Origin: Cephalotus follicularis
Lineage: Eukaryota; Streptophyta; Magnoliopsida; Oxalidales; Cephalotaceae
NCBI GenBank assembly: GCA_001972305.1
Contig: BDDD01000901.1
Location: forward strand, 372,001-436,000
Direction of reading: 5' to 3'
DNA: 64,000 nt
A model generated the notes under the pieces. That model had not been told where the DNA came from, did not search any database, and saw only the letters and a program-made list of their open reading frames with translations. Positions 1-64,000 of this stretch are shown piece after piece (the stretch's first letter is position 1; each line of letters opens with the position of its first letter). The translations under genes were made by a program, and so were the position numbers.

Positions 1-416
1 TAATCCCGGTTTACTGTTATGACTTAGCCGGGTGAGGACAAAGGCTAACCCCCTACTTCACAGATTGATGCAGCGGACTGTTGGATTGGCACGGACGAAG
101 ATCAAGTTGTTGTATTCTTGATTCTGTTTATCCTCCTGTTTTGTTTGAACCCTTGTGGATTATGGTTGTTTCTGAAGGAATTTTATATTGTACTGTACTT
201 CACGCTCCGTTTTATGGGCGATTATCTGTGATAACTTGTATTATGTAGCGTGCGGTATGGGACGCACGTTACGAGTTTACGGCATATGTTTTGAGATGCT
301 TCCGCAACTGTTATGCTTGGAAAAGTTTTAAATTTTACGGTTTTTACATGAGCTGTATTTTATGTTAATTGCCTTTACCGCTTTAAAGTCGCGTTTTCCA
401 TAAACGGGGTGTGACA
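1..416 (+). mobile_element. 3' end of a Gypsy-type LTR (5' part outside the window)
   Basis: The segment ends in GGGGTGTGACA, the usual end of plant Gypsy-type LTRs. It resembles the last part of the LTR at 41154-46417: both contain a stretch reading GAGGACAA...GCTAACCCC, then a short stretch with 'GATGCTTCCGC'/'AATGCTTCCGC', then the same terminus. The start lies left of the window, so neither a TSD nor solo-LTR status can be judged. No coding sequence is visible. Confidence 0.6.
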
Positions 417-1226
417 TGGTGCTTCTTGCACCCTATTTGTATTTAATGGATTGGAGTCTTTATACTCATCCTATTTGTATTTGATATGTATACATATTTG
501 TTTTATTATTCTGGTCATTATATTTGTTTTTCAAAAGTATGGGTCCACTATAATCATGAACCACACATTTTACTTTAAGCATCACCACCCAACACCCATC
601 CTTCAAAAATCTCTAGCTCCACCCATAGCCGCTCAATGAGATATCTTTGTCTCCTTGTCCCTACTTAACTAAACAGCACATATACTAACATACTCTAACT
701 ACTGCACTACAGGTACTGACTCCTACACTTAGACCAAAACACAAAAGCACAAACTCTTCTCCTCCTCTCCTTGCAGTGTCAAAGTGACCAAGGGAAGAAG
801 ATGAAGCTTTGAAGCTTCTTTCACTTGCATCTCTTACACCACACAACACCATTGAAGCTTGCTCAAAACCGATGGATTTAGACTTAAGTCTAATCTTCAA
901 TTTTTGTTGTTTCAACACACATTAAGCTCCAAGAGTTTTGGTAGAGTTTCTCTACCTAAAATAATACTAATTATGCCTATTAATACTTCTATAATTGATT
1001 GTTTGAGATAATTAGTTGTGGATTGGTTTATTAGCATTTTTAGGCTAATTGTGATTTATAATCTAGAAATGAACCTGGGGTAAAATCATTGAAACAAATG
1101 ATTCCCACGTGTTTTATGGACCCTAAAACACTTATATGAACTTCTAAATATGGCAGAAAACAACTTGGTAAAGATTTGGATTGAAAATTGGTTTTAAAAC
1201 TCATCATGTAAATGTTACAGTGTTGT

Positions 1227-1510
1227 TTAAGCGTTGACGCTTTACCTAGAAGCATCACCGCTTAGCGCAGCTAATACTTGGAATTCATATGAATCCGATC
1301 AAAACGTTGGCGCTTTGATGTTAAGCATCATCACATAACCTAGCTTCGTTTTGGTGCAATGCGCTATCGACACTTGCTAAGCATGGATACAAGGCGCTGA
1401 CATGCAAAGCGTCGCTGCTTAGATTAACTGTCGCCGCATAGTACACCTTTGATAGAATTGGATTTAAGACCCAAAGCGTCGCCGCTTAGTACGAAGGCGC
1501 CGCCGCTTAA
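1227..1510. repeat. Phased dyad array, AAGCGTCGACGCTT type
   Basis: Imperfect 16-bp dyads such as TAAGCGTTGACGCTTT followed by GAAGCATCACCGCTTA, and AAAGCGTCGCCGCTTA followed by AAGGCGCCGCCGCTTA. In three readable pairs the gap between the 16-bp units is 5 bp, giving 21 bp between centres. Many copies show TG or CA in place of CG, as expected for deamination of methylated CpG. Confidence 0.7.
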
Positions 1511-3612
1511 GGCTCTGTTTCATACAAATTAAACTATTTTCAATCCTTTTCCAAAAAACTACTTGATCGGATCGATTCTTGAGATCACTCAAGCCTTTTC
1601 AACTGTTTTCTCTCTGGTTAGCCAGGTCATGTTGATCTCTCTGCAAATCAATTGATTGTGTACCACTTTTGATTGACACATTTGGCTAACCGACCCACCG
1701 ATCACTAGATTTCTTGACTAACTATTTGAACCACAATATTGTCATCGACCAACCCGTAGTATTGAACGATGGAATAATCGTGTTGAGGATAGAATGACTG
1801 ATTGAGGCCATAGACACAATAGTGATTCTCTAGTCGGGTTCGCATAGTGTTCATACCGATTAGACATCCGTTGTTTGGTGGTTAATGATATTGTCACTAA
1901 CTATTATTAAATTTGATTGTTTGATTAACTACAACCATAGGTGCTTAGCGATTTCTAATTGGGTTGACCATAAGAGGACTTTATGTCTATCTGTTCCCTC
2001 AGATAGATCTTTGTCGTCTATTAGCTTTTACCATGAATATGTATTTGATTTATATTTATTTGATTGTTCCTATTAGAGCTACCTCATGGCACTAGTCGGG
2101 ATGGGAAATGATCGTTTTACCATCTACTCTCCCAGATTGGATCGCCACTAGCCTTCGGGCGATAATACTACTTGAATAGCCTACGGGCAAAACTACCACC
2201 CTCCGGTAGCACTTACTACCATGAACACCCTTGACGACACTCACCATTGCGTACACGATGGTTCGCCATCAATGATGCACTTACCACCACGTATGCACAC
2301 AAGTAACACTTACTACTATATATGTGCTCAGTCGACACTTACCATTGAGTTCGTACTTAGCAAGCGCTTACTACTAAAAGGACATAGTGGGTTTAATCTA
2401 TCGAGTTAAATCTACTGGGCCGATCTAGATGTCCTCTCCATAAGATTACCCTCCGGGGGTTAGATTGCCACTTGATATTGACTGGACTAACTTGATCGGA
2501 CTTGTACAGATTTGCGATCACACGCTCTATATAGGATTAACTTGATTTGGTTGGACTTGATCTGATTTGATGTGATGTGAGTGTACTCGTACTCCACTAT
2601 TGATTATCTGTTAGATGATTGATAGGACTGATGATATTAGATTCCACTCTTATACACCGGTATGGGACGATTGTATACGACTGGTAGATCACAATTGTCA
2701 TTCATCCATATTATATGTCATACATCATTACTATACACGTATACTTAACACTATTCATTTACACATTATATAATAATGCATACATGTATATAGCATAATA
2801 TGCGCATGAGGATGTATCTATTTGGTACTATGAGTAACCCCTCCTTCGAGATGGGGGATCTATGCGTTTTTAGGTAACATAGTACGAACAAGTTCTCGAG
2901 GGGATTTCTAGTTCCTCTTTCCATAAGTAGACTTTGAGACAGTAATGACCAAACCTTGTGCTTATCTCTTATGCTTTGTTTTACGATATGTATTGTATTA
3001 CATTGCATTTGGACCAAGTGATGTACTTTTCTTTCGGATTGTAATAATTAAGGAGCTTCTTGTATTACATTTGAGTTCATGATACATGCTTGTAATAAAG
3101 TTTTTAATTTATTTTGCTTTTTCAATATGGTATCCATGCCCGACTACTGTATATTATTTGCACATGACAAGACATGCAGTGTGACGACTCGTCCCTCAGG
3201 ATAGCCACCTCGAACGAATCGCCTGACATGAATGAGGAATTTCCAATCTCCTCTAAGCCAAAAATAGTGCCAAAACAACGCCAAAACACATGGCAGGGAA
3301 GAAACAAAGAAGAAATGGCAAAACTGTAAATAAGTCTTACATAAAACCATTCCAAAAACTCACCGTTTAACTAAAGGAAACACGCACCACAACCACTGCC
3401 CAAATGCACCGTTCCACTAAAGGAACATACCAGGGGAGGGAGCCAGGGCAGAGAACGCAAAACTATGTCTTGACTGGGGTCCCAGGCAGGGGATGCCAAC
3501 ATCATAAGACATAACACGACAAACACAAGCCAGGCATGCACCACGATCCTAAGACATGTCTTCCCCGGACGAGCCATCCTCGGGCATGTCCTCATTGGAC
3601 GACTGACCATCG

Positions 3613-3745
3613 ACATGTCCTCCCCGGGCATGACCTCCCCGGGCATTTTCTCCCCGGGCATGACCTCCCTGGGCATGGCTTCCTCGGGCATAGCCTCCCC
3701 GGGCATGTAATCCCCGGGCATGTCCTCCTCGGGCATGTCCTTCCT
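3613..3745. repeat. 15-bp minisatellite with CCCGGG core
   Basis: Tandem copies of about 15 bp, consensus CCTCCCCGGGCATGA, each with a CCCGGG palindrome. Because 15 is a multiple of three, all frames stay open on both strands and give false pentapeptide-repeat proteins (MPGE-like on minus, LPGH-like on plus). The related solo LTR carries the same array at about 22980-23060 with fewer copies. Confidence 0.8.
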
Positions 3746-4580
3746 GGACAGCACGTTCTCCTCGGACGTCTCCTCGGACAACATGTTCTCCTCGGAAAAA
3801 GCCCGACGACAATGCCAAATCACAACATAAACCATCCCAGCACCAACCCTGAGGTCAGGACATGAGCCCGACAGGTTGACCCCCGCCCCGGGGAGATCCC
3901 CCATCCTGCCCGACCTCGGGTAACCTTCTCGATAAACAAGCAAAAGATCATACCATAACGTATCAGGTAAAAGCATGAAATCACTTCATTAACACAATAA
4001 ATCATCAAGAGAACACATCATATAATCATTTCAAAAATATATATATCATGTTCACAAAATATCATCCCCTGTCCAAAAGCCAGGGACCCATACAAAATAA
4101 TATCAAATCCTCCCCAGGCCAAGGACCATACAACAAAAGAATAAAACCCATATGCCCCCATGAATGCATGCAAGGACGAGCCCGTGACGCCGGCTGCTCT
4201 GCACATCCCCACGCAGACTACCTTGTCAACCCAAAAGACTGCCCTGGCAGCCACAGCAGCTTCCTCTGCAAAACAACTGGGAGGGGATTAGTCCAAATGA
4301 CTAGTGAGCAAGAACAAGCATTCTCCAGTGCATCCGCAACCACTGGATGCACAAGGAAAAAGATATATAAACAAGCCCCACTGGGCAAACAGAACAAGTC
4401 AAGAGATAAACAAAAGGAGCACAAACTCAGCAATATTACAAGGCTCCACTCCTCGGAGTCTGCCAAAGGAAAAGAGAGTCAAACATCAATAAGTATAAGA
4501 GTCCAACGAAGGATAACATCACAAGTAAAACAATTGTGCCCAAGATAAACAAGAGAAGAGGGACAACACCACAATATCCC

Positions 4581-4816
4581 GTGGTCAGCCGCCATACCAG
4601 GAAAAACACACACATCTATCCAGGCCTCGCCTGCTAGAATCTATCCGGACCTCGTCCGCTAATATCCATCCGGGCCTTGCCCTCTATCCACCATAGTAGC
4701 CGTGGTCTGCCGCCATACCAGGCCAAACACATACACACACACCTCCTATCCATGCCTCGCCTGCTAGAATCTATCCGGACCTCGTTCGCTAGTATCTATC
4801 CGGGCCTTGCCCGCTA
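4581..4816. repeat. About 121-bp tandem duplication in solo LTR
   Basis: The block beginning GTGGTCAGCCGCCATACC recurs about 121 bp later as GTGGTCTGCCGCCATACC. Each block includes short sub-repeats around CTATCCGGACCTCG and CATCCGGGCCTTGCC. The sister LTR at 22541-25158 has an equivalent, differently expanded block near 23880-24190. Confidence 0.65.
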
Positions 4817-5558
4817 ACCCCAACCAAATGGGAAGGGACGGAGCACTCCCATGCACTCACACTCAGCATACCATCATAGACAATAGTACATCGCAGATCA
4901 AGGTCTAGAACCCGGGGGCAGTTCCCACATAGCCTCCCATCATAGACAATGAGAAAACTAAGAAGAGTTGATCCTCGGACGTACCCTTTACCACCGACCA
5001 AACCCATGCATCCCATCCGCACATCCCAGTGCATCCCACATAATAGAGGAACCAAGAACAAAAGGAGAGATCATCTGACACAAACAACAACCATCAGAGG
5101 AACAACATACATTCAACCCAAGAACCATCCGAGCTCTCATGCTCTGCCAAGAACAGGATAACAACATAAACAAGTGTAACAGGGATCCAAATCCCACAGA
5201 AAACGTTCAACCAGAGGATAACAACAGGCACACGAAATATCAAGTAAAAGAAAGAAGAGAATATCCCACTCATAAATCGCCTCAAGCTACTATCGACCAA
5301 CCCCAAGATGCTCTGTCACAGCAACAGGTTCCTCGTCTGCAAGCTAACACACATCAGATCAAGTAGAAGACATCACACATGCATGAACAAAAAACACAAC
5401 CAGCCAAACCAGGCTATCATCCTCCTCCTCGACCCCAGCACAACATGCCATCACACAACACAAACCAGGGAAGAGGAGAGCTCACCTTCACATCTCAAAA
5501 GCAAAAGAGAGCAACCAAAACGCTCATAGAAGAAAGGAAAGAAGAAGAAGAAGAAACC

Positions 5559-5560
<2 letters not shown>

Positions 5561-5607
<47 letters not shown>
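5561..5607. repeat. (CT)n microsatellite
   Basis: An uninterrupted CT dinucleotide run of 47 bases inside the solo LTR. On the opposite strand this is a GA tract near the TGTAATACCCC end of the LTR. The sister copy near 24880-24920 has only a degenerate pyrimidine-rich stretch. Confidence 0.9.
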
Positions 5608-5610
<3 letters not shown>

Positions 5611-5881
5611 ACCTAACTCCACTAACCAAGAAAGCACTGTCAGCCCACTTACCAACTCCCACAATTCTTATCCCAATGCAACCTTGGGAACAACAAGCTT
5701 CCTCAAGAACCTAACCATTAAATCAATATAATAACCCAAACCATCCTTGTCCACATGTTTTAAATTAAGCCACTATTCACACTTAAGTCCTTTCTATATG
5801 CCAAACAAGGCCTTAAGTTATAATCCTCTAAAAATAGGTACGGGGTATTACATGCAGGCCCTCTGGGCTCGGGACGTCGCA

Positions 5882-5896
5882 TTCGGTATCAAAGAT
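5882..5896 (+). other. Primer-binding-site-like sequence of truncated Gypsy-type element
   Basis: TTCGGTATCAAAG follows the LTR end directly. It matches the PBS position of the Gypsy gag-only element (TTGGTATCAAAG at 33310) and resembles the common initiator-Met PBS TGGTATCAGAG. It defines the LTR/internal border of the element that begins at 417. Confidence 0.5.
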
Positions 5897-5965
5897 ATAT
5901 GTCAGTCTGCTAGGTCAAATATTAAACAGCAGCAATAAATTATTTGAACGTTCCTTGCTATGAAT

Positions 5966-6615
5966 CTAACATATCTCCTTAATGCATAGAAGAAGGATGA
6001 CGGGGGCCTTTGACTTATTAGTGTCAAAGTTTGGCTCAACTGTTCTGAACATAGAGACCAACTCAGGAAGAGTAGCTTGTATTTTATTCATATGAAAATT
6101 CACAATGAACTGTGAGAACGTATGAGGGAGGGATGCCAGGATTAGATATATGTAAAGATCATTGTCCATGACAAAACCTAATTGAGCTAGCTGTTCAATC
6201 AAGTCAATCATCTTCAGTCCATAATCATGAATTGAAGCTCTCTTGGCCATATGTAGCTTGAAAATCTTGCGTGAAATGTTGAACCTCTGAGTCCTAGATT
6301 CAGCCCCATACATCTCTTGTAAATGGAGAAGTGCAGCGGAAAGGGTCTCCATCTTATCATGCTGGCGTTGCAGCTCTGGTGTCATGCCCAAAAAGGCTAG
6401 GCATTGAGCTTGCTCGTCGTCTTCTAGCCATTTGGTAGCCTGCCTGACTCCTCAGTTATAGGATCTTCACCCAGTAAATGAGGCACACCGATCATAACAT
6501 ACGCCATTTTATTGGATGTAAGTACGATATTTAAATTGCATTGCCAATCTATGACGTTTGGTCCTTCGAGTTTGTTGGTTTCGAGAATACCTGCCATTGT
6601 AGAATTAAGAGTCAT
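5966..6615 (-). pseudogene. Copia gag relic (UBN2-like), frameshifted
   Basis: Translation on the minus strand from an ATG at about 6615 gives a Copia gag N-terminus with GILETNKLEGPNVIDW, the usual start motif of plant Copia gag. After a frameshift near 6420 it continues with LPHTFSQFIVNFHMNK and related UBN2-type gag sequence, and stops at 5966. There is no zinc knuckle, protease or pol downstream: the sequence is cut off at the junction with the Gypsy-type LTR remnant. Capsid function is inferred from family resemblance. It is a dead fragment. Confidence 0.65.
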
Positions 6616-7319
6616 ATCTACCAACCTAAGATAAAGAAACAAAAGAAAGAATTAGCATCTATTCCAATTTTTATAAGACTACCATAACACTTGCTCTTTA
6701 GTGTTTATGGTTCCTCCCACTATTCTAATCGTATTTCATACCCTCATATGAAATTCGGAAGGTCTAACCTCCTAGCGGGGATTGAAATCCATTGCAACAC
6801 ATTATGACCATAGCTTTAGCATGTCAAACCGTAATATATTCAATGGGTAGGCTTTCTCGTCAATTTGTATCCATTGTAAGATCCAATCATGGGTTTCGGC
6901 CTCTCATTTCAATATGGTCTCAGTTTTGGCGTGATGAACCATTAGAATTGGGTAAGTCAATCACCCATAATTTTTAGTAGAAGGAGCCCGTTTTAGCACC
7001 TCACATGTTTGCATGTCAAAGTGATAAGCCATGGCTATCCCCTGTGATTCCAAGCATCAACATTGACATGGCATCCAACAGGTTGAAGATGTCAGCTTTG
7101 GCATGACAACCACCAACCCATTCATGCCACTCAAAGAAATTTGTGGAAGGCCACGTCAGTTCACGTGGTTGTGATACTGGCGTTCAAACTTATTATTTGA
7201 ATTGGAGGGCATTTGAGGTCTCAAGTTTTATTGCATTACCAAACCTTTATTAATACATTGTTTATATTAGTCAATGATAATTAATTACGGCTTAGCATGT
7301 TTTACATGTTTGGACCATC
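6616..7319. other. Unassigned flank of the Copia relic
   Basis: AT-rich sequence without a credible gene. It lies where the 5' UTR or LTR of the Copia gag relic (5966-6615, minus strand) would be, but no LTR pair or PBS could be recognised. It continues beyond the inserted Sirevirus at 21197, as shown by the CATCT duplication at 7320-7324 and 21192-21196. Confidence 0.4.
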
Positions 7320-7324
7320 CATCT

Positions 7325-8746
7325 TGAATATACTACAGGGGGGGGTGAATTGTAGTATTAACTAATTTTATTTACTTTTTTTAATTTAATCAAATTTAAG
7401 CAATGAACACAAATTAAATATGCAATCCACAATAAACAAATAAAGTAATTTGCAGAGAAAGGGTTAGAGAGATGCAAACGGATTTTATAGTGGTTCGGCA
7501 AAAGTCGTGCCTACGTCCACTTTCCCAAGGTCCTCCTTGAGTTTCCACTAGTGTTCCACCAGAACACAATCTCCGAATATCTTTACGGTGGCTATTCGGT
7601 GCACCTTACAAATTTTTGTGATTGACCTCAATCACAAGGGTTCACTCCCCTTTCTTCACTTTCGGGTTCACTCCCCTAAGTGTTGATTACAAAAAATGAT
7701 AAGTGTTTTTATGTAACCTCTCTAAGGTTTGATTTGGCTATTTTGATTACAAGAAGTATTTTACTCTCAAAATAGATGAATAAAGCTTGATCATGCTTTG
7801 ATATAAAAAATCTGGATTTTTCTCTTGATTTTTGCTTGAATGATCTTCACTTGTTTTTCTAATTTCTTGTTCTTCTTGTTTTTTTTTCTTTTGCTGACTT
7901 GACTTAATAGAATTTTTGTGTGGACCTTGGGAGTAGTTGCATTCAGCCTTGAGGCTTGTCCTTTTGTCTTGGGAAGTGTAACTTCTGTCTTGGAAGTTGT
8001 TATCACTTCAAACGATGCATTAAAACTTCTGTCAGTAACCAGCGCGACAAAGCGTTGCCACTTAGATGTCTGTTGGATATTTGAATTTTGAAGTTTTGCT
8101 CCAAGCGCTGAAGGTCTTGATCTTGGTGTCGACTGAGTGTCATAAAGCGCTGACGCTTTCTTTTGAGCATCGCCGCTTAGCACATTTCTATTGGCTTCAT
8201 ACATCCCTAGAATTAACCGTTGATGTAGACTTCTTAACCGCTGACGCCTTGTCTTCAAAGCGCTGACGCTTTATTCTGAGCGTTGCCGCTTTGTTCAATT
8301 TAATTTTCCTTCACACATCTCTGGTTTTAACCGCTGATAACTCCCCCTTAACTATTGACACCTTGGATCAAAGCGCTGACGCTTTCTTTTGAGCGCCACC
8401 GCTTAGTGCACTTTGATTGGCATTGGACAACACTAGTTTTAACCGCTGATATGAGGTGCTAAATCGCTGGCGCCTTGCTTCAAAGCACTAACGCTTTATT
8501 TAGGGCGTCGATGGTTTGGGCTTTTTCTCCTTTGCTCCAAATGCTTCAACTGTTGACACTTTTCTCTTGGGCGTCGAAGGTCTCACAAAGCGCTGACGGT
8601 TTCATTGTGACCGTCGATGCTTAAATTTATATCTGTAATTTTCTGTTTTGAGTTTGCAACTTTTATCTTTAACTTGCACAACAAGAAACTTTGTTAAATA
8701 CAAATATGTTATCATGAAAGCATGGATTGAGACATAAATGTCAACA
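7325..8746 (-). mobile_element. 3' LTR of the Sirevirus-like element
   Basis: 1422 bp, TG...CA ended, clearly matching the 5' LTR at 19765-21191 along its length with scattered substitutions and small indels. It is bordered on the left by the target duplication CATCT and on the right by the polypurine tract. The dyad array covers 8047-8623. Confidence 0.9.
8047..8623. repeat. Phased dyad array in 3' LTR
   Basis: Repeated pairs such as AAAGCGCTGACGCTTT, 5 bp, GAGCGTTGCCGCTTTG. The centre-to-centre distance within pairs is 21 bp in every pair I aligned by eye. The 5' LTR carries the matching array at 20512-21069, and differences between the two are mostly CG to TG or CA. Confidence 0.85.
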
Positions 8747-8993
8747 ATCTCCCCATTTTTTATGATGAAAAAATTTGCTACATTTTAAACAAAATTATAC
8801 AAGTTAAAAGAACATAATAAGAATGCATAAGTTAAACATAGCATATAACTCAAAACTCCCCCTTAATCCTTTAACTCCCCCTTAGTGTGACAAGGGTATT
8901 GTTTTAGCTTTGTCATTGTTTTTAGCTTTGTCATTCTTCCTATATTGTCTTCCTTTCAATCTCCCATTCTTCCCATTTTCTCCCCCTTTTTGT
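8747..8993 (-). other. Polypurine tract and extra PPT-like copies
   Basis: On the minus strand AAAAAATGGGGAGAT directly precedes the 3' LTR start TGTTGACA. Further AAGGGGGAG-type tracts lie at about 8855-8865, 8874-8884 and 8979-8993 (AACAAAAAGGGGGAGA). Multiple PPTs ahead of the 3' LTR are an established hallmark of Sireviruses. Only the tract at the LTR edge is needed for plus-strand priming. Confidence 0.75.
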
Positions 8994-9405
8994 TATCATT
9001 TCAAACAGGTATAACTATAACATAAGATCTAACTATTATTTCGACATGTATCATAACCATTAAATATCAAACCATTCATGATCATCAAACTATCATTTCG
9101 ACAAATATCACAATTGCAATTGATACAATCATAATCATATCATTAAACACATTCATCTAACAATAACATCCAATTCAAAACATCAAAATTAAAAACATCA
9201 TAAGTTCAAATTGTATAAGGGTATTACAAACTTTGAATTTGTTTTTCAAGAGCTTCAAACATCAAACTTAATAAAATGTTAAAATGAAACATAATCTGTC
9301 AAATGTCAGAAAATGCAAAAATACAATATGAAAATATGAAAGTGCATATGCTCAATCGTCCATTGGAGTGTCTTCATTATCTCCATCCATATCATCGGTG
9401 GCTCC

Positions 9406-10556
9406 TCATTCTTCTCTTTGAGCCTCTTCATTTTCTTCGCTTGAGGATGCTGTGATAAGGCATTCATCGCCAACCATTTCTTTCCGACCAAGCCTTCTCA
9501 CAATCCTCTTTTGCCTTCTTATAAGTGTTTGAACCTCAACCTTTATTTCTTTGACATTTTGAATGAACTCTTCAAGCAAATTTCTTGACAAATTTGGTTC
9601 AGGATTATTCTGAGGCACTTTAGCTTCTTCTCCTTGAACTTCATCCCCTTCTTCTTCTCCACCTTCTTCAACCATTCTATTCGAGTCCTCCTCTCTAGGG
9701 ATCCAAGTCCCTAGCCCCTTATGCTTCTTAAACCCCATTCTACCTAGGGTCCCTTTTCCTAACCTATCTGTACTCTGGAGGGAATGATGCATCTCTCCAC
9801 TTAGATCAACTTCAAAATACATGAGGATTTTTGTGATTATGTTACTATACACTAGCCTAGCATTTTCTCTATCGTGAATTGCTAGCTTATGTTTCAATAT
9901 CAGTTGTGGCACACAAATTTTTTGACCCGTTATTATATGGAACATTGTAAATGCTTCCATATGGGTTATCTCGTCAAAACCACCGACTTTAGTTAGTATA
10001 TGTGTAGCTACCACACGGTGTAAAAACCTATAGTGAAGACTTAGGTTTCTTGAATACATTCGCTGCACAACTTGTGCGTTTTCGCCAAAAAGCAATCGTA
10101 CACATTCCTCCCTATCAAAATTATCATCTACTGGCCAGCCTCTTTGGTTCCAAGCCCTAGTGCCATGATAAGGAATTTCTAAAATGGAGGATAATAAGTC
10201 AAAACTCAAATCAAAACTCCTATTCTTTACTTTAAGTTCTAATTCCCCATCAAAGTTGACAAGCATTTTGACATAAAATTCTTTTATCAACTCAGGATAA
10301 CAGGGCAAATTTAGGGAGAACAGAGGTTCTAAACCTTAGGCATTTAGCCATCCTACAATGGGGAAACCCTCACTATTGCAAAAATCAAAATCTAAAGTAG
10401 TATTTTCCTGTCAAAATAAGCCTCAGGATACCTTATTGCCAGCGGAATCTCCTATGGTGATGATGAGTCAACAATTCCTCTTCTCTTCTTGCGCCCAATA
10501 CTTTTCCTCTTTCTGCTGGGACCTTCTCCAGCCTCAATGTTCTTAGTTCTAGGCAT
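9406..10556 (-). pseudogene. Extra ORF between pol and 3' LTR (plant-transposon-protein-like)
   Basis: An ORF in sense orientation with the element, separate from gag-pol. From an ATG at 10556 the N-terminus is basic (PSRKRKSIGRKKRRG), a likely nuclear-localisation signal. A stop and a frameshift follow within about 150 bp, after which 300 codons (10308-9406) are open. The body resembles the 'putative plant transposon protein' domain seen in many plant retrotransposons (motifs CYPELIKEFYVKML and AFTMFHIITGQKICVPQLI). That match is from memory and needs a profile search. The C-terminus is acidic (EEGGEEEGDEV), then helical and basic. It occupies the slot where Sireviruses can carry an envelope-like gene, but I see no membrane segment, so an envelope role is not supported. 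Function unknown. Confidence 0.6.
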
Positions 10557-10701
10557 ATTTGGTGATTTGGTGTGTTGTAGACACAATTTTTGGAAGAAAA
10601 TCGTTCTAAAATCGTTAGATATGGGTTTTGGGGGTTTAGGGATTTAAAATTTTGCGCTAATAGTCACTGACAAATGAGGGAATCTGTTTTATAACCCGAC
10701 T

Positions 10702-10886
10702 AAAGCGTCGACTCTTTTATTTAAAGCGGTGTCGCTTTGTGGAATTTTAAATTTTGAGCCCTAACTTTTAGTGTTAAAGCATTGACGCTTTTAATTCAGG
10801 CGTCGGCGCTTTGCATATTTTGCAAAACTCTATTTATAAGTGCAGTGTTAAGCGTTGAAGCTTACTTTCCAAGCATCGGCGCTTTG
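10702..10886 (-). promoter_or_regulatory. Dyad array and TATA box upstream of the extra ORF
   Basis: Three dyad pairs of the LTR type (for example AAAGCATTGACGCTTT, 5 bp, then a dyad ending GGCGCTTT), each pair again 21 bp centre to centre. A TATAAATA box lies on the minus strand at 10838-10831, within the array, about 275 bp upstream of the ATG at 10556. The block lies between the RNase H stop (10993) and the extra ORF. This suggests a promoter for the ORF separate from the LTR. Promoter activity is inferred. Confidence 0.5.
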
Positions 10887-13138
10887 CTCTGTTTTTCTGC
10901 CGATTTATCGATAACGCGAATGCATGAATGCACTTGATGCAACAATCAATATACAGACATTTCAAGCAACAACAGACAAGCATATAATTATATTAATCAT
11001 CAATTTCACATAAACCTAATTCCAATCTAAATTTTGAGAATGTTTGTTCATCTAACGGTTTTGTGAGAATATCCGTGACTTGTTCTTGAGTCGGTACGAA
11101 GACAAGTTCAATGTCACCTTTTTCTATGTGATCTTTAATGAAGTGATATCTAATGTCAATGTGTTTGGTTCTAGAGTGATGTACTGGATTTTTACCTAAA
11201 CAAATTGCGCTAGTGTTGTCACACCTAATTGGCACTTTTTCATAGTTAAAGCCATAATCAAGAAGTTGTTGTTTCATCCACATTACTTGTACACAACAAC
11301 TTCCAGCGACAATGTACTCAGCTTCGGTTAATAGAAAGTGCTACCGAGTTTTGCTTCTTGCTAAACCAAGAGATGAGCATATTACCTAAGAATGGGCATG
11401 TGCCACTAGTACTTTTTCTATTGACTTTATAGCCTCCAAAGTCAGCATCGGAGTATGTGTGTAAGGTGAAAGAAGAATTTATAGGGTACCAAAGACCTAA
11501 GAATGGTGTATATGCTAAGTATTTGAAGATTCCTTTTACAGCATGCAAATGTGATTCTCTAGGTGAAGCTTGAAATCTAGCACATAGACAAACACTAAAC
11601 AATATATTCGGCCTACTAGCTGTTAAATATAGCAATGAACCTATCATGCTTCTATAAAGTTTTTGGTCTACAGGTTTACCTTGTTCGTCCTTATCCAGCT
11701 TAGTAGTTGAGCTCATTGGAGTCTTACTCTTTTTGGCGCTCTCCATCCCAAATCTTTTAAGTAAGTCTTTGACATACTTTGATTGGTTGATGAAAATTGT
11801 CACACCCGTTCCCTGTAACAACCAATATCCTACCGAGAACGGATATGACGTTCCACATGACAACTTCCTTTCGGAAGTCACCATATGGATTTTATAACTT
11901 AAAAACCGCTTCAAGACTTTCCAAAACCATTCATAAAATTTGACTTTTCCAAAACTTTGAAAATTGTTCTAACTCTTAAATTTTTACGAAAATCGGGCAT
12001 GTAGTATCCGTTTATCGGACTATGCCCCCTGTAAAGAAAAACACATTTTATAATCACACTCCCGAAGGAGGAATCAACAGTTTATAATGGGGCTCAGCCC
12101 TCAACAATCCACATTTTAAAGCAATAAACCTGGGTTGGGCTCAGCCTCAACTGTTTCAACAAGCATTAAAAGTAAATCTATAGGGCTTAGCCCTTTTTAC
12201 CAAAACTAAAAGAGAAAATGTTATATAAAAATATAAGTAAATGCATGATTAAATATTGATGTGGAATGCTGTGCATGTGTTAAAATCCTGGTAGCATGCC
12301 CGGCCCTCGTGGTCCATCTACAGCAACAACTAGCAACTCCTTGCCATCATCTGAAATGGAAACACTGGGAGGGAGTTAGTCCAAATGACTAAGTGAGTAG
12401 AACAAAACATCCCCTGCACATCCATCAAAGAATTGGATGTGCTGAAGAAAATAGATTATCATATAAAGCAAGAATATGGGCAACAACAAGGTAATGTAAA
12501 TCATAAACAAAAGAAATGATCAATAAGATCCAAAATAATAGTCAAAATCAAAAAGAGATATCGAAATCACAAAGGGATATCGAGATCCTCGAAATGTAAA
12601 CGAAATCCACAAATATAATCGAATCCATAAAAGGAAACTCGATACTCAGCAATGGGCTCCATAACTATAAACATAAGTCAAGAATTTGAACAAGATCCAC
12701 AAAAGATAGGACGATCCACAAGGATATCAAGCACATATCAATACTCAACGATACAGTAACATAGGAATCCATGGGACAAATTTCAATGATCAAATCAATG
12801 CTCTACAAATACGATAGAATCACAATAATATCAGTATATATGAATATCAATAATCAAAGACATAATCATGGATTATACATCAAAGTATGTGCCCATAGAG
12901 TCATAAAATATAGGAGGATGCTGGTACCAATCCATCACTGCCTCATATCTGTCGTCATATCACTAGACAATACAATCTGCTATGCCGCCAATCACATGGC
13001 ATCATATCATATCACCGCCAATCACATGGCATCATAATATAACCGCTGCAGCAAATATATAGACCAATAGGCTACAGGATGTGATCATCATCCATCATAC
13101 ACCGGTGCAGAATGCCTATGGTAAACATAACATATATA

Positions 13139-13384
13139 CCTCGACCGAGGGGACGTCGTTATTTCACGGATCTGCCCTCGTCGAAATCACATAACAGAAC
13201 CTCGACCGAGGGGACGTCGATATTTCACGGATCTTCCCTCGTCGGAATCACATATCACAACCTCGACCGAGGGGACGTCGTGTACCACACGGATCTGCCC
13301 TCGTCGGAATCACATATCACAACCTCGACCGAGGGGACGTCGTGTACCACACGGATCTGCCCTCGTCGGAATCACATAGCCAAT
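13139..13384. repeat. 61-bp minisatellite with CCTCGACCGAGG
   Basis: Four copies starting at 13139, 13200, 13261 and 13323. Each begins with the dyad CCTCGACCGAGG, followed by GGACGTCG, which holds a GACGTC palindrome. The later units are nearly identical. It occupies a position comparable to minisatellites in the related solo LTRs. Confidence 0.85.
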
Positions 13385-15417
13385 ACGATGAAATGGATGA
13401 GGGACGGAGCGTCGGCTGCACTCACACTCAGCATACGATCATAGACAATAGTATGCCGCAGATCCAGGTATGGAACCCGGGGGCAGTTCCCACATAGCAC
13501 CCCATCTAGACAATGGGCATACTAAGGAGAGTTGATCGTCGAACGTACCCTCACCATTGACCGGTAATGCATATCAAAAATCCCGGTACCCAGCATCAGA
13601 GCATAACACAGTATCACAACATGTCACAATATCACAATTGTGAGAAGGTGACCAAGTCAACCAGAACATCGAGCATACACCCGCTCGGGAATCATATGAC
13701 AGATAACATGCTCAACACAAGACATACGGGATTGCAAATCCCAATCGAATCATAACACATCATGGAAAACAAAAGGGCACATGAATGTATGAGAATCTCA
13801 AAAACAAATAAAGATGCGGAGGAAAAGTCCCACTCACAGATATCTCAACTAAACACAGAGAATGTGACATTGTCACCAGAGTCGGAAATAATCATTTAGT
13901 TCACAACAATAGTATCACCTTAAAGAAATGACTCGAAAACTCAATCAAATACGGGAATTCCAAAAACCAACTCCAAATCCAAAACAGGGGAATCATAATC
14001 ACATTATCGTAACTTTCAAAAATCGTTAAGTATAAAACAAGAATGTCGAGAACAATAGCTCAAGTATATCATTACGGAGATAGAAGAAACAAATATATCT
14101 CCGCAAGAGCCCAAACGGATATAACAATAACACTAACGATATATGTCCACAGGAGCCAATGTGGACATAACAAGGAGACAAGAAGAATATACAATCAATC
14201 AACGTGTCATACCACTATGAAAATTCAATCGAAATACCATTAAAGGTTTCAAGCAAAACGATTCGAAAATCGATTCAAATTTAACTATCAATAAGGGATT
14301 CCAAGAGAAATTATGGAATAAGCATATCACAAGCCATAAAAGTCAACAAACAGGATATCAACAAGCTTAGGATACCCACAATTCAGAATCGACAAATAAG
14401 CTATCAACAAATCATATGAATCGACAAGCTATGGCATTTAAAAATCACAATAGAGGCAATAAAGGCACATATTAATCATCAACGAATTTCAAAATCAATA
14501 AGATAAAGGAAGGAGATGTTCTACTCACAAATTCAATGCTCATTTCTATAACGAACTAACCCCTCGAAGCTTTGAATTGGCTATCGGATTCCCATCATCG
14601 TTTCAAAACTCTATCAATCGTCACACTGCATAAACAACACATATCCCTTACTTTCTACATATACGCATTTAACACTGTGAGTCACCGAAGCTTTGGCCAA
14701 TTTCCGATCAACCTGCCAAAGTTCCGAAGACATCTAAAATAGCCCCTAAAAAAATTGATCAAATCACATTATTGATCGAAACTCACGACGGCTCGCCCGG
14801 AAACGGGCAGCCATCACCGGCAGTGAGTTGAATCACTGAGTCAACTCGCCGGTCATCCAAAAATTTAGGCCGCTTCACAAAAAAGTCACAAAATGACCTG
14901 GTCTACACGGCTCCGCCCAAGACTCGCCGAGAATCGGCAGCTGCCGCCGCGCCCGAGCTCCGGCCGAGACGCCATTGCTCCGGTCTCACCACCCCTGGCA
15001 TCCACAAGCTTCGGTCTACTCATTGGTGGCCGAGACTCGCCGGGAATCGGCGCCAAACGTGGCGACATAGGCGACAGCGAGTCGGCTCAACTCAGTCGAC
15101 TCAACCGCTAAATCCGGCCGTTTTCGGCCGAATCACGCCACAACAGCCGTCGAAATGGGAAGAGGTGGTCTTCTAGGCCATGACCGCACCCATCCGCGAC
15201 GCCAAAAGTGGCGGACGGCTGTGACAGAGGCCACGGTGCAGGGAAAGAAAAAGAAGAAAAGAGGAGAGAGAAGGAGAATGAGGGGGTTACCAGTGGTGGA
15301 GAAGCCGCAGGGGTTCTTGCCGCCTCCTCCCGGTCGCCGGTCCGACATCTCTCCCGCTCCCTGCATCTCTCTCCCGATCTCTCTTTGTCTCATCTCTCGC
15401 CTCTCTCTGTTATCGAT

Positions 15418-15491
15418 GGCACGGGCGCTATGCGCCCGTGCCTTTGTTTTCTTATTAAGGCGCCAGGCGCCTTCTAGAGACGCCTGGTGTC
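15418..15491. repeat. Perfect GC-rich dyads in solo LTR
   Basis: GGCACGGGCGC, a TAT spacer and the exact complement form an 11-bp stem (centre 15430). AAGGCGCCAGGCGCCTT is an 8-bp stem (centre 15465). GACGCCTGGTGTC is an imperfect dyad (centre 15485). They lie 130-210 bp from the GTGTTACA end. A further dyad cluster of different sequence from the other arrays. Confidence 0.75.
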
Positions 15492-17889
15492 CCGTTTTTT
15501 TTTTAAACTAATATATTATTATAATAAGAATAACCATAATATAAATTACTAATTGCCACTCACGAGATTTCCACGCTCACGTGTTTTGCACGTCGACCTC
15601 GTAAAAGAGACATGGGGTGTTACAAAAATCCCATCCTTTATTTGTTTGACTTGAAGTCCTAGGAAGTAGTTGAGCTCTCCCATCATGCTCATTTCGAATT
15701 CATCCTCCATGATCTTAGCAAAACTCTTGCATAGATTTTCATTAGTAGAACCAAAAATAATATCATCGACATAAATTTGAACAATCAAGATTTCTTTATT
15801 AAAAGTTTTCGTAAAAATAATAATATCTATTGTTCCTCTTTTAAAACCATTTTCAAGTAAGTAACCATTTAATTTTTCATACCAAGTTCTAGGAGCTTGT
15901 TTCAAACCATACAAGACTTTGGAAAGTTTAAAGACATGGTTAGGCAAATGAGGGTTTTCAAACCCGGGAGGTTGTTCTACATATACTTCCTATTTTATTA
16001 AACCATTTAGGAAAGCACTTTTAACATCCATTTGATAAAGCATGAAATCCTTAAAGGATGTATACGCAAGCAGCATATGTATTGATTCTAGCCTAGCTAC
16101 GGGAGCATACGATTCGTCGAAGTCAATTCCCTATTCTTGGGATTATCCCTTAGCAACAAGTCTAGATTTGTTTCTAATTACGGTTCCTTGATCATCTACT
16201 TTATTGCGAAACACCCATTTAGTACCAATTATGTTTTGGTTATTTTTCCTAGGTACTAGGTTCCATACATTATTTCGTTCAAATTGGTTTAATTCTTCTT
16301 GCATCGCATTTATCCAATTTTCGTCTTTTTCGGCCTCTTCTATATTTCTAGGTTCTATTTGTAATAAGAAATCAATATAATTATGATTCAAATTAGACCT
16401 AGTAGTTACTCCTAATCTAGGATTCCCTAAGATAGCTTCGTGGGGGTGACCTCTTACTACCTTCAAAGTGTTAGTGTAAAGCTTCTTGGTAGCTTTGAGA
16501 GGATTCTTCATCTATGGGTTCTTCCTTCTTACTATCATCTAGATTTAGTTCATCAATTTTATTTTCTATAAATTCTAACGAGTCAACATTGATAACTTCT
16601 TTTGAAAGTTTCGGGTTAGTTTCATCAAAGACAACATGCATAGACTCTTCAACAAGTAAGGTTCTTTTATAACAGCATCTATAAGCTCTACTAGAAATTG
16701 AGTAACCAAGAAGGATACCTTCATCGACTTTGGAGTCGAACTTACCGAGATGATCCTTCCCGTTATTGTGGATGAAGCATTTGCACTCGAATGTATGAAA
16801 GTAACCAATGTTAGGCTTACACATTTCTTGAAGAGTCCTATTTTTCCTTTCAACAACCCCATTTTGTTGAGGAGTTCTAGGAGTGGAGAACTCATGTGTA
16901 AATCCGTTTTCTTTACAAAAGTTTTCAAAGAGATTATTTTCGAATTCTTTTCCATGATCACTTCTAATTTTAAAAATAGAAGTGTCTTTTTTCTTTTTGA
17001 ACAATCTTACAAAAACTTGAAAACTCTTTAAAGGTATCGCTTTTATGGGCAAGAAAGATAGTCCATGTAAATCTAGAAAAATCATCTACTATGACCATGG
17101 CATAAGATTTACTACCAAGACTTCTAATATCTATTGGACCAAATAAATCTATATGTAAGAGTTGTAATGGCCTAGATGTAGAGACTATGTCATTACTCTT
17201 AAAGGATGCCCTAGTTTGTTTTCCTTGTTGACATGCGTCACAAATTTTATCCTTCTCAAAGCTAAGTTTAGGAAGACCCTTAACTAATTCATGCTTTAAG
17301 AGCTTTGAAATGTTTGACATTCCCATATGACCTAATCTCCTATGCCATAGCCAACTATCCTCATTTATTGAAACTAAACATTTAACGTTTTGTAGGTCAT
17401 TTAAATCTACAATATAGACATTTCCTTGTCCGTGTCCTATGAACCTAGTTTGATCATTATTAATGTCTATTACTCGACATATATCCTTTTCAAAAATGAC
17501 TTTACAATCCTTGTCACATAATTGACTTATGCTCAAGAGATTGTGTGTTAGCTCATTCACATATAATACATTATGAATAAGAGTTCGATTGTTACCTATG
17601 AAGCCGAAACGCATAATCTTTCCTTTAGCATTATCTCCAAAAGTAACAACTCCCCCTTCCTTTGATTTGTAGTTGATAAACAGACTTTTGTCATCAGTCA
17701 TATGCTTGGAACATCCACTATCCAAGTACCATTGCGTTTTCTTGGATAGTGCCTTCAAGAACATCTACAAAAATAAATTCAGGTTTTTGTTTGAGGTACC
17801 CAACTAATTTTGGGTCCCTTGGGTTTAGTTACAATGGTTCCTTTCGGAACCCAACTTTTCTTTATTCTAACAAAGTTTGAGTCGTTCAA

Positions 17890-18237
17890 AATATTTTACT
17901 TGTAAAAGCAAGAGGTGGAAACATGTCCTAGTTTACCACAATTATTACAAGATACATTTATTTTTCTATTTTGCATAATAACTCTTTTATGAAAACAAGA
18001 GAATGATGTATGTTAGAGTTTACCACAATGGTTACAAGGATTATTTACAATTTTCTTGTTCATGGCATTTTTCTTGTGAAAGCAAGCAGATGATATATGT
18101 CCATATTTACCACAATAATTACAAGAGTTAAAATTGTTTCTCTTAATCATGGCATTTGTTTTATGATAACACAATGAAGATATATGCCCTATCTTACCAC
18201 AATATTCACAAGTAACTTTCAAAACTTTCTTCTTAAA
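17890..18237 (-). repeat. Four 87-bp tandem units, each a CCHC knuckle
   Basis: The shared plus-strand string TTACCACAAT recurs with TACC at 18195, 18108, 18021 and 17934, exactly 87 bp apart. Each unit codes a C-X2-C-X4-H-X4-C knuckle of the form CNYCGKxGHISSxC followed by a basic linker. The gag-only Sirevirus at 34741-36444 has one such C-terminal knuckle only. Confidence 0.85.
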
Positions 18238-19703
18238 AGAGACTTTTTCTACTTTATTCTTTTCTATCATTTCTTTCCTTTCAAAGAAATTTTGATAATG
18301 TTTTACATTATTCATCTCTTCATAACCTAGTCCGGCCTTATCAAATACACACATTTGCATTCCTAAAAGATTTTCTAACTTTTCACTACTACTAGAGAAC
18401 TTAGAAAAGGCTTTCTTTAGGGCTTCTACTTCAACCTTAAGATTTTTATTTTCTTTTTCTAAGTGAGCTACTTCATTTTCTAGAAATTCTATTTCTATAT
18501 CCTTAGAGTTGCTTTCCTTAGTCAAATCAATCGTTTTTAGTTCATAATTTTCATTCGTCAAAGTTTTAACCTTTTTCATTAGAGAAGCAATCATAGAGTT
18601 ATATTTTTCACACATAATAATAAGTTCATCGTAAGTTACCTCTTCACTTTCCTCCTCTTCTTCTTCCTCGAAGGCCATCAATGCTAGTTGAGCAACTTGT
18701 TCCCGAGTATCCTCATTTGAGCTTGATTCGTCGCTATCATCCCAAGTAGCGACTATTGCTTTCTTCTTCTTTATGAACTCCTTCTTCTTTAGTTGGGGGC
18801 AATCACTCTTGTAATGCCCCGGTTTGTTGCATTCGTAACATGCGACTTCTTCCTTTTTGCTTGACTCTCCCTTTTGATGAAATTTCTTGCTTGATTTTCC
18901 ACCAAACTTCTTTTTGTTGGCAAGGAACTTTTTGAACTTTCTTGTGAAGAAAGCAAGGTCTTCATCATCATCATCGGAGTCATCAATTTCGGATGATTTT
19001 AGGGCTACCACCTTTTTCTTCTTTTTCTCCTTCTCTTCATCATCGACTCTCTTTTGCATAGATAGTTCATGGGTCATTAGTGACCCTAGTAGATCCTCCA
19101 AGGGAATGATGCTTAAATTATTTGCCTCTTCGATTGCGGTGACCTTGGACAACCATGATCTAGGCAAGCACCTGAGAATCTTTCTTACCAATTCACTGTT
19201 AGAATAAGTTTTATCTAACGATTGCAAAGCATTAATAATATTTGTAAATCTTATGAACATAGATTTAATGTCCTCGTCTTCATTCATTGAGAACAATTCA
19301 TATTCGTGAACTAACATACTAATTTTAGCATCTTTTACTTGGTTCGTTCCTTCGTAGGTGACTTCGAGTCTATCCCACATTTCTTTAGCAGAATTGCAAG
19401 ATGAAACTCTATTAAACTCACTAGAGTTTATGGCACAAATAATTATATGCTTAGATTTTGCATTCATTTGTATTCTTCTCCTATCATTATCATCATATGT
19501 ATTCCTAGGCTTAGGAAGAACATCCCCATTTTCACTCCTAATAGTAGGAAGATTTAGACCGTCAATAATGACATCCCACAAATTATAATATAGGGATGTA
19601 TAAAGATTGTCAATTTTGCCTTTCAATGGCTATAATTGTTTCCATCAAAAAATGGGGGTTTTGAGATGTTTTGACTCTCTCCGTTGTTCATGTTCATTGA
19701 CAT
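18013..19703 (-). pseudogene. Sirevirus-like gag with expanded zinc knuckles
   Basis: The likely start is ATG at 19703 (MSMNMNNGES). A stop and a frameshift occur before residue 45, after which 537 codons are open (19626-18013). Order: UBN2-type capsid region with SNSELVRKILRCLPRSW at about residues 140-160, an acidic linker, a CCHC knuckle CYECNKPGHYKSDC at about 262-275, a coiled coil at about 350-430, the lineage-typical CVFDKAGLGYEEM, and C-terminal knuckles such as CEYCGKIGHISSLC and CNYCGKYGHISSAC. Two more knuckle units continue past the stop to about 17900. The knuckle units repeat exactly every 87 bp (29 codons). The product would be the nucleocapsid protein. Confidence 0.85.
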
Positions 19704-19750
19704 TCTAGGTCGTTAAAAGCTCTAGCAATTAAGAATTATAAGCTAACCTA

Positions 19751-19762
19751 TCTCTGATACCA
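19751..19762 (-). other. Primer-binding site of the Sirevirus-like element
   Basis: The minus strand reads TGGTATCAGAGA two bases from the 5' LTR, matching the initiator-methionine tRNA 3' end used by most plant Copia elements (TGGTATCAGAGC). Confidence 0.85.
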
Positions 19763-19764
19763 AT

Positions 19765-21191
19765 TGAATATACTACAAGGGGGGGTGAATTGTAGTATTA
19801 ACTAATTTTATTTACTTTTTCGAATTTAATCAAATTTAAGCAATGAACACAAATTAAATATGCAATCAACAATAAACAAATAAAGTAATTTGCAAAGAAA
19901 GGGTTAGAGAGATGCAAACTGATTTTATAGTGGTTCAGCAAAAGTCGTGCCTACGTCCACTTTCCCAAGGTCCTATTTGAGTTTACACTAGTGTTCCACC
20001 AGAACACAATCTCCGAATATCTTTACGGAGGCTATTCAGTGCACCTTACAAATTTCTGTGATTGACCTCAATCACAAGGGTTCACTCACCTTTCTTCACT
20101 TTAGGGTTCACTCCCCTAAGTGTTGATTACAAAAAATGATAAGTGTTTTTATGTAACCTCTCTAAGGTTTAATTTGGCTATTTTGATTACAATAAGTAGT
20201 TTACTCTCAAAATAGATGAATAAAGCTTGATCTTGCTTTGATATAAAAATTATGGATTTTTTCTCTTGATTTTTGCTTGAATGATCTTCACTTGTTTTTC
20301 TAATTTCTTGTTCTTCTTGTTTTTTTTTTTGGCTGACTTGACTTAATAGACTTTTTGTGTGGACCTTGGGAGTAGTTGTATTTAGCCTTGAGGCTTGTTC
20401 CTTTTATCTTGGGAAGTGTAACTTCAGTCTTGGAAGTTGTTCTATCAGTCTTGAAAGTTGTTCCCACTTCAAACGATGCATTAAAACTGCTGTCAGTAAT
20501 TGTCCCCGCGTGTCAAAGCATCGCCGCTTAGATGTCCATTGGATATTTGAATTTTTGAAGTTTTGCTCCAAGTGCTGAAGGTCTTGATCTCTATGTCAAC
20601 TGAGTGTCACAAAGCGTTGACGCTTTCTTTTTAGCGTCGCCGCTTAGCACTTTTAATTGTTTTCATACATCCCTGGAATTAACCGCTGACACCTTGTCTT
20701 CAAAGCACTGACGCTTTATTCTGAGCATCGCCGATTTGTTCAATTTAATTTCCCTTCACACATCTCTCGTTTTAACCGTTGATAACTCCCCCTTAACTGT
20801 TGACGCCTTGGATCAAAGCGCTGACGCTTTCTTCTGAGTTTCGCCGCTTAGTGCACTTTGATTGGCATTGGACAACACTATTTTTAACCACTGATATGAG
20901 GTGCTAAACCGATGGCGCCTGGCTTCAAAGCGTTGACGCTTTATTTAGGGCGTTGATGGTTTGGGATTTTTCTCCTTTGCTCCAAATGTTTCAACTGTTG
21001 ACGCTTTTCTCTTGGGCGTCGAAGGTCTCACAAAGCGCTGACGGTTTCATTGTGACCGTCGACGCTTAGACATGTATCTGTAATTTTCTGTTTTGACTTT
21101 GCAAGTTTTATCTTTAACTTTCACAATAAGAAACTTTGTTAAATACAAATATGTTATCATCAAAATATGGATTGAGATATAAATGCCAACA
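19765..21191 (-). mobile_element. 5' LTR of the Sirevirus-like element
   Basis: 1427 bp. On the minus strand it starts TGTTGGCAT and ends TATATTCA. It is followed on the right by the CATCT duplication (21192-21196) and on the left by the PBS. It is similar along its length to 7325-8746. The dyad array is at 20512-21069. Confidence 0.9.
20512..21069. repeat. Phased dyad array in 5' LTR
   Basis: Pairs such as AAAGCGTTGACGCTTT, 5 bp, TAGCGTCGCCGCTTAG, and AAAGCGCTGACGGTTT, 5 bp, TGACCGTCGACGCTTA. All six pairs I aligned have centres 21 bp apart. On the minus strand (element sense) the array lies in the first part of the LTR, where U3 is expected. Confidence 0.85.
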
Positions 21192-21196
21192 CATCT

Positions 21197-21879
21197 TATG
21201 CAACCTACGTCCAACATAATAAATATGGCATGGCTAAGGACTTTACTATAAGTGATAGACTTGAGCCATAGTCATCCATTGGTCTCCCTAGGTGAAAGAT
21301 AACATTCTAATTATTACAAAATGCATCATGCATCCATGGCCTTCAAAGGTCTTGTATCTTCTCTTCTCTTTTTGTTTCCTCCTTTGTCAATCCTTCTTTA
21401 AATATTACGAGTGAAATAAATATACACAAATTTAAATTACACTCTAATAAATAAAGAAGAGAATACAAACTTGAGGGGTGAAGAGATTATATTCTTAAAA
21501 GTGTATAAGAGGAGAACAATTATGGTGCATGCAAGAACCTTATTACAAACCAATGACACCATAAAGAAATAAAAAGAATAAATCATCCACAAAAGAAACC
21601 AAAAGTTAGTTCATGTCCCTTGGGCATTTATTATGCATAAGAAAATTAAAGTAAAAATTAATTAAACAATTCAGTGAACCGCGCTTGGAAACTTAAATTA
21701 TGACGTGGTCTAGTGGCTTAACTCCCACTAGATCAAGTAATAATTCATGGATCCCCTAAGTACTTCAATTTTAGGTTCTAAACCAAAGTCCAAGATTGAT
21801 CTTACACATATTCCATGGTTTCAAAAGTTTGCTACCATTGCACGTCTCCGAACTTTACTTTCGACAATGGAACATATGT
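21197..21879. other. Unassigned flank right of the Sirevirus-like element
   Basis: AT-rich sequence with no credible ORF, continuing the pre-insertion sequence that ends at 7324. No LTR, terminal repeat or gene could be recognised. Confidence 0.4.
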
Positions 21880-22540
21880 GAGCTTTGCGTTCAAGTCAAG
21901 GAAGATGCAAGAAAAAATCTGCACTATGTAGAAAATGAGAAAAAAAAATCTGCACTTCTAGCTTTGCAACAACAATTTTCCCAAGTCTACGAACCCAGTC
22001 AGTTGACCTCCGAATAATAATCTCAGACTTGGGAAATGTTCATAGTGATCTCTACTACAAGTGTAGTGCATCATCCAATGGCCCCTACACCTGTAATAAA
22101 GACAGCAGGGTCATAAAAACTGTTGGCGCACACAAAACTGCATTGTGAAGAGAATTTAGAAATTTCTGCGATTAAAAAATCTGCACTTGCAGGTTGTGCG
22201 GAAACTAGTTACCCACCCAGTCCGTTGACCTCAGAATAATAATTTGGGACTTGGGAAATGTTCATAGTGAAATCTACTACAAGTGTAGGGCATTATCCAG
22301 TGGCCCCTGCACCTGTAATAACCATAGCATAGTCACAAAAACTGTTTGCGCACACAAAACTGCATTGTGAAGAGAATGTAGAAATTTCTGCACTTAAAAA
22401 TCTGCACTTGCAAATTGTGCAGAAACTAGTTTCCCAAGTGTATGAACCCAGTCCGTTGACCTCCGAATAACAATCCAAAAATTAGGAAATGGTCGTGGTG
22501 TACTCTAGTACAAGGATAAGGTAGCACCCATTGCCCCATT
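21880..22540. repeat. 222-231 bp tandem repeat, three units
   Basis: The anchor GACCTCxGAATAA recurs at 22005, 22227 and 22458 (steps 222 and 231). Units share CTACTACAAGTGTAG, the phrase TGGCCCCTxCACCTGTAATAA and AAACTGTTxGCGCACACAAAACTGC. The third unit is broken by the solo LTR at 22541. Related words reappear after it at 25159-25230. No coding potential is seen. Confidence 0.75.
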
Positions 22541-25158
22541 TGTGACAACCCGTCCCTCGGGATAGCCACCTCGGACGAACAGCCCGGCAGGAAGGAGGAA
22601 TTTCCCATCTCCTCTAAGCCAAAAGCGCCATGCAAAACACGCCCAAAACAGCGCCAAAACGCAAGACAGAGAAGAAGCAAACCAGAAATGGCATAACTGT
22701 AAATAATCCATACATTTAAAACCATTTCAAAACACACCGTTTAACTAAAGGGACATAACAGCCACTGCCCAAATGCACCGTTCCACTAAAGGAACGTGCC
22801 AGGGGAGGGAGCCAGAGCAGAGAATGCAACACTACGTCTCGCCAGGGGTCCCAAGAAGGGGATGCCAACCTCACACAACACAAAACGACATACACCAACC
22901 AGACCTGCATTTCCACCCTAAGACACGCCTTCCCCGAATGATCCATCCTCGGGCATGTCCTCACTGGACGACTGGCCACGGACATGTCCTCCCCGGGCAT
23001 GTCCACCCCGGGCATGACCTCCCCGGGCATGCCATCCCCGGGCATACCATCCCCGGGCAACACGTTCTCCTCGGACGTCTCCTTGGACAACATGTTCTCC
23101 TCGGACAGAGCCCGACGACATAAGCCAAACCACAACATAAACCATTCCAGCACTAACCCTGAGGTCAGGACATGAACTCCACAGGTTGACCCCCCACCCC
23201 GGGGAGATCCCCCAACCTGCCCGACGTCGGGTAACCTTCTCGATAACAACAGAAAAACGTAACATAATGTTTCAAATAAAAACACAATTTCTCATCATTT
23301 AAACACAAAAAATCATCAAGAGAACACATCATATTAACATTTCAAAAGAATATATATCAAGTTCACAAAATATCATTCCCTGTCCACAAGCCAGGGACTC
23401 ATACAAAAGAATAACATATCCTCCCCAGGCCGGGGTTTATACAACAAAAGAATAAACGCATATGCCCCCATGAATGCATGCAAGGATGAGCTCATGAAGC
23501 CAGTAGCTCTGCACGTCCCCCGCAGACTACCTTGTCAACTCACAAGACTGCCCTAGCAGCCACAGCAGCTTCCTCTGCAAAACAACTGGGAGGGGATTAG
23601 TCCAAATGACTAGTGAGCAAGAACCAGCATTCTCCAGAGCATCCACAACCACTGGACGCACAAGGAAAAGAAATATATATAAACAAGCCCCACTGGGCAA
23701 AACAGAACAAGTCAGGGGATAAACAAAGGAACACAAACTCAGCAATATCACAAGGCTCCACTCCTCAGAGTCTGCCAAAGGAAAAGAGAGTCAATATCAA
23801 TAAGTAGAGGATTCCAACAAAAGATAACATCACAAGTAAAACAACTATGCCCAAGATAAACAAGAGAAGAGGAACAACACCACAATATCCCATGGTCAAC
23901 CACCATACCAGGCAAAACATACACTTCAGCCGCCATACCAGGCAAAACATACACGTCAGCAGCCATACCAGGCAAAACACACACATCTATCCATGCCTCG
24001 CCTGCTAGAATCTATCCGGACCTCGTCCCCTAGTATCTATCCGGGCCTTGCCTGCTATCCACCATAATATCCGTGGTCTGCCGCCATACCAGGTCAAACA
24101 CATACTCACACACCACCTATCCGGGCCTTGCCCGCTAGAATCTATCCGGACCTCGTCCTCTAGTATCTATCCGGGCTTTGCCCGCTAACCCCGGCCAAAT
24201 GGAAAGGAAAGGAGCCCTCCCGTACACTCAACGCAGCATACCATCATAGACAATAGTACACTGCAGATCCAGGTGTGGATCCCGGGGGCAGTTCACCAAA
24301 GCATCCTATCATAGACAATGAGAATACTAAGGAGAGTTGGTTCTCGGACGTACCCTTTACCATCGACCGAACCCATGAATCCCATCCGCACATCCCGGTG
24401 CATTGCATTCGCACATCCCAGTGCATCCCACGTAACAGAGGAACCAAGAACCATCCGAGCTCTCAAGCTCTACCAAGAACAGTATAACAACATGAACAAG
24501 GGTAACAGTGATCCAAGTCCCATAGAAAACGTTAAAACAAAGGATACCAACAGGCACACGAGATATCAAGTAAAAGAAGGAAGAGAATGTCCCACTCACA
24601 AATCGCCTCAAGTCACCGTCGACCAACCCCAAGATGCTCAGTCACAACAACCGGTTCCTCGTCTGCAAACTAACACATATCAGATCAAGAAGAAGACATA
24701 ACACATGCATGAACAGAAAACACAACCAGCCAAACCAGGCTATCATCCCCCACCTCGATCCCAGTGCAATGTGCCACCACACAACACAAACCAGGGAAGA
24801 GGAGAGCTCACCTTCATAGCTCAAAGCAAAGAGAGCAACCAAAACGCTCACGGAAGAAGGGAAAGAAGAAGAAGAAGAAACCAGCTCTTTCTCTCACTTC
24901 TCACTTCCCTCTCTCAAGTTGAACTCCACTTACCAAGAAGGCTCTGCCAGCCCACTTACCAACTCCCTAAAACTTATCCTAACGCAACATTGGGAACAAC
25001 AAGTTTCCTCAAGAAGCTATCCATTAAAACAATATAATAACCCAACTTAACCATGTCCACATGTTTAAATTAACTTACCACAATTTCCACTTAAGTCCTT
25101 TCCATGTCAAACAAGGCCTTAAGATAAAATCCTCTAAAAACAGGTACGGGGTATTACA
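22541..25158. mobile_element. Second solo LTR of the 3180-5852 family
   Basis: The unit starts TGTGACAACCCGTCCCTC and ends ACGGGGTATTACA, 2618 bp, alignable over its whole length with 3180-5852 in the same orientation. Flanks are CCATT and TTATT, not a clean duplication, so one flank may have mutated or been rearranged. It has the CCCGGG 15-bp array near 22980-23060 and the same downstream blocks. No internal coding domain. Confidence 0.8.
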
Positions 25159-25231
25159 TTATTCACCTGGCAGAGCACAACCCCTGTACAAAAACAGTTT
25201 GTGCACAGAAAATTCCGCACAACGCAGATTT

Positions 25232-27453
25232 TGTGACGACCATTATCGTAAAACCAAAACGCAAGCTCAAATGAAATCCAATTGCAACACTAATCAACCA
25301 CAACTTAAACAACATATTAAAGTACACTAGGGTTGCCTTACAACCAAAAAACCAGCCACAAATTCACCCCCAAACCAACCACCAAGTATATGATTACGAC
25401 AATATGGACGGCTTCAATACCACTCGAAGGAAATTGGGCAATTCCCTCAGCCGAGTTGGACATAAACCTATGACATCCGCTATAGAACATGTTACTATGT
25501 TAGGGCATATTCCTTTGATTTTTAAATCTTATCTATTTGCTAAACCTATGAAATCCGCTATAGAACATGTCACTATTTTAGGGGATAGTCCTTTGATTTT
25601 TAAAGCTAGCAGAGCAATCCCTAACCTTAGTTTAGGTCTCACTTAACAAATAGATAAGATTCTCTAAGAATTGATTCATGTAAACTTATGTCAAATTAGG
25701 CAAAGTTCAAGTCCAACACAAACATCACAAGATCACCACATTGTACACGAATCAAATATCAATTCAAGAATGCCATAACACAAAAATAAAAGGAGGATGA
25801 AGGTGAGATACCACACTTGGAGGCTCCACCACTTCAAGGTCAAAATTGGTGCTCCTCCAAAGGATAATTCCCTCTCCACTTTAAGTCCACCTCCAAGCTC
25901 CTCCAAGATGTTCCAAGATGCCACCAAAACAAGATCACAAGCTCCAACCCAAGAATTCCTAAAACCTTGTTCTTGCCAAAAATTCAAGGGACTAAACAGA
26001 CTAAAAAACCAAACCCTAACTTGCAAATCCAAGCTTCTACTTTATTCCATGTAACCCTTTTCAAGGTTAGTTGCATAGGAAGCCTAGAAACCTATTCTAC
26101 TGGCCAAGAAAGGAAGACCAAAATTCAAGATAAATCTTGTTTCACCTTTGATAACCAACAGGCCTTGGGAAAGTAAAATCAAGAAAGGAAGAAGAAAGAT
26201 GAAGCTCCAAGTTTCCAAAACCATAGGATTTCTCTAAGAAATTTCTTCCTTAGGTTTTTCTAGGTCATGGTCAAATTCTCCTCTTCCAAAGAGAGAATTT
26301 TGTGTCTCTTTTTCTAACTTCCCCTTAGCTTCTCTAAGAAGCCCAAGGCTTTATATATATAAGTTCATTTAAGTTAGTAAAGGACATGTATCTAGTCCTT
26401 TAAAAACCTACTAACTTAAATGATATATATAATAAAACATTAACTTGATTTTACTAGAAAACCCCAAGACACAAATGTCCAATATTTGTTTATCCAACTG
26501 ATATTCAGTGGGATCGGAAAGAGCCGGTTAAAATCGGTAACATTGATAAATGACTAAAATCTCCCCAGAGACTGGTAAAGTCATTTTAAATAGTTCCCAA
26601 ACAATTTAATTGAATCAAGCATAATATCTAATATTATTCGAGGGAGTAGAACTCAATCTAATTAATTTCCCTCATTCAATATCAATTACTGTCTAACTCG
26701 TGTATTTTTCCTACCGTCGGTTACTGTTTACTATAATCCCTCGTTAGTCCAAGGCCTGACTTAGATCTAGGGTATGTATACATGTCAACCCTAGTTAACC
26801 CCAGCAACTATACATCCGACTATAACTATGACTTTTTGGTAGACTTTCTCAGAAGCCTTGCTTCTAGTCTGCCTTAAAGCTTGACCAAGGATTTTATCAG
26901 TCCATAGTATAGACAGACCTATAAGGCCTACCAACTGCGCTAAGGTGCGACGACCCTGTATTGTGCACTCGCATATATTCATATAAATTCCCTCAAGCCC
27001 AACGACCACCCCATTATCATCCCCTCGAAAGAACTGAGTAAGGCAGTAATCAAAGTTTGATAGTTTCAATATAATATAATACAGTCGCTCGGGTCTAAGG
27101 ATCAAACGAGTCCTCCACGAACTCGACAAGTGTCCAATACTTATACGACCACGACATATAGGAATCACTATTGACACAATAATAGAGACACCAAATAGCG
27201 TTTCCTAATGGGGTCATGTTTAGTGTACACGCTCCAAGCGTGCACCCTGCACTTGCCTTAGTGTTCCCCATAAATGGTAGTGAGATTCTCCATCCTCTCA
27301 CCAACGAGAGCAGGCACAGTGCGCGCAAGTCTATCCGGTTCATTAATGCCCAGTAAGTGAACCTATGACTTGGAATTATTTTCTAATAAGGAATAAGGTA
27401 GCAAATCTCAATGCCCATGCTTGGCATCCAACCTTATATGACAGGGCATCACA
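25232..27453. mobile_element. Putative Gypsy-type LTR without matching target duplication
   Basis: Candidate ends are TGTGACGACC on the left and GGGCATCACA on the right, both typical of Gypsy-type LTRs, about 2.2 kb apart. A TATA-like stretch, TATATATATA, lies at about 26352-26361. A degenerate duplication of about 80 bp is at 25464-25620. Flanking bases (GATTT, TCTGT) do not match and no partner LTR is seen, so the ends could be wrong. No gene is recognised inside. Confidence 0.35.
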
Positions 27454-27479
27454 TCTGTAAGTATGTAATACGAAATTAA

Positions 27480-28091
27480 TCTACTTCAATTATAAGATAA
27501 AACATATGTGATATTATGCCATAAACTATAAAAGCACACGTCATATAAATAGAATAAGATTGTTTTATACATAGATAAGTCCGAATACAATAGCCATCTA
27601 ATGACTTGTCGGGCCACCCTAGTTAACAAAAACTTTGTTATAGAAGGTGCAAGATATATCATATACCCCAGATCTATCACAAAGCAAAAACAACCAAGTC
27701 ATGCGTGAGTGATCATCAACAAATGTCACAAAATATTTAAATTAATTAAAACTTGAAAAAGAAATAAGTCCTCATAAATCTGAATGTATCAAATCAAAAG
27801 AAGTACTACTTCGATTATTAAGGCATTTTGAATACGGAATACGATGATGTTTTCCTAACTCACAAGACTCACAATGAAAATTAGCTAATGACTCACAACC
27901 AAGTACCAACTGTTGAATAATAGATAAAGGTGGATGTCCAAGTAGTTTATGCCAAACTGTTAGATCTGTAGCAACTGAAAAAGAAGTGGCAAAAGTGGGA
28001 TGATCCAGAAGATATAGACCATGTTGTTCATGTCCTGAACCAATCACCTTCTTCGTCTATAGGTCTTGAATAATACAATGAGAAGGCTTAA
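27480..28091 (-). pseudogene. Copia pre-integrase and integrase fragment
   Basis: The minus strand encodes VWHKLLGHPPLSIIQQL and CESCELGKHHRIPYS, the HHCC region of Copia integrase, in an open stretch at 27772-28047. After a frameshift follow degenerate words of the integrase core. It is the downstream part of the Copia whose gag and protease lie at 46435-47708. The two halves were separated by the 18-kb insertion that starts at 28097. RT and RNase H are absent, so the element was also truncated on this side. Confidence 0.75.
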
Positions 28092-28096
28092 AGGTT

Positions 28097-30493
28097 TGTA
28101 ACACTCCGAAACAACCTCTATTTGCTTTAGCATGTTTTTTCATTACATGGCAGGGTATTTAAGGATTTTATGACATGATTATGCATATAGATATGTATGG
28201 CATGAGAGAATTTTAATACTCATATGAAGGTATTGTATGTCGGTTTAGAGTATTTATATGCATGAGGTAGGAGTTAACGAGAAACTTATAAATAGATAGC
28301 TAATACAGATTTCGCTCATTTTTCTTTTCCCTTCTCTCTCTAAGATCCCGTTTCCCTCACTTTCTCTACAATAACTATGCCAAAACTCACCCAAATGGAC
28401 TATATGACTTTTGGAATCGAAGGGTAAGGGTAATACATTGATTGAGGACTTGATTGGCACAAGATTGGAGCTCCAATAGCAAATAACTTGAGTCTTTTCT
28501 CCCATTTCTAACCCTAGAGACCAAGAACAAGCTCCAATCTTAAGTAGAAACCTTCACTACCTAAATATGCTATGATTAACACATGTATGCACATATATGA
28601 ACTAATTGCATGAATTGAAATTAAATAATTTTTTATGTTTGAGAGTTAGGGTTTGTAATGGTTAAAGGGGGTTTTAGACCTAAAATGGAAATGGACGGAT
28701 TAAATGGATTGAAAACGGTTTTTATGGCATAGAAATGGCTAATAGGACTTGTAATGAAATGGAATTGAATTGGTTTTAAGAAAAGAGATGGATTTGCAAA
28801 GATTTTTTTGGCAAGAACCCTAGTTCTTCCGAGCTCTGCGTCGACGGTTATGCTTAAAGCGTCACCGCTTAACTTGATTTTAAAACAGAATTTGTTACAA
28901 ATTGATAGCGCTTTGTCTTCTTAGCAGCACTCAGTTTAAGCATCGCTGCTTAATCCATAAGTGTCTCCGCTTAGCCTTGTTTTTAAAAAATTTGACACAG
29001 CACTGTCTCAAAGCGCTGAACTTGAGGCTTAACTGTCGACGCTTGTGCACTAAGTGTCACTGCTTAAGGTCAAGGCGTCATCGCTTTGGCAGGCAGTTTT
29101 TTCCCAAATGTTTTCAAGGCATGATTTTCAAAGGCTTTTCTCATTGGCCCTTTTCTAGGCTAGTGTATGGTATAGACTGGGCTTTATTCCCAAGTTTTTC
29201 ACGATAATGGGTAAGAAAAAGAGTAGAGTATGGTCTATAGATGTGTTCACCGTATAGTGAACTGTAACTCCTAGTCAGGTACATGGTGTCGATCAACAGT
29301 CGATTGATCTCTCTACTAGGGTTACACACGGTATATGATTGGTTGAGCTCTTATTGGCTTACCAATAGGCAACCAATTCTAGTAAAATTCTTATCGGTTC
29401 ATCGATCGGTGACTAAATGTCTAATCCTAGAGATTGTGCGCATTCAAGGGGATTTACACACATGTATGGATAGGATGCATGGATCTAGTGGCCGGTTGAG
29501 CTTCTACTGATCTACTGGTAGGTAATTGGGTCTAGTGAACTCCTATCGGTCTACCGTTAGGCACTAGATATCTAGACCCTAGCACGAGCCACCTTCAGGT
29601 GGTAGTTCTAGACTTACTATGATGGATGGTATGTTGCATGCTACAACATTACGGACGTACGGATGTGTGGATCTATAATTAGTTGAGCTCCTACAGGTTT
29701 ACCTATAGGCAACTAGGTCTAGTGAGGTCTTATCGATATACTAGTAAGCACTAGATGTTATTACCCTTGAGCTTATGTCAGGTTGGACTTACGGATGATG
29801 GTATGTTTAGATTGATTGCTTATATATATGTATTGGTATGGAATAGTGTATTTATATGTTTAGTTGATCTCCTGATTGCCTGATAGATGTATGGATAATA
29901 GTGTATGATTAGGGTAACGGTCTACATATATAAGCTGGTATGGGATGATTTTATATATATAGATTCGTTAACAACAATTGTACATGCATATTGTCATGAC
30001 ATGCATTGATAAACTGTGATATTTGTATATATCATCAGCATATGGGTTGTGTTTCAACGGAAACCTTTGGGTTGACCCATCCTTCGGGATGGGGCATCTA
30101 TATTTGTTCAGAGATAGATCTAGAGCTAGTGGCATTGATCATAGGCATAAGGATCAGTGATGGCATGAACACATAGATCTTGGATGCAAGGATGCTGGAT
30201 TTTCTCTTATGAGTATTCATGTTTTAGTCTAAGGATCTTTATCCTAAAGACTTGTATGGATTTGATTATCTGATAAAGACGAATTGTAAGGTTTTATATA
30301 TGGATTGTAAAAGATGATATACATAGTACTGTATGGTAAGAATGTTTACGGATATGACAGGTTCTATTTATGAATGGTTTAATGTTTAAGATGTTTTGAA
30401 TGGATGCATGCACATTTTAGATAAGTTTTAAGTATGTATGGATTTCCTTTGACAGAATAAAGTTACTAGACCCAACATAAGGGATTTAATGGA
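28097..30493 (+). mobile_element. 5' LTR (main part) of the Gypsy gag-only element
   Basis: It aligns with 38782-41153. A TATA box, TATAAATA, is at 28287-28294, equivalent to 38972-38979 in the 3' LTR, so transcription should start near 28320. The dyad array at 28834-29098 lies about 550 bp downstream of it. A second dyad family with consensus CCTATTGGTCTACCGATAGG recurs between 29340 and 29760. The last 32 bp of the LTR (33277-33308) are separated by a nested LTR. Confidence 0.85.
28834..29098. repeat. Phased dyad array, AAGCGTCGACGCTT type, in Gypsy LTR
   Basis: Runs such as TAACTGTCGACGCTTG, TAAGTGTCACTGCTTA and AAGGCGTCATCGCTTT, each 16 bp with 5-bp gaps, so three successive centres are 21 bp apart. 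Other pairs here keep the same step. The matching array of the 3' LTR is at 39521-39778. Confidence 0.8.
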
Positions 30494-33276
30494 CCCCCGG
30501 ACGACGGGAGTTGTCACAGGACACATATCATACAGAACCTATCATATCTGATCATAACATACTAATCAAATCATTACTTTATTAGCCAAAACAGCCAAAA
30601 ACGTGGCAGTCTTATCAAGTGAAACATTAAAAACTTAACAAATAATCGTTTTGTGAAATACTTCAAACATAATTAAGTTCCAAATTCAAAACATAAAACA
30701 TAATCATAAGTATCATTGTTATGACCACTAAACATGAAACACAATGATCTCACTCCTAGGGATCCAATACATAAGGTGGTCTCTCTCATTCACACTTTCC
30801 CCCGCTGCTCCTGTAAACCTGCCGCATGGAAAACAAAAACGCGGCTGAGCAAACCTCAGTACGGATAAGGGAAATAAAAACAGTAAACGATAATTTAAAA
30901 ACAGTAATATTTCAATAAACTTCGTAGCGGAAATCTTAAACAGTTAAAACAGATACATAATCGTAAAATCACATTTGTACTGTCATAAAATCCATATAAT
31001 TTTTGGAACAATTACGAAACATTTCAAAACATTATTTTCGATTCACAAATCATAAATCACAAATCATACGTTATACTGAGCCACATACATATCACATAAT
31101 ATAATTTTGGCAAGGGAGGCGCTAATTCCACATGCTTACTAGAATTGAAGTATACGGCACTACACAAGTCAATTCTCACATATCATATATCAGATCAGCC
31201 ATCTGATCACATATTTGATCATTCACTAGATCACATATCATAAACTAGAATCGATTCATACGCCTCTATCATACATAGCGGATCCATAAATCCACCTCAT
31301 GGGATTTATTCATACACTCAGAGACGCCGTAGTCTAATCACACCGCTACGGAAGTGTCACGTCCCCGTGCCAGGCCCACGACGTGCCTATGGTACGCCCC
31401 ATAGGTGGGTACAATACTCAATATTCATTTCAAAAATATTGATTTATCAAAATCAATTTAAAACACATAAAATATGCTTTCACAAAACATATCAGAAAAC
31501 CGCTCACAACGATATCATATCATACGTTTCATAACATATCGTATCATTTCATATCATATGTATAAAGTCGGAATCATTTAAAAATGTCAAACCAACTTTA
31601 ATTTTGAAACATATCAAAACCATAAAACATTATCGATTTCATAAACGAAGAAGCATATCAAAACTGTTTCAGTTCGAAATATCAGATAGCCAAGGAACAG
31701 AAAATCCGTACCTTATGCGCTCACAAAGTACTTACGGATAGACGATTTAAACGGAATCCACTTGAAGCACAACAATCTAAAAAGGCATTCAAATCATACG
31801 TATAAGAGTCTAAGACACATCAGAAGCATTAAACAGACTCTTAACAGTGTTTAGAAAAGACTCAGATCGATTCGGGGATCAAACGAATCAAAACAGTTGA
31901 AAACAGTACATTTCTGGGCAAAACAGTCGACTATAACAGAGCACCAGCCGACTGGGGAAGCTTGGTAGTCGACTATTCATATGGTCCAGTCGACTGCTCA
32001 AACTAGAATGCAGGCATTCGACTGGATCATACATCTAGTCGACTACTCAACCTAAGGCAGCCGACTGTGTTCATATGGCAGTCGGCTGCTCATCCAATCC
32101 ATCCGATTGTCCACAGGAACAGCCGACTGTTCTGGACTACAGAACAGTAGGAACTTTGACAATTTGATACTAAAAATTGTTCAAATGATTATAACAATGA
32201 ACCTGAGACACCTGGACACAAACATAAGATCATATATGACATTTATATGACTCAGGAACACAGAATTGACAAGGAAATAATTTGACAGTGGCTTATCTTT
32301 AAGAGAAAGTAAGAAGACATGCATATATATATGTCCTGACTCTATCCATTGTCAATTACAGATGTTATAAACCCAGTTTATGACATAACTATGTGTATAA
32401 AACACGTGTACAATCCTATTAACACAATAACAGAACATATTAACATGGGAATTGAAACCAGAAGACATTAAGAGCATAAAACTCAAATTACAGAAAGAGA
32501 CGAATTAACTGACCTGCAGTGGTATATAAAGGACACAGAAAACGTATGAGAAACACCACAATCCTATGATCACAAGGCTGAACACGGAAACAAAACAAAA
32601 GAGAAGGAAAACGAATATACAAACTCAAAGCTTGTCCAAAGAAGTATAACTAAAACAGAACAATCAAGGGCTGAGTTCACAAGGCACCAACCTGATTGTT
32701 AATGACATAAACGTACAAAGAACACGACATATTCTTTCTTGCAAAATTTCAGCAGAAGCTTACAAGAGAGGAGAGAATAGCATATGACAAAGGCAATATC
32801 ACTCTTTAAATGGAATTAGAAGACCAAATCTGCCCACATAAGGAAAAAGAGAGGATTTCCAGGGAAAGAGAAAGGAAAGAATGAGATTTGTTGTGTGATA
32901 TTGATGAAGGAGAGAAGGAATTCGGGAGAAGAAGGAGAAAGAAATAGGAAGAAAGAAAGAAAAAGGAAATAAAAGAAAAAGGAAAAGAAAAGAAGTTAAA
33001 GAATTAAAATAAAGGAATTAAAGGAATTAAGGGATTTTAAAAATAAAAATAAAAGTGATTTATTTTTAATAAGATAATTTCGATTATAAGAAAATAATTT
33101 AAAAGCCCAACCCAACATAACATTACGTACCCAAAATTAGACTGGTATCAGTCAGCCCAAATCACATAAGCCCAAAACAAAGGGCAACCGGACTTTAAAA
33201 TTAAACACAATTAAAAAGCCCGAACACAAACACATAAAATCCGTAAAACACATTTACGAACGAGCAGGGTAATACA
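30494..33276 (-). mobile_element. Nested LTR in the Gypsy 5' LTR, inverted relative to 43305-46129
   Basis: Its minus strand aligns over about 2.8 kb with the plus strand of 43305-46129. On the minus strand it starts near TGTATTACCCTGC and ends GACGTCCGGGGG in variant form, lacking the terminal GTTACA. The left junction shares GGACCCCC with the host LTR, and about 20 bp of host LTR plus the LTR tip seem deleted there, so no target duplication remains. No coding sequence, PBS or PPT: a solo LTR. Confidence 0.8.
31924..32129. repeat. Phased dyad array, CAGTCGACTG type (copy in minus LTR)
   Basis: Ten 10-bp dyads (CAGTCGACTG, CAGCCGACTG, TAGTCGACTA and variants). Successive centre distances read 21, 21, 21, 28, 21, 22, 21, 21 and 20 bp. 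The inverted relative at 44427-44632 has the same series in reverse order. Confidence 0.9.
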
Positions 33277-33308
33277 TCATGGACCCCCTATGAGATTTGG
33301 ATGTCACA

Positions 33309-33322
33309 GTTGGTATCAAAGT
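33309..33322 (+). other. Primer-binding site of the Gypsy gag-only element
   Basis: GTTGGTATCAAAGTGG begins directly after the LTR end TGTCACA. It resembles the initiator-Met type PBS with two mismatches. Confidence 0.7.
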
Positions 33323-33751
33323 GGTATTGGCCTACTAGTTAAGTCTGACTGATGGTTATAGATTGACTGAATGGCCATGCTTGATTTATGTGTTTACAGT
33401 TGTCGATGCTTATGAATTGGATATATGTGCATTGATTAATGGTGGATGTTTATATAAGGTAGAGAAATGAAAAATAGAGGAAGAAGAGGTCGAAGAGGAA
33501 GGATAGGTGTACAGAGAGATGGTTTGGTCGTTAAAGGTGAATCGGTACATGGGAGTCAAGCACTGACGTTTGATGATGTTGGCTTCTTGCCACCCCTTTA
33601 ATTGTGTTAAAGATTATGTTTCGATGATTAACAAACAAGTAACTATCAAGAAACACTTGTATGCATGTTTTTGATATATTACAAACACATATACTCACTT
33701 GATTTCATGTTGAAAGTGTTGCAAAGGTATAAATTACAGATACAGGCAATC

Positions 33752-34111
33752 TAGCCGACTGCCCAAGGATGAACAGCCGACTGGACCTTCAAAGAAACCC
33801 AGACCTGGAACTTGCACAACAGCCAGCCGACTGCCTCAGGGATCCAGTCAACTGCCGTGGCAATCCAGTCGACTGCCAAGGCTTCCAGCCGACTGCCAAG
33901 AGATGCACAATTCAACCAGTAGCTTTGGAAATCAAAGTTCTAGCCCAGACAGCCGACTGGAATAGAGCATCAGTCGACTGCCAAGGCATCCAGTCGACTG
34001 CCCAGTCCATCCAGCCGACTGTCACTTCTCCAAAGGCTATATTTACAAATGCACAACATTTTCCCAGCCGACTGCAAGCCCAGCCGACTGCAAGGAAAAT
34101 CCAGTCGACTG
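33752..34111. repeat. Phased dyad array, CAGTCGACTG type, in Sirevirus U3
   Basis: About thirteen dyads of CAGTCGACTG or CAGCCGACTG. In the compact runs the centre distances are 20, 21 or 22 bp (for example 21, 21, 20 and 21, 20, 21), with one of 16 and two longer gaps. The last dyad centre is about 49 bp from the TATA box. Confidence 0.9.
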
Positions 34112-34154
34112 GATTTGGTCTGATTGGTTAAAAATAGATCCGTTGGAGGATCTC

Positions 34155-34161
34155 TATAAAA
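34155..34161 (+). promoter_or_regulatory. TATA box of the gag-only Sirevirus LTR
   Basis: TATAAAA in the context CTCTATAAAAGG, following the dyad array. This part of the LTR is deleted in the 3' LTR. Confidence 0.6.
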
Positions 34162-34740
34162 GGAAGAATGTGGAATTTTTACACAAGAGACATATCAAGA
34201 GATAACAAGCAAATACACATTCCTTACAAGCAACACTAGAGCTATTCTACATCTTTCAAATCAAAATCCAAAGCTTGTAACTAAGCTAGCACTTTCATAT
34301 CCAACCTTTGAGAGGTTATTGTAAACACAACACAATTCACTTTTATCATTCTTTGTATTTGAGGGGAGTGAACCCTTGTAAGGTGTTTGTTTGATTTGCA
34401 CCCGGAACCCAAATCAAGTGTAAGGTGGTTTGCTTTGATTTGCACCCGTAAGCCGAAAATCAAAGGTTGCTAGTGGATTCTAGTGGAAACTCAAGAGGTC
34501 TTAAGAAAGTGGACGTAGGCACGGATTTGCCGAACCACTATAAATTTGTTTGCACTCCTTCTATCCCTTATCTCTTTACTTGTCATTGTTTAATTGTTTA
34601 TTGTGTGCTTGTTTAGATTCATTGTCTTAAGTTGTATTTTCCGCATACAAAGTTACTAGTTAAAAGTTGCCATATAGTTTTTTCAGTTGGTATCAGAGAG
34701 GTTATCTCATAATTCTTAATTGTTAGAGATATAAAGATCC

Positions 34741-36444
34741 ATGGCAAACCAAATGAACCTAAACATGGGATTAGAAGGTTCCTCCATTACTAGACTTCCA
34801 TTTTTTTATGGAAACAACTATAGTTTTTGGAAGACTAGGATGACCATATTTTTACAATCCCTTGACTATCAATTGTGGCATATTATTGTAAATGGTCCTA
34901 GGATACCCACAAGAACAATAGATGGAGTTGTATCTCCTAAACCCGAAAATGAATATAATGATAATGACTTTAGGATGCTCCAATTAAATTCTAAAGCCAA
35001 ACATGTTTTATTTTGTGTCGTTGGCCCTAATGAATTTAATCGGATATCTTCTTGTGATTCGGCAAAAGAAATGTGGGATTTGTTAGAAGTCACATATGAA
35101 GGCACGAATCAAGTTAAGGAATCTAAAATAAGCATGCTTGTACATGAATATGAATTGTTTATGATTCAAAATGATGAATGTATAAGTGACATGTTTACTC
35201 GCTTTACTACTATTACAAATTCTCTTAAAAATCTTGGCAAGTGTTATTCTAACCAAGAACTTGTAAGAAAAATTTTAAGGTGCTTGCCGAAGAGTTGGAC
35301 TCCAAAGGTGACGGCAATTGAGGAGGCTAAAGACCTATCAACTCTTCATCTTGAGCCGTTCCTTGGCTCCTTGATGACACATGAGACTACAATGAAGAAT
35401 CATGAGAATGTGGAAGTCAAGAAGAAGAAGACAATTGCCTTAAAAGCCTTAAGGGAAGAAAGTGAGAGTGATGAGGATGACGATATTGTACTTATCTCCA
35501 AACAATTCAAGAAGTTCCTCAAGAGTCAAAAAGGCAAAAAGGCCTTCAAAAATAAAGTCTCTCAATATGAAGAATCGAGCAAAAGGGAAGAACCGACTTG
35601 CTATGAGTGCAAAAATCCGGGTCATTTCAAGAACGAATGCCCGAGTCTCAAAAAGAAAGAACGATTCAACAAAGAACATTTTAAGAAGAAGAATGAGCAA
35701 TCCAAGAAGAAGAAAGCAATGGTAGCAACTTGGGATGATAGCGATCCCTCTAGCTCCGAAGAAGAAGAAAGTGATGAAGAAGTTGTCAACCTTGCTCTCA
35801 TGGCTATGGAAGAAGATACTAGTGGAGATGAAAGCAAAAATGAGGTAAATTTTACATTCGATGAATTACAAAATGCCTATGAGAAATTATATATTGAATA
35901 TGAAAATGTTTGTTTGAAAAATAAGACTTTAAAGAAAAATGCTATGTCCACATCTAAATAAATTGATAATTTAAAGAGTGAGAATAGCAAGTATTTGAAT
36001 GAAATTGATTATCTTCGAAGTAAGAATAGCTTCTATGAAAATGAAATTGAAATTTTAAATGTTTCCTCAAAATTGTCAAATGATTTTATGGAAGAAAATG
36101 AAAGGCTAAAAATCGAAATTGATGCCTTGAGGAAGACATTTTCTAAATTTTCTAATAGTAGTGACAAGTTGGAAAATTTGTTAGGTTTACAAAGATGTGT
36201 GTTTGACAAAGCCGGTCTCAGCTATGAACAAATGAAAAATGTCAAACACTTTAACAATTTCTTTGTTAAGAAAGTAGAGCCTCAAATTTGTTACAATTAT
36301 TGTGGTAGAATAGGACATATATCTACTTCTTGCATCTTTAGGAAAAATCTGTGCTTTGGTAAGACTAGAAAGATTTGGGTTCCGAAAGGAACTCTTGTGA
36401 CTAACTTGCAAGGACCCAAGTTCAAATGGGTACCAAAAATTTGA
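34741..36444 (+). pseudogene. Sirevirus-like gag with one in-frame stop
   Basis: It starts MANQMNLNMG 55 bp after the LTR and is open for 406 codons to a TAA at 35959-35961, then continues in the same frame to 36444 (568 codons in all). UBN2-type capsid region has YSNQELVRKILRCLPKSW. The CCHC knuckle is CYECKNPGHFKNEC, followed by an acidic serine-rich linker and a coiled coil. Then come CVFDKAGLSYEQM and one altered C-terminal knuckle, CYNYCGRIGHISTSC. It is closely related in layout to the gag at 18013-19703. The sequence just after the knuckle, WVPKGTLVTN, is where gag passes into protease in full elements, but here pol is missing. Confidence 0.85.
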
Positions 36445-36520
36445 ACCTTGTTTTGTAGGTGTACTTGGAGTTAAATTTCAAGATGTTCAAGTACACAAAT
36501 ATGGGTGAGAAAGCTTTAGT

Positions 36521-37137
36521 TGAGGGGGAGGTATTGATACTATGTTGATTGCTTCTTTTAATTTTTTATTAGTATCATTTTATCCAACAATTGGTATATC
36601 ATTTTATGATATTGATTTTTTTTTAACTTTCAATGGATTTTATTTCTATTGGTATTCCCTTTTTCTTGTTTTTAAGTTGGTATCCCTTTTTAGAAAAGGT
36701 TTAATTGGTGTCAATTCTTTGACATATTCTTTATAAAAAGGGGGAAAATGCTTTATGCTTAAAAAGAAACCTTTAGCTTATGCTAAGGGAGAGCTAGATA
36801 TGAAAATATGATTAAAGGGGAGTTTATGGTTGAGGGGGAGTCTCTTTAAACTTTTTGTTGTTTGACAAACAGGGGGAGATTATTGGTATTGCATTGCAAA
36901 ATTTGTATTACATTTGTTGCATTGGTAATTATTGGTATTGCATTGATTTGGAAAATTGCTTAGTTATTGTATTGATAATTTTTTAAGACTAGGCATAAAA
37001 AAAGGGGAAGAATTGTTGCCAAATTACTTGGACAATGCTAAGACTTGATAATTGATAGATGAGTTAATTTCAGTAAGTTAAATGTCAAAATCATGCAATA
37101 TTAGGCTTGTTTTGTCAATCATCAAAAAGGGGGAGAT
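36521..37137 (+). other. Cluster of PPT-like tracts before the 3' LTR
   Basis: GGGGGAG or AAAGGGG tracts occur at about 36521, 36736, 36824, 36831, 36871, 36996 and finally AAAAAGGGGGAGAT ending at 37137, directly before the LTR. Repeated PPTs are typical of Sireviruses and support the lineage call. Confidence 0.8.
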
Positions 37138-37394
37138 TGTTGGCTTCTTGCCACCCCTTTAATTGTGTTAAAGATTATGTTTCGATGATTAACAAACAAG
37201 TAACTATCAAGAAACACTTGTATGCATGTTTTTATTTGCCGAACCACTATAAATTTGTTTGCACTCCTTCTATCCCTTATCTCTTTACTTGTCATTGTTT
37301 AATTGTTTGTTGTGTGCTTGTTTAGATTCATTGTCTTAAGTTGTATTTTCCGCATACAAAGTTACTAGTTAAAAGTTGCCATATAGTCTTTTCA
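37138..37394 (+). mobile_element. 3' LTR of the gag-only Sirevirus, internally deleted
   Basis: 257 bp. It matches the first part of the 5' LTR up to GCATGTTTTT and then continues at ATTTGCCGAACC, so about 852 bp are missing, including the dyad array and TATA box. The break shows T-run microhomology. Confidence 0.9.
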
Positions 37395-38156
37395 GATGAA
37401 AATGCTCCACCTCTTGGATCTGATCACACTACTTGGAGAAATATGTGTGCAACTATGTCAAGGATGAATGAACAGTTGATGAGAAGTAATGCAAGAGAGG
37501 AATCTCGTCAAGGGGGTTATAGTGTATTGTCAAAGTTTATGAAGTTACATCTTCTAGCTTTCTATGGAGAGATGGATCCCATAGCAGCTGATCAGTGGCT
37601 CCTTCACATGGGTAAGATTTTTTCAATTATGGAGAGTACATATGAGCAGAAGCTCTCCTTATTAGCTTACATGCTTCATGGAGATGCAGAATATTGGTGG
37701 ATGATGGTACAGGCTTCATGGGAGCTGAATGGGACATAGAGGACTTGGGATACTTTTGTGACAAAATTTAGCACTCGATTCTATCCCGAGGACATCAAAG
37801 ACAAGAAAGAGGAAGAGTTTTCCAACTTGACCCAGGGAGACATGAAAGTTGCACAGTATGAAAGTAAGTTTATGGAGCTATCTCGGTCGACTCCATACTT
37901 AGAGCTAGGTGAGGCAAGGAAAACGAAGAAGTTTCTAAGGGGTTTAAAGATAGAGTTGAGGGGTCAGTTGATTACACAAGGTTTGAAGACTATGGCTGAT
38001 GTTGCATCCAAAGACAGACAGTTAGAAGACATATCAGAGGAATTTAGGAAACTAAGCATTCCGACAGGCAGTGGACCAGCACAGGTCTTGTGGCAAAGTG
38101 ACCAGAGTGGCTCTCCTAGTGGAAAGTCAATGAGACCGATAGTAGATGCTCACTAA

Positions 38157-38781
38157 GTGGATCACCGATTGGGTTTCCAGAGGGGTTCTTCCACGGAGAC
38201 TTCCAGATGGGTTCTAGAGGGTGAGGGATTTAGTCCTAACCCTCAAGCGGGAGACATCGAACACAAAATTCCCATAAGAGAATAGATGAGGGACACCTAG
38301 ACAGGGACAGTCCAGATTTTCAAATGTAGGCAACCAATCCACATCAATACCATGTGTGCATTATCAGAGGATGAATCACACCTCTGACAACTGTCGATGG
38401 TTTTTGGGCACTTTCATGAGTTATGGGGAGATGGGACAGATAGCTAGGGATTGTCCTCACATATTAGATAGTAGAGGACAGTCACTGACAGGACAGGGTC
38501 ACCAGCTAACACCACAGACATGTTCATAGTATCGGCCAGCCCAGTCACGACATCAGACTCCTCCTATACGGACTACTAGTGTGCCGAGTTCTTCAAGAGG
38601 GATAGGATAAGCTAGAGGGAAACAAACAATGGGAGGACAGGCTCGGTTGTACAACATGGTTGTAAATACTTTTATGGATCCGAGCACTGCATAGAGAGGT
38701 AAGGTTACGGATATGTTTATGAATATGGATACGGTTATGGAGAAAGAATCTGAGGACAAATTCATTTTATGGAGGGGAGGA
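38157..38781 (+). other. Degenerate gag tail and PPT of the Gypsy gag-only element
   Basis: Contains remains of a CCHC-like stretch and ends in TGGAGGGGAGGA, the polypurine tract directly before the 3' LTR. No RT, integrase or protease motif could be found. Confidence 0.6.
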
Positions 38782-41153
38782 TGTAACGCCCCGAATCAAC
38801 CCCTATTTGCGTTAACATGTTTTTGCATTATAGGGCAAGGTATTTAGGGATTTTATGAAATAATTATGCATATGGATATGTATGATATGGGAGTATTTTA
38901 ATACTCATATGAAGGTATTGTATGTCTGTGTACAATATTTATATGTATGGGAGTAGAGTTAGCGAGAAACCTATAAATAGAGAGCTAAAACACGTTTCGC
39001 TCATTTCTCTCTTCCTTTTCTCTCTCAAAGATCCCGTTTCTCTCACTTATCTCTACAATAACTCTACCAAAACTCATGAAAATGGACTATATGACACAGG
39101 GAATCGAAGGGTAAGGGTAATATATTGATTGAGGACTTGATTGGCACAAGATTGGAGCTCCATAAGCCAAGAACTTGAGTTCTTTCTGTGATTTCTGACC
39201 CTAGAGATCAAGAACAAGATCCAATCTTAGGTAAAAACCTTATCTACCTAAATATGCTATGATTAACACATGTATGCAGATATATGAACTGATTGCACGG
39301 ATTAAAATTGAATGATTTGGTATGTTAGAGAGTTAGGGTTTATAATGGTTAAAGAGGGTTTTAGACCTAAAATGGAAATGAACTAATTAAATGGATTGAA
39401 AATGGTTTTTATGGCAAAGAAATAGCTAATAGGACTTGAAATGAAGTTGAATTGAATTGGTTTTAAGAAAAGAGATGGATTTGCAAAGATTTTTTTGGCA
39501 AGAACCCTAGTTCTACCGAGCTAAGTGTTGATGGTCATGATTAAAGCATCACCACTTAGCTTGCTTTTAAAACAAAATTTGTTACAAACCGATAGCGCTT
39601 TGTCTTCCTAGCAGTGCTCATTCTAAGTGTCACCGCATAGTCCATAAGCTTGGCCGCTTAGCCCATTTTTTTCCAAAATTGGACACATCACTAGCTCAAA
39701 GCACTGACGCTTGAGGCTTAACTGTCGATACTTGTGCGCTAAACATCGCCGCTTAAGGTCAAGGCATTGCCGCTTTGACCGGCAGTTTTTTTGCAAATTT
39801 CTAAAGGTTTTTCTCATGGGCTATTTTCTAGGCTCCTGTATGGTATAGACTGGGTTTTATTCCTGGGTTTTTCATGATGACAGTGTAAGAAAATTGGTAT
39901 AGTATGCTCTATTGATGTGTTTACTGTAGAATGAACTGTAACTCCTAGTCAGGTACGTGGTATCGATCTACAGTTGACTAAGCCCTCTACTAGGGTTACA
40001 CGCGGTATATGATTAGTTGACCTCCCATTACCTTACCAATAGGCAACCAATTCTAGCCGACTTTCTATCGGCGCCTTCATGGGGATTTAGACACATGTAT
40101 GATAGGTTGTATGGATCTAATGACCGATTGAGCTCCTATTGGTCTACCGATAGGCAACTAGGTCTAGTGAGCTCCTATCGATCTACCATTAGGCGCTAGA
40201 TATCTAGACTCTAGCACATGCCACCTTTAGGTGGGAGTTCTAGACTCACTATGATGGATGGTATGTTGCATGCTACGATATGACGGACGAATGTATGGAT
40301 CTGTAACTAATTGAGATCCTATGGGTTTACCTATAGGCAACTAGTTCTAATGAGCTCTAATTGGTCTACTGGTAAGCACTAGATGTTCTTACCCTTGAGC
40401 TTTTACCAGGTTGGACTTACGAATGATGGTATCTTTAGATTAATTGCATATATATAGTATGGGACAATGTATATATATGTTTAGTTAATCTCCTGATTGT
40501 CTAATAGATGTATAGATAGGAGTGTATGATTAGGCTAATTGTTAATATGTATAAGCTAGTATGGGATGATTTATATACATAGATTCGTTAACCATAGTTG
40601 TATATGCATATTTCCATGACATGCATTGATAAACTGTGATATCAGTACATATCATCAGCATAGGAGTTGTGTTTCTACGAAAGCCTTTGGGCTGACCGAT
40701 CCTTCGAGATGGGGCATCTATGTGTGTTCAGGGATAGATAGACCCGGAGCTAGTTGTTATGGTCATGGGCATGATGATCAATGATGGCATGCACGGATGA
40801 TCTTGGGTGCAAGGATGCTAGATTTTCTATTATGAGTTTTCATGTTTTATGTTAAGGATGTTTATCTTAAAGACATTTATGGATTTGATTATGTGATAAG
40901 GACGAATTGTAAGGTTTTATATATGGATTATAAGAGATGATATGCATGCTATTGTATTGTAATAATGTTTAAGGATATGACAAGTTCTATTTATGAATTG
41001 TTTAATGTTTAAGATGTTTTGAATGGACGTAAGCATATTTTATATAAGTTTGAAGTATGTATGGATTTTCGTTGACAGAATAGACTTACTAGTACCCGAC
41101 ATAAGGGATTGAATGGATTTGGGTGACATCACGGACCCCCTACAGGTTCGGGA
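38782..41153 (+). mobile_element. 3' LTR (main part) of the Gypsy gag-only element
   Basis: It starts TGTAACGCCCCG and aligns with 28097-30493. A TATA box is at 38972-38979 and the dyad array at 39521-39778. The last bases of the LTR lie at 46423-46429 beyond the next insertion. Confidence 0.88.
39521..39778. repeat. Phased dyad array in Gypsy 3' LTR
   Basis: Equivalent of 28834-29098 with more decay. For example TAAGTGTTGATGGTCA, 5 bp, AAAGCATCACCACTTA, still with centres 21 bp apart. Most former CG steps read TG or CA. Confidence 0.75.
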
Positions 41154-41300
41154 TGTAATAACCACAATTTCAATTCATGTATTTTGTATCCAACGATGAA
41201 TAAAATATACCTTTTGAGATATTATGTTGGTTACCTTTTGAATAGAATGATGTTGGAATAAAATTTTTAGATAAAAAAACTAAAGAAATAATTTCTGGTG

Positions 41301-41429
41301 CCAAACCGCTGACGCCTAAAGTCATACCGTCGACGCTTTAAGCCCTGACATGTGCACAAAACGCACAGTTGAAGGCTGAGTTATGACGCACAAACCGTCG
41401 ACGCCAGAGAGAAGACCGTCGACGCTTTA
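41301..41429. repeat. Phased dyad pairs in solo LTR (first block)
   Basis: AAACCGCTGACGCCTA, 5 bp, ATACCGTCGACGCTTT, and AAACCGTCGACGCCAG, 5 bp, AGACCGTCGACGCTTT. Both pairs have centres exactly 21 bp apart. These are among the least decayed copies in the window. Confidence 0.85.
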
Positions 41430-42338
41430 CGCGGTGTCAGGAATGTGGCACACGCCTGTTAGAACATAGCAGCGACGCCAAATGGTTTTCCTTGCAAGCT
41501 AAGTGTCCAGAGACGTGTCAATCATGCAAGGAAACATTCCCAGCTGTTGATAGTGCCAGACTAAAGTGTCTTGCATGCCTCTTTTCACCTGCAATCTGCA
41601 AAACCACAACAGAAAGGGATAATAGAAAACAAAGAACGGATGCATACATGAGGGAGAGAGAAATGTGCATTAATAGCTAAACCAACAGTGGGATGAAAGG
41701 CACAAAATTGGGCACTTATATCAGCTGATACTTGAGCCATTTGAGTGTTGAAAAACACTGAGGAAGAGGAGAATTGCTAGAGAATTGTGGAAGCTTGCAT
41801 TTGAGGATTAGAGTGTCAAGAGTTGGGAGCTTTGTTTTTCCCGGTAAGTTCCTAATCCGAATCCGTCGTCATGATTATAAGAATGAGTGTTAATTTACTG
41901 AATCTAAGTATAATACCTACTGTCAACCTGATTTAAGAGCTAACAAGTTGATTTGGGATAGAAATGTTAAAATTGTTCATAAGAGTTGAAACTAGGAACA
42001 TAGAGTTAACAATAAACTCCTGGTTCTGATTCTAACTGTTATCATGATTGGATAACTAATTTATCGTACTGGATTAGTATCTAAGACCTGCAAACATACA
42101 ATTGTTCAGGCTAATTTCTGCTGAGATTGAGAGTTGAGTTGTTGAAGAACATTGGACATAAAGTTAGAGGCCAATCCAATTTGGCTTTGGGATAGCAATT
42201 GAGGTAGGGGATTTTGACATGTTTTTGAATATATAACATGTATAATGTGTAGTGATGGTCAATACCTGATTGCATGTTGAATTGGATTGAGTTGGGTTGA
42301 TTTTGTGCATCCCCTGTCCTGGAATTCGTATGAATGCC

Positions 42339-42483
42339 AGAAGCGCCGACGCTTACACAGAAACTGTCGACGCTTTGGTGCAAAAATGCCATATTAAGGC
42401 TTAGAATGTCGACGCTTAAGTTGTGTAGTGTCAATGCCTAGTCATTAACTGTCGACGCTTACATAGAAACTATCGACGCTTTA
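42339..42483. repeat. Phased dyad pairs in solo LTR (second block)
   Basis: GAAGCGCCGACGCTTA, 5 bp, AAACTGTCGACGCTTT, and TAACTGTCGACGCTTA, 5 bp, AAACTATCGACGCTTT, each at 21 bp. A third pair is at 22 bp. Confidence 0.85.
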
Positions 42484-43304
42484 GAACAGTAAATGTAGAA
42501 ATGTGTAAACTGATCGATGGAATTGTTTGTGGTTGTAATTATCCTTGATCTGTTATATTGTAACTATTATTACTGTTATTTAATGAAAATTCTACTGTTA
42601 TAGATACATATTCAAGGATTTTACCAACCTAATGCTTTAAGCATAAATAATGATTTTTAACGGTTTTCCCTACGAAAACTCTTAATGTCATATAGACTGT
42701 TATTTTCCTCTTAATAGAGGCACTGCGACTGTTTAGTTCTCACAAGAGAACCACTGACTGAACTGTTATGTTTTCTAAAAATGAAAATTACTGTAATATT
42801 GCATATTATGCTATATGTAATATTGTCACTGAATTGAATGAATTGATTGTCTATGCTATTGCCGTTAGTCGAGTGATAGGAGACATCACTGGCTACGGAG
42901 GTGGTCCTATGTGCCAGGAGTTGGCTAGAGTATCCACCCAAACTGTCTGCAATGTAGAACTTGATTGTTAAACTACCCACTAATGCCGGTAGTAACTGAC
43001 CCGAGTGTAGGGTGATAAATAGGTGGTGCACAGTTGGTGCTAGGAGTTAGCAACATGTGACACCCAAACCACTATACTGATTGATTGTACCCTTGTGCGG
43101 TATTCTTGCATTGTACTGTCTATGGCCACTTGTCATGATTGCGTATATCTTGGAATACTATATATATATGTCATTCATTTAAACTGTCATGCATATTTAC
43201 ATTTATATATTCAACTACATGATTTATCTTCCTACTTAGCCAAGTGAGGACAACAGCTAACCCCTACAATTTCAGATTAAGCGATGACGTACAGGAAGTA
43301 TTGC

Positions 43305-46129
43305 TGCAATACCCTGCTTGTTCGTATGTATTTTTACGGACTTTTTATGTTTTTGTTTTCGGGCCTTTAATTTTGTTTTAAATTTTAAGTCCGATACCCT
43401 GTGTTTTGGGCCTATGTGATTTGGGTTGTTTGATATCAGCCTAAATATTTTGATATGCTAATGCAATGTTGGGTTTGGGTTTTAATGCATTTAATCAAAA
43501 TTCATTTTATTAAAACAATTCCATTTTATTTTTTTTAATCATATTATTTCATTTTACTTATTTTACTTATTTTTCTTTTCTTTCTTTCTTTCCTTTTCTT
43601 CTTCTTCCCTCCCCCGAAGCTCTCCCTTTCCCTCATCAATCTCACACGTTTTCAATCTTCCCTTTCCATATTAAACTGATTTTTGTTTCCCTTTATTCCT
43701 TATTCATCCCTCAAATCACTCCTTTCTTTCCTGTTTTAAGAGTGCTAGTGTGTTTGGATATGCCATTCGTTTCCTCACCTCTCATTGCCGAACTCTGCCT
43801 TGTGAAGCCTGTGTTGAACTATTGTGGAGTTATTTCGTTAGTCTACAGAGGTAATCTTAATTCTCCATGTTATATTGGTTGCTTTTCCTTTGGTTGGCTT
43901 AAGGTTGTTTGTGTATTCGTTATTCCTTCTCTTTGGTTTCCTGCAAACAGCCAAGTAATTCTTGAACTGTGGTGTTCTTCTACTGTTCTCTGTGTTTCCA
44001 ATACCTTTACAGGTTAGTGAACCCTGCTGTGATGATTTATTTCACTTTGTTACATTGTATTCATGCTAAATAGGGTGTTAGAAGATATTGGTTTCCTGTC
44101 AATTCAGGCCATGTTAGCATTGTTGTTCTAAATCAACTGGTCAGTCTTTAGACACCTCACATAAATTGTAATCTGGTTTATATATCTATTAAGTGATAAT
44201 GAACTGAAATCAGACTTGAACATAGGCTTGTGCTTAGAGAGTTATTGTCTTCCTTGGAAGTTAAGTCACTGTCCATCTTATTCTATGTCAATTTTATGTC
44301 TCTATGTCATCTAAATGTCATACAATGCTATATAATTATGTTCATGAGTTCCTGGTATTGTGGTAATTGTGTTTGGACAGCTTCTGCATAAGAATTGTTA
44401 CAGTTATGCTGTTCTGTCGTCCAGAACAGTCGGCTGTTCTTGTGGACTGTCGGCTGGATTGGATGAGTAGTCGACTGCCATATGAACACAGTCGACTGTC
44501 TTGGGTTGTGTAGTCGACTGAATCTATGTGACAGTCGACTGCCTGCGTTCTAGTTTGAGTAGTCGACTGGCCCTTGTGATTAGTCGACTGCCAAGCTTCC
44601 CCAGTCGGCTGGTGCTCTGTAACAGTCGACTGTTTTGTCCAGAAAAGTATTGTTTTTAACTGTTTTGTTTCATTTGTTCTCCGAATCGATCTGAGTCTTT
44701 TCCAAACACAGTGATGAGTTTGTTTAATGTTTCTGATGTGTCTTAAACTCTTATATGAATGATTTTGGGTGTCTTTAAGATTGTTGTGCTTCGAGTGAAG
44801 ATTGATTTAAATCATCTATCCGTAAGTGCATTGTGAACGCATAAGGTACGGATCTTCGATTCTTGACACCCTCCTATCGGTTTTTACTGTAGTAAATAAA
44901 AGATAGTTTTACTTTATGAATAATGTACGTATTTCTATCGTTCCTTGGCTATCTGATTTTTGAACTGAAATCAGTTTTGTTTTATGATATGTTCCTTCGT
45001 TTTATGAATTGGATTACGATTCAAAAATGAAGTTGGTTTTTGACAATTATAAATGATTCCGACTTTATTCATATGATACAAAATGATACGATATGTTACG
45101 ATATGTTATCACCTCTTTATAGCGAAATATAAACGAGTTGATGCTTGGATTATGAAATGATATCGTTGTGAACGATTTTCAACTATGTTTTGTGTAAGCA
45201 TATTTTATGTGTTTTTGAATTGATTTTGATAAATCAATGTTTTCGAAATGATTGAATACTGAGTATTGTACCCACCTATGGGGCGTACCATAGGCATGTC
45301 GTAGGCCTGGCACGGGGACATGACACTTCCGTAGCGGTGTGATTAGTCTACGGCGTCTCTGAATGTTATGAATAAATCCCATGAGGTGGATTTATGGATC
45401 CGCTATGTATGATAGAGGCGTATGAATCGATTCTAGTATATGATATGTGATCTGATGTGTGATCGGATATGTGATATGTGAGAATTGACTTGTGTAGTGC
45501 CTTACACTTCAATTCTAGTGGGCATGTGGAATTAGCGCCTCCCTTGCCAAAATATATGTTATGTGATATGTATGTGGCTCAGTATGACTTATGAATCGTG
45601 AAATGACATTTTGAATTGTTTCGTAATTGTTTCGAAAGATATGAAATTGGTATTTTATGGATATTCGAATATGATTTAAACTGTTTAAGATTTCTGTTAT
45701 GGATTTTATTGAGATCTTACTACTTTTAAACTTATCGTTTACTGTTTTTATTTCCCTTATCCGTACTGAGGTTTGCTCAGCCGCGTTTTTGTTTTTCATG
45801 CTGCAGGTTATCGGGAGCAGCGGGGAAATATGTGAACGAGAGATGACTACCCTGTGTCTTTGGATCCCTAGGAGTGTGATCCTTGTGTTTTTATGTCTAC
45901 TGGTCATAAACAATGATACTTATGTTTTATGTTTTTAATTTGGAACTTAAATATGTTTTTAAGTCTTTCCGAAAACGCTTAATTGTTTAAGTTTTAAAGT
46001 TTCAGTTATGATAAGACCCCCACGGTTTGGCTAATATGTTATGATTATATATCCAGATATGTTATGATAGGTTATGATAGGTTCTGTATTATGACCTGTG
46101 ACGACTCCCGCCGTCCGGGGGTGTTACAG
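43305..46129 (+). mobile_element. Nested Gypsy-type solo LTR (relative of 30494-33276)
   Basis: It starts TGCAATACCCTGC and ends GGGGGTGTTACA, with flanks ATTGC (43300-43304) and GTTGC (46130-46134), a 4/5 duplication. It is 2825 bp with no coding domain, PBS or PPT. It aligns with the reverse complement of 30494-33276. The dyad array is at 44427-44632. Confidence 0.85.
44427..44632. repeat. Phased dyad array, CAGTCGACTG type (copy in plus LTR)
   Basis: Ten dyads with centre steps 20, 21, 21, 22, 21, 28, 21, 21 and 21 bp. The same series in reverse order is found in the inverted relative, so spacing is conserved even though linker bases have changed. Confidence 0.9.
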
Positions 46130-46434
46130 TTGCTGAAGCTTGGAGAGTTTATCTACTTAAGGTTGTTATTCTTTTGATGTACTGCATTTGTTTTGAACGG
46201 TTCGCACTCCGTTATTGTTGTACTTTCCTTATGTATAAGGATCATTTGATGGATTGTATACGCATGTAGTATGGGCTGCGTGCGGATGACTTTGTAATCC
46301 AGTTTTAAATGCTTCCGCTTATGTTTTCAAGCTGTTAATTGGGATGCTGGATTATTTTACTTATTCCTGATATCACCACATATGTTGTCTAATGTAATTG
46401 AATAACGGGGTGTGACACGGGATGTCACAAGGTC

Positions 46435-47708
46435 AGAGAACAATTATTGTGATGAGTAAGTTTGCTAACTGAGACTAATCTAGAGGGAAATTTTGGAATA
46501 TTTAAGATAAATAATAAATGCAATGAAGAAGTAGGAGAAATGTTACCAATACCATCTATGAGAATAGGACTACGATCAACAATACGAACTGAAAAATTAT
46601 TTAATTGACGAAAAGATTATAATGACAATGGAGACATGTGATCTGAAGCACTGGAGTCTATAATCTAATGATATCCAGAAGCTAAGAAAACATTACCTAA
46701 CTGAGCTGAGTTAGTTGAAGGCTGAGATAACAACTGTCGAAGAGCACGATATTCCTCAGGAGAAAAAGAAACACAATCACTAGTAGTCGACCCAGAAGTA
46801 GAAGCCGAAGGTGTAGCAGAAATAGTCACAAAGGTTTGATGTGCTGAAGTGGGGTTCGAAGGATTTTGATTCTGCAGTTTCCAACAATACTCAACTGTGT
46901 GGTTATTCTAGTGACAATGTGTACAATACCTTTGACCTTGACTGCCCCCCTCAGTCATGACCACGGCCACGAGAAGGAAAACCACCACGATTCTGAGAAA
47001 ATCTAGGACCCTGACCACGAGATGGGCTTGAGCAAGAGCAGTAGAAGAATCAACCAGCCAAGGAGTGGGAACAGGACCCAAATTAATAGTCACATATGCA
47101 AAAGTATGTGATGGAATAGTCGCTAGAATATGACTGCAGACAGTCTCTAAATGTGGCATCACATTACCAAGAGCAAGTATAACTAGCAGCGTCTCTCGCA
47201 GCTGTAAAGTAACGACAATATCAGATGAAATAGGTTGATACAATTTCCATTCTTCAAGATGTTGACGAAAACAAGACATGTAAGCATGAACATCACCATC
47301 TTGCTTGGTGTCAAGAATATCTCGCCATTGATCGTAAAGATTCTGCATGTTATTAGCAATTGAAAACAAATCATGCAAAGTAGTCCACATATCCTTTGTA
47401 GTATCTAGAAAAGTAATAGATCGAACAATATCAAGAGCACAACTGTTAGTGATAAGGCCACAAATCAAATCATCATCACATTTCCACGTTTCATAATCAA
47501 GATCAATGGTAGGAGGAGGTGAATTTGTAAAATGATGTTTCTTTCTTTTAGAGTTAAGAAACCAAGATGTAACTTGTGCCCAAACCAAATGATTACGAGA
47601 TCTAACCAGTTTATTAGAGGTGATGCAATGAGTATTTCTAATTTCAGGTGATGCATCAGATTTACGTAGAGTTGTGCTATTATTAGATGTACCCGTAGTC
47701 AAAGACAT
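46435..47708 (-). pseudogene. Copia gag and protease start, split from its integrase
   Basis: On the minus strand gag starts at about 47708 (MSLTTGTSNNST) and is open to 46908 with the capsid region DTTKDMWTTLHDLFSIAN and SCFRQHLEEWKLYQP. A knuckle, CTHCH followed by NNHTVEYC, has a stop within it. Further on the protease reads DSSASDHMS, where DSGASDHMS is the expected active site, so the glycine is changed. The reading ends at 46435 where the nest begins and resumes at 28091. This belongs to a different Copia lineage from the two Sirevirus-like elements. Confidence 0.75.
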
Positions 47709-48251
47709 AATGAGAAGAAGGAAACTCATATCAGAAGTATACCATATCACAATAGGTCAAAACTAGACCCCAAAAAGACCAAATTAGATCTCAAAAAGAG
47801 ACGTCGTGGCAAAACAGACGCTTCACGACTTCATTTTAACACCAAATCACGAGAAAGAGATGAGCAATATCAGCAACGTAAAGTTCAGAGAGAGAGCAAT
47901 ATCATCCGGATCGGCGCTGAAACAATGGATTTCATCGCCAGAGATGCCGAACAACGCTCAAAACAATGGCTCCTGGTGCGATCGACGTTGGAGATGAAGA
48001 GCTTGAGCACCAGAGAAGCTGACTTTAGTGCCAGAGAAGACAATTGGCACTGGAGATGACTTGAGTGCCGCGAGATGTTGCCATCCGGAGAGTTCGATCG
48101 GTGATAAGAACGCCGGAGAAGAGGACAGCGGCCCTAGGTTAAGGATGAACAATGGTTCTAGGGTAAAACACCAGGGTTTCTTTTTTCTTTTCTTTTTTTG
48201 GTTTTTTTTCTTTTTTTCTGATGGGAAAACTTGGTTCTTGCTCTAATAACA

Positions 48252-48468
48252 TGTCAAAGGTAAAAAGCAAGAAGAATTCCATATATTGATCTGGTTTAGT
48301 ACATATATTTATAAGAGCTAGTATACTTAGTCCCTACACATACAATTAATTAAGAATTTCGTATTTCCTAAAATACAATGTTGTGTTTCCTTTAATAAAA
48401 CTAAAGGCATACAATCATGTCTTCACAAATCATCAAGAACAATAAATAAGAAAAAATAAAACCTAACA
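48252..48468 (-). mobile_element. 5' LTR of the interrupted Copia element
   Basis: 217 bp. On the minus strand it starts TGTTAGGTTTTA and ends CCTTTGACA. On the same strand it is followed by a PBS-like TGTTATTAGAGC (about 48239-48250), close to TGGTATCAGAGC, and by a 5' leader to the gag ATG at 47708. The 3' LTR is not in the window because the element is truncated near 27480. Confidence 0.6.
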
Positions 48469-49285
48469 ATAATAACAACAAGAATCTCAAATTTTCCTTT
48501 CATCCAGGTGGTCTCCAATCGTGAGTGGAAGAATCCTAAAAGCAGGTAAACAATATTAATCAGTAATACTTAAAAATCCAAAAAAAAAATGTATATGACA
48601 ATTACACAGATTACCTTGGACAAATTTTTAGCAAAATCAACGCCTTGTCACATGGCAGTATATATTTGTGCCACTCAAGTTCCAAGTAACAGTTTTATGG
48701 ACCTTCATACCATAATACCCTTTGCCTCCAAAAGCTAGAAGAAGTGATGGATGAATGGACATGCTAGAAGAATATAGTCGACCTCAAATCTCCTTATTAA
48801 GGTCAGGTAACACCATGTGTAAAAAATTCTTAAACTTCACCTATAATTTCAGTATTTTGCCGAGAAAGTGAGAAGCATTCTAAACACACTGCATTAATTT
48901 TTTTTTTTTTGAATTAGGAGAATTTAGTCAAAATGCTCTACTCTTATTTGATGTACTTCTTTGGTTTAGATGCGTAAAAGAGGAGAAACCAATGCAAGGT
49001 TTTAAAAGAGGATTCAAAGGAATTAGGACCCAACGGAGTTGAGATTATATGACAACAACATGTGACAAGGAGATAATCATGAACCTGTAGGGAAAATGGG
49101 TACCAAACTTGTGAATAAATATTAAGATTATATAAACTTATTAAGATCACAAACCTGTGAATAAATATTAATGTCTTCACCCACTCCACAGGTGGATGTT
49201 AGTAATATGTTACCCCTCATTTCATCACAAAAAAATGCAAAGAACTTGTGTCCATTTTGAGGGGGTCGGATCTCCAAATATACAC
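48469..49285. other. Intergenic sequence, no confident gene
   Basis: AT-rich. The minus strand between about 48720 and 48610 is open without stops (GGKGYYGMK...TVTWNLSGTNIYC) and ends near a possible donor site. A further exon-like block ends near 48500. I do not recognise the protein, and the two blocks are not in a consistent frame, so this may be a gene relic or chance. Confidence 0.25.
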
Positions 49286-50524
49286 TTTTTTTTTTCTTTT
49301 TTGAACAATTGGATAGTATATTATTGGATAAAAATACAACCTACTGCGTCACACATGTTTACAAAAAAGGACTAGTGGACTCAAAAAATCAAATGTGGAA
49401 CAACCACGCAAAATGCACAAAACACCAAAATAGAGACAGCAGTTGAACACAATGACTTAAGAACCCAAAGCCTAACTATAGGTGCCTAGGAGCATCTAAA
49501 ACATTACACCCATCACATGACAAGGAAACCTGGACATATGGCTAAAAACCAATATCCAATAGAGCACAGCACATGACTATCATTATTCCAGCACATGGAT
49601 TGCGCCCATAGAAGCCATACCCGACTGCCAAGGCGCACTTCGAACCAACATATGCCTGGGCGAGAGACCACTGCACTCTTCGCCCCAGCCGGTGCTGAAG
49701 ATCCGAGGCATCACTCCATCCTGCTCATCCACGTCAGTGGCATATATGAGCAACACCTGCATACATACCCACCAGCCCAAAAGTACTGTAATGCCCCAAA
49801 CCCCAAGGGTTAACCCTCAAGGTTTGACGCACTACTAACAGTATCATTCATTATCCAATATTCAGCAGAAATTAAAAACTTTTAACAATATAATAATGCA
49901 TGCGAAATAAATTCAATTAAATATCATTTGCGCGGATAAATCCAGTGTTATACAATACTGTTCATAAAAAGCTCTGCCACATGTCGGCAGGTCAAGAAAT
50001 ACAATATTCAAAAATATAAATAGGTTGGTCGTCGATTTGCTATGGAGGAGACTCACCCTGGGCTTCAATCCTCGGCTAACTGCGAAGCTCCACCTGTACC
50101 TGACCCATTACATTAAAATGCAATGGGTCAGCGACCACTGATCGTGTAGGAACTACCACCATGCATTTATGAATGCAAATGCAGCAAGCATATGCAATGC
50201 AAATGAGATGCAATAATAACGGCACAGTATAACGCTTCATCATTTGCTACTAGCAATCAATAACAGTACGATCCATTCCTTAACAGTCATTCACAATCAT
50301 TAACCATCAGAATAAATCCTTCCTCGGCATCCCCTACTGAAGGAGGAGCAATAACGCACTCCAGACGTTAAGGAAGAGGATCCGGGACAGGAATAATCAT
50401 TACAATTTAGGCAGACCGGTTCCTCGGGTTCCTCGGCCGTAGGAAGAGCAATATACGCGCTCTAGGCGTTATAGGCAGAGGAGAGGAACATAAACATTAT
50501 ACAGTATCAATAACAGTCATTGTG

Positions 50525-50694
50525 GCTCATCTCGGTCGATGATCCGTCGGCTCATCTCAGTTGGTGATCCGTCGGCTCATCTCGGCCGGTGATCCATTGG
50601 GCTATCTCGGTGATCCACCAGGCTCATCTCGAAGATAGCCTTACCGGCTCATCTCGGTCGGTGATCCCGTAGGCTCATCTCGGTTGGTGATCCG
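50525..50694. repeat. About 25-bp minisatellite, seven units
   Basis: Consensus GGCTCATCTCGGTTGGTGAT followed by CCGTC. Units vary by a few substitutions, and one is shortened. Related LTR families have unrelated minisatellites in similar positions. Confidence 0.8.
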
Positions 50695-51009
50695 GTACAA
50701 TACAGTACATTACATTAACATTCACTAACATTTTAATAACACCGCATTAATATTACATTAACATTATCAATACAGTAACATTACATTACGAGGTCTGCCT
50801 TAATACCCTTTTCTTTTTATCACTCCATAATGTACTAGACTTATCATTTATGTTTCTCTGTACTTATCACTAATTCACTATCTCTTACTTCACTCATTAC
50901 TACTGTACTCATCATTAATATATATGCATATATTCCTTTCTTATGTACAATACTCAGCCTTGAGTATAATACGTTGCAACCTTAGAGCTCAGCCACGTTT
51001 CAAAGCCTG

Positions 51010-52110
51010 CAATGCGTTGTTTGGTACATAATTCGTGCATCACAGAGAGGCATGCTCGGGTATGAGATACATGGCAGCCATGAGCACTGCACGGGTGCAT
51101 CCTCGGATGCGTACCAACACAGGCTAAGGTGCATTACCCTGGTGCGTCCTCGGGCACCTGACCTGCTCGGACACAGGCTAAGGTCCATTTGTGAGGCGAG
51201 GATGCTGGCAGAGAAATGGAGAGTTCCGTACTTGTCCATCTCAGCGCCATTACAGGGGAGAACCAGGATGTGTTGCATGCTCAGTGCTATGCCCGTTCAC
51301 CTTTGAGCGTCATCTCTGCATGCTTGGTACGCATGCAGAGGAGAGTTTGGATTCCTCGGCACATGGTTTCTCGGGACACCTGGCTCCTCTACGGTGGCGC
51401 TCGGTAATGGATGCTTGGCACCGTGGATCCTCGGACGTGGGAGCTCTGCACTTGGCACCTCGGCAGTTGATGCTCAGCACCGTAGAGACACCTTGGCGTT
51501 ATAACAGGGGACGAGCTCATAAGCGTCCATGACAGGGGGCATGCTTGGCAGTGCACTTTGGCAGAGGACGAGCTCGGGTGAAGGACAAGCTCGACATTAG
51601 CATTCTCGGCACGTTGGCGCCTCCGACACCTGTAGTGAACGGGGCGCATGGCAGAGGACAATGGCGTCCTCTGCGCATGGTATCCTCGGCACAAAACAGG
51701 AAATGGATATGCTGCCCTTCTCGGATGTATAGCAGGCTATGGATACACTTCAATGGGGAGGTGAGCTCGACGCCTGCAGAACAGTGGAGAGCTCGGCGCC
51801 ATTGCTCGGCCTCGGGTGCATGGTGCACAGCTCGAGAGCAAGCCACCTTGGGTGTATGCTCAGACGCGTACGTGGCATCGCTTGGGCGCCATCTCGGAAG
51901 CAGTCCTCGGTCGCATAGAACAGGAAGAGAGCTCGGCGCATTGCATTTCATGCCTAGGCGCACATGGCACCCCGGCACATGGCGTTGTGCGCTCAGGTAC
52001 GTCCATGTTGGTGAGCTCAGCGTGCAGGGAGCGCACGCACATGGAGAGCTCGTGTGGATGCATGCTGGGGATGTTGCTTGGTTTATGCAGTATGGCATAT
52101 AGCCATTCGT
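51010..52110. repeat. Irregular CTCGG/GAGCTC-rich array with hairpins
   Basis: More than twenty copies of short words around CTCGGCAC or GAGCTCGG at irregular intervals of roughly 20-50 bp. Dyads include GCATCC-TC-GGATGC and a perfect 10-bp stem, CTCTGCATGC (51314-51323) with its complement at 51331-51340 over a 7-base loop. GC content is clearly above the flanks. The spacing is not the fixed 21 bp of the other arrays. Confidence 0.55.
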
Positions 52111-53095
52111 TTAGGAGGAAGCTAAGATATATATATATATATCATGTTGTCACTGCTCGGCCACCTCACATTAATGATATGGCCATAGCACACATTCCCC
52201 TATTCCCTTTGTACACAGTATTATTAATCCGACATCCATCAAGTGCAAAGGACCATCAATTTCATTCTAGCTAGAACCAATATATATATATATTTGCAAG
52301 GAAACACAGATACTGAGTAGGTAGTAGCACCTACCTCAATCCGACGAGTTTGTTGCACAAATTCCTTTGCTCAACACACTTCCTTCAATTGCTCCTTGTC
52401 TCCACTGGCTCTTCATCCTTGGCTCCAGAGAGTTCCTCTCTCCCTGTCTCCTTCTCTCGAATTGCCAACCCCTCACCACACTCTCCTTTCTCCTTATATA
52501 GCCAGTAAGTAACACTCTAGAATTTCCTATACAAGTCTACCATTTTCCTTACTAATTCGGGCCTGGTGGGGTTAAATGATTGGCCCAACATTTCCTTTCT
52601 CTATTCCACCATAAATCAGCCCAATACCAATAATCACACTTCCAGGCCCAAAAAGCAATATCAAAAATATATATTAGGCCCAAATACCCTTTATTTATAA
52701 CAGAATCATATTTTGGGCCCATTTTTCATTTCTTCTCCTTTAAACAATTTCGGTCCAGTCCAAAGGTCAGTCTTTTATATAATAAAATTCCGGACATTAC
52801 AAGTACACCTAACGCGCACTGCATGTCGCCGGCTCACTAGCTAGCCCAGCGGCGTTGAACCATCCAAGGAAAGCAGAGACAGGGGTAGATTCCATTTTGA
52901 GAAAAGATCCATGTTCATCTGATTGTCAACCACATGGGAGAGACCCCTGCACTTGCCATCAATGTTCGCCCTAATTGCACGAACCAGATTTTCATAGTTG
53001 CGGAAAGAGTTGTTGAAGAGCCGGTTGTTGCGTTCAATCCAGTAGTGGTACACAACTACAGCTAAAGTGAGCTTAGTAATGTTGATGTATTTATC

Positions 53096-54991
53096 TGTAT
53101 AGAGATGTAAGTGTGTATGACTTAAAATATTACACCTTTCGTATCAAGTTACGTTTGGAATAATCCGTAGTGTTGCCTCCAACTGTCACACTTTTATTTA
53201 TGCTAGGGTCTCGCCTTATTATAGGCTTTAGTCCATATAGGTCCATGTCTTAGGTCTTCATTTATTGGGCTTATATTAAAACATATTAGTTAGATACTCA
53301 AGTATCCAATAATTACTCCATATCTTAAAGGTCCAACCTCTGAATACACCAAACCGATTCCTTCCCCCAACCAGAGCATGACCTCCTAAACCCACGTCAA
53401 GACAGGAAATGGTTCCACATATACACTTCAAGGGTGATTTAGTTCCAAACTAAAAATTGGGGTTATTAAGGTGTCCACACTGCTAATATTAAGACTATAT
53501 GAGCATAAAACAGGTAAAGTGAATATTTCACGAAAAATGCCAAACACTCGTCACTGGAATCTAACTCCTTTACTGACTTGAAGCTAGGACTCAGTGCTGA
53601 GATGCTGCAACACATCACACCAACTATAGTAATTTTAAACTGCAAAACACACACCCACAAAATAACCCAATATCAAAATCAACATAACACTGTAATGGAA
53701 ACTGGAAAGAAAGAGTATACTTGGAGATTGAAAATGTAGATCATGAAAAAACAAGAAATGAAAATAATTGGACAAAGGTTTCACACTAATTTTTTTTTTT
53801 TTTTTTTTTTTTGATGTTCTCAACAATGAAACCAACAATTGGAGAAAGGTTATAGAGAAAATCCAATTGATGGCTATGGAGAAATGTTTTATGGTAACTG
53901 GTGCATTTGAGAGAGAGAGAGAGAGAGTGAGTGATGTTTGGTAGGATAATTGAGTGAAGAGACAAGTGCAATAAATTTTATCTTGGAAGTTAGAGAGGGA
54001 AAAAGATTTAATTGACAAGAAGAAGATTTGATTTTAATTTTATAAGATGACATGGATTAATGTGTTAATTTAGTTAAATATTTTTAACTAAATGCATAGT
54101 TACGTGATACGTTCAGACCATACAAGAATTTCTTGATGTTAGTAACGTTGTTAGCATACAATACAGCCTGTTATGTTAGTGTGCAGTTAGTATATGGTCA
54201 TTACCACACGGTTGTCATATTCATTATATAACAGTTACAAATCTCCGTATTTACCTGTCCTATAAATTGATCCTCTATGTACCTTTTACATAGGCACAGA
54301 AATATAAAAAACATATTTCGTACAATGAGTCTGTTTTACCAGAGGACTGAAAATGAGTTTAAAAGTCATCATAATTAACCTTTTACTTTTAAAAAAAAAT
54401 TTACTTATAATTAAAATTAAAATTTAGAAGACTACAATTTTTACTTTTTAAATTTACATAAATTTTATGAAAACCACACAAAAATTAAAATATGAAATTC
54501 CATAACTTTTACTTTTAACTTGAAAAAAATATAAAAATAAAATAAAATATAAGTAAATTTCAAAAAACACAAACTGTAATTTTTCAAAAACATCTCAAAT
54601 ATTAATCTCCCCTTGCAAAATCATATATTGTGAATCCATACAATTTTACAAAGCAATCATCCAAGCAATTGTCAACACCACTTGAATACTTAGGAAAGTA
54701 GCATTTATTTCAAAAAAATCAGCCTGTGATTCATTTCCAACTTCCGCTGTGTGGTTCATTCAAGAAACAAAAGACCAATAGAAGGGTTGAAGCCCAAGCT
54801 TTTGCTAAACATCCAAAGGAACGTTACAAATTTCATGACCACAACCGGTCAAATATCAAGTAAAAAAATAAGCTCACATCCTTGCTTTTATCATCTGATA
54901 AGATTCAGTGGCTTTCAGCAATTGAAATTCATCAGGGTACCAAAAACTATGATGAGTATGATGAGTTGGAACAGGCGTTATCTAGATTTCT
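53096..54991. other. Intergenic region downstream of the succinyl-CoA ligase gene
   Basis: AT-rich sequence between the LINE relic and the stop codon of the host gene. It has a poly(T) run at about 53791-53812 and a GA microsatellite at about 53911-53930. The 3' UTR of the host gene should lie just below 54992. No other gene is recognised. Confidence 0.5.
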
Positions 54992-57954
54992 TTAACTAGC
55001 TGCTGCTTTTACTGCTTTCTCTGCAGCATCATCCAGATCTTCTGCCGTTATTAATGCCATACCACTTTCCTGCAGACCCAATTAGTGACCAACATTATTA
55101 TTTCAGACAATGCTCTAATTCGATTATGATCACTAATCAGTAATCTAAAGACATAACCAAGACTGTGATCTTTGATATCAGATCAGGCGTCACAATACCT
55201 TCAGAATCCTCTTTCCTTGGTCAACGTTGGTGCCCTCAAGACGAACCACCACTGGCACTTTAAGTGCAACCTTCAAAACAATAGCAGTAATTACTTTTAC
55301 AACCAGTGGGAAGGCAATAAATTTTCACCAACCGAAGTCAAATAAGTGTGGATGGCAACGACATGGGTGGCGCCGAATATGCCATTCCCCATCCCCGTTA
55401 ATTTTATCTTTTTACCCATCCTTATCCCACCTCCGTTACAGGAATAGCGGAAAATCCTCATCCCCTCACCATGGAGATAAATAAATCTCCATCTTCCTTC
55501 TATATTGCAATAAAAATATAAAAAAAATAATAACTCAAAAAATTAATTTTTTATTCATTAAAATAGCAACTTAAAAAGAATATTTTAAAATTTTTTTTAA
55601 TTATGTGATGAAATGCATATAAACGAAGGTATTTCTATAAATTTTAAACAAATAAATGTATAAATATATTTAATTCATAAAGATTGATTACGCAGACAGG
55701 TAGGAGGGGTCGGGGAGGGAAAGAGGCTATCCCCCTTTGGATCCCCACTTCCAGGGATTTTTTTAATCCCTGTCCCTATTCTTTTCGAATAATCCCTGTC
55801 CCATACGGGGAGGGGGTCAAGCCGAATCCCCACTTTTTCCCATATAATTGCCATCCTTAAATTGTTCTAATCAAATTTGAAATCTAGAAAGAAAATCAAT
55901 ATATAAAGTCTCTTCTCCTAAATCTTAATAAATAAATAAACAAATTCAATTTCTTTTTGAACAAGTAGAAATATCATCTGATGCCATCACCAGATAGTTA
56001 GATGTTTAAGTTGATGACATAAAAGCACTAAGATTTGATGACCAAAAAAGAAACAAAGATGGTGTAGAGCTAAAATGATTTAAACTTGTTTAAAACTGAT
56101 AGGGATCTCACATGTTTCGCAGCATTGACAATTCCACTTGCTATTACATCACATTTCATTATTCCGCCAAATATGTTTACCAAAATTGCTTTCACTTTCT
56201 CATCAGAGGTCAAAATTTTGAATGCCTCAACCACCTGATACACACAACATAAGAGTTACAGAAAAGACAAAAATCAGAAAGGCTGATTGCAGTTCCTGTA
56301 TCATTTTTTTCCCAGGATAGATGGGTCCGACGATAGGGGCTGATAATCCTCCCCTCCCTAAACTTCCCAATCTCGGACGCATATGGATCGCTAGGAGAAT
56401 CAAACTTCCAAAGCATAATGTTCCACTACCAAAAACTAAATCGTTGAGCTAAAAAGAACCCACTTAGAGATTCTAGATGTAAGTCATTACATCAGTGATT
56501 AGAAGAACTAATAAAATAGTAACTACAACCTGCAAGCCAGCGGGTACTTATAAGATTTTATGCCTCAAAAGTAAATTATAATGCTATTGCAAACAGGTCC
56601 AATAGCAATAATCAGCACGATTGGGAAACAGACACAATAATAACAATGGGTAATGGGCAATGCTGTAACAAGAGCAATGAAACCATAACGTATCCTATGC
56701 GTAAATTATTACCTGGCCTTCAGAAGCGTTCCCACCTACATCAAGGAAATTGGCAGGAGTTCCACCATGCAGCTTAATTATATCCATTGTAGCCATTGCT
56801 AACCCTGCACCATTTACCATGCAACCAATTTCTCCCTCTAATCCAATATAATTTAAATCAGCTTTTGCAGCAGTCACCTGCCAGTGCCAGAATATAAAAA
56901 TCACAATGCAATAACGACAAAGCACTAAATCAACGTCATTTAGTCAAAAGATCATCCACACAAACTACAAGAACTAATAGTTTAACATGTTTCAACCTAG
57001 CATGCTAATTTTTTTTCTTTCTAAGTCAAAAGATAACTGTCTCCACAAAACCAACTATTAGGTTCCCCTTTCAGGTCACAAGCAATCAGGAACGGTCACT
57101 TGAGATATGTCATAAGAAGACAATGTAGCCAAACCTCTCGAGGATCCTCCTGTGATGGATCGCGAAGAGCAAATATCTCTTTCTGACGAAAAGCAGCATT
57201 ATCATCAAAGTTCAACTTAGCATCAGCAGCTACTAACTTGTTATCAGCAGTCTCTGCAATGGGATTGATCTGCTCAACAAAATAAGATATACTGAGGGAG
57301 GAGAAATAAACACACAAATGTCCCAAAACAGATGACCAATATATCTCATCAACTAGCATGAAATATATATTTCTGAATAGCACTTGCAGTATCTAGAAGT
57401 CAATGCCTACTTCCAACAATGTGCAGTCACTCTTGCAAAACAGCTCATACAATTTCTTCACTTGTTCTATGCAATCATTTCTATCAGCCCCCTTAGGAGC
57501 CAAACCATCAACAACCTTCGCAGCATCTTCATCAGTGATTCCATTGAAAACATCAACAGGTACCTATCAGACATAGAAGATGAATCAGATAAAACTAACA
57601 AGAGAAGAATAACTGTTTTGATGGTCTCGCTAAAAAAAAAGTTGGAGGAAAACAGAAAGACAAACCTTTATAATCATGTCAGGGTATTTTTCAGCAAGGT
57701 CTTCAATGCTGGTTCCCCCCTTTCTACATGCAATTATTAGCTGAGAAACAGGATATGGGAATAAGCATCTTTGATTAGCACAACAATTTTTAACTACATA
57801 AATTTCTCAAACTAACAGCAACATAGAGGAATTAGAACAAACAAGCGAAGACAATGCAGCCAGTTTGATAACATACAGGGCCAGCAGAATTACGATCCAG
57901 AGTGATAGCAAAGTACATCTCATTGACAAGGGACAACTTTTCGCACAAGTAAAC
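54992..57954 (-). CDS. SUCLA: Succinate-CoA ligase [ADP-forming] subunit beta, mitochondrial (3' eight exons)
   Basis: The beta subunit of the TCA-cycle enzyme that converts succinyl-CoA and ADP to succinate, CoA and ATP in the mitochondrial matrix. Exons on the minus strand: 57877-57954, 57666-57740, 57411-57563, 57135-57269, 56713-56877, 56112-56234, 55199-55270 and 54992-55069 with TAA. All are phase 0 with GT/AG borders and total 292 codons, against about 420 in plant homologues. The transit peptide and most of the ATP-grasp part are therefore upstream, beyond 64000. Visible motifs: [49 protein letters not shown], the CoA-ligase signature [18 protein letters not shown] with [28 protein letters not shown] and [14 protein letters not shown]. 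No frameshift or stop is seen, so the gene looks functional. The symbol is the general family name. Confidence 0.93.
55350..55856. mobile_element. Possible MITE in a succinyl-CoA ligase intron
   Basis: Terminal inverted repeats GGATGGCAACGACATGGG (left) and the complement of GGATGGCAATTATATGGG (right) match at 15 of 18 positions. Between them lie G/C-rich ends and an AT-rich centre. It is 507 bp, located in the intron between the exons ending at 56112 and starting at 55270. No clear target duplication was found, so the class (hAT-like is one possibility) remains open. Confidence 0.5.
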
Positions 57955-59014
57955 CTGTGTACATAAAAGGAGTTAGCTGACTTTTGAGCAATAAACTGAT
58001 ACAGAATTATATTTAAGCAAAAAAAAAAAAATGAAAGCAACCCTCCAGTTTTGGCTTCTCTATAAAATTTTATGCTTCTTATCACTTTATAGATACAAAG
58101 ATGGATATTCCTTCATTGTCAATCGAAATTTCCCTGTACCAATGTAAAATGCAATGTCAGATACCAGCCACTTGCCAAGGAGCCTAGCGATATTTGGCCC
58201 AGTTCAGTCTTCACAATATAAAAAAAGCCTAACTAATTTGGCAACTTCCCAAGCCCGCTAGTCAATTTAAGTAAACAAAAAATCTCCCTTTAATATTAAT
58301 AGCAGAACATTATATAGACATGTAATTGCACATATAACATGAAGACCCACCAAACTAGGTTTTGGAAGGAATCTATAAAATGGACTGAACCTAAAAGTTC
58401 ACCATACAGACGAGATAAAATCAATGTTCTTCTATACGATAGGGTACATATATGTGAACACTCAATCTGAGTGCATGTGTGTTAGATATTGCTAGCCTAA
58501 TGAGAAAACTTCATTGTTTTATAATAGAGTAAAATATAAAAAACCCCTCGAGATTTAAACGAGTTAACACTTAACCCCCTATACTTTCAAATATTACATA
58601 TGCCCCCTTAAATTACAATTTATCTTATCGCCGTTATAATATTCTGTTAATTTTTTTAAATTACCCAAAATACCCTCATAAAAAAACAAACACTCCACTT
58701 ACCCAAAGTGTTCGTCTTTCTCAGTAACTTACCATCACTTCATTTTTTTTTCCTTTGGCTAAAATCACACAATAAAGCCACTATAGAGATCAAATCTAAC
58801 TTTTTTCAAGGGGCAGATCCAGATCTTGACTGCGAAATCCACTATCGAGAAGGGCTTGAGGACTGGGCAAGACCTCTCACCTACCCCTTTACTGTGACTT
58901 CACTCTCTAAATATGGCAAGGCATCTTGGAAGCCATGACCGCCATCTGGTTCAAAATCCAAGGCTTTCTTTAAAGAGTGAACTACCCTAATGGCTCCCAA
59001 CTACGTGTTTATTC
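57955..59014. other. Intron sequence between the first visible exon and the LINE
   Basis: No further exon of the succinyl-CoA ligase gene could be found here, and no other gene. A stretch at about 58525-58680, with AAAACCCCTCGAGATTTAAA and several C-runs, has the look of a dispersed non-coding repeat, but no terminal repeats were identified. Confidence 0.4.
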
Positions 59015-59436
59015 TTTTTTTTTTTTTTTTGGATAAAGGTCAGTATATATTAAAGTTGTTAAAAAAAGGGGGTGTATAGGCCTTCCCTTTGCAACATAGG
59101 CTAAAAAACCACACCTATGCAAAAACCAGCAGTTAAAACAGAGGCTGACCAGCTGCTACTATATCACTATCAAAAAAACTGTTCTAAACACTATCTGTGC
59201 GTGTATACTCATTATAAACCTTTGAAAGACACATAAGAAGGAAAGAATCCACATCTTGCTCAAAAGAGAGCAAAGGCCAGCAAGCTTGCCCAAGCCTAGG
59301 AGGCCTGCTAGAGGGCCTACTAAGGATGAGCCTGAAGAGTTACCCAGAAAAAGGACCAAAACACTAACAAGCGGTCACCAGCCTCCATAGGGAGAGCAGA
59401 GGATAAAACCAAGCTGAAGTGCCTCAATCTGGAAAA

Positions 59437-62400
59437 TCAAGAACAAAAGCCATACTCCCTTGATCCAAACAACAAACGGCCGGTGATGAAAATACTCTCA
59501 TGAATGCCCCAATTCTCCACTACATCTCTGTTTGTAGGGGTGTCAGGAATGTTCCAACAAAGAGCTACTTTTTTAGCTACATCAAAGGCAATACGATCCA
59601 CTACCTGGGAAGGAGAGGTAGCAACATGCCTGAAAATCCTACTGTTCCTTTTCCTCCAGCAGTGGTATACGGTAGCAGCAAGCCCTACCCTTCTCATCCA
59701 CCTGTGAAACTGTCTTCCTTTGGTGCGTCCTAGAGCCCAAGAGGCAGTGCTATCCCAACTGCAGGCTGTTGGGAATGGACAGATGTTAAACTCCAGTACT
59801 TTACTCCAAACTGATTTGGTAAAGGGGCACTCAAAGAACAGATGATTCATAGATTCTTGTTGTCTACATCCGAAGGAGCATAGACTACACTGTATCAAGC
59901 CTATATTCTGAAGCTTATCCTTCGTAAGGTGAGCTTTATGGAAAGAGAGCCATAAGCAAAAGGCATGCCTGGGGATGGCACCTTTGAACCATACAATCTT
60001 TGCCCATGGAACACCCGAGTGGGACGCCCTGATGGGCTCCCATGCAGATTTGAAAGAGAAAGGCCGACCCTTAAAATGCCAACTAATTGAATCATGCAGG
60101 CCTATTGGAATGTCCGAACACGCGATGCTGATTTCCCTCAATTGTTCAAAATGTTCTAGCCATTTCCAAGCCGAATCCAATATAACCTCTGAAACGGTGG
60201 CATCACGAGACAACCCCGAATCATATATCACCCTGCTACCTAGTCTTGAAATCAACGGACAATTTTGGAACCATGGATCATGCCATAAGGACAAGGAAGA
60301 GTTATCCCTACTGAATATACCAGATTAGCAACAACCTGCGCTCTGAGGCTCAGGATATTTTTCCAAGTTACTGAGTGGGACTGTTTTGGTTCCAGCAGCC
60401 ATAACGTGCACCCCTTCAGTATCTCAGCTTTACACCACCTGACCCAGAGGGATGATCTATCTGTAAGGATATCCCACACCATTCTCATCATGGCTGCCTT
60501 GTTACAATCAACAGCCCTTCTTAGCCCAAGACCCCCTTCATCCTTGGGTGCATACACCCTAGCCCATGATACCTTAGCCCTTCTTTTATCCGCGGAGCCT
60601 GACCACAGGAAAGCTCGCATGATCTTCTCACATTCCATGAGTGTGGCTTTGGGAAGGACAGTGTTAGTAATCCAGAAGTTTAGGATGCCAGAAAGAGTAG
60701 CTTGGATTAATTGCCGCTTGCCCGCGTAAGACAAACATCTGCTAGTCCAAGCCTGAATCTTGTCAACTAGCTTCAGAGTGAGGCACTTGCAATCCATCGC
60801 CGAGAGTCTCCTTGAAACTAGAGGGATCCCTAGGTATCTGACGAGAAGGACACCAGTCTGCATGTTTAGGGAACTGCTAATCTGTTCAATGGAGCTGTTC
60901 GAGGTGTTTCCAAACATTACACGGCACTTCCTGAGGTTCAACCTCATGCCTGATGCCTCCAGGAATAGTTTCAAACCGTCATGGAGAAGTTTCACTGAGC
61001 AAACATCCGCCCTAGAGAAGAGCAATATATCATCAGCAAATAACAAGTGAGAAATGGCAGTCCTCTTGCATCTAGGGTGGAAAGAAAACCCCTCCTTAGC
61101 TGTCACTGCATTGAGGTAACCGGATAGCACATCCATGGCTAACACAAACAGAAAGGGGGACGGCGGATCACCTTGCCTTAAGCCCCTCTTCCCCTAAAAA
61201 AACCCGCACAGACTGCCATTGACAGCCACCGAGAAAAGGGGGGAGGAGATGCACACTCTGACCCAAGATATAACATTCGAGGGGCAGCCAATAGAGCTTA
61301 ACAAACGGATAATAAACTCCCAACTAATGGAGTCATAGGCCTTGTGGATGTCTGCCTTGATTATGCACCGAGGTATACCTCCTCTCTGACCATACCCTCT
61401 AAGCAGCTCACGAGCAATAAGAACATTATCTCTGATGGCTCTCCCTGGAATAAAACCGGCTTGCGCAACGTCGACAAAATCAGCAAGGATGAGCTTGAAC
61501 CTGTCAGTAATGATTTTGGACAAGACTTTGTAAAGGAAGTTGCAACAAGAAATGGGTCTGAAATCACTATGCTATTTGTAGTCTTTGATTTGGGCACCAA
61601 AGCAATAATAGTAGCATTAAGCCCCTTGGGATGTAAGGGTGGGAGAAGAAGAATCTACAAGCTGCAATGAGGTCCTTTTCTACAATGCCCCACACAGCCC
61701 TATAGAAAAACCCGTTGAAACCATCCAGCCCCGGCGCTTTCTCTGGGTTGAGAGCCCAAAAGGCATCCCTGATTTCTTCATCCGATATGTCCCTACCCAA
61801 CAAAGCCTTTTGATCTTCTGAAAGCATCTTGGAGTAAACCTGCCGAAAGCTGTCAGAGCCTGGAGCTCCCTGCTTACCAAGAAAGCCACTGAAATGCTCA
61901 ACTGCCAGCTGCTCAATTTCTACCGAGGAACTAGCCCAGCTACCATCTGATCTTTGAAGCCTGCCAATATGATTTCTATGGTGAAGAGCAGTCACTGAGC
62001 GGTGGAAGAATTTGTTGTTTGAATCCCCCAGCCCGAGCCACGCAATGCGTGATTTCTGTTTAAGAAAAGATTCCTCATCCTCCTTGAATTTCCACAGTTT
62101 GGACAGCAGGAACTTTTCTTTGAGAAGGAGCCCAGTGTCAGGTGGATTAAGCAAAAGGTTGGCTTGTGTGGTCTCAATCTCAGCCCTGATGGCCTCCTTT
62201 TTAGTGCTTGGATTCGTCTTCTTGAAAGCTGATTTAAGTTCCCTCTTCAAGTTTCTGAGTTTGCATAGCACCGCTTCAAGTGGGTTACCAATCGCCCTCT
62301 GGTCCCAAATTCTTCTCACAATGTCCATGAAGCGCTCATCCTTAACCCAAAAATTGAGGAACTTGAAAGGCTTGTTACTGCTGCTTCTAAAGTTCGACAA

Positions 62401-63102
62401 AGCCACGGACACCGGGGTATGGTCTGAGACCCCTGGCTGATGGAAATGTGCCAAGCTATGGTTAAAATGGTTGTGCCATTCCCAGTTCCCTAGCACCCGG
62501 TCCAGTTTTTTATTTACTACGAAATTGCCAGCTCTCTTGTTTGACCAGGTGAAGAACCTGCCAACGCTTCTGATATCATCAACTTCCATCGATTTTAGGC
62601 ATTCATTGAACTCAGACATGGCCTTAGAGACTCTAGGAGGACCATCAAGTTGTTCATGCGGGAATCTGGTGACATTAAAATCCCCCAAGATCAGCCAAGG
62701 GACAGAGGAAGCTAAGTGGGCATGAAAGATGAGATCTTTCCACAAGTCTCTCCTGTTTCTATAATCACAAAGACCGTAAACAAAAGAAATAAGCACCACA
62801 AAACCGTTTCCAAGTATAGCCTTGCCATGAATGGCCTAATCAGTCATGAGGGAAACCTCGAAATTAAGGATGCTGGAGTCCCACAAAACCCAAATCCTTC
62901 CCAACAGCGAGAAAGCATGGTTGGTAGCCCAGTCCCAGTTCTTGCACATCCTGTGAACCATTTTCTGCACATTCCCTGTTAAGGTTCTGGCTTCAAGCAG
63001 TCCATGGATAGCTACTTTATTCATTAAAATAAATCTCTTTACCTATTATTGCTTTAGACGGTGGTTAAGCCCTCTAATGTTCCACGACACGCAACTAATC
63101 AT
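59437..63102 (-). pseudogene. LINE ORF2: endonuclease, reverse transcriptase, zf-RVT
   Basis: ATG at 63102 gives MISCVSWNIRGLNHRLKQ, the start of the AP-endonuclease domain, but two stops follow directly after LKQ. Further endonuclease words are LILGDFNVTRFPHEQL and GVSDHTPVSVAL. RT starts with LNPEKAPGLDGFNGFFYRAVW near 61720. After a frameshift near 61570 come KADIHKAYDSISWEF and, at about 61030, the catalytic LLFADDILLF. A stop lies near 61195. A frameshift near 60290 leads into the C-terminal zinc-binding part (CSLCSFGCRQQESMNHLFFEC) and CWRKRNSRIFRH. About 1220 codons in total, near the usual size. Not translatable as one protein now. Confidence 0.88.
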
Positions 63103-64000
63103 CGAAGAGTGGAGAGACCCTTGCGCGAGGAATCTCTTTTTTCCTTTCTCCTCTTTCCCGACCCAATAAAGTTACGTATCATGATGTTGGGGTCCAGGGA
63201 TGATGTGTCTGGGGAGAGGAGCACATCCTCTGGCACTTGCTTGAGGGGGGTGATGGGATCCTTCCCCTTCTCATCCTGTGGTTTACCTCTGTCCTGGGCA
63301 GGGCTAACCTCTACCTGGCCAGCATATGCAACGACCTGAGGGATGTTTTCCCCTCTCTCCAAATGTGAAGGTGCAACCTCCAAATCAATGTCACCCACAA
63401 CTAATAATCTCCTTGCATCTTCCTCCTGATTAACATTCCCTCTCCTTGCTCCCACAGGCAAGGCACCTGTCTCCATAGGAGCTAAGGGGATATTTTCACA
63501 AGGTGTCACTCTAGTATCAACTCCTTGCCTCATGTTATCTTCCACTCCCTGCCTTCCAGGAGGCTCACCAGGCACCCCTGTATCTCCCAACCTGCCAGTT
63601 GTGTCCTCCTTCACAGCAAGGTGGCACTGCTTGGAGGAATGGTCAAAAACTCTACATACTGAGCATGCTAATGGTTTCCAAGAATACTAAACCATCACAT
63701 TAATCAAAGTGTCGTTCCTCCGACGAACCTTATACGAGGTGGGGAAACAACTGGACGCTTTCATCTCGATACACACTCTTGCGAAACTTAAACGATTGCC
63801 TGCTGTGGTAGCTGCATCCAAACACAAGGGAACCCCAAGAGCACTAGCTACATAACTGAGGCCCGGCTTAGTCCAAAGCTCAGCTAATATGTTGTACAAA
63901 TTGACCCACACTGGAATGCTAGAAAAGGAGTCCTTGCTAAGGGACATTCCTTCCTCCCACTGCCTAAGGGCCAGGTAAGCTCCCCACACCTCCCATGGGC
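63099..64000 (-). pseudogene. LINE ORF1 (DUF4283/CCHC, partial)
   Basis: The minus strand from the window edge encodes MWGAYLALRQWEEGMS and PVWVNLYNILAELWTKPGLS, typical of the DUF4283 nucleic-acid-binding part of plant L1 ORF1. After a premature TAG at about 63684-63686 comes CSVCRVFDHSSKQC, a CCHC knuckle, then a low-complexity region to the TGA at 63099. That stop overlaps the ORF2 start as ATGA. The N-terminus lies beyond 64000. Function would be RNA binding in the ribonucleoprotein particle. Confidence 0.8.

What the first reader, a model, noticed from the sequence alone, without database searches (positions are those of the whole stretch)
20512..21069. 21-bp phased dyad arrays in LTRs, one architecture shared by Copia and Gypsy families
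In this Sirevirus-like LTR, pairs of 16-bp imperfect palindromes (family AAGCGTCGACGCTT) are separated by 5 bp, so centres are 21 bp apart in every pair I aligned. The same dyad with the same 21-bp step is at 1227-1510, 8047-8623, 28834-29098, 39521-39778, 41301-41429 and 42339-42483, including three Gypsy-type LTR families whose other sequence is unrelated to the Copia LTR. Twenty-one bp is two helical turns, so dyads face the same side of DNA. Sireviruses are known for LTR palindrome clusters. The exact phase and the exchange between superfamilies look less described and could be a common binding platform for a host dimer or silencing factor.
Basis: partly seen in the sequence, partly recalled or inferred. 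Interest (0 to 1): 0.85.

Follow-up and report, generated by a model that had tools for sequence, protein, structure and literature searches.

The report
Two-turn palindrome pairs in retrotransposon LTRs
In a plant genome (most likely the pitcher plant Cephalotus), the long terminal repeats of unrelated jumping-gene families carry pairs of short palindromes whose centres mostly lie 20 or 21 bases apart, two turns of the helix, which likely lets two copies of a DNA-binding protein sit side by side and control these elements.

Summary
The pattern is real and genome-wide. The dyad AAGCGTCGACGCTT (47 near matches in the window, 0.7 expected) comes in pairs with centres 20-21 bp apart. With steps of 11-41 bp allowed, 2012 of 2398 exact genome hits (84%) fall at 20-21. 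So does GTCAGCTGAC, met only as a control (125 of 166). Linkers vary, so these are not minisatellite copies. Arrays lie in both LTRs of a Sirevirus-like Copia (A), of a second Copia (RT 35% identical to A) and of a Ty3/Gypsy with gag, protease, RT, RNase H and integrase; a gag-only Gypsy has them too. Copia-Gypsy linker similarity is weak, so recent capture is unlikely; an old shared module remains possible. Corrections: in the cited LTR 3 of 5 close steps are 20; the phase holds within pairs, not between them; 'three Gypsy families' is not shown in the window. Sirevirus LTR palindromes are published; the fixed two-turn step, shared by different palindromes and by Gypsy, was not in my literature listings. 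Best mechanism: a U3 control region bound cooperatively by dimers on one DNA face. The binder is unknown.

The parts
20515..21068 (-). Class-1 dyad array (AAGCGTCGACGCTT family) in one LTR of Sirevirus-like element A; the finding given. Close steps (<=4 mismatches) 20, 20, 21, 20, 21 bp
19764..21196 (-). LTR of element A (5' LTR on the minus strand), about 90% identical to the other copy; iMet-like PBS at 19762(-), 1 mismatch
7324..8750 (-). Other LTR of element A (3' LTR)
8049..8623 (-). Class-1 dyad array in the 3' LTR of A; 113-bp higher-order repeat of dyad pairs
10702..10885 (-). Class-1 array inside element A: three pairs, each with a 21-bp step; lies 5' (on the minus strand) of the ORF at 9406-10335, the position that the published Sirevirus palindromes take relative to ENV
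9406..10335 (-). ORF in the env position of A; Pfam Transposase_32 match (not shown to be an envelope)
18013..19629 (-). Copia-type gag of element A with CCHC knuckle
28097..33308 (+). 5' LTR of gag-only Gypsy element B (start TGTAACACTCCG; end inferred from the PBS-like site at 33311, 2 mismatches; 28097-30493 repeated at 38782-41117)
28835..29087 (+). Class-1 dyad array in the Gypsy 5' LTR; steps 21, 81, 21, 72, 21, 21
31945..32129 (+). Class-2 dyads CAGYCGRCTG in the Gypsy 5' LTR; steps 42, 71, 21, 41
33774..34111 (+). Class-2 dyad array in the LTR of nested Copia fragment B'; steps 50, 21, 21, 20, 64, 21, 20, 21, 53, 16, 21
33600..34687 (+). LTR of Copia fragment B' (PBS at 34688; Copia gag at 34735-35961); start approximate
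37533..38007 (+). Ty3/Gypsy gag (Retrotrans_gag, Ty3_capsid) of element B, interrupted upstream by B'
38782..41117 (+). 3' LTR part of element B, preceded by a purine-rich tract (GGAGGGGAGGA)
39543..39776 (+). Class-1 dyad array in the 3' LTR part of element B
41303..41428 (+). Class-1 dyads C1; region matches the stretch after the LTR start of L027, a B-type gag-only Gypsy copy (host inferred)
42340..42482 (+). Class-1 dyads C2; same host inference as C1
44427..44632 (-). Class-2 dyads in the inverted copy of the Gypsy LTR segment (43302-46122)
1228..1509 (.). Class-1 dyad array, host element unknown

Best explanation
The arrays are pairs of palindromes with centres mostly 20-21 bp apart in the LTRs of Copia and Gypsy retrotransposons, and they likely work as an upstream control region on which two protein dimers bind side by side on the same face of the DNA and contact each other. 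Shown: the paired palindromes, the two-turn step, the variable linkers, the place in both LTRs of a Sirevirus-like Copia, of a second Copia and of a Gypsy, and the same step for three different palindromes. Inferred: that each palindrome is a dimer site; that the step is kept because bound dimers must face the same side; that the sites set LTR transcription (activation first, later silencing once methylated, as the CpG-transition decay of the dyads suggests); and that the module works in either orientation. Different families would carry different palindromes ('dialects') for different or diverged binders while the geometry stays. Its presence in two superfamilies would come from an old module transfer, or from repeated selection for the same host binder.
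For: Step: 2012 of 2398 class-1 hits at 20-21 bp with 11-41 allowed; 34,367 of 48,687 class-2 pairs with 10-40 allowed; 125 of 166 for GTCAGCTGAC; an arbitrary palindrome, TGGACGTCCA, has 0 pairs and its reversal 3. Linkers: 68 distinct among 92 listed class-1 pairs; in 58 distinct pair contexts the linker resembles the following 5 bp no more than chance (26.2% against 24.9%, P 0.30). Centre spacing rather than gap is kept: class 2 is symmetric over 10 bp only (28 perfect sites, flank complementarity 0.18, 0.36, 0.14, 0.18), so its gap is 10-11 bp against 5-7 in class 1. Hosts: element A; Copia 2, L018 with LTR pair 93.6% identical, RT 35% identical to A; Gypsy L012/L031 with gag, RVP_2, RVT_1, RT_RNaseH, Integrase_H2C2 and LTR pair 91% identical, dyads starting 76-443 bp into the LTRs; Gypsy gag-only B. 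Motif-free peaks at 20-21. CpG decay: 278 of 364 substitutions at CpG positions are transitions. Published Sirevirus LTR palindromes lie in the upper half of the LTR and upstream of ENV (PMC2829016, section 9).
Against: No binding, expression, chromatin or small-RNA data. 16% of class-1 hits and 29% of class-2 pairs have other steps; of 69 listed class-2 pairs, 12 are at 27-28 bp. Distances between pairs are not helically phased. No TATA-like site lies close downstream of the array in A (next one at 1268 of 1433). RNA folding is stronger than shuffles in two of three arrays (z -3.62, -2.71; the cited LTR only -1.64), which leaves room for a hairpin role. Perfect palindromes in the window alone gave no clear 21-bp peak (2 pairs at 21 against 0.07 expected at best). 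Class 3 is small and its hosts are unknown. Genome counts are copies of families, not independent events; symmetric class-1 pairs count on both strands.
Confidence: 0.6

Rival explanations
1. RNA or single-strand hairpins: because each dyad is self-complementary, a pair folds into a stem with the linker as loop, and this hairpin (source of small RNAs, or a trigger of silencing) is what is kept, as proposed for maize Sirevirus palindromes.
For: RNA folds better than shuffles in two of three arrays (z -3.62 and -2.71). Maize Sirevirus palindrome regions are described as small-RNA hot spots (passages of PMC5311732, and PMC10760457).
Against: Folding is only z -1.64 in the cited LTR. Centre-to-centre distance, not loop length, is constant between class 1 (14-16-bp dyad, 5-7-bp gap) and class 2 (10-bp dyad, 10-11-bp gap); a hairpin has no evident reason to keep so narrow a step.
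Confidence: 0.15
2. Minisatellite slippage: 21 bp is just the unit of a tandem repeat that spread inside LTRs, without selection on spacing.
For: Element A shows a 113-bp higher-order duplication of pairs, so local duplication does occur.
Against: Linkers do not resemble the flanks at the register a 21-bp unit predicts (P 0.30 and 0.27); linker information is 0.13 bit per base against 1.2 in the dyads; three different palindromes share the step.
Confidence: 0.08
3. Captured module: one LTR control block moved between Copia and Gypsy elements (template switching or nested insertion) long ago, so the shared architecture is common descent that later diverged. This concerns origin and is compatible with the binding mechanism.
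For: Copia L029 steps 21-93-21-71-21-21 and Gypsy L012 steps 21-(53+40)-20-71-22-19 match; unmasked, they align at 62% over 277 bp. Weak linker similarity of A to L012 and L031, z 3.2 and 3.3, 3 of 300 shuffles each, about as high as between Sirevirus-type LTRs A and L023 (z 3.3).
Against: 210 masked comparisons were made, so a few at 3 of 300 are expected by chance; other arrays have different layouts; classes 2 and 3 share only the step.
Confidence: 0.4

Closest known systems
Sirevirus repeated motifs (RMs), Bousios et al. 2010, PMC2829016
   Same: Palindromic boxes of 10-20 bp, 8-32 per element, mostly in the upper half of the LTR and, in ENV-bearing elements, upstream of the ENV gene; a different sequence in most elements; the grape RM CGGTCGACCG shares the GTCGAC centre (section 9 read).
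   Different: RMs carry a CGG-CCG core (all but Tnd-1), absent here; they are reported as Sirevirus-specific (compared there with other Ty1/copia elements), whereas here they also occur in a Gypsy and in a Copia with RT 35% identical to A; no fixed centre-to-centre step is given in the passages and the section I read.
Maize Sirevirus palindromes as small-RNA hot spots (Bousios et al. 2016, not held; seen only through passages of PMC5311732 and PMC10760457)
   Same: Clusters of LTR palindromes in the cis-regulatory region; the same maize palindrome was also the commonest motif in Helitron structured regions, a precedent for sharing between superfamilies.
   Different: Palindrome CACCGGAC-GTCCGGTG; the reading there is RNA secondary structure, not helical phase.
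HTLV-1 U3 21-bp repeats (recalled, no call)
   Same: Repeated near-palindromic sites for bZIP dimers in a U3 enhancer.
   Different: An animal retrovirus; its repeats are, as far as I recall, not direct neighbours with a 5-bp gap; sequence unrelated. Analogy only.
Tnt1 BII and Tto1 13-bp repeated LTR motifs (recalled, no call)
   Same: Repeated activator sites in plant Copia LTRs.
   Different: Not paired palindromes with a two-turn step, as far as I recall; sequences unrelated.

Membership tests
Sirevirus (element A as host) | Copia-type gag, integrase and reverse transcriptase in Copia order | tested here: met
   Retrotran_gag_2, gag_pre-integrs, rve, RVT_2 on the minus strand in that order
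Sirevirus (element A as host) | Env-like ORF between pol and the 3' LTR | tested here: inconclusive
   ORF 9406-10335 is in place, but its Pfam match is Transposase_32
Sirevirus (element A as host) | RT phylogenetic placement among Sireviruses | not tested
   No reference Sirevirus RT was at hand
Sirevirus repeated motif (RM) of Bousios 2010 | Palindromic, many copies in the upper half of the LTR | tested here: met
   9 and 8 class-1 dyads starting 129-688 bp into the two A LTRs of about 1430 bp
Sirevirus repeated motif (RM) of Bousios 2010 | Further copies upstream of the ENV position | tested here: met
   Six dyads at 10702-10885, 5' of ORF 9406-10335; whether that ORF is an ENV is open
Sirevirus repeated motif (RM) of Bousios 2010 | CGG-CCG core (12 of 13 published elements) | tested here: not met
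   AAGCGTCGACGCTT, CAGTCGACTG and GTCAGCTGAC have no CGG...CCG core. So the arrays work like RMs but are not filed as members.
Sirevirus repeated motif (RM) of Bousios 2010 | Confined to Sireviruses | tested here: not met
   Present in both LTRs of a Gypsy and of a Copia with RT 35% identical to A
Sirevirus repeated motif (RM) of Bousios 2010 | TATA box shortly after the RM cluster | tested here: inconclusive
   Simple pattern only: in A the next TATA-like site 3' of the array is at 1268 of 1433, the array ends near 680; in Gypsy L012 at 653, the array ends near 427
Cooperative dimer platform (works like) | Centre-to-centre step near an integral number of helical turns | tested here: met
   20-21 bp in 84% of class-1 hits and 71% of class-2 pairs
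Cooperative dimer platform (works like) | A protein that binds the dyad as a dimer | not testable with these tools
   Needs EMSA or DAP-seq
21-bp minisatellite | Linker and flank are copies of one unit | tested here: not met
   26.2% identity against 24.9% by chance, P 0.30, 58 contexts

The most novel reading that the evidence does not exclude
A geometry code independent of letters: in one plant genome, LTR promoters of Copia and Gypsy elements converge on pairs of palindromes two helical turns apart, each family spelling its own palindrome (at least three dialects, over 36,000 exact pairs at that step), read by a fast-diversifying family of dimeric host or element proteins that share one quaternary arrangement: an LTR-binding arms race that keeps the docking distance and changes the letters.
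Probability: 0.25. Interest if true: 0.88.

Novelty: new variant of a known kind. Interest (0 to 1): 0.72.

Why it matters
LTR palindromes of Sireviruses were described in 2010, and I know of no protein shown to read them. A two-turn step that survives when the palindrome changes and when the host element changes superfamily turns them into a testable binding geometry: one spacing series in a gel shift or reporter would tell. If a host factor reads it, one regulator may govern many retrotransposons of a 1.6-Gb genome, and the dialects would show how elements and host co-evolve at the LTR promoter. The rule also gives a motif-free way to look for LTR control regions in other plants.

Tried and rejected
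Perfect-palindrome autocorrelation in the window alone had too little power, because most dyads are imperfect. Helical phase across whole arrays was tested and not found. Perfect palindromes without a GTCGAC core gave no 20-21 peak in the fetched stretches, yet GTCAGCTGAC did genome-wide, so the rule is not limited to GTCGAC cores; only five palindromes got an answer genome-wide (the two dyads, GTCAGCTGAC, TGGACGTCCA and its reversal). No match of a class-1 pair pattern in viral contigs. No tRNA genes and no Rfam families at gathering score in the window. L024 and L029 looked like Gypsy hosts from a nearby gag, but their arrays share the LTR start of the Sirevirus-type family, so I did not count them as Gypsy. 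Candidate binders (WRKY, bZIP, AP2/ERF and others) were considered from memory only and dropped: none seemed to explain a 14-16-bp and a 10-bp palindrome together. Two more palindromes planned as controls did not complete: CGGTCGACCG and GACGATCGTC.

Full report
What the window is. The window lies in a 1.58-Gb assembly (G000:C901:372001-436000). For the gag at 18013-19629(-), the 47 best of 120 listed protein matches are from Cephalotus follicularis wherever the cut-off name column still shows a species (best hit 73% identity over 98%), so the host is most likely that pitcher plant (taxonomy); this is inferred from one protein search. The region is a nest of LTR retrotransposons. Element A (minus strand) has LTRs at 7324-8750 and 19764-21196, about 90% identical, a PBS-like site at 19762(-), and Copia gag, integrase and RT. 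Element B (plus strand) has a Ty3/Gypsy gag at 37533-38007, LTR copies at 28097-30493 and 38782-41117 (83%) that start TGTAAC, and a PBS-like site at 33311, which puts the end of its 5' LTR near 33308 (inferred). A Copia fragment B' (LTR about 33600-34687, PBS 34688, gag 34735-35961) sits inside B.

The observation. AAGCGTCGACGCTT with up to 3 mismatches occurs 47 times, 0.71 expected. Of 55 neighbour distances below 150 bp, 27 are 20 or 21 bp (20 at 21, 7 at 20). In the 20 pairs at 21 bp, the dyads carry 1.2 bits per base and the linker 0.13 (dyads were chosen by the consensus, linkers were not). An array at 10702-10885 and a second palindrome, CAGYCGACTG, were missed. Motif-free tests agree: 12 of 22 near-palindrome pairs in the window are at 20-21, and in the window plus the 21 long fetched stretches the palindromic 8-mers recur at 20-21 in 21 of 30 cases with non-tandem linkers (20 of those stretches had been picked by a class-1 pattern).

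Genome-wide. Class 1, exact dyad followed by an 11-base dyad end, any step from 11 to 41: 1190 + 1208 hits against 1 + 2 for the reversed pattern; 1003 + 1009 of them at 20-21, 84% where a flat spread gives 2 of 31 (6.5%). Perfectly symmetric pairs count on both strands, so these are hits, not distinct loci. Class 2, CAGTCGACTG twice, steps 10-40: 48,687 pairs, 34,367 at 20-21. The reversed control of class 2, GTCAGCTGAC, is itself a palindrome; it has 166 pairs, 125 of them at 20-21, with varied linkers, so this control turned out to be a third class. An arbitrary palindrome, TGGACGTCCA, has 0 pairs and its reversal 3. Two further palindromes could not be run. Against strictness: of 69 listed class-2 pairs, 40 are at 21, 12 at 20, 5 at 19 or 22, and 12 at 27-28.

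What kind of constraint. Not a minisatellite: in 58 distinct contexts of 21-bp pairs the 5-bp linker matches the following 5 bp at 26.2% (chance 24.9%, P 0.30) and the preceding 5 bp at 26.2% (chance 24.8%, P 0.27). Among 92 listed class-1 pairs there are 68 distinct linkers. Not loop length: class 2 is symmetric over 10 bp only (flank complementarity 0.18, 0.36, 0.14, 0.18; 28 perfect sites), so the gap differs (10-11 against 5-7 bp) while the centre distance stays. Not a phase of whole arrays: distances between pairs show no significant helical period (P 0.28, 0.39 and 0.12 for three ranges, 17 contexts). The unit is a pair or trio.

Hosts. In the 20 stretches of 10 kb taken from the top of the class-1 list and the window, 43 arrays fall in 10 groups after masking dyads. 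(a) Sirevirus-type LTRs: L019, L023 (8248), L024, L026 (7868) and L029 (4984) share 60-140 bp with the LTR start of A. (b) A second Copia family: L018 has LTRs 687-1618 and 7470-8384, 93.6% identical, with arrays in both and a further array in the leader after the PBS-like site; L016, L020 and L025 show the same LTR-plus-leader layout around a PBS-like site, with RTs 85-90% identical to L018 and each other and 34-36% identical to A; L022 shows the layout too, with no RT hit in the stretch. (c) Ty3/Gypsy: L012 carries gag, RVP_2, RVT_1 and RT_RNaseH on the minus strand, followed in the neighbouring stretch L031 by Integrase_H2C2 and SH3_Tf2-1 (the integrase core itself was not detected and L031 has no ORF of 150 residues, so the copy is decayed). 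L012 3609-5093 and L031 5986-7495 are its LTRs (91% over 1521 bp), beginning TGTAATGACC, the 3' one behind a purine-rich tract, with 10 dyads starting 76-413 bp and 8 starting 216-443 bp into them. (d) Gag-only Gypsy B and its relative L027, whose LTR start is followed by the stretch that in the window holds 41303-42482. L024 and L029 were first taken for Gypsy and withdrawn. So both superfamilies and two Copia lineages carry the arrays. Class 2 is likewise in a Gypsy LTR (31945-32129) and a Copia LTR (33774-34111). Hosts of class 3 were not examined.

Capture or convergence. With dyads masked, the two LTRs of one element (L012/L031, B) and two copies of one family (L018/L016) align strongly (z 74, 51, 40). 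Sirevirus-type LTRs among themselves give z 3.3-5.4. Copia against Gypsy gives at best z 3.3 (3 of 300 shuffles), in 210 tests. So a recent capture is unlikely for the arrays compared, but the test cannot see an old one. One unexplained pair, the array at 1228-1509 and the Gypsy-type C2, reaches z 4.1. The layouts of Copia L029 (21-93-21-71-21-21) and Gypsy L012 (21-93-20-71-22-19, counting one inner dyad) agree and align at 62% over 277 bp with dyads unmasked, which hints at an old common module. I raised the odds of that origin from 0.35 to 0.40 on rechecking these z values; the question stays open.

Mechanism. The most economical reading is a U3 control region of paired dimer sites, two turns apart, contacted on one face. 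Palindromes suggest dimers; the tolerance of 20 as well as 21 fits 10-10.5 bp per turn; variable linkers and changing palindromes say that neither is read as a whole. The dyads decay largely by CpG transitions (278 of 364 substitutions at CpG positions; 856 substitutions in all, 351 dyads), as expected if they become methylated. Hairpin formation remains a rival (folding z -1.64, -3.62, -2.71), and maize work ties Sirevirus palindromes to small RNAs (passages of PMC5311732 and PMC10760457). No binder is named.

What is known. Bousios et al. 2010 (PMC2829016; section 9 in full and passages elsewhere) described palindromic repeated motifs in 13 Sireviruses, in the LTR and upstream of ENV, called them Sirevirus-specific and gave a CGG-CCG core. 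Element A repeats the positions but not the core, and here the feature is not Sirevirus-specific. PMC10760457 (passages) notes one maize palindrome shared by Copia and Helitron regions. My eight answered searches (listings and starts of abstracts, three papers opened) showed no paper whose listing reports a fixed 20-21-bp step or the same arrays in Gypsy LTRs. Most subscription papers, and Bousios 2016, are not held, so priority is not settled.

Noticed in passing
window:38782-46122: The 3' LTR of Gypsy B stops at 41117 where the 5' LTR goes on into 30494-33308; the matching segment appears inverted at 46122-43302, behind a stretch (41118-43300) that in L027 follows the LTR start directly: an inversion, a modular LTR, or an assembly fault.
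   Followed up: partly
window:3180-5853 and 22541-25159: Direct repeat of 2.7 kb (81%) on both sides of element A with 25-bp tandem units (CGGGCCTCGCCCG-like): probably an older element into which A inserted, with a dyad-like repeat of another period.
   Followed up: no
L016, L018, L020, L022, L025: A Copia family with a dyad array in the LTR and a second one in the leader just after the PBS-like site.
   Followed up: partly
genome G000: CAGTCGACTG pairs (steps 10-40) number 48,687, a very large load of one palindrome pair for a 1.58-Gb genome.
   Followed up: partly
window:9406-10335: ORF in the env position of element A matches Pfam Transposase_32 ('putative plant transposon protein'); a related ORF is at L026 9032-9643.
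   Followed up: no
window:1228-1509 and 42340-42482: Two arrays with unrelated or unknown hosts whose masked linkers align better than 300 of 300 shuffles (z 4.1).
   Followed up: no
window:59437-62835: LINE-like reverse transcriptase (RVT_1, zf-RVT, weak Exo_endo_phos) on the minus strand.
   Followed up: no
window:13138-13378: 62-bp tandem repeat, 3.9 copies, 93% matches, inside element A.
   Followed up: no
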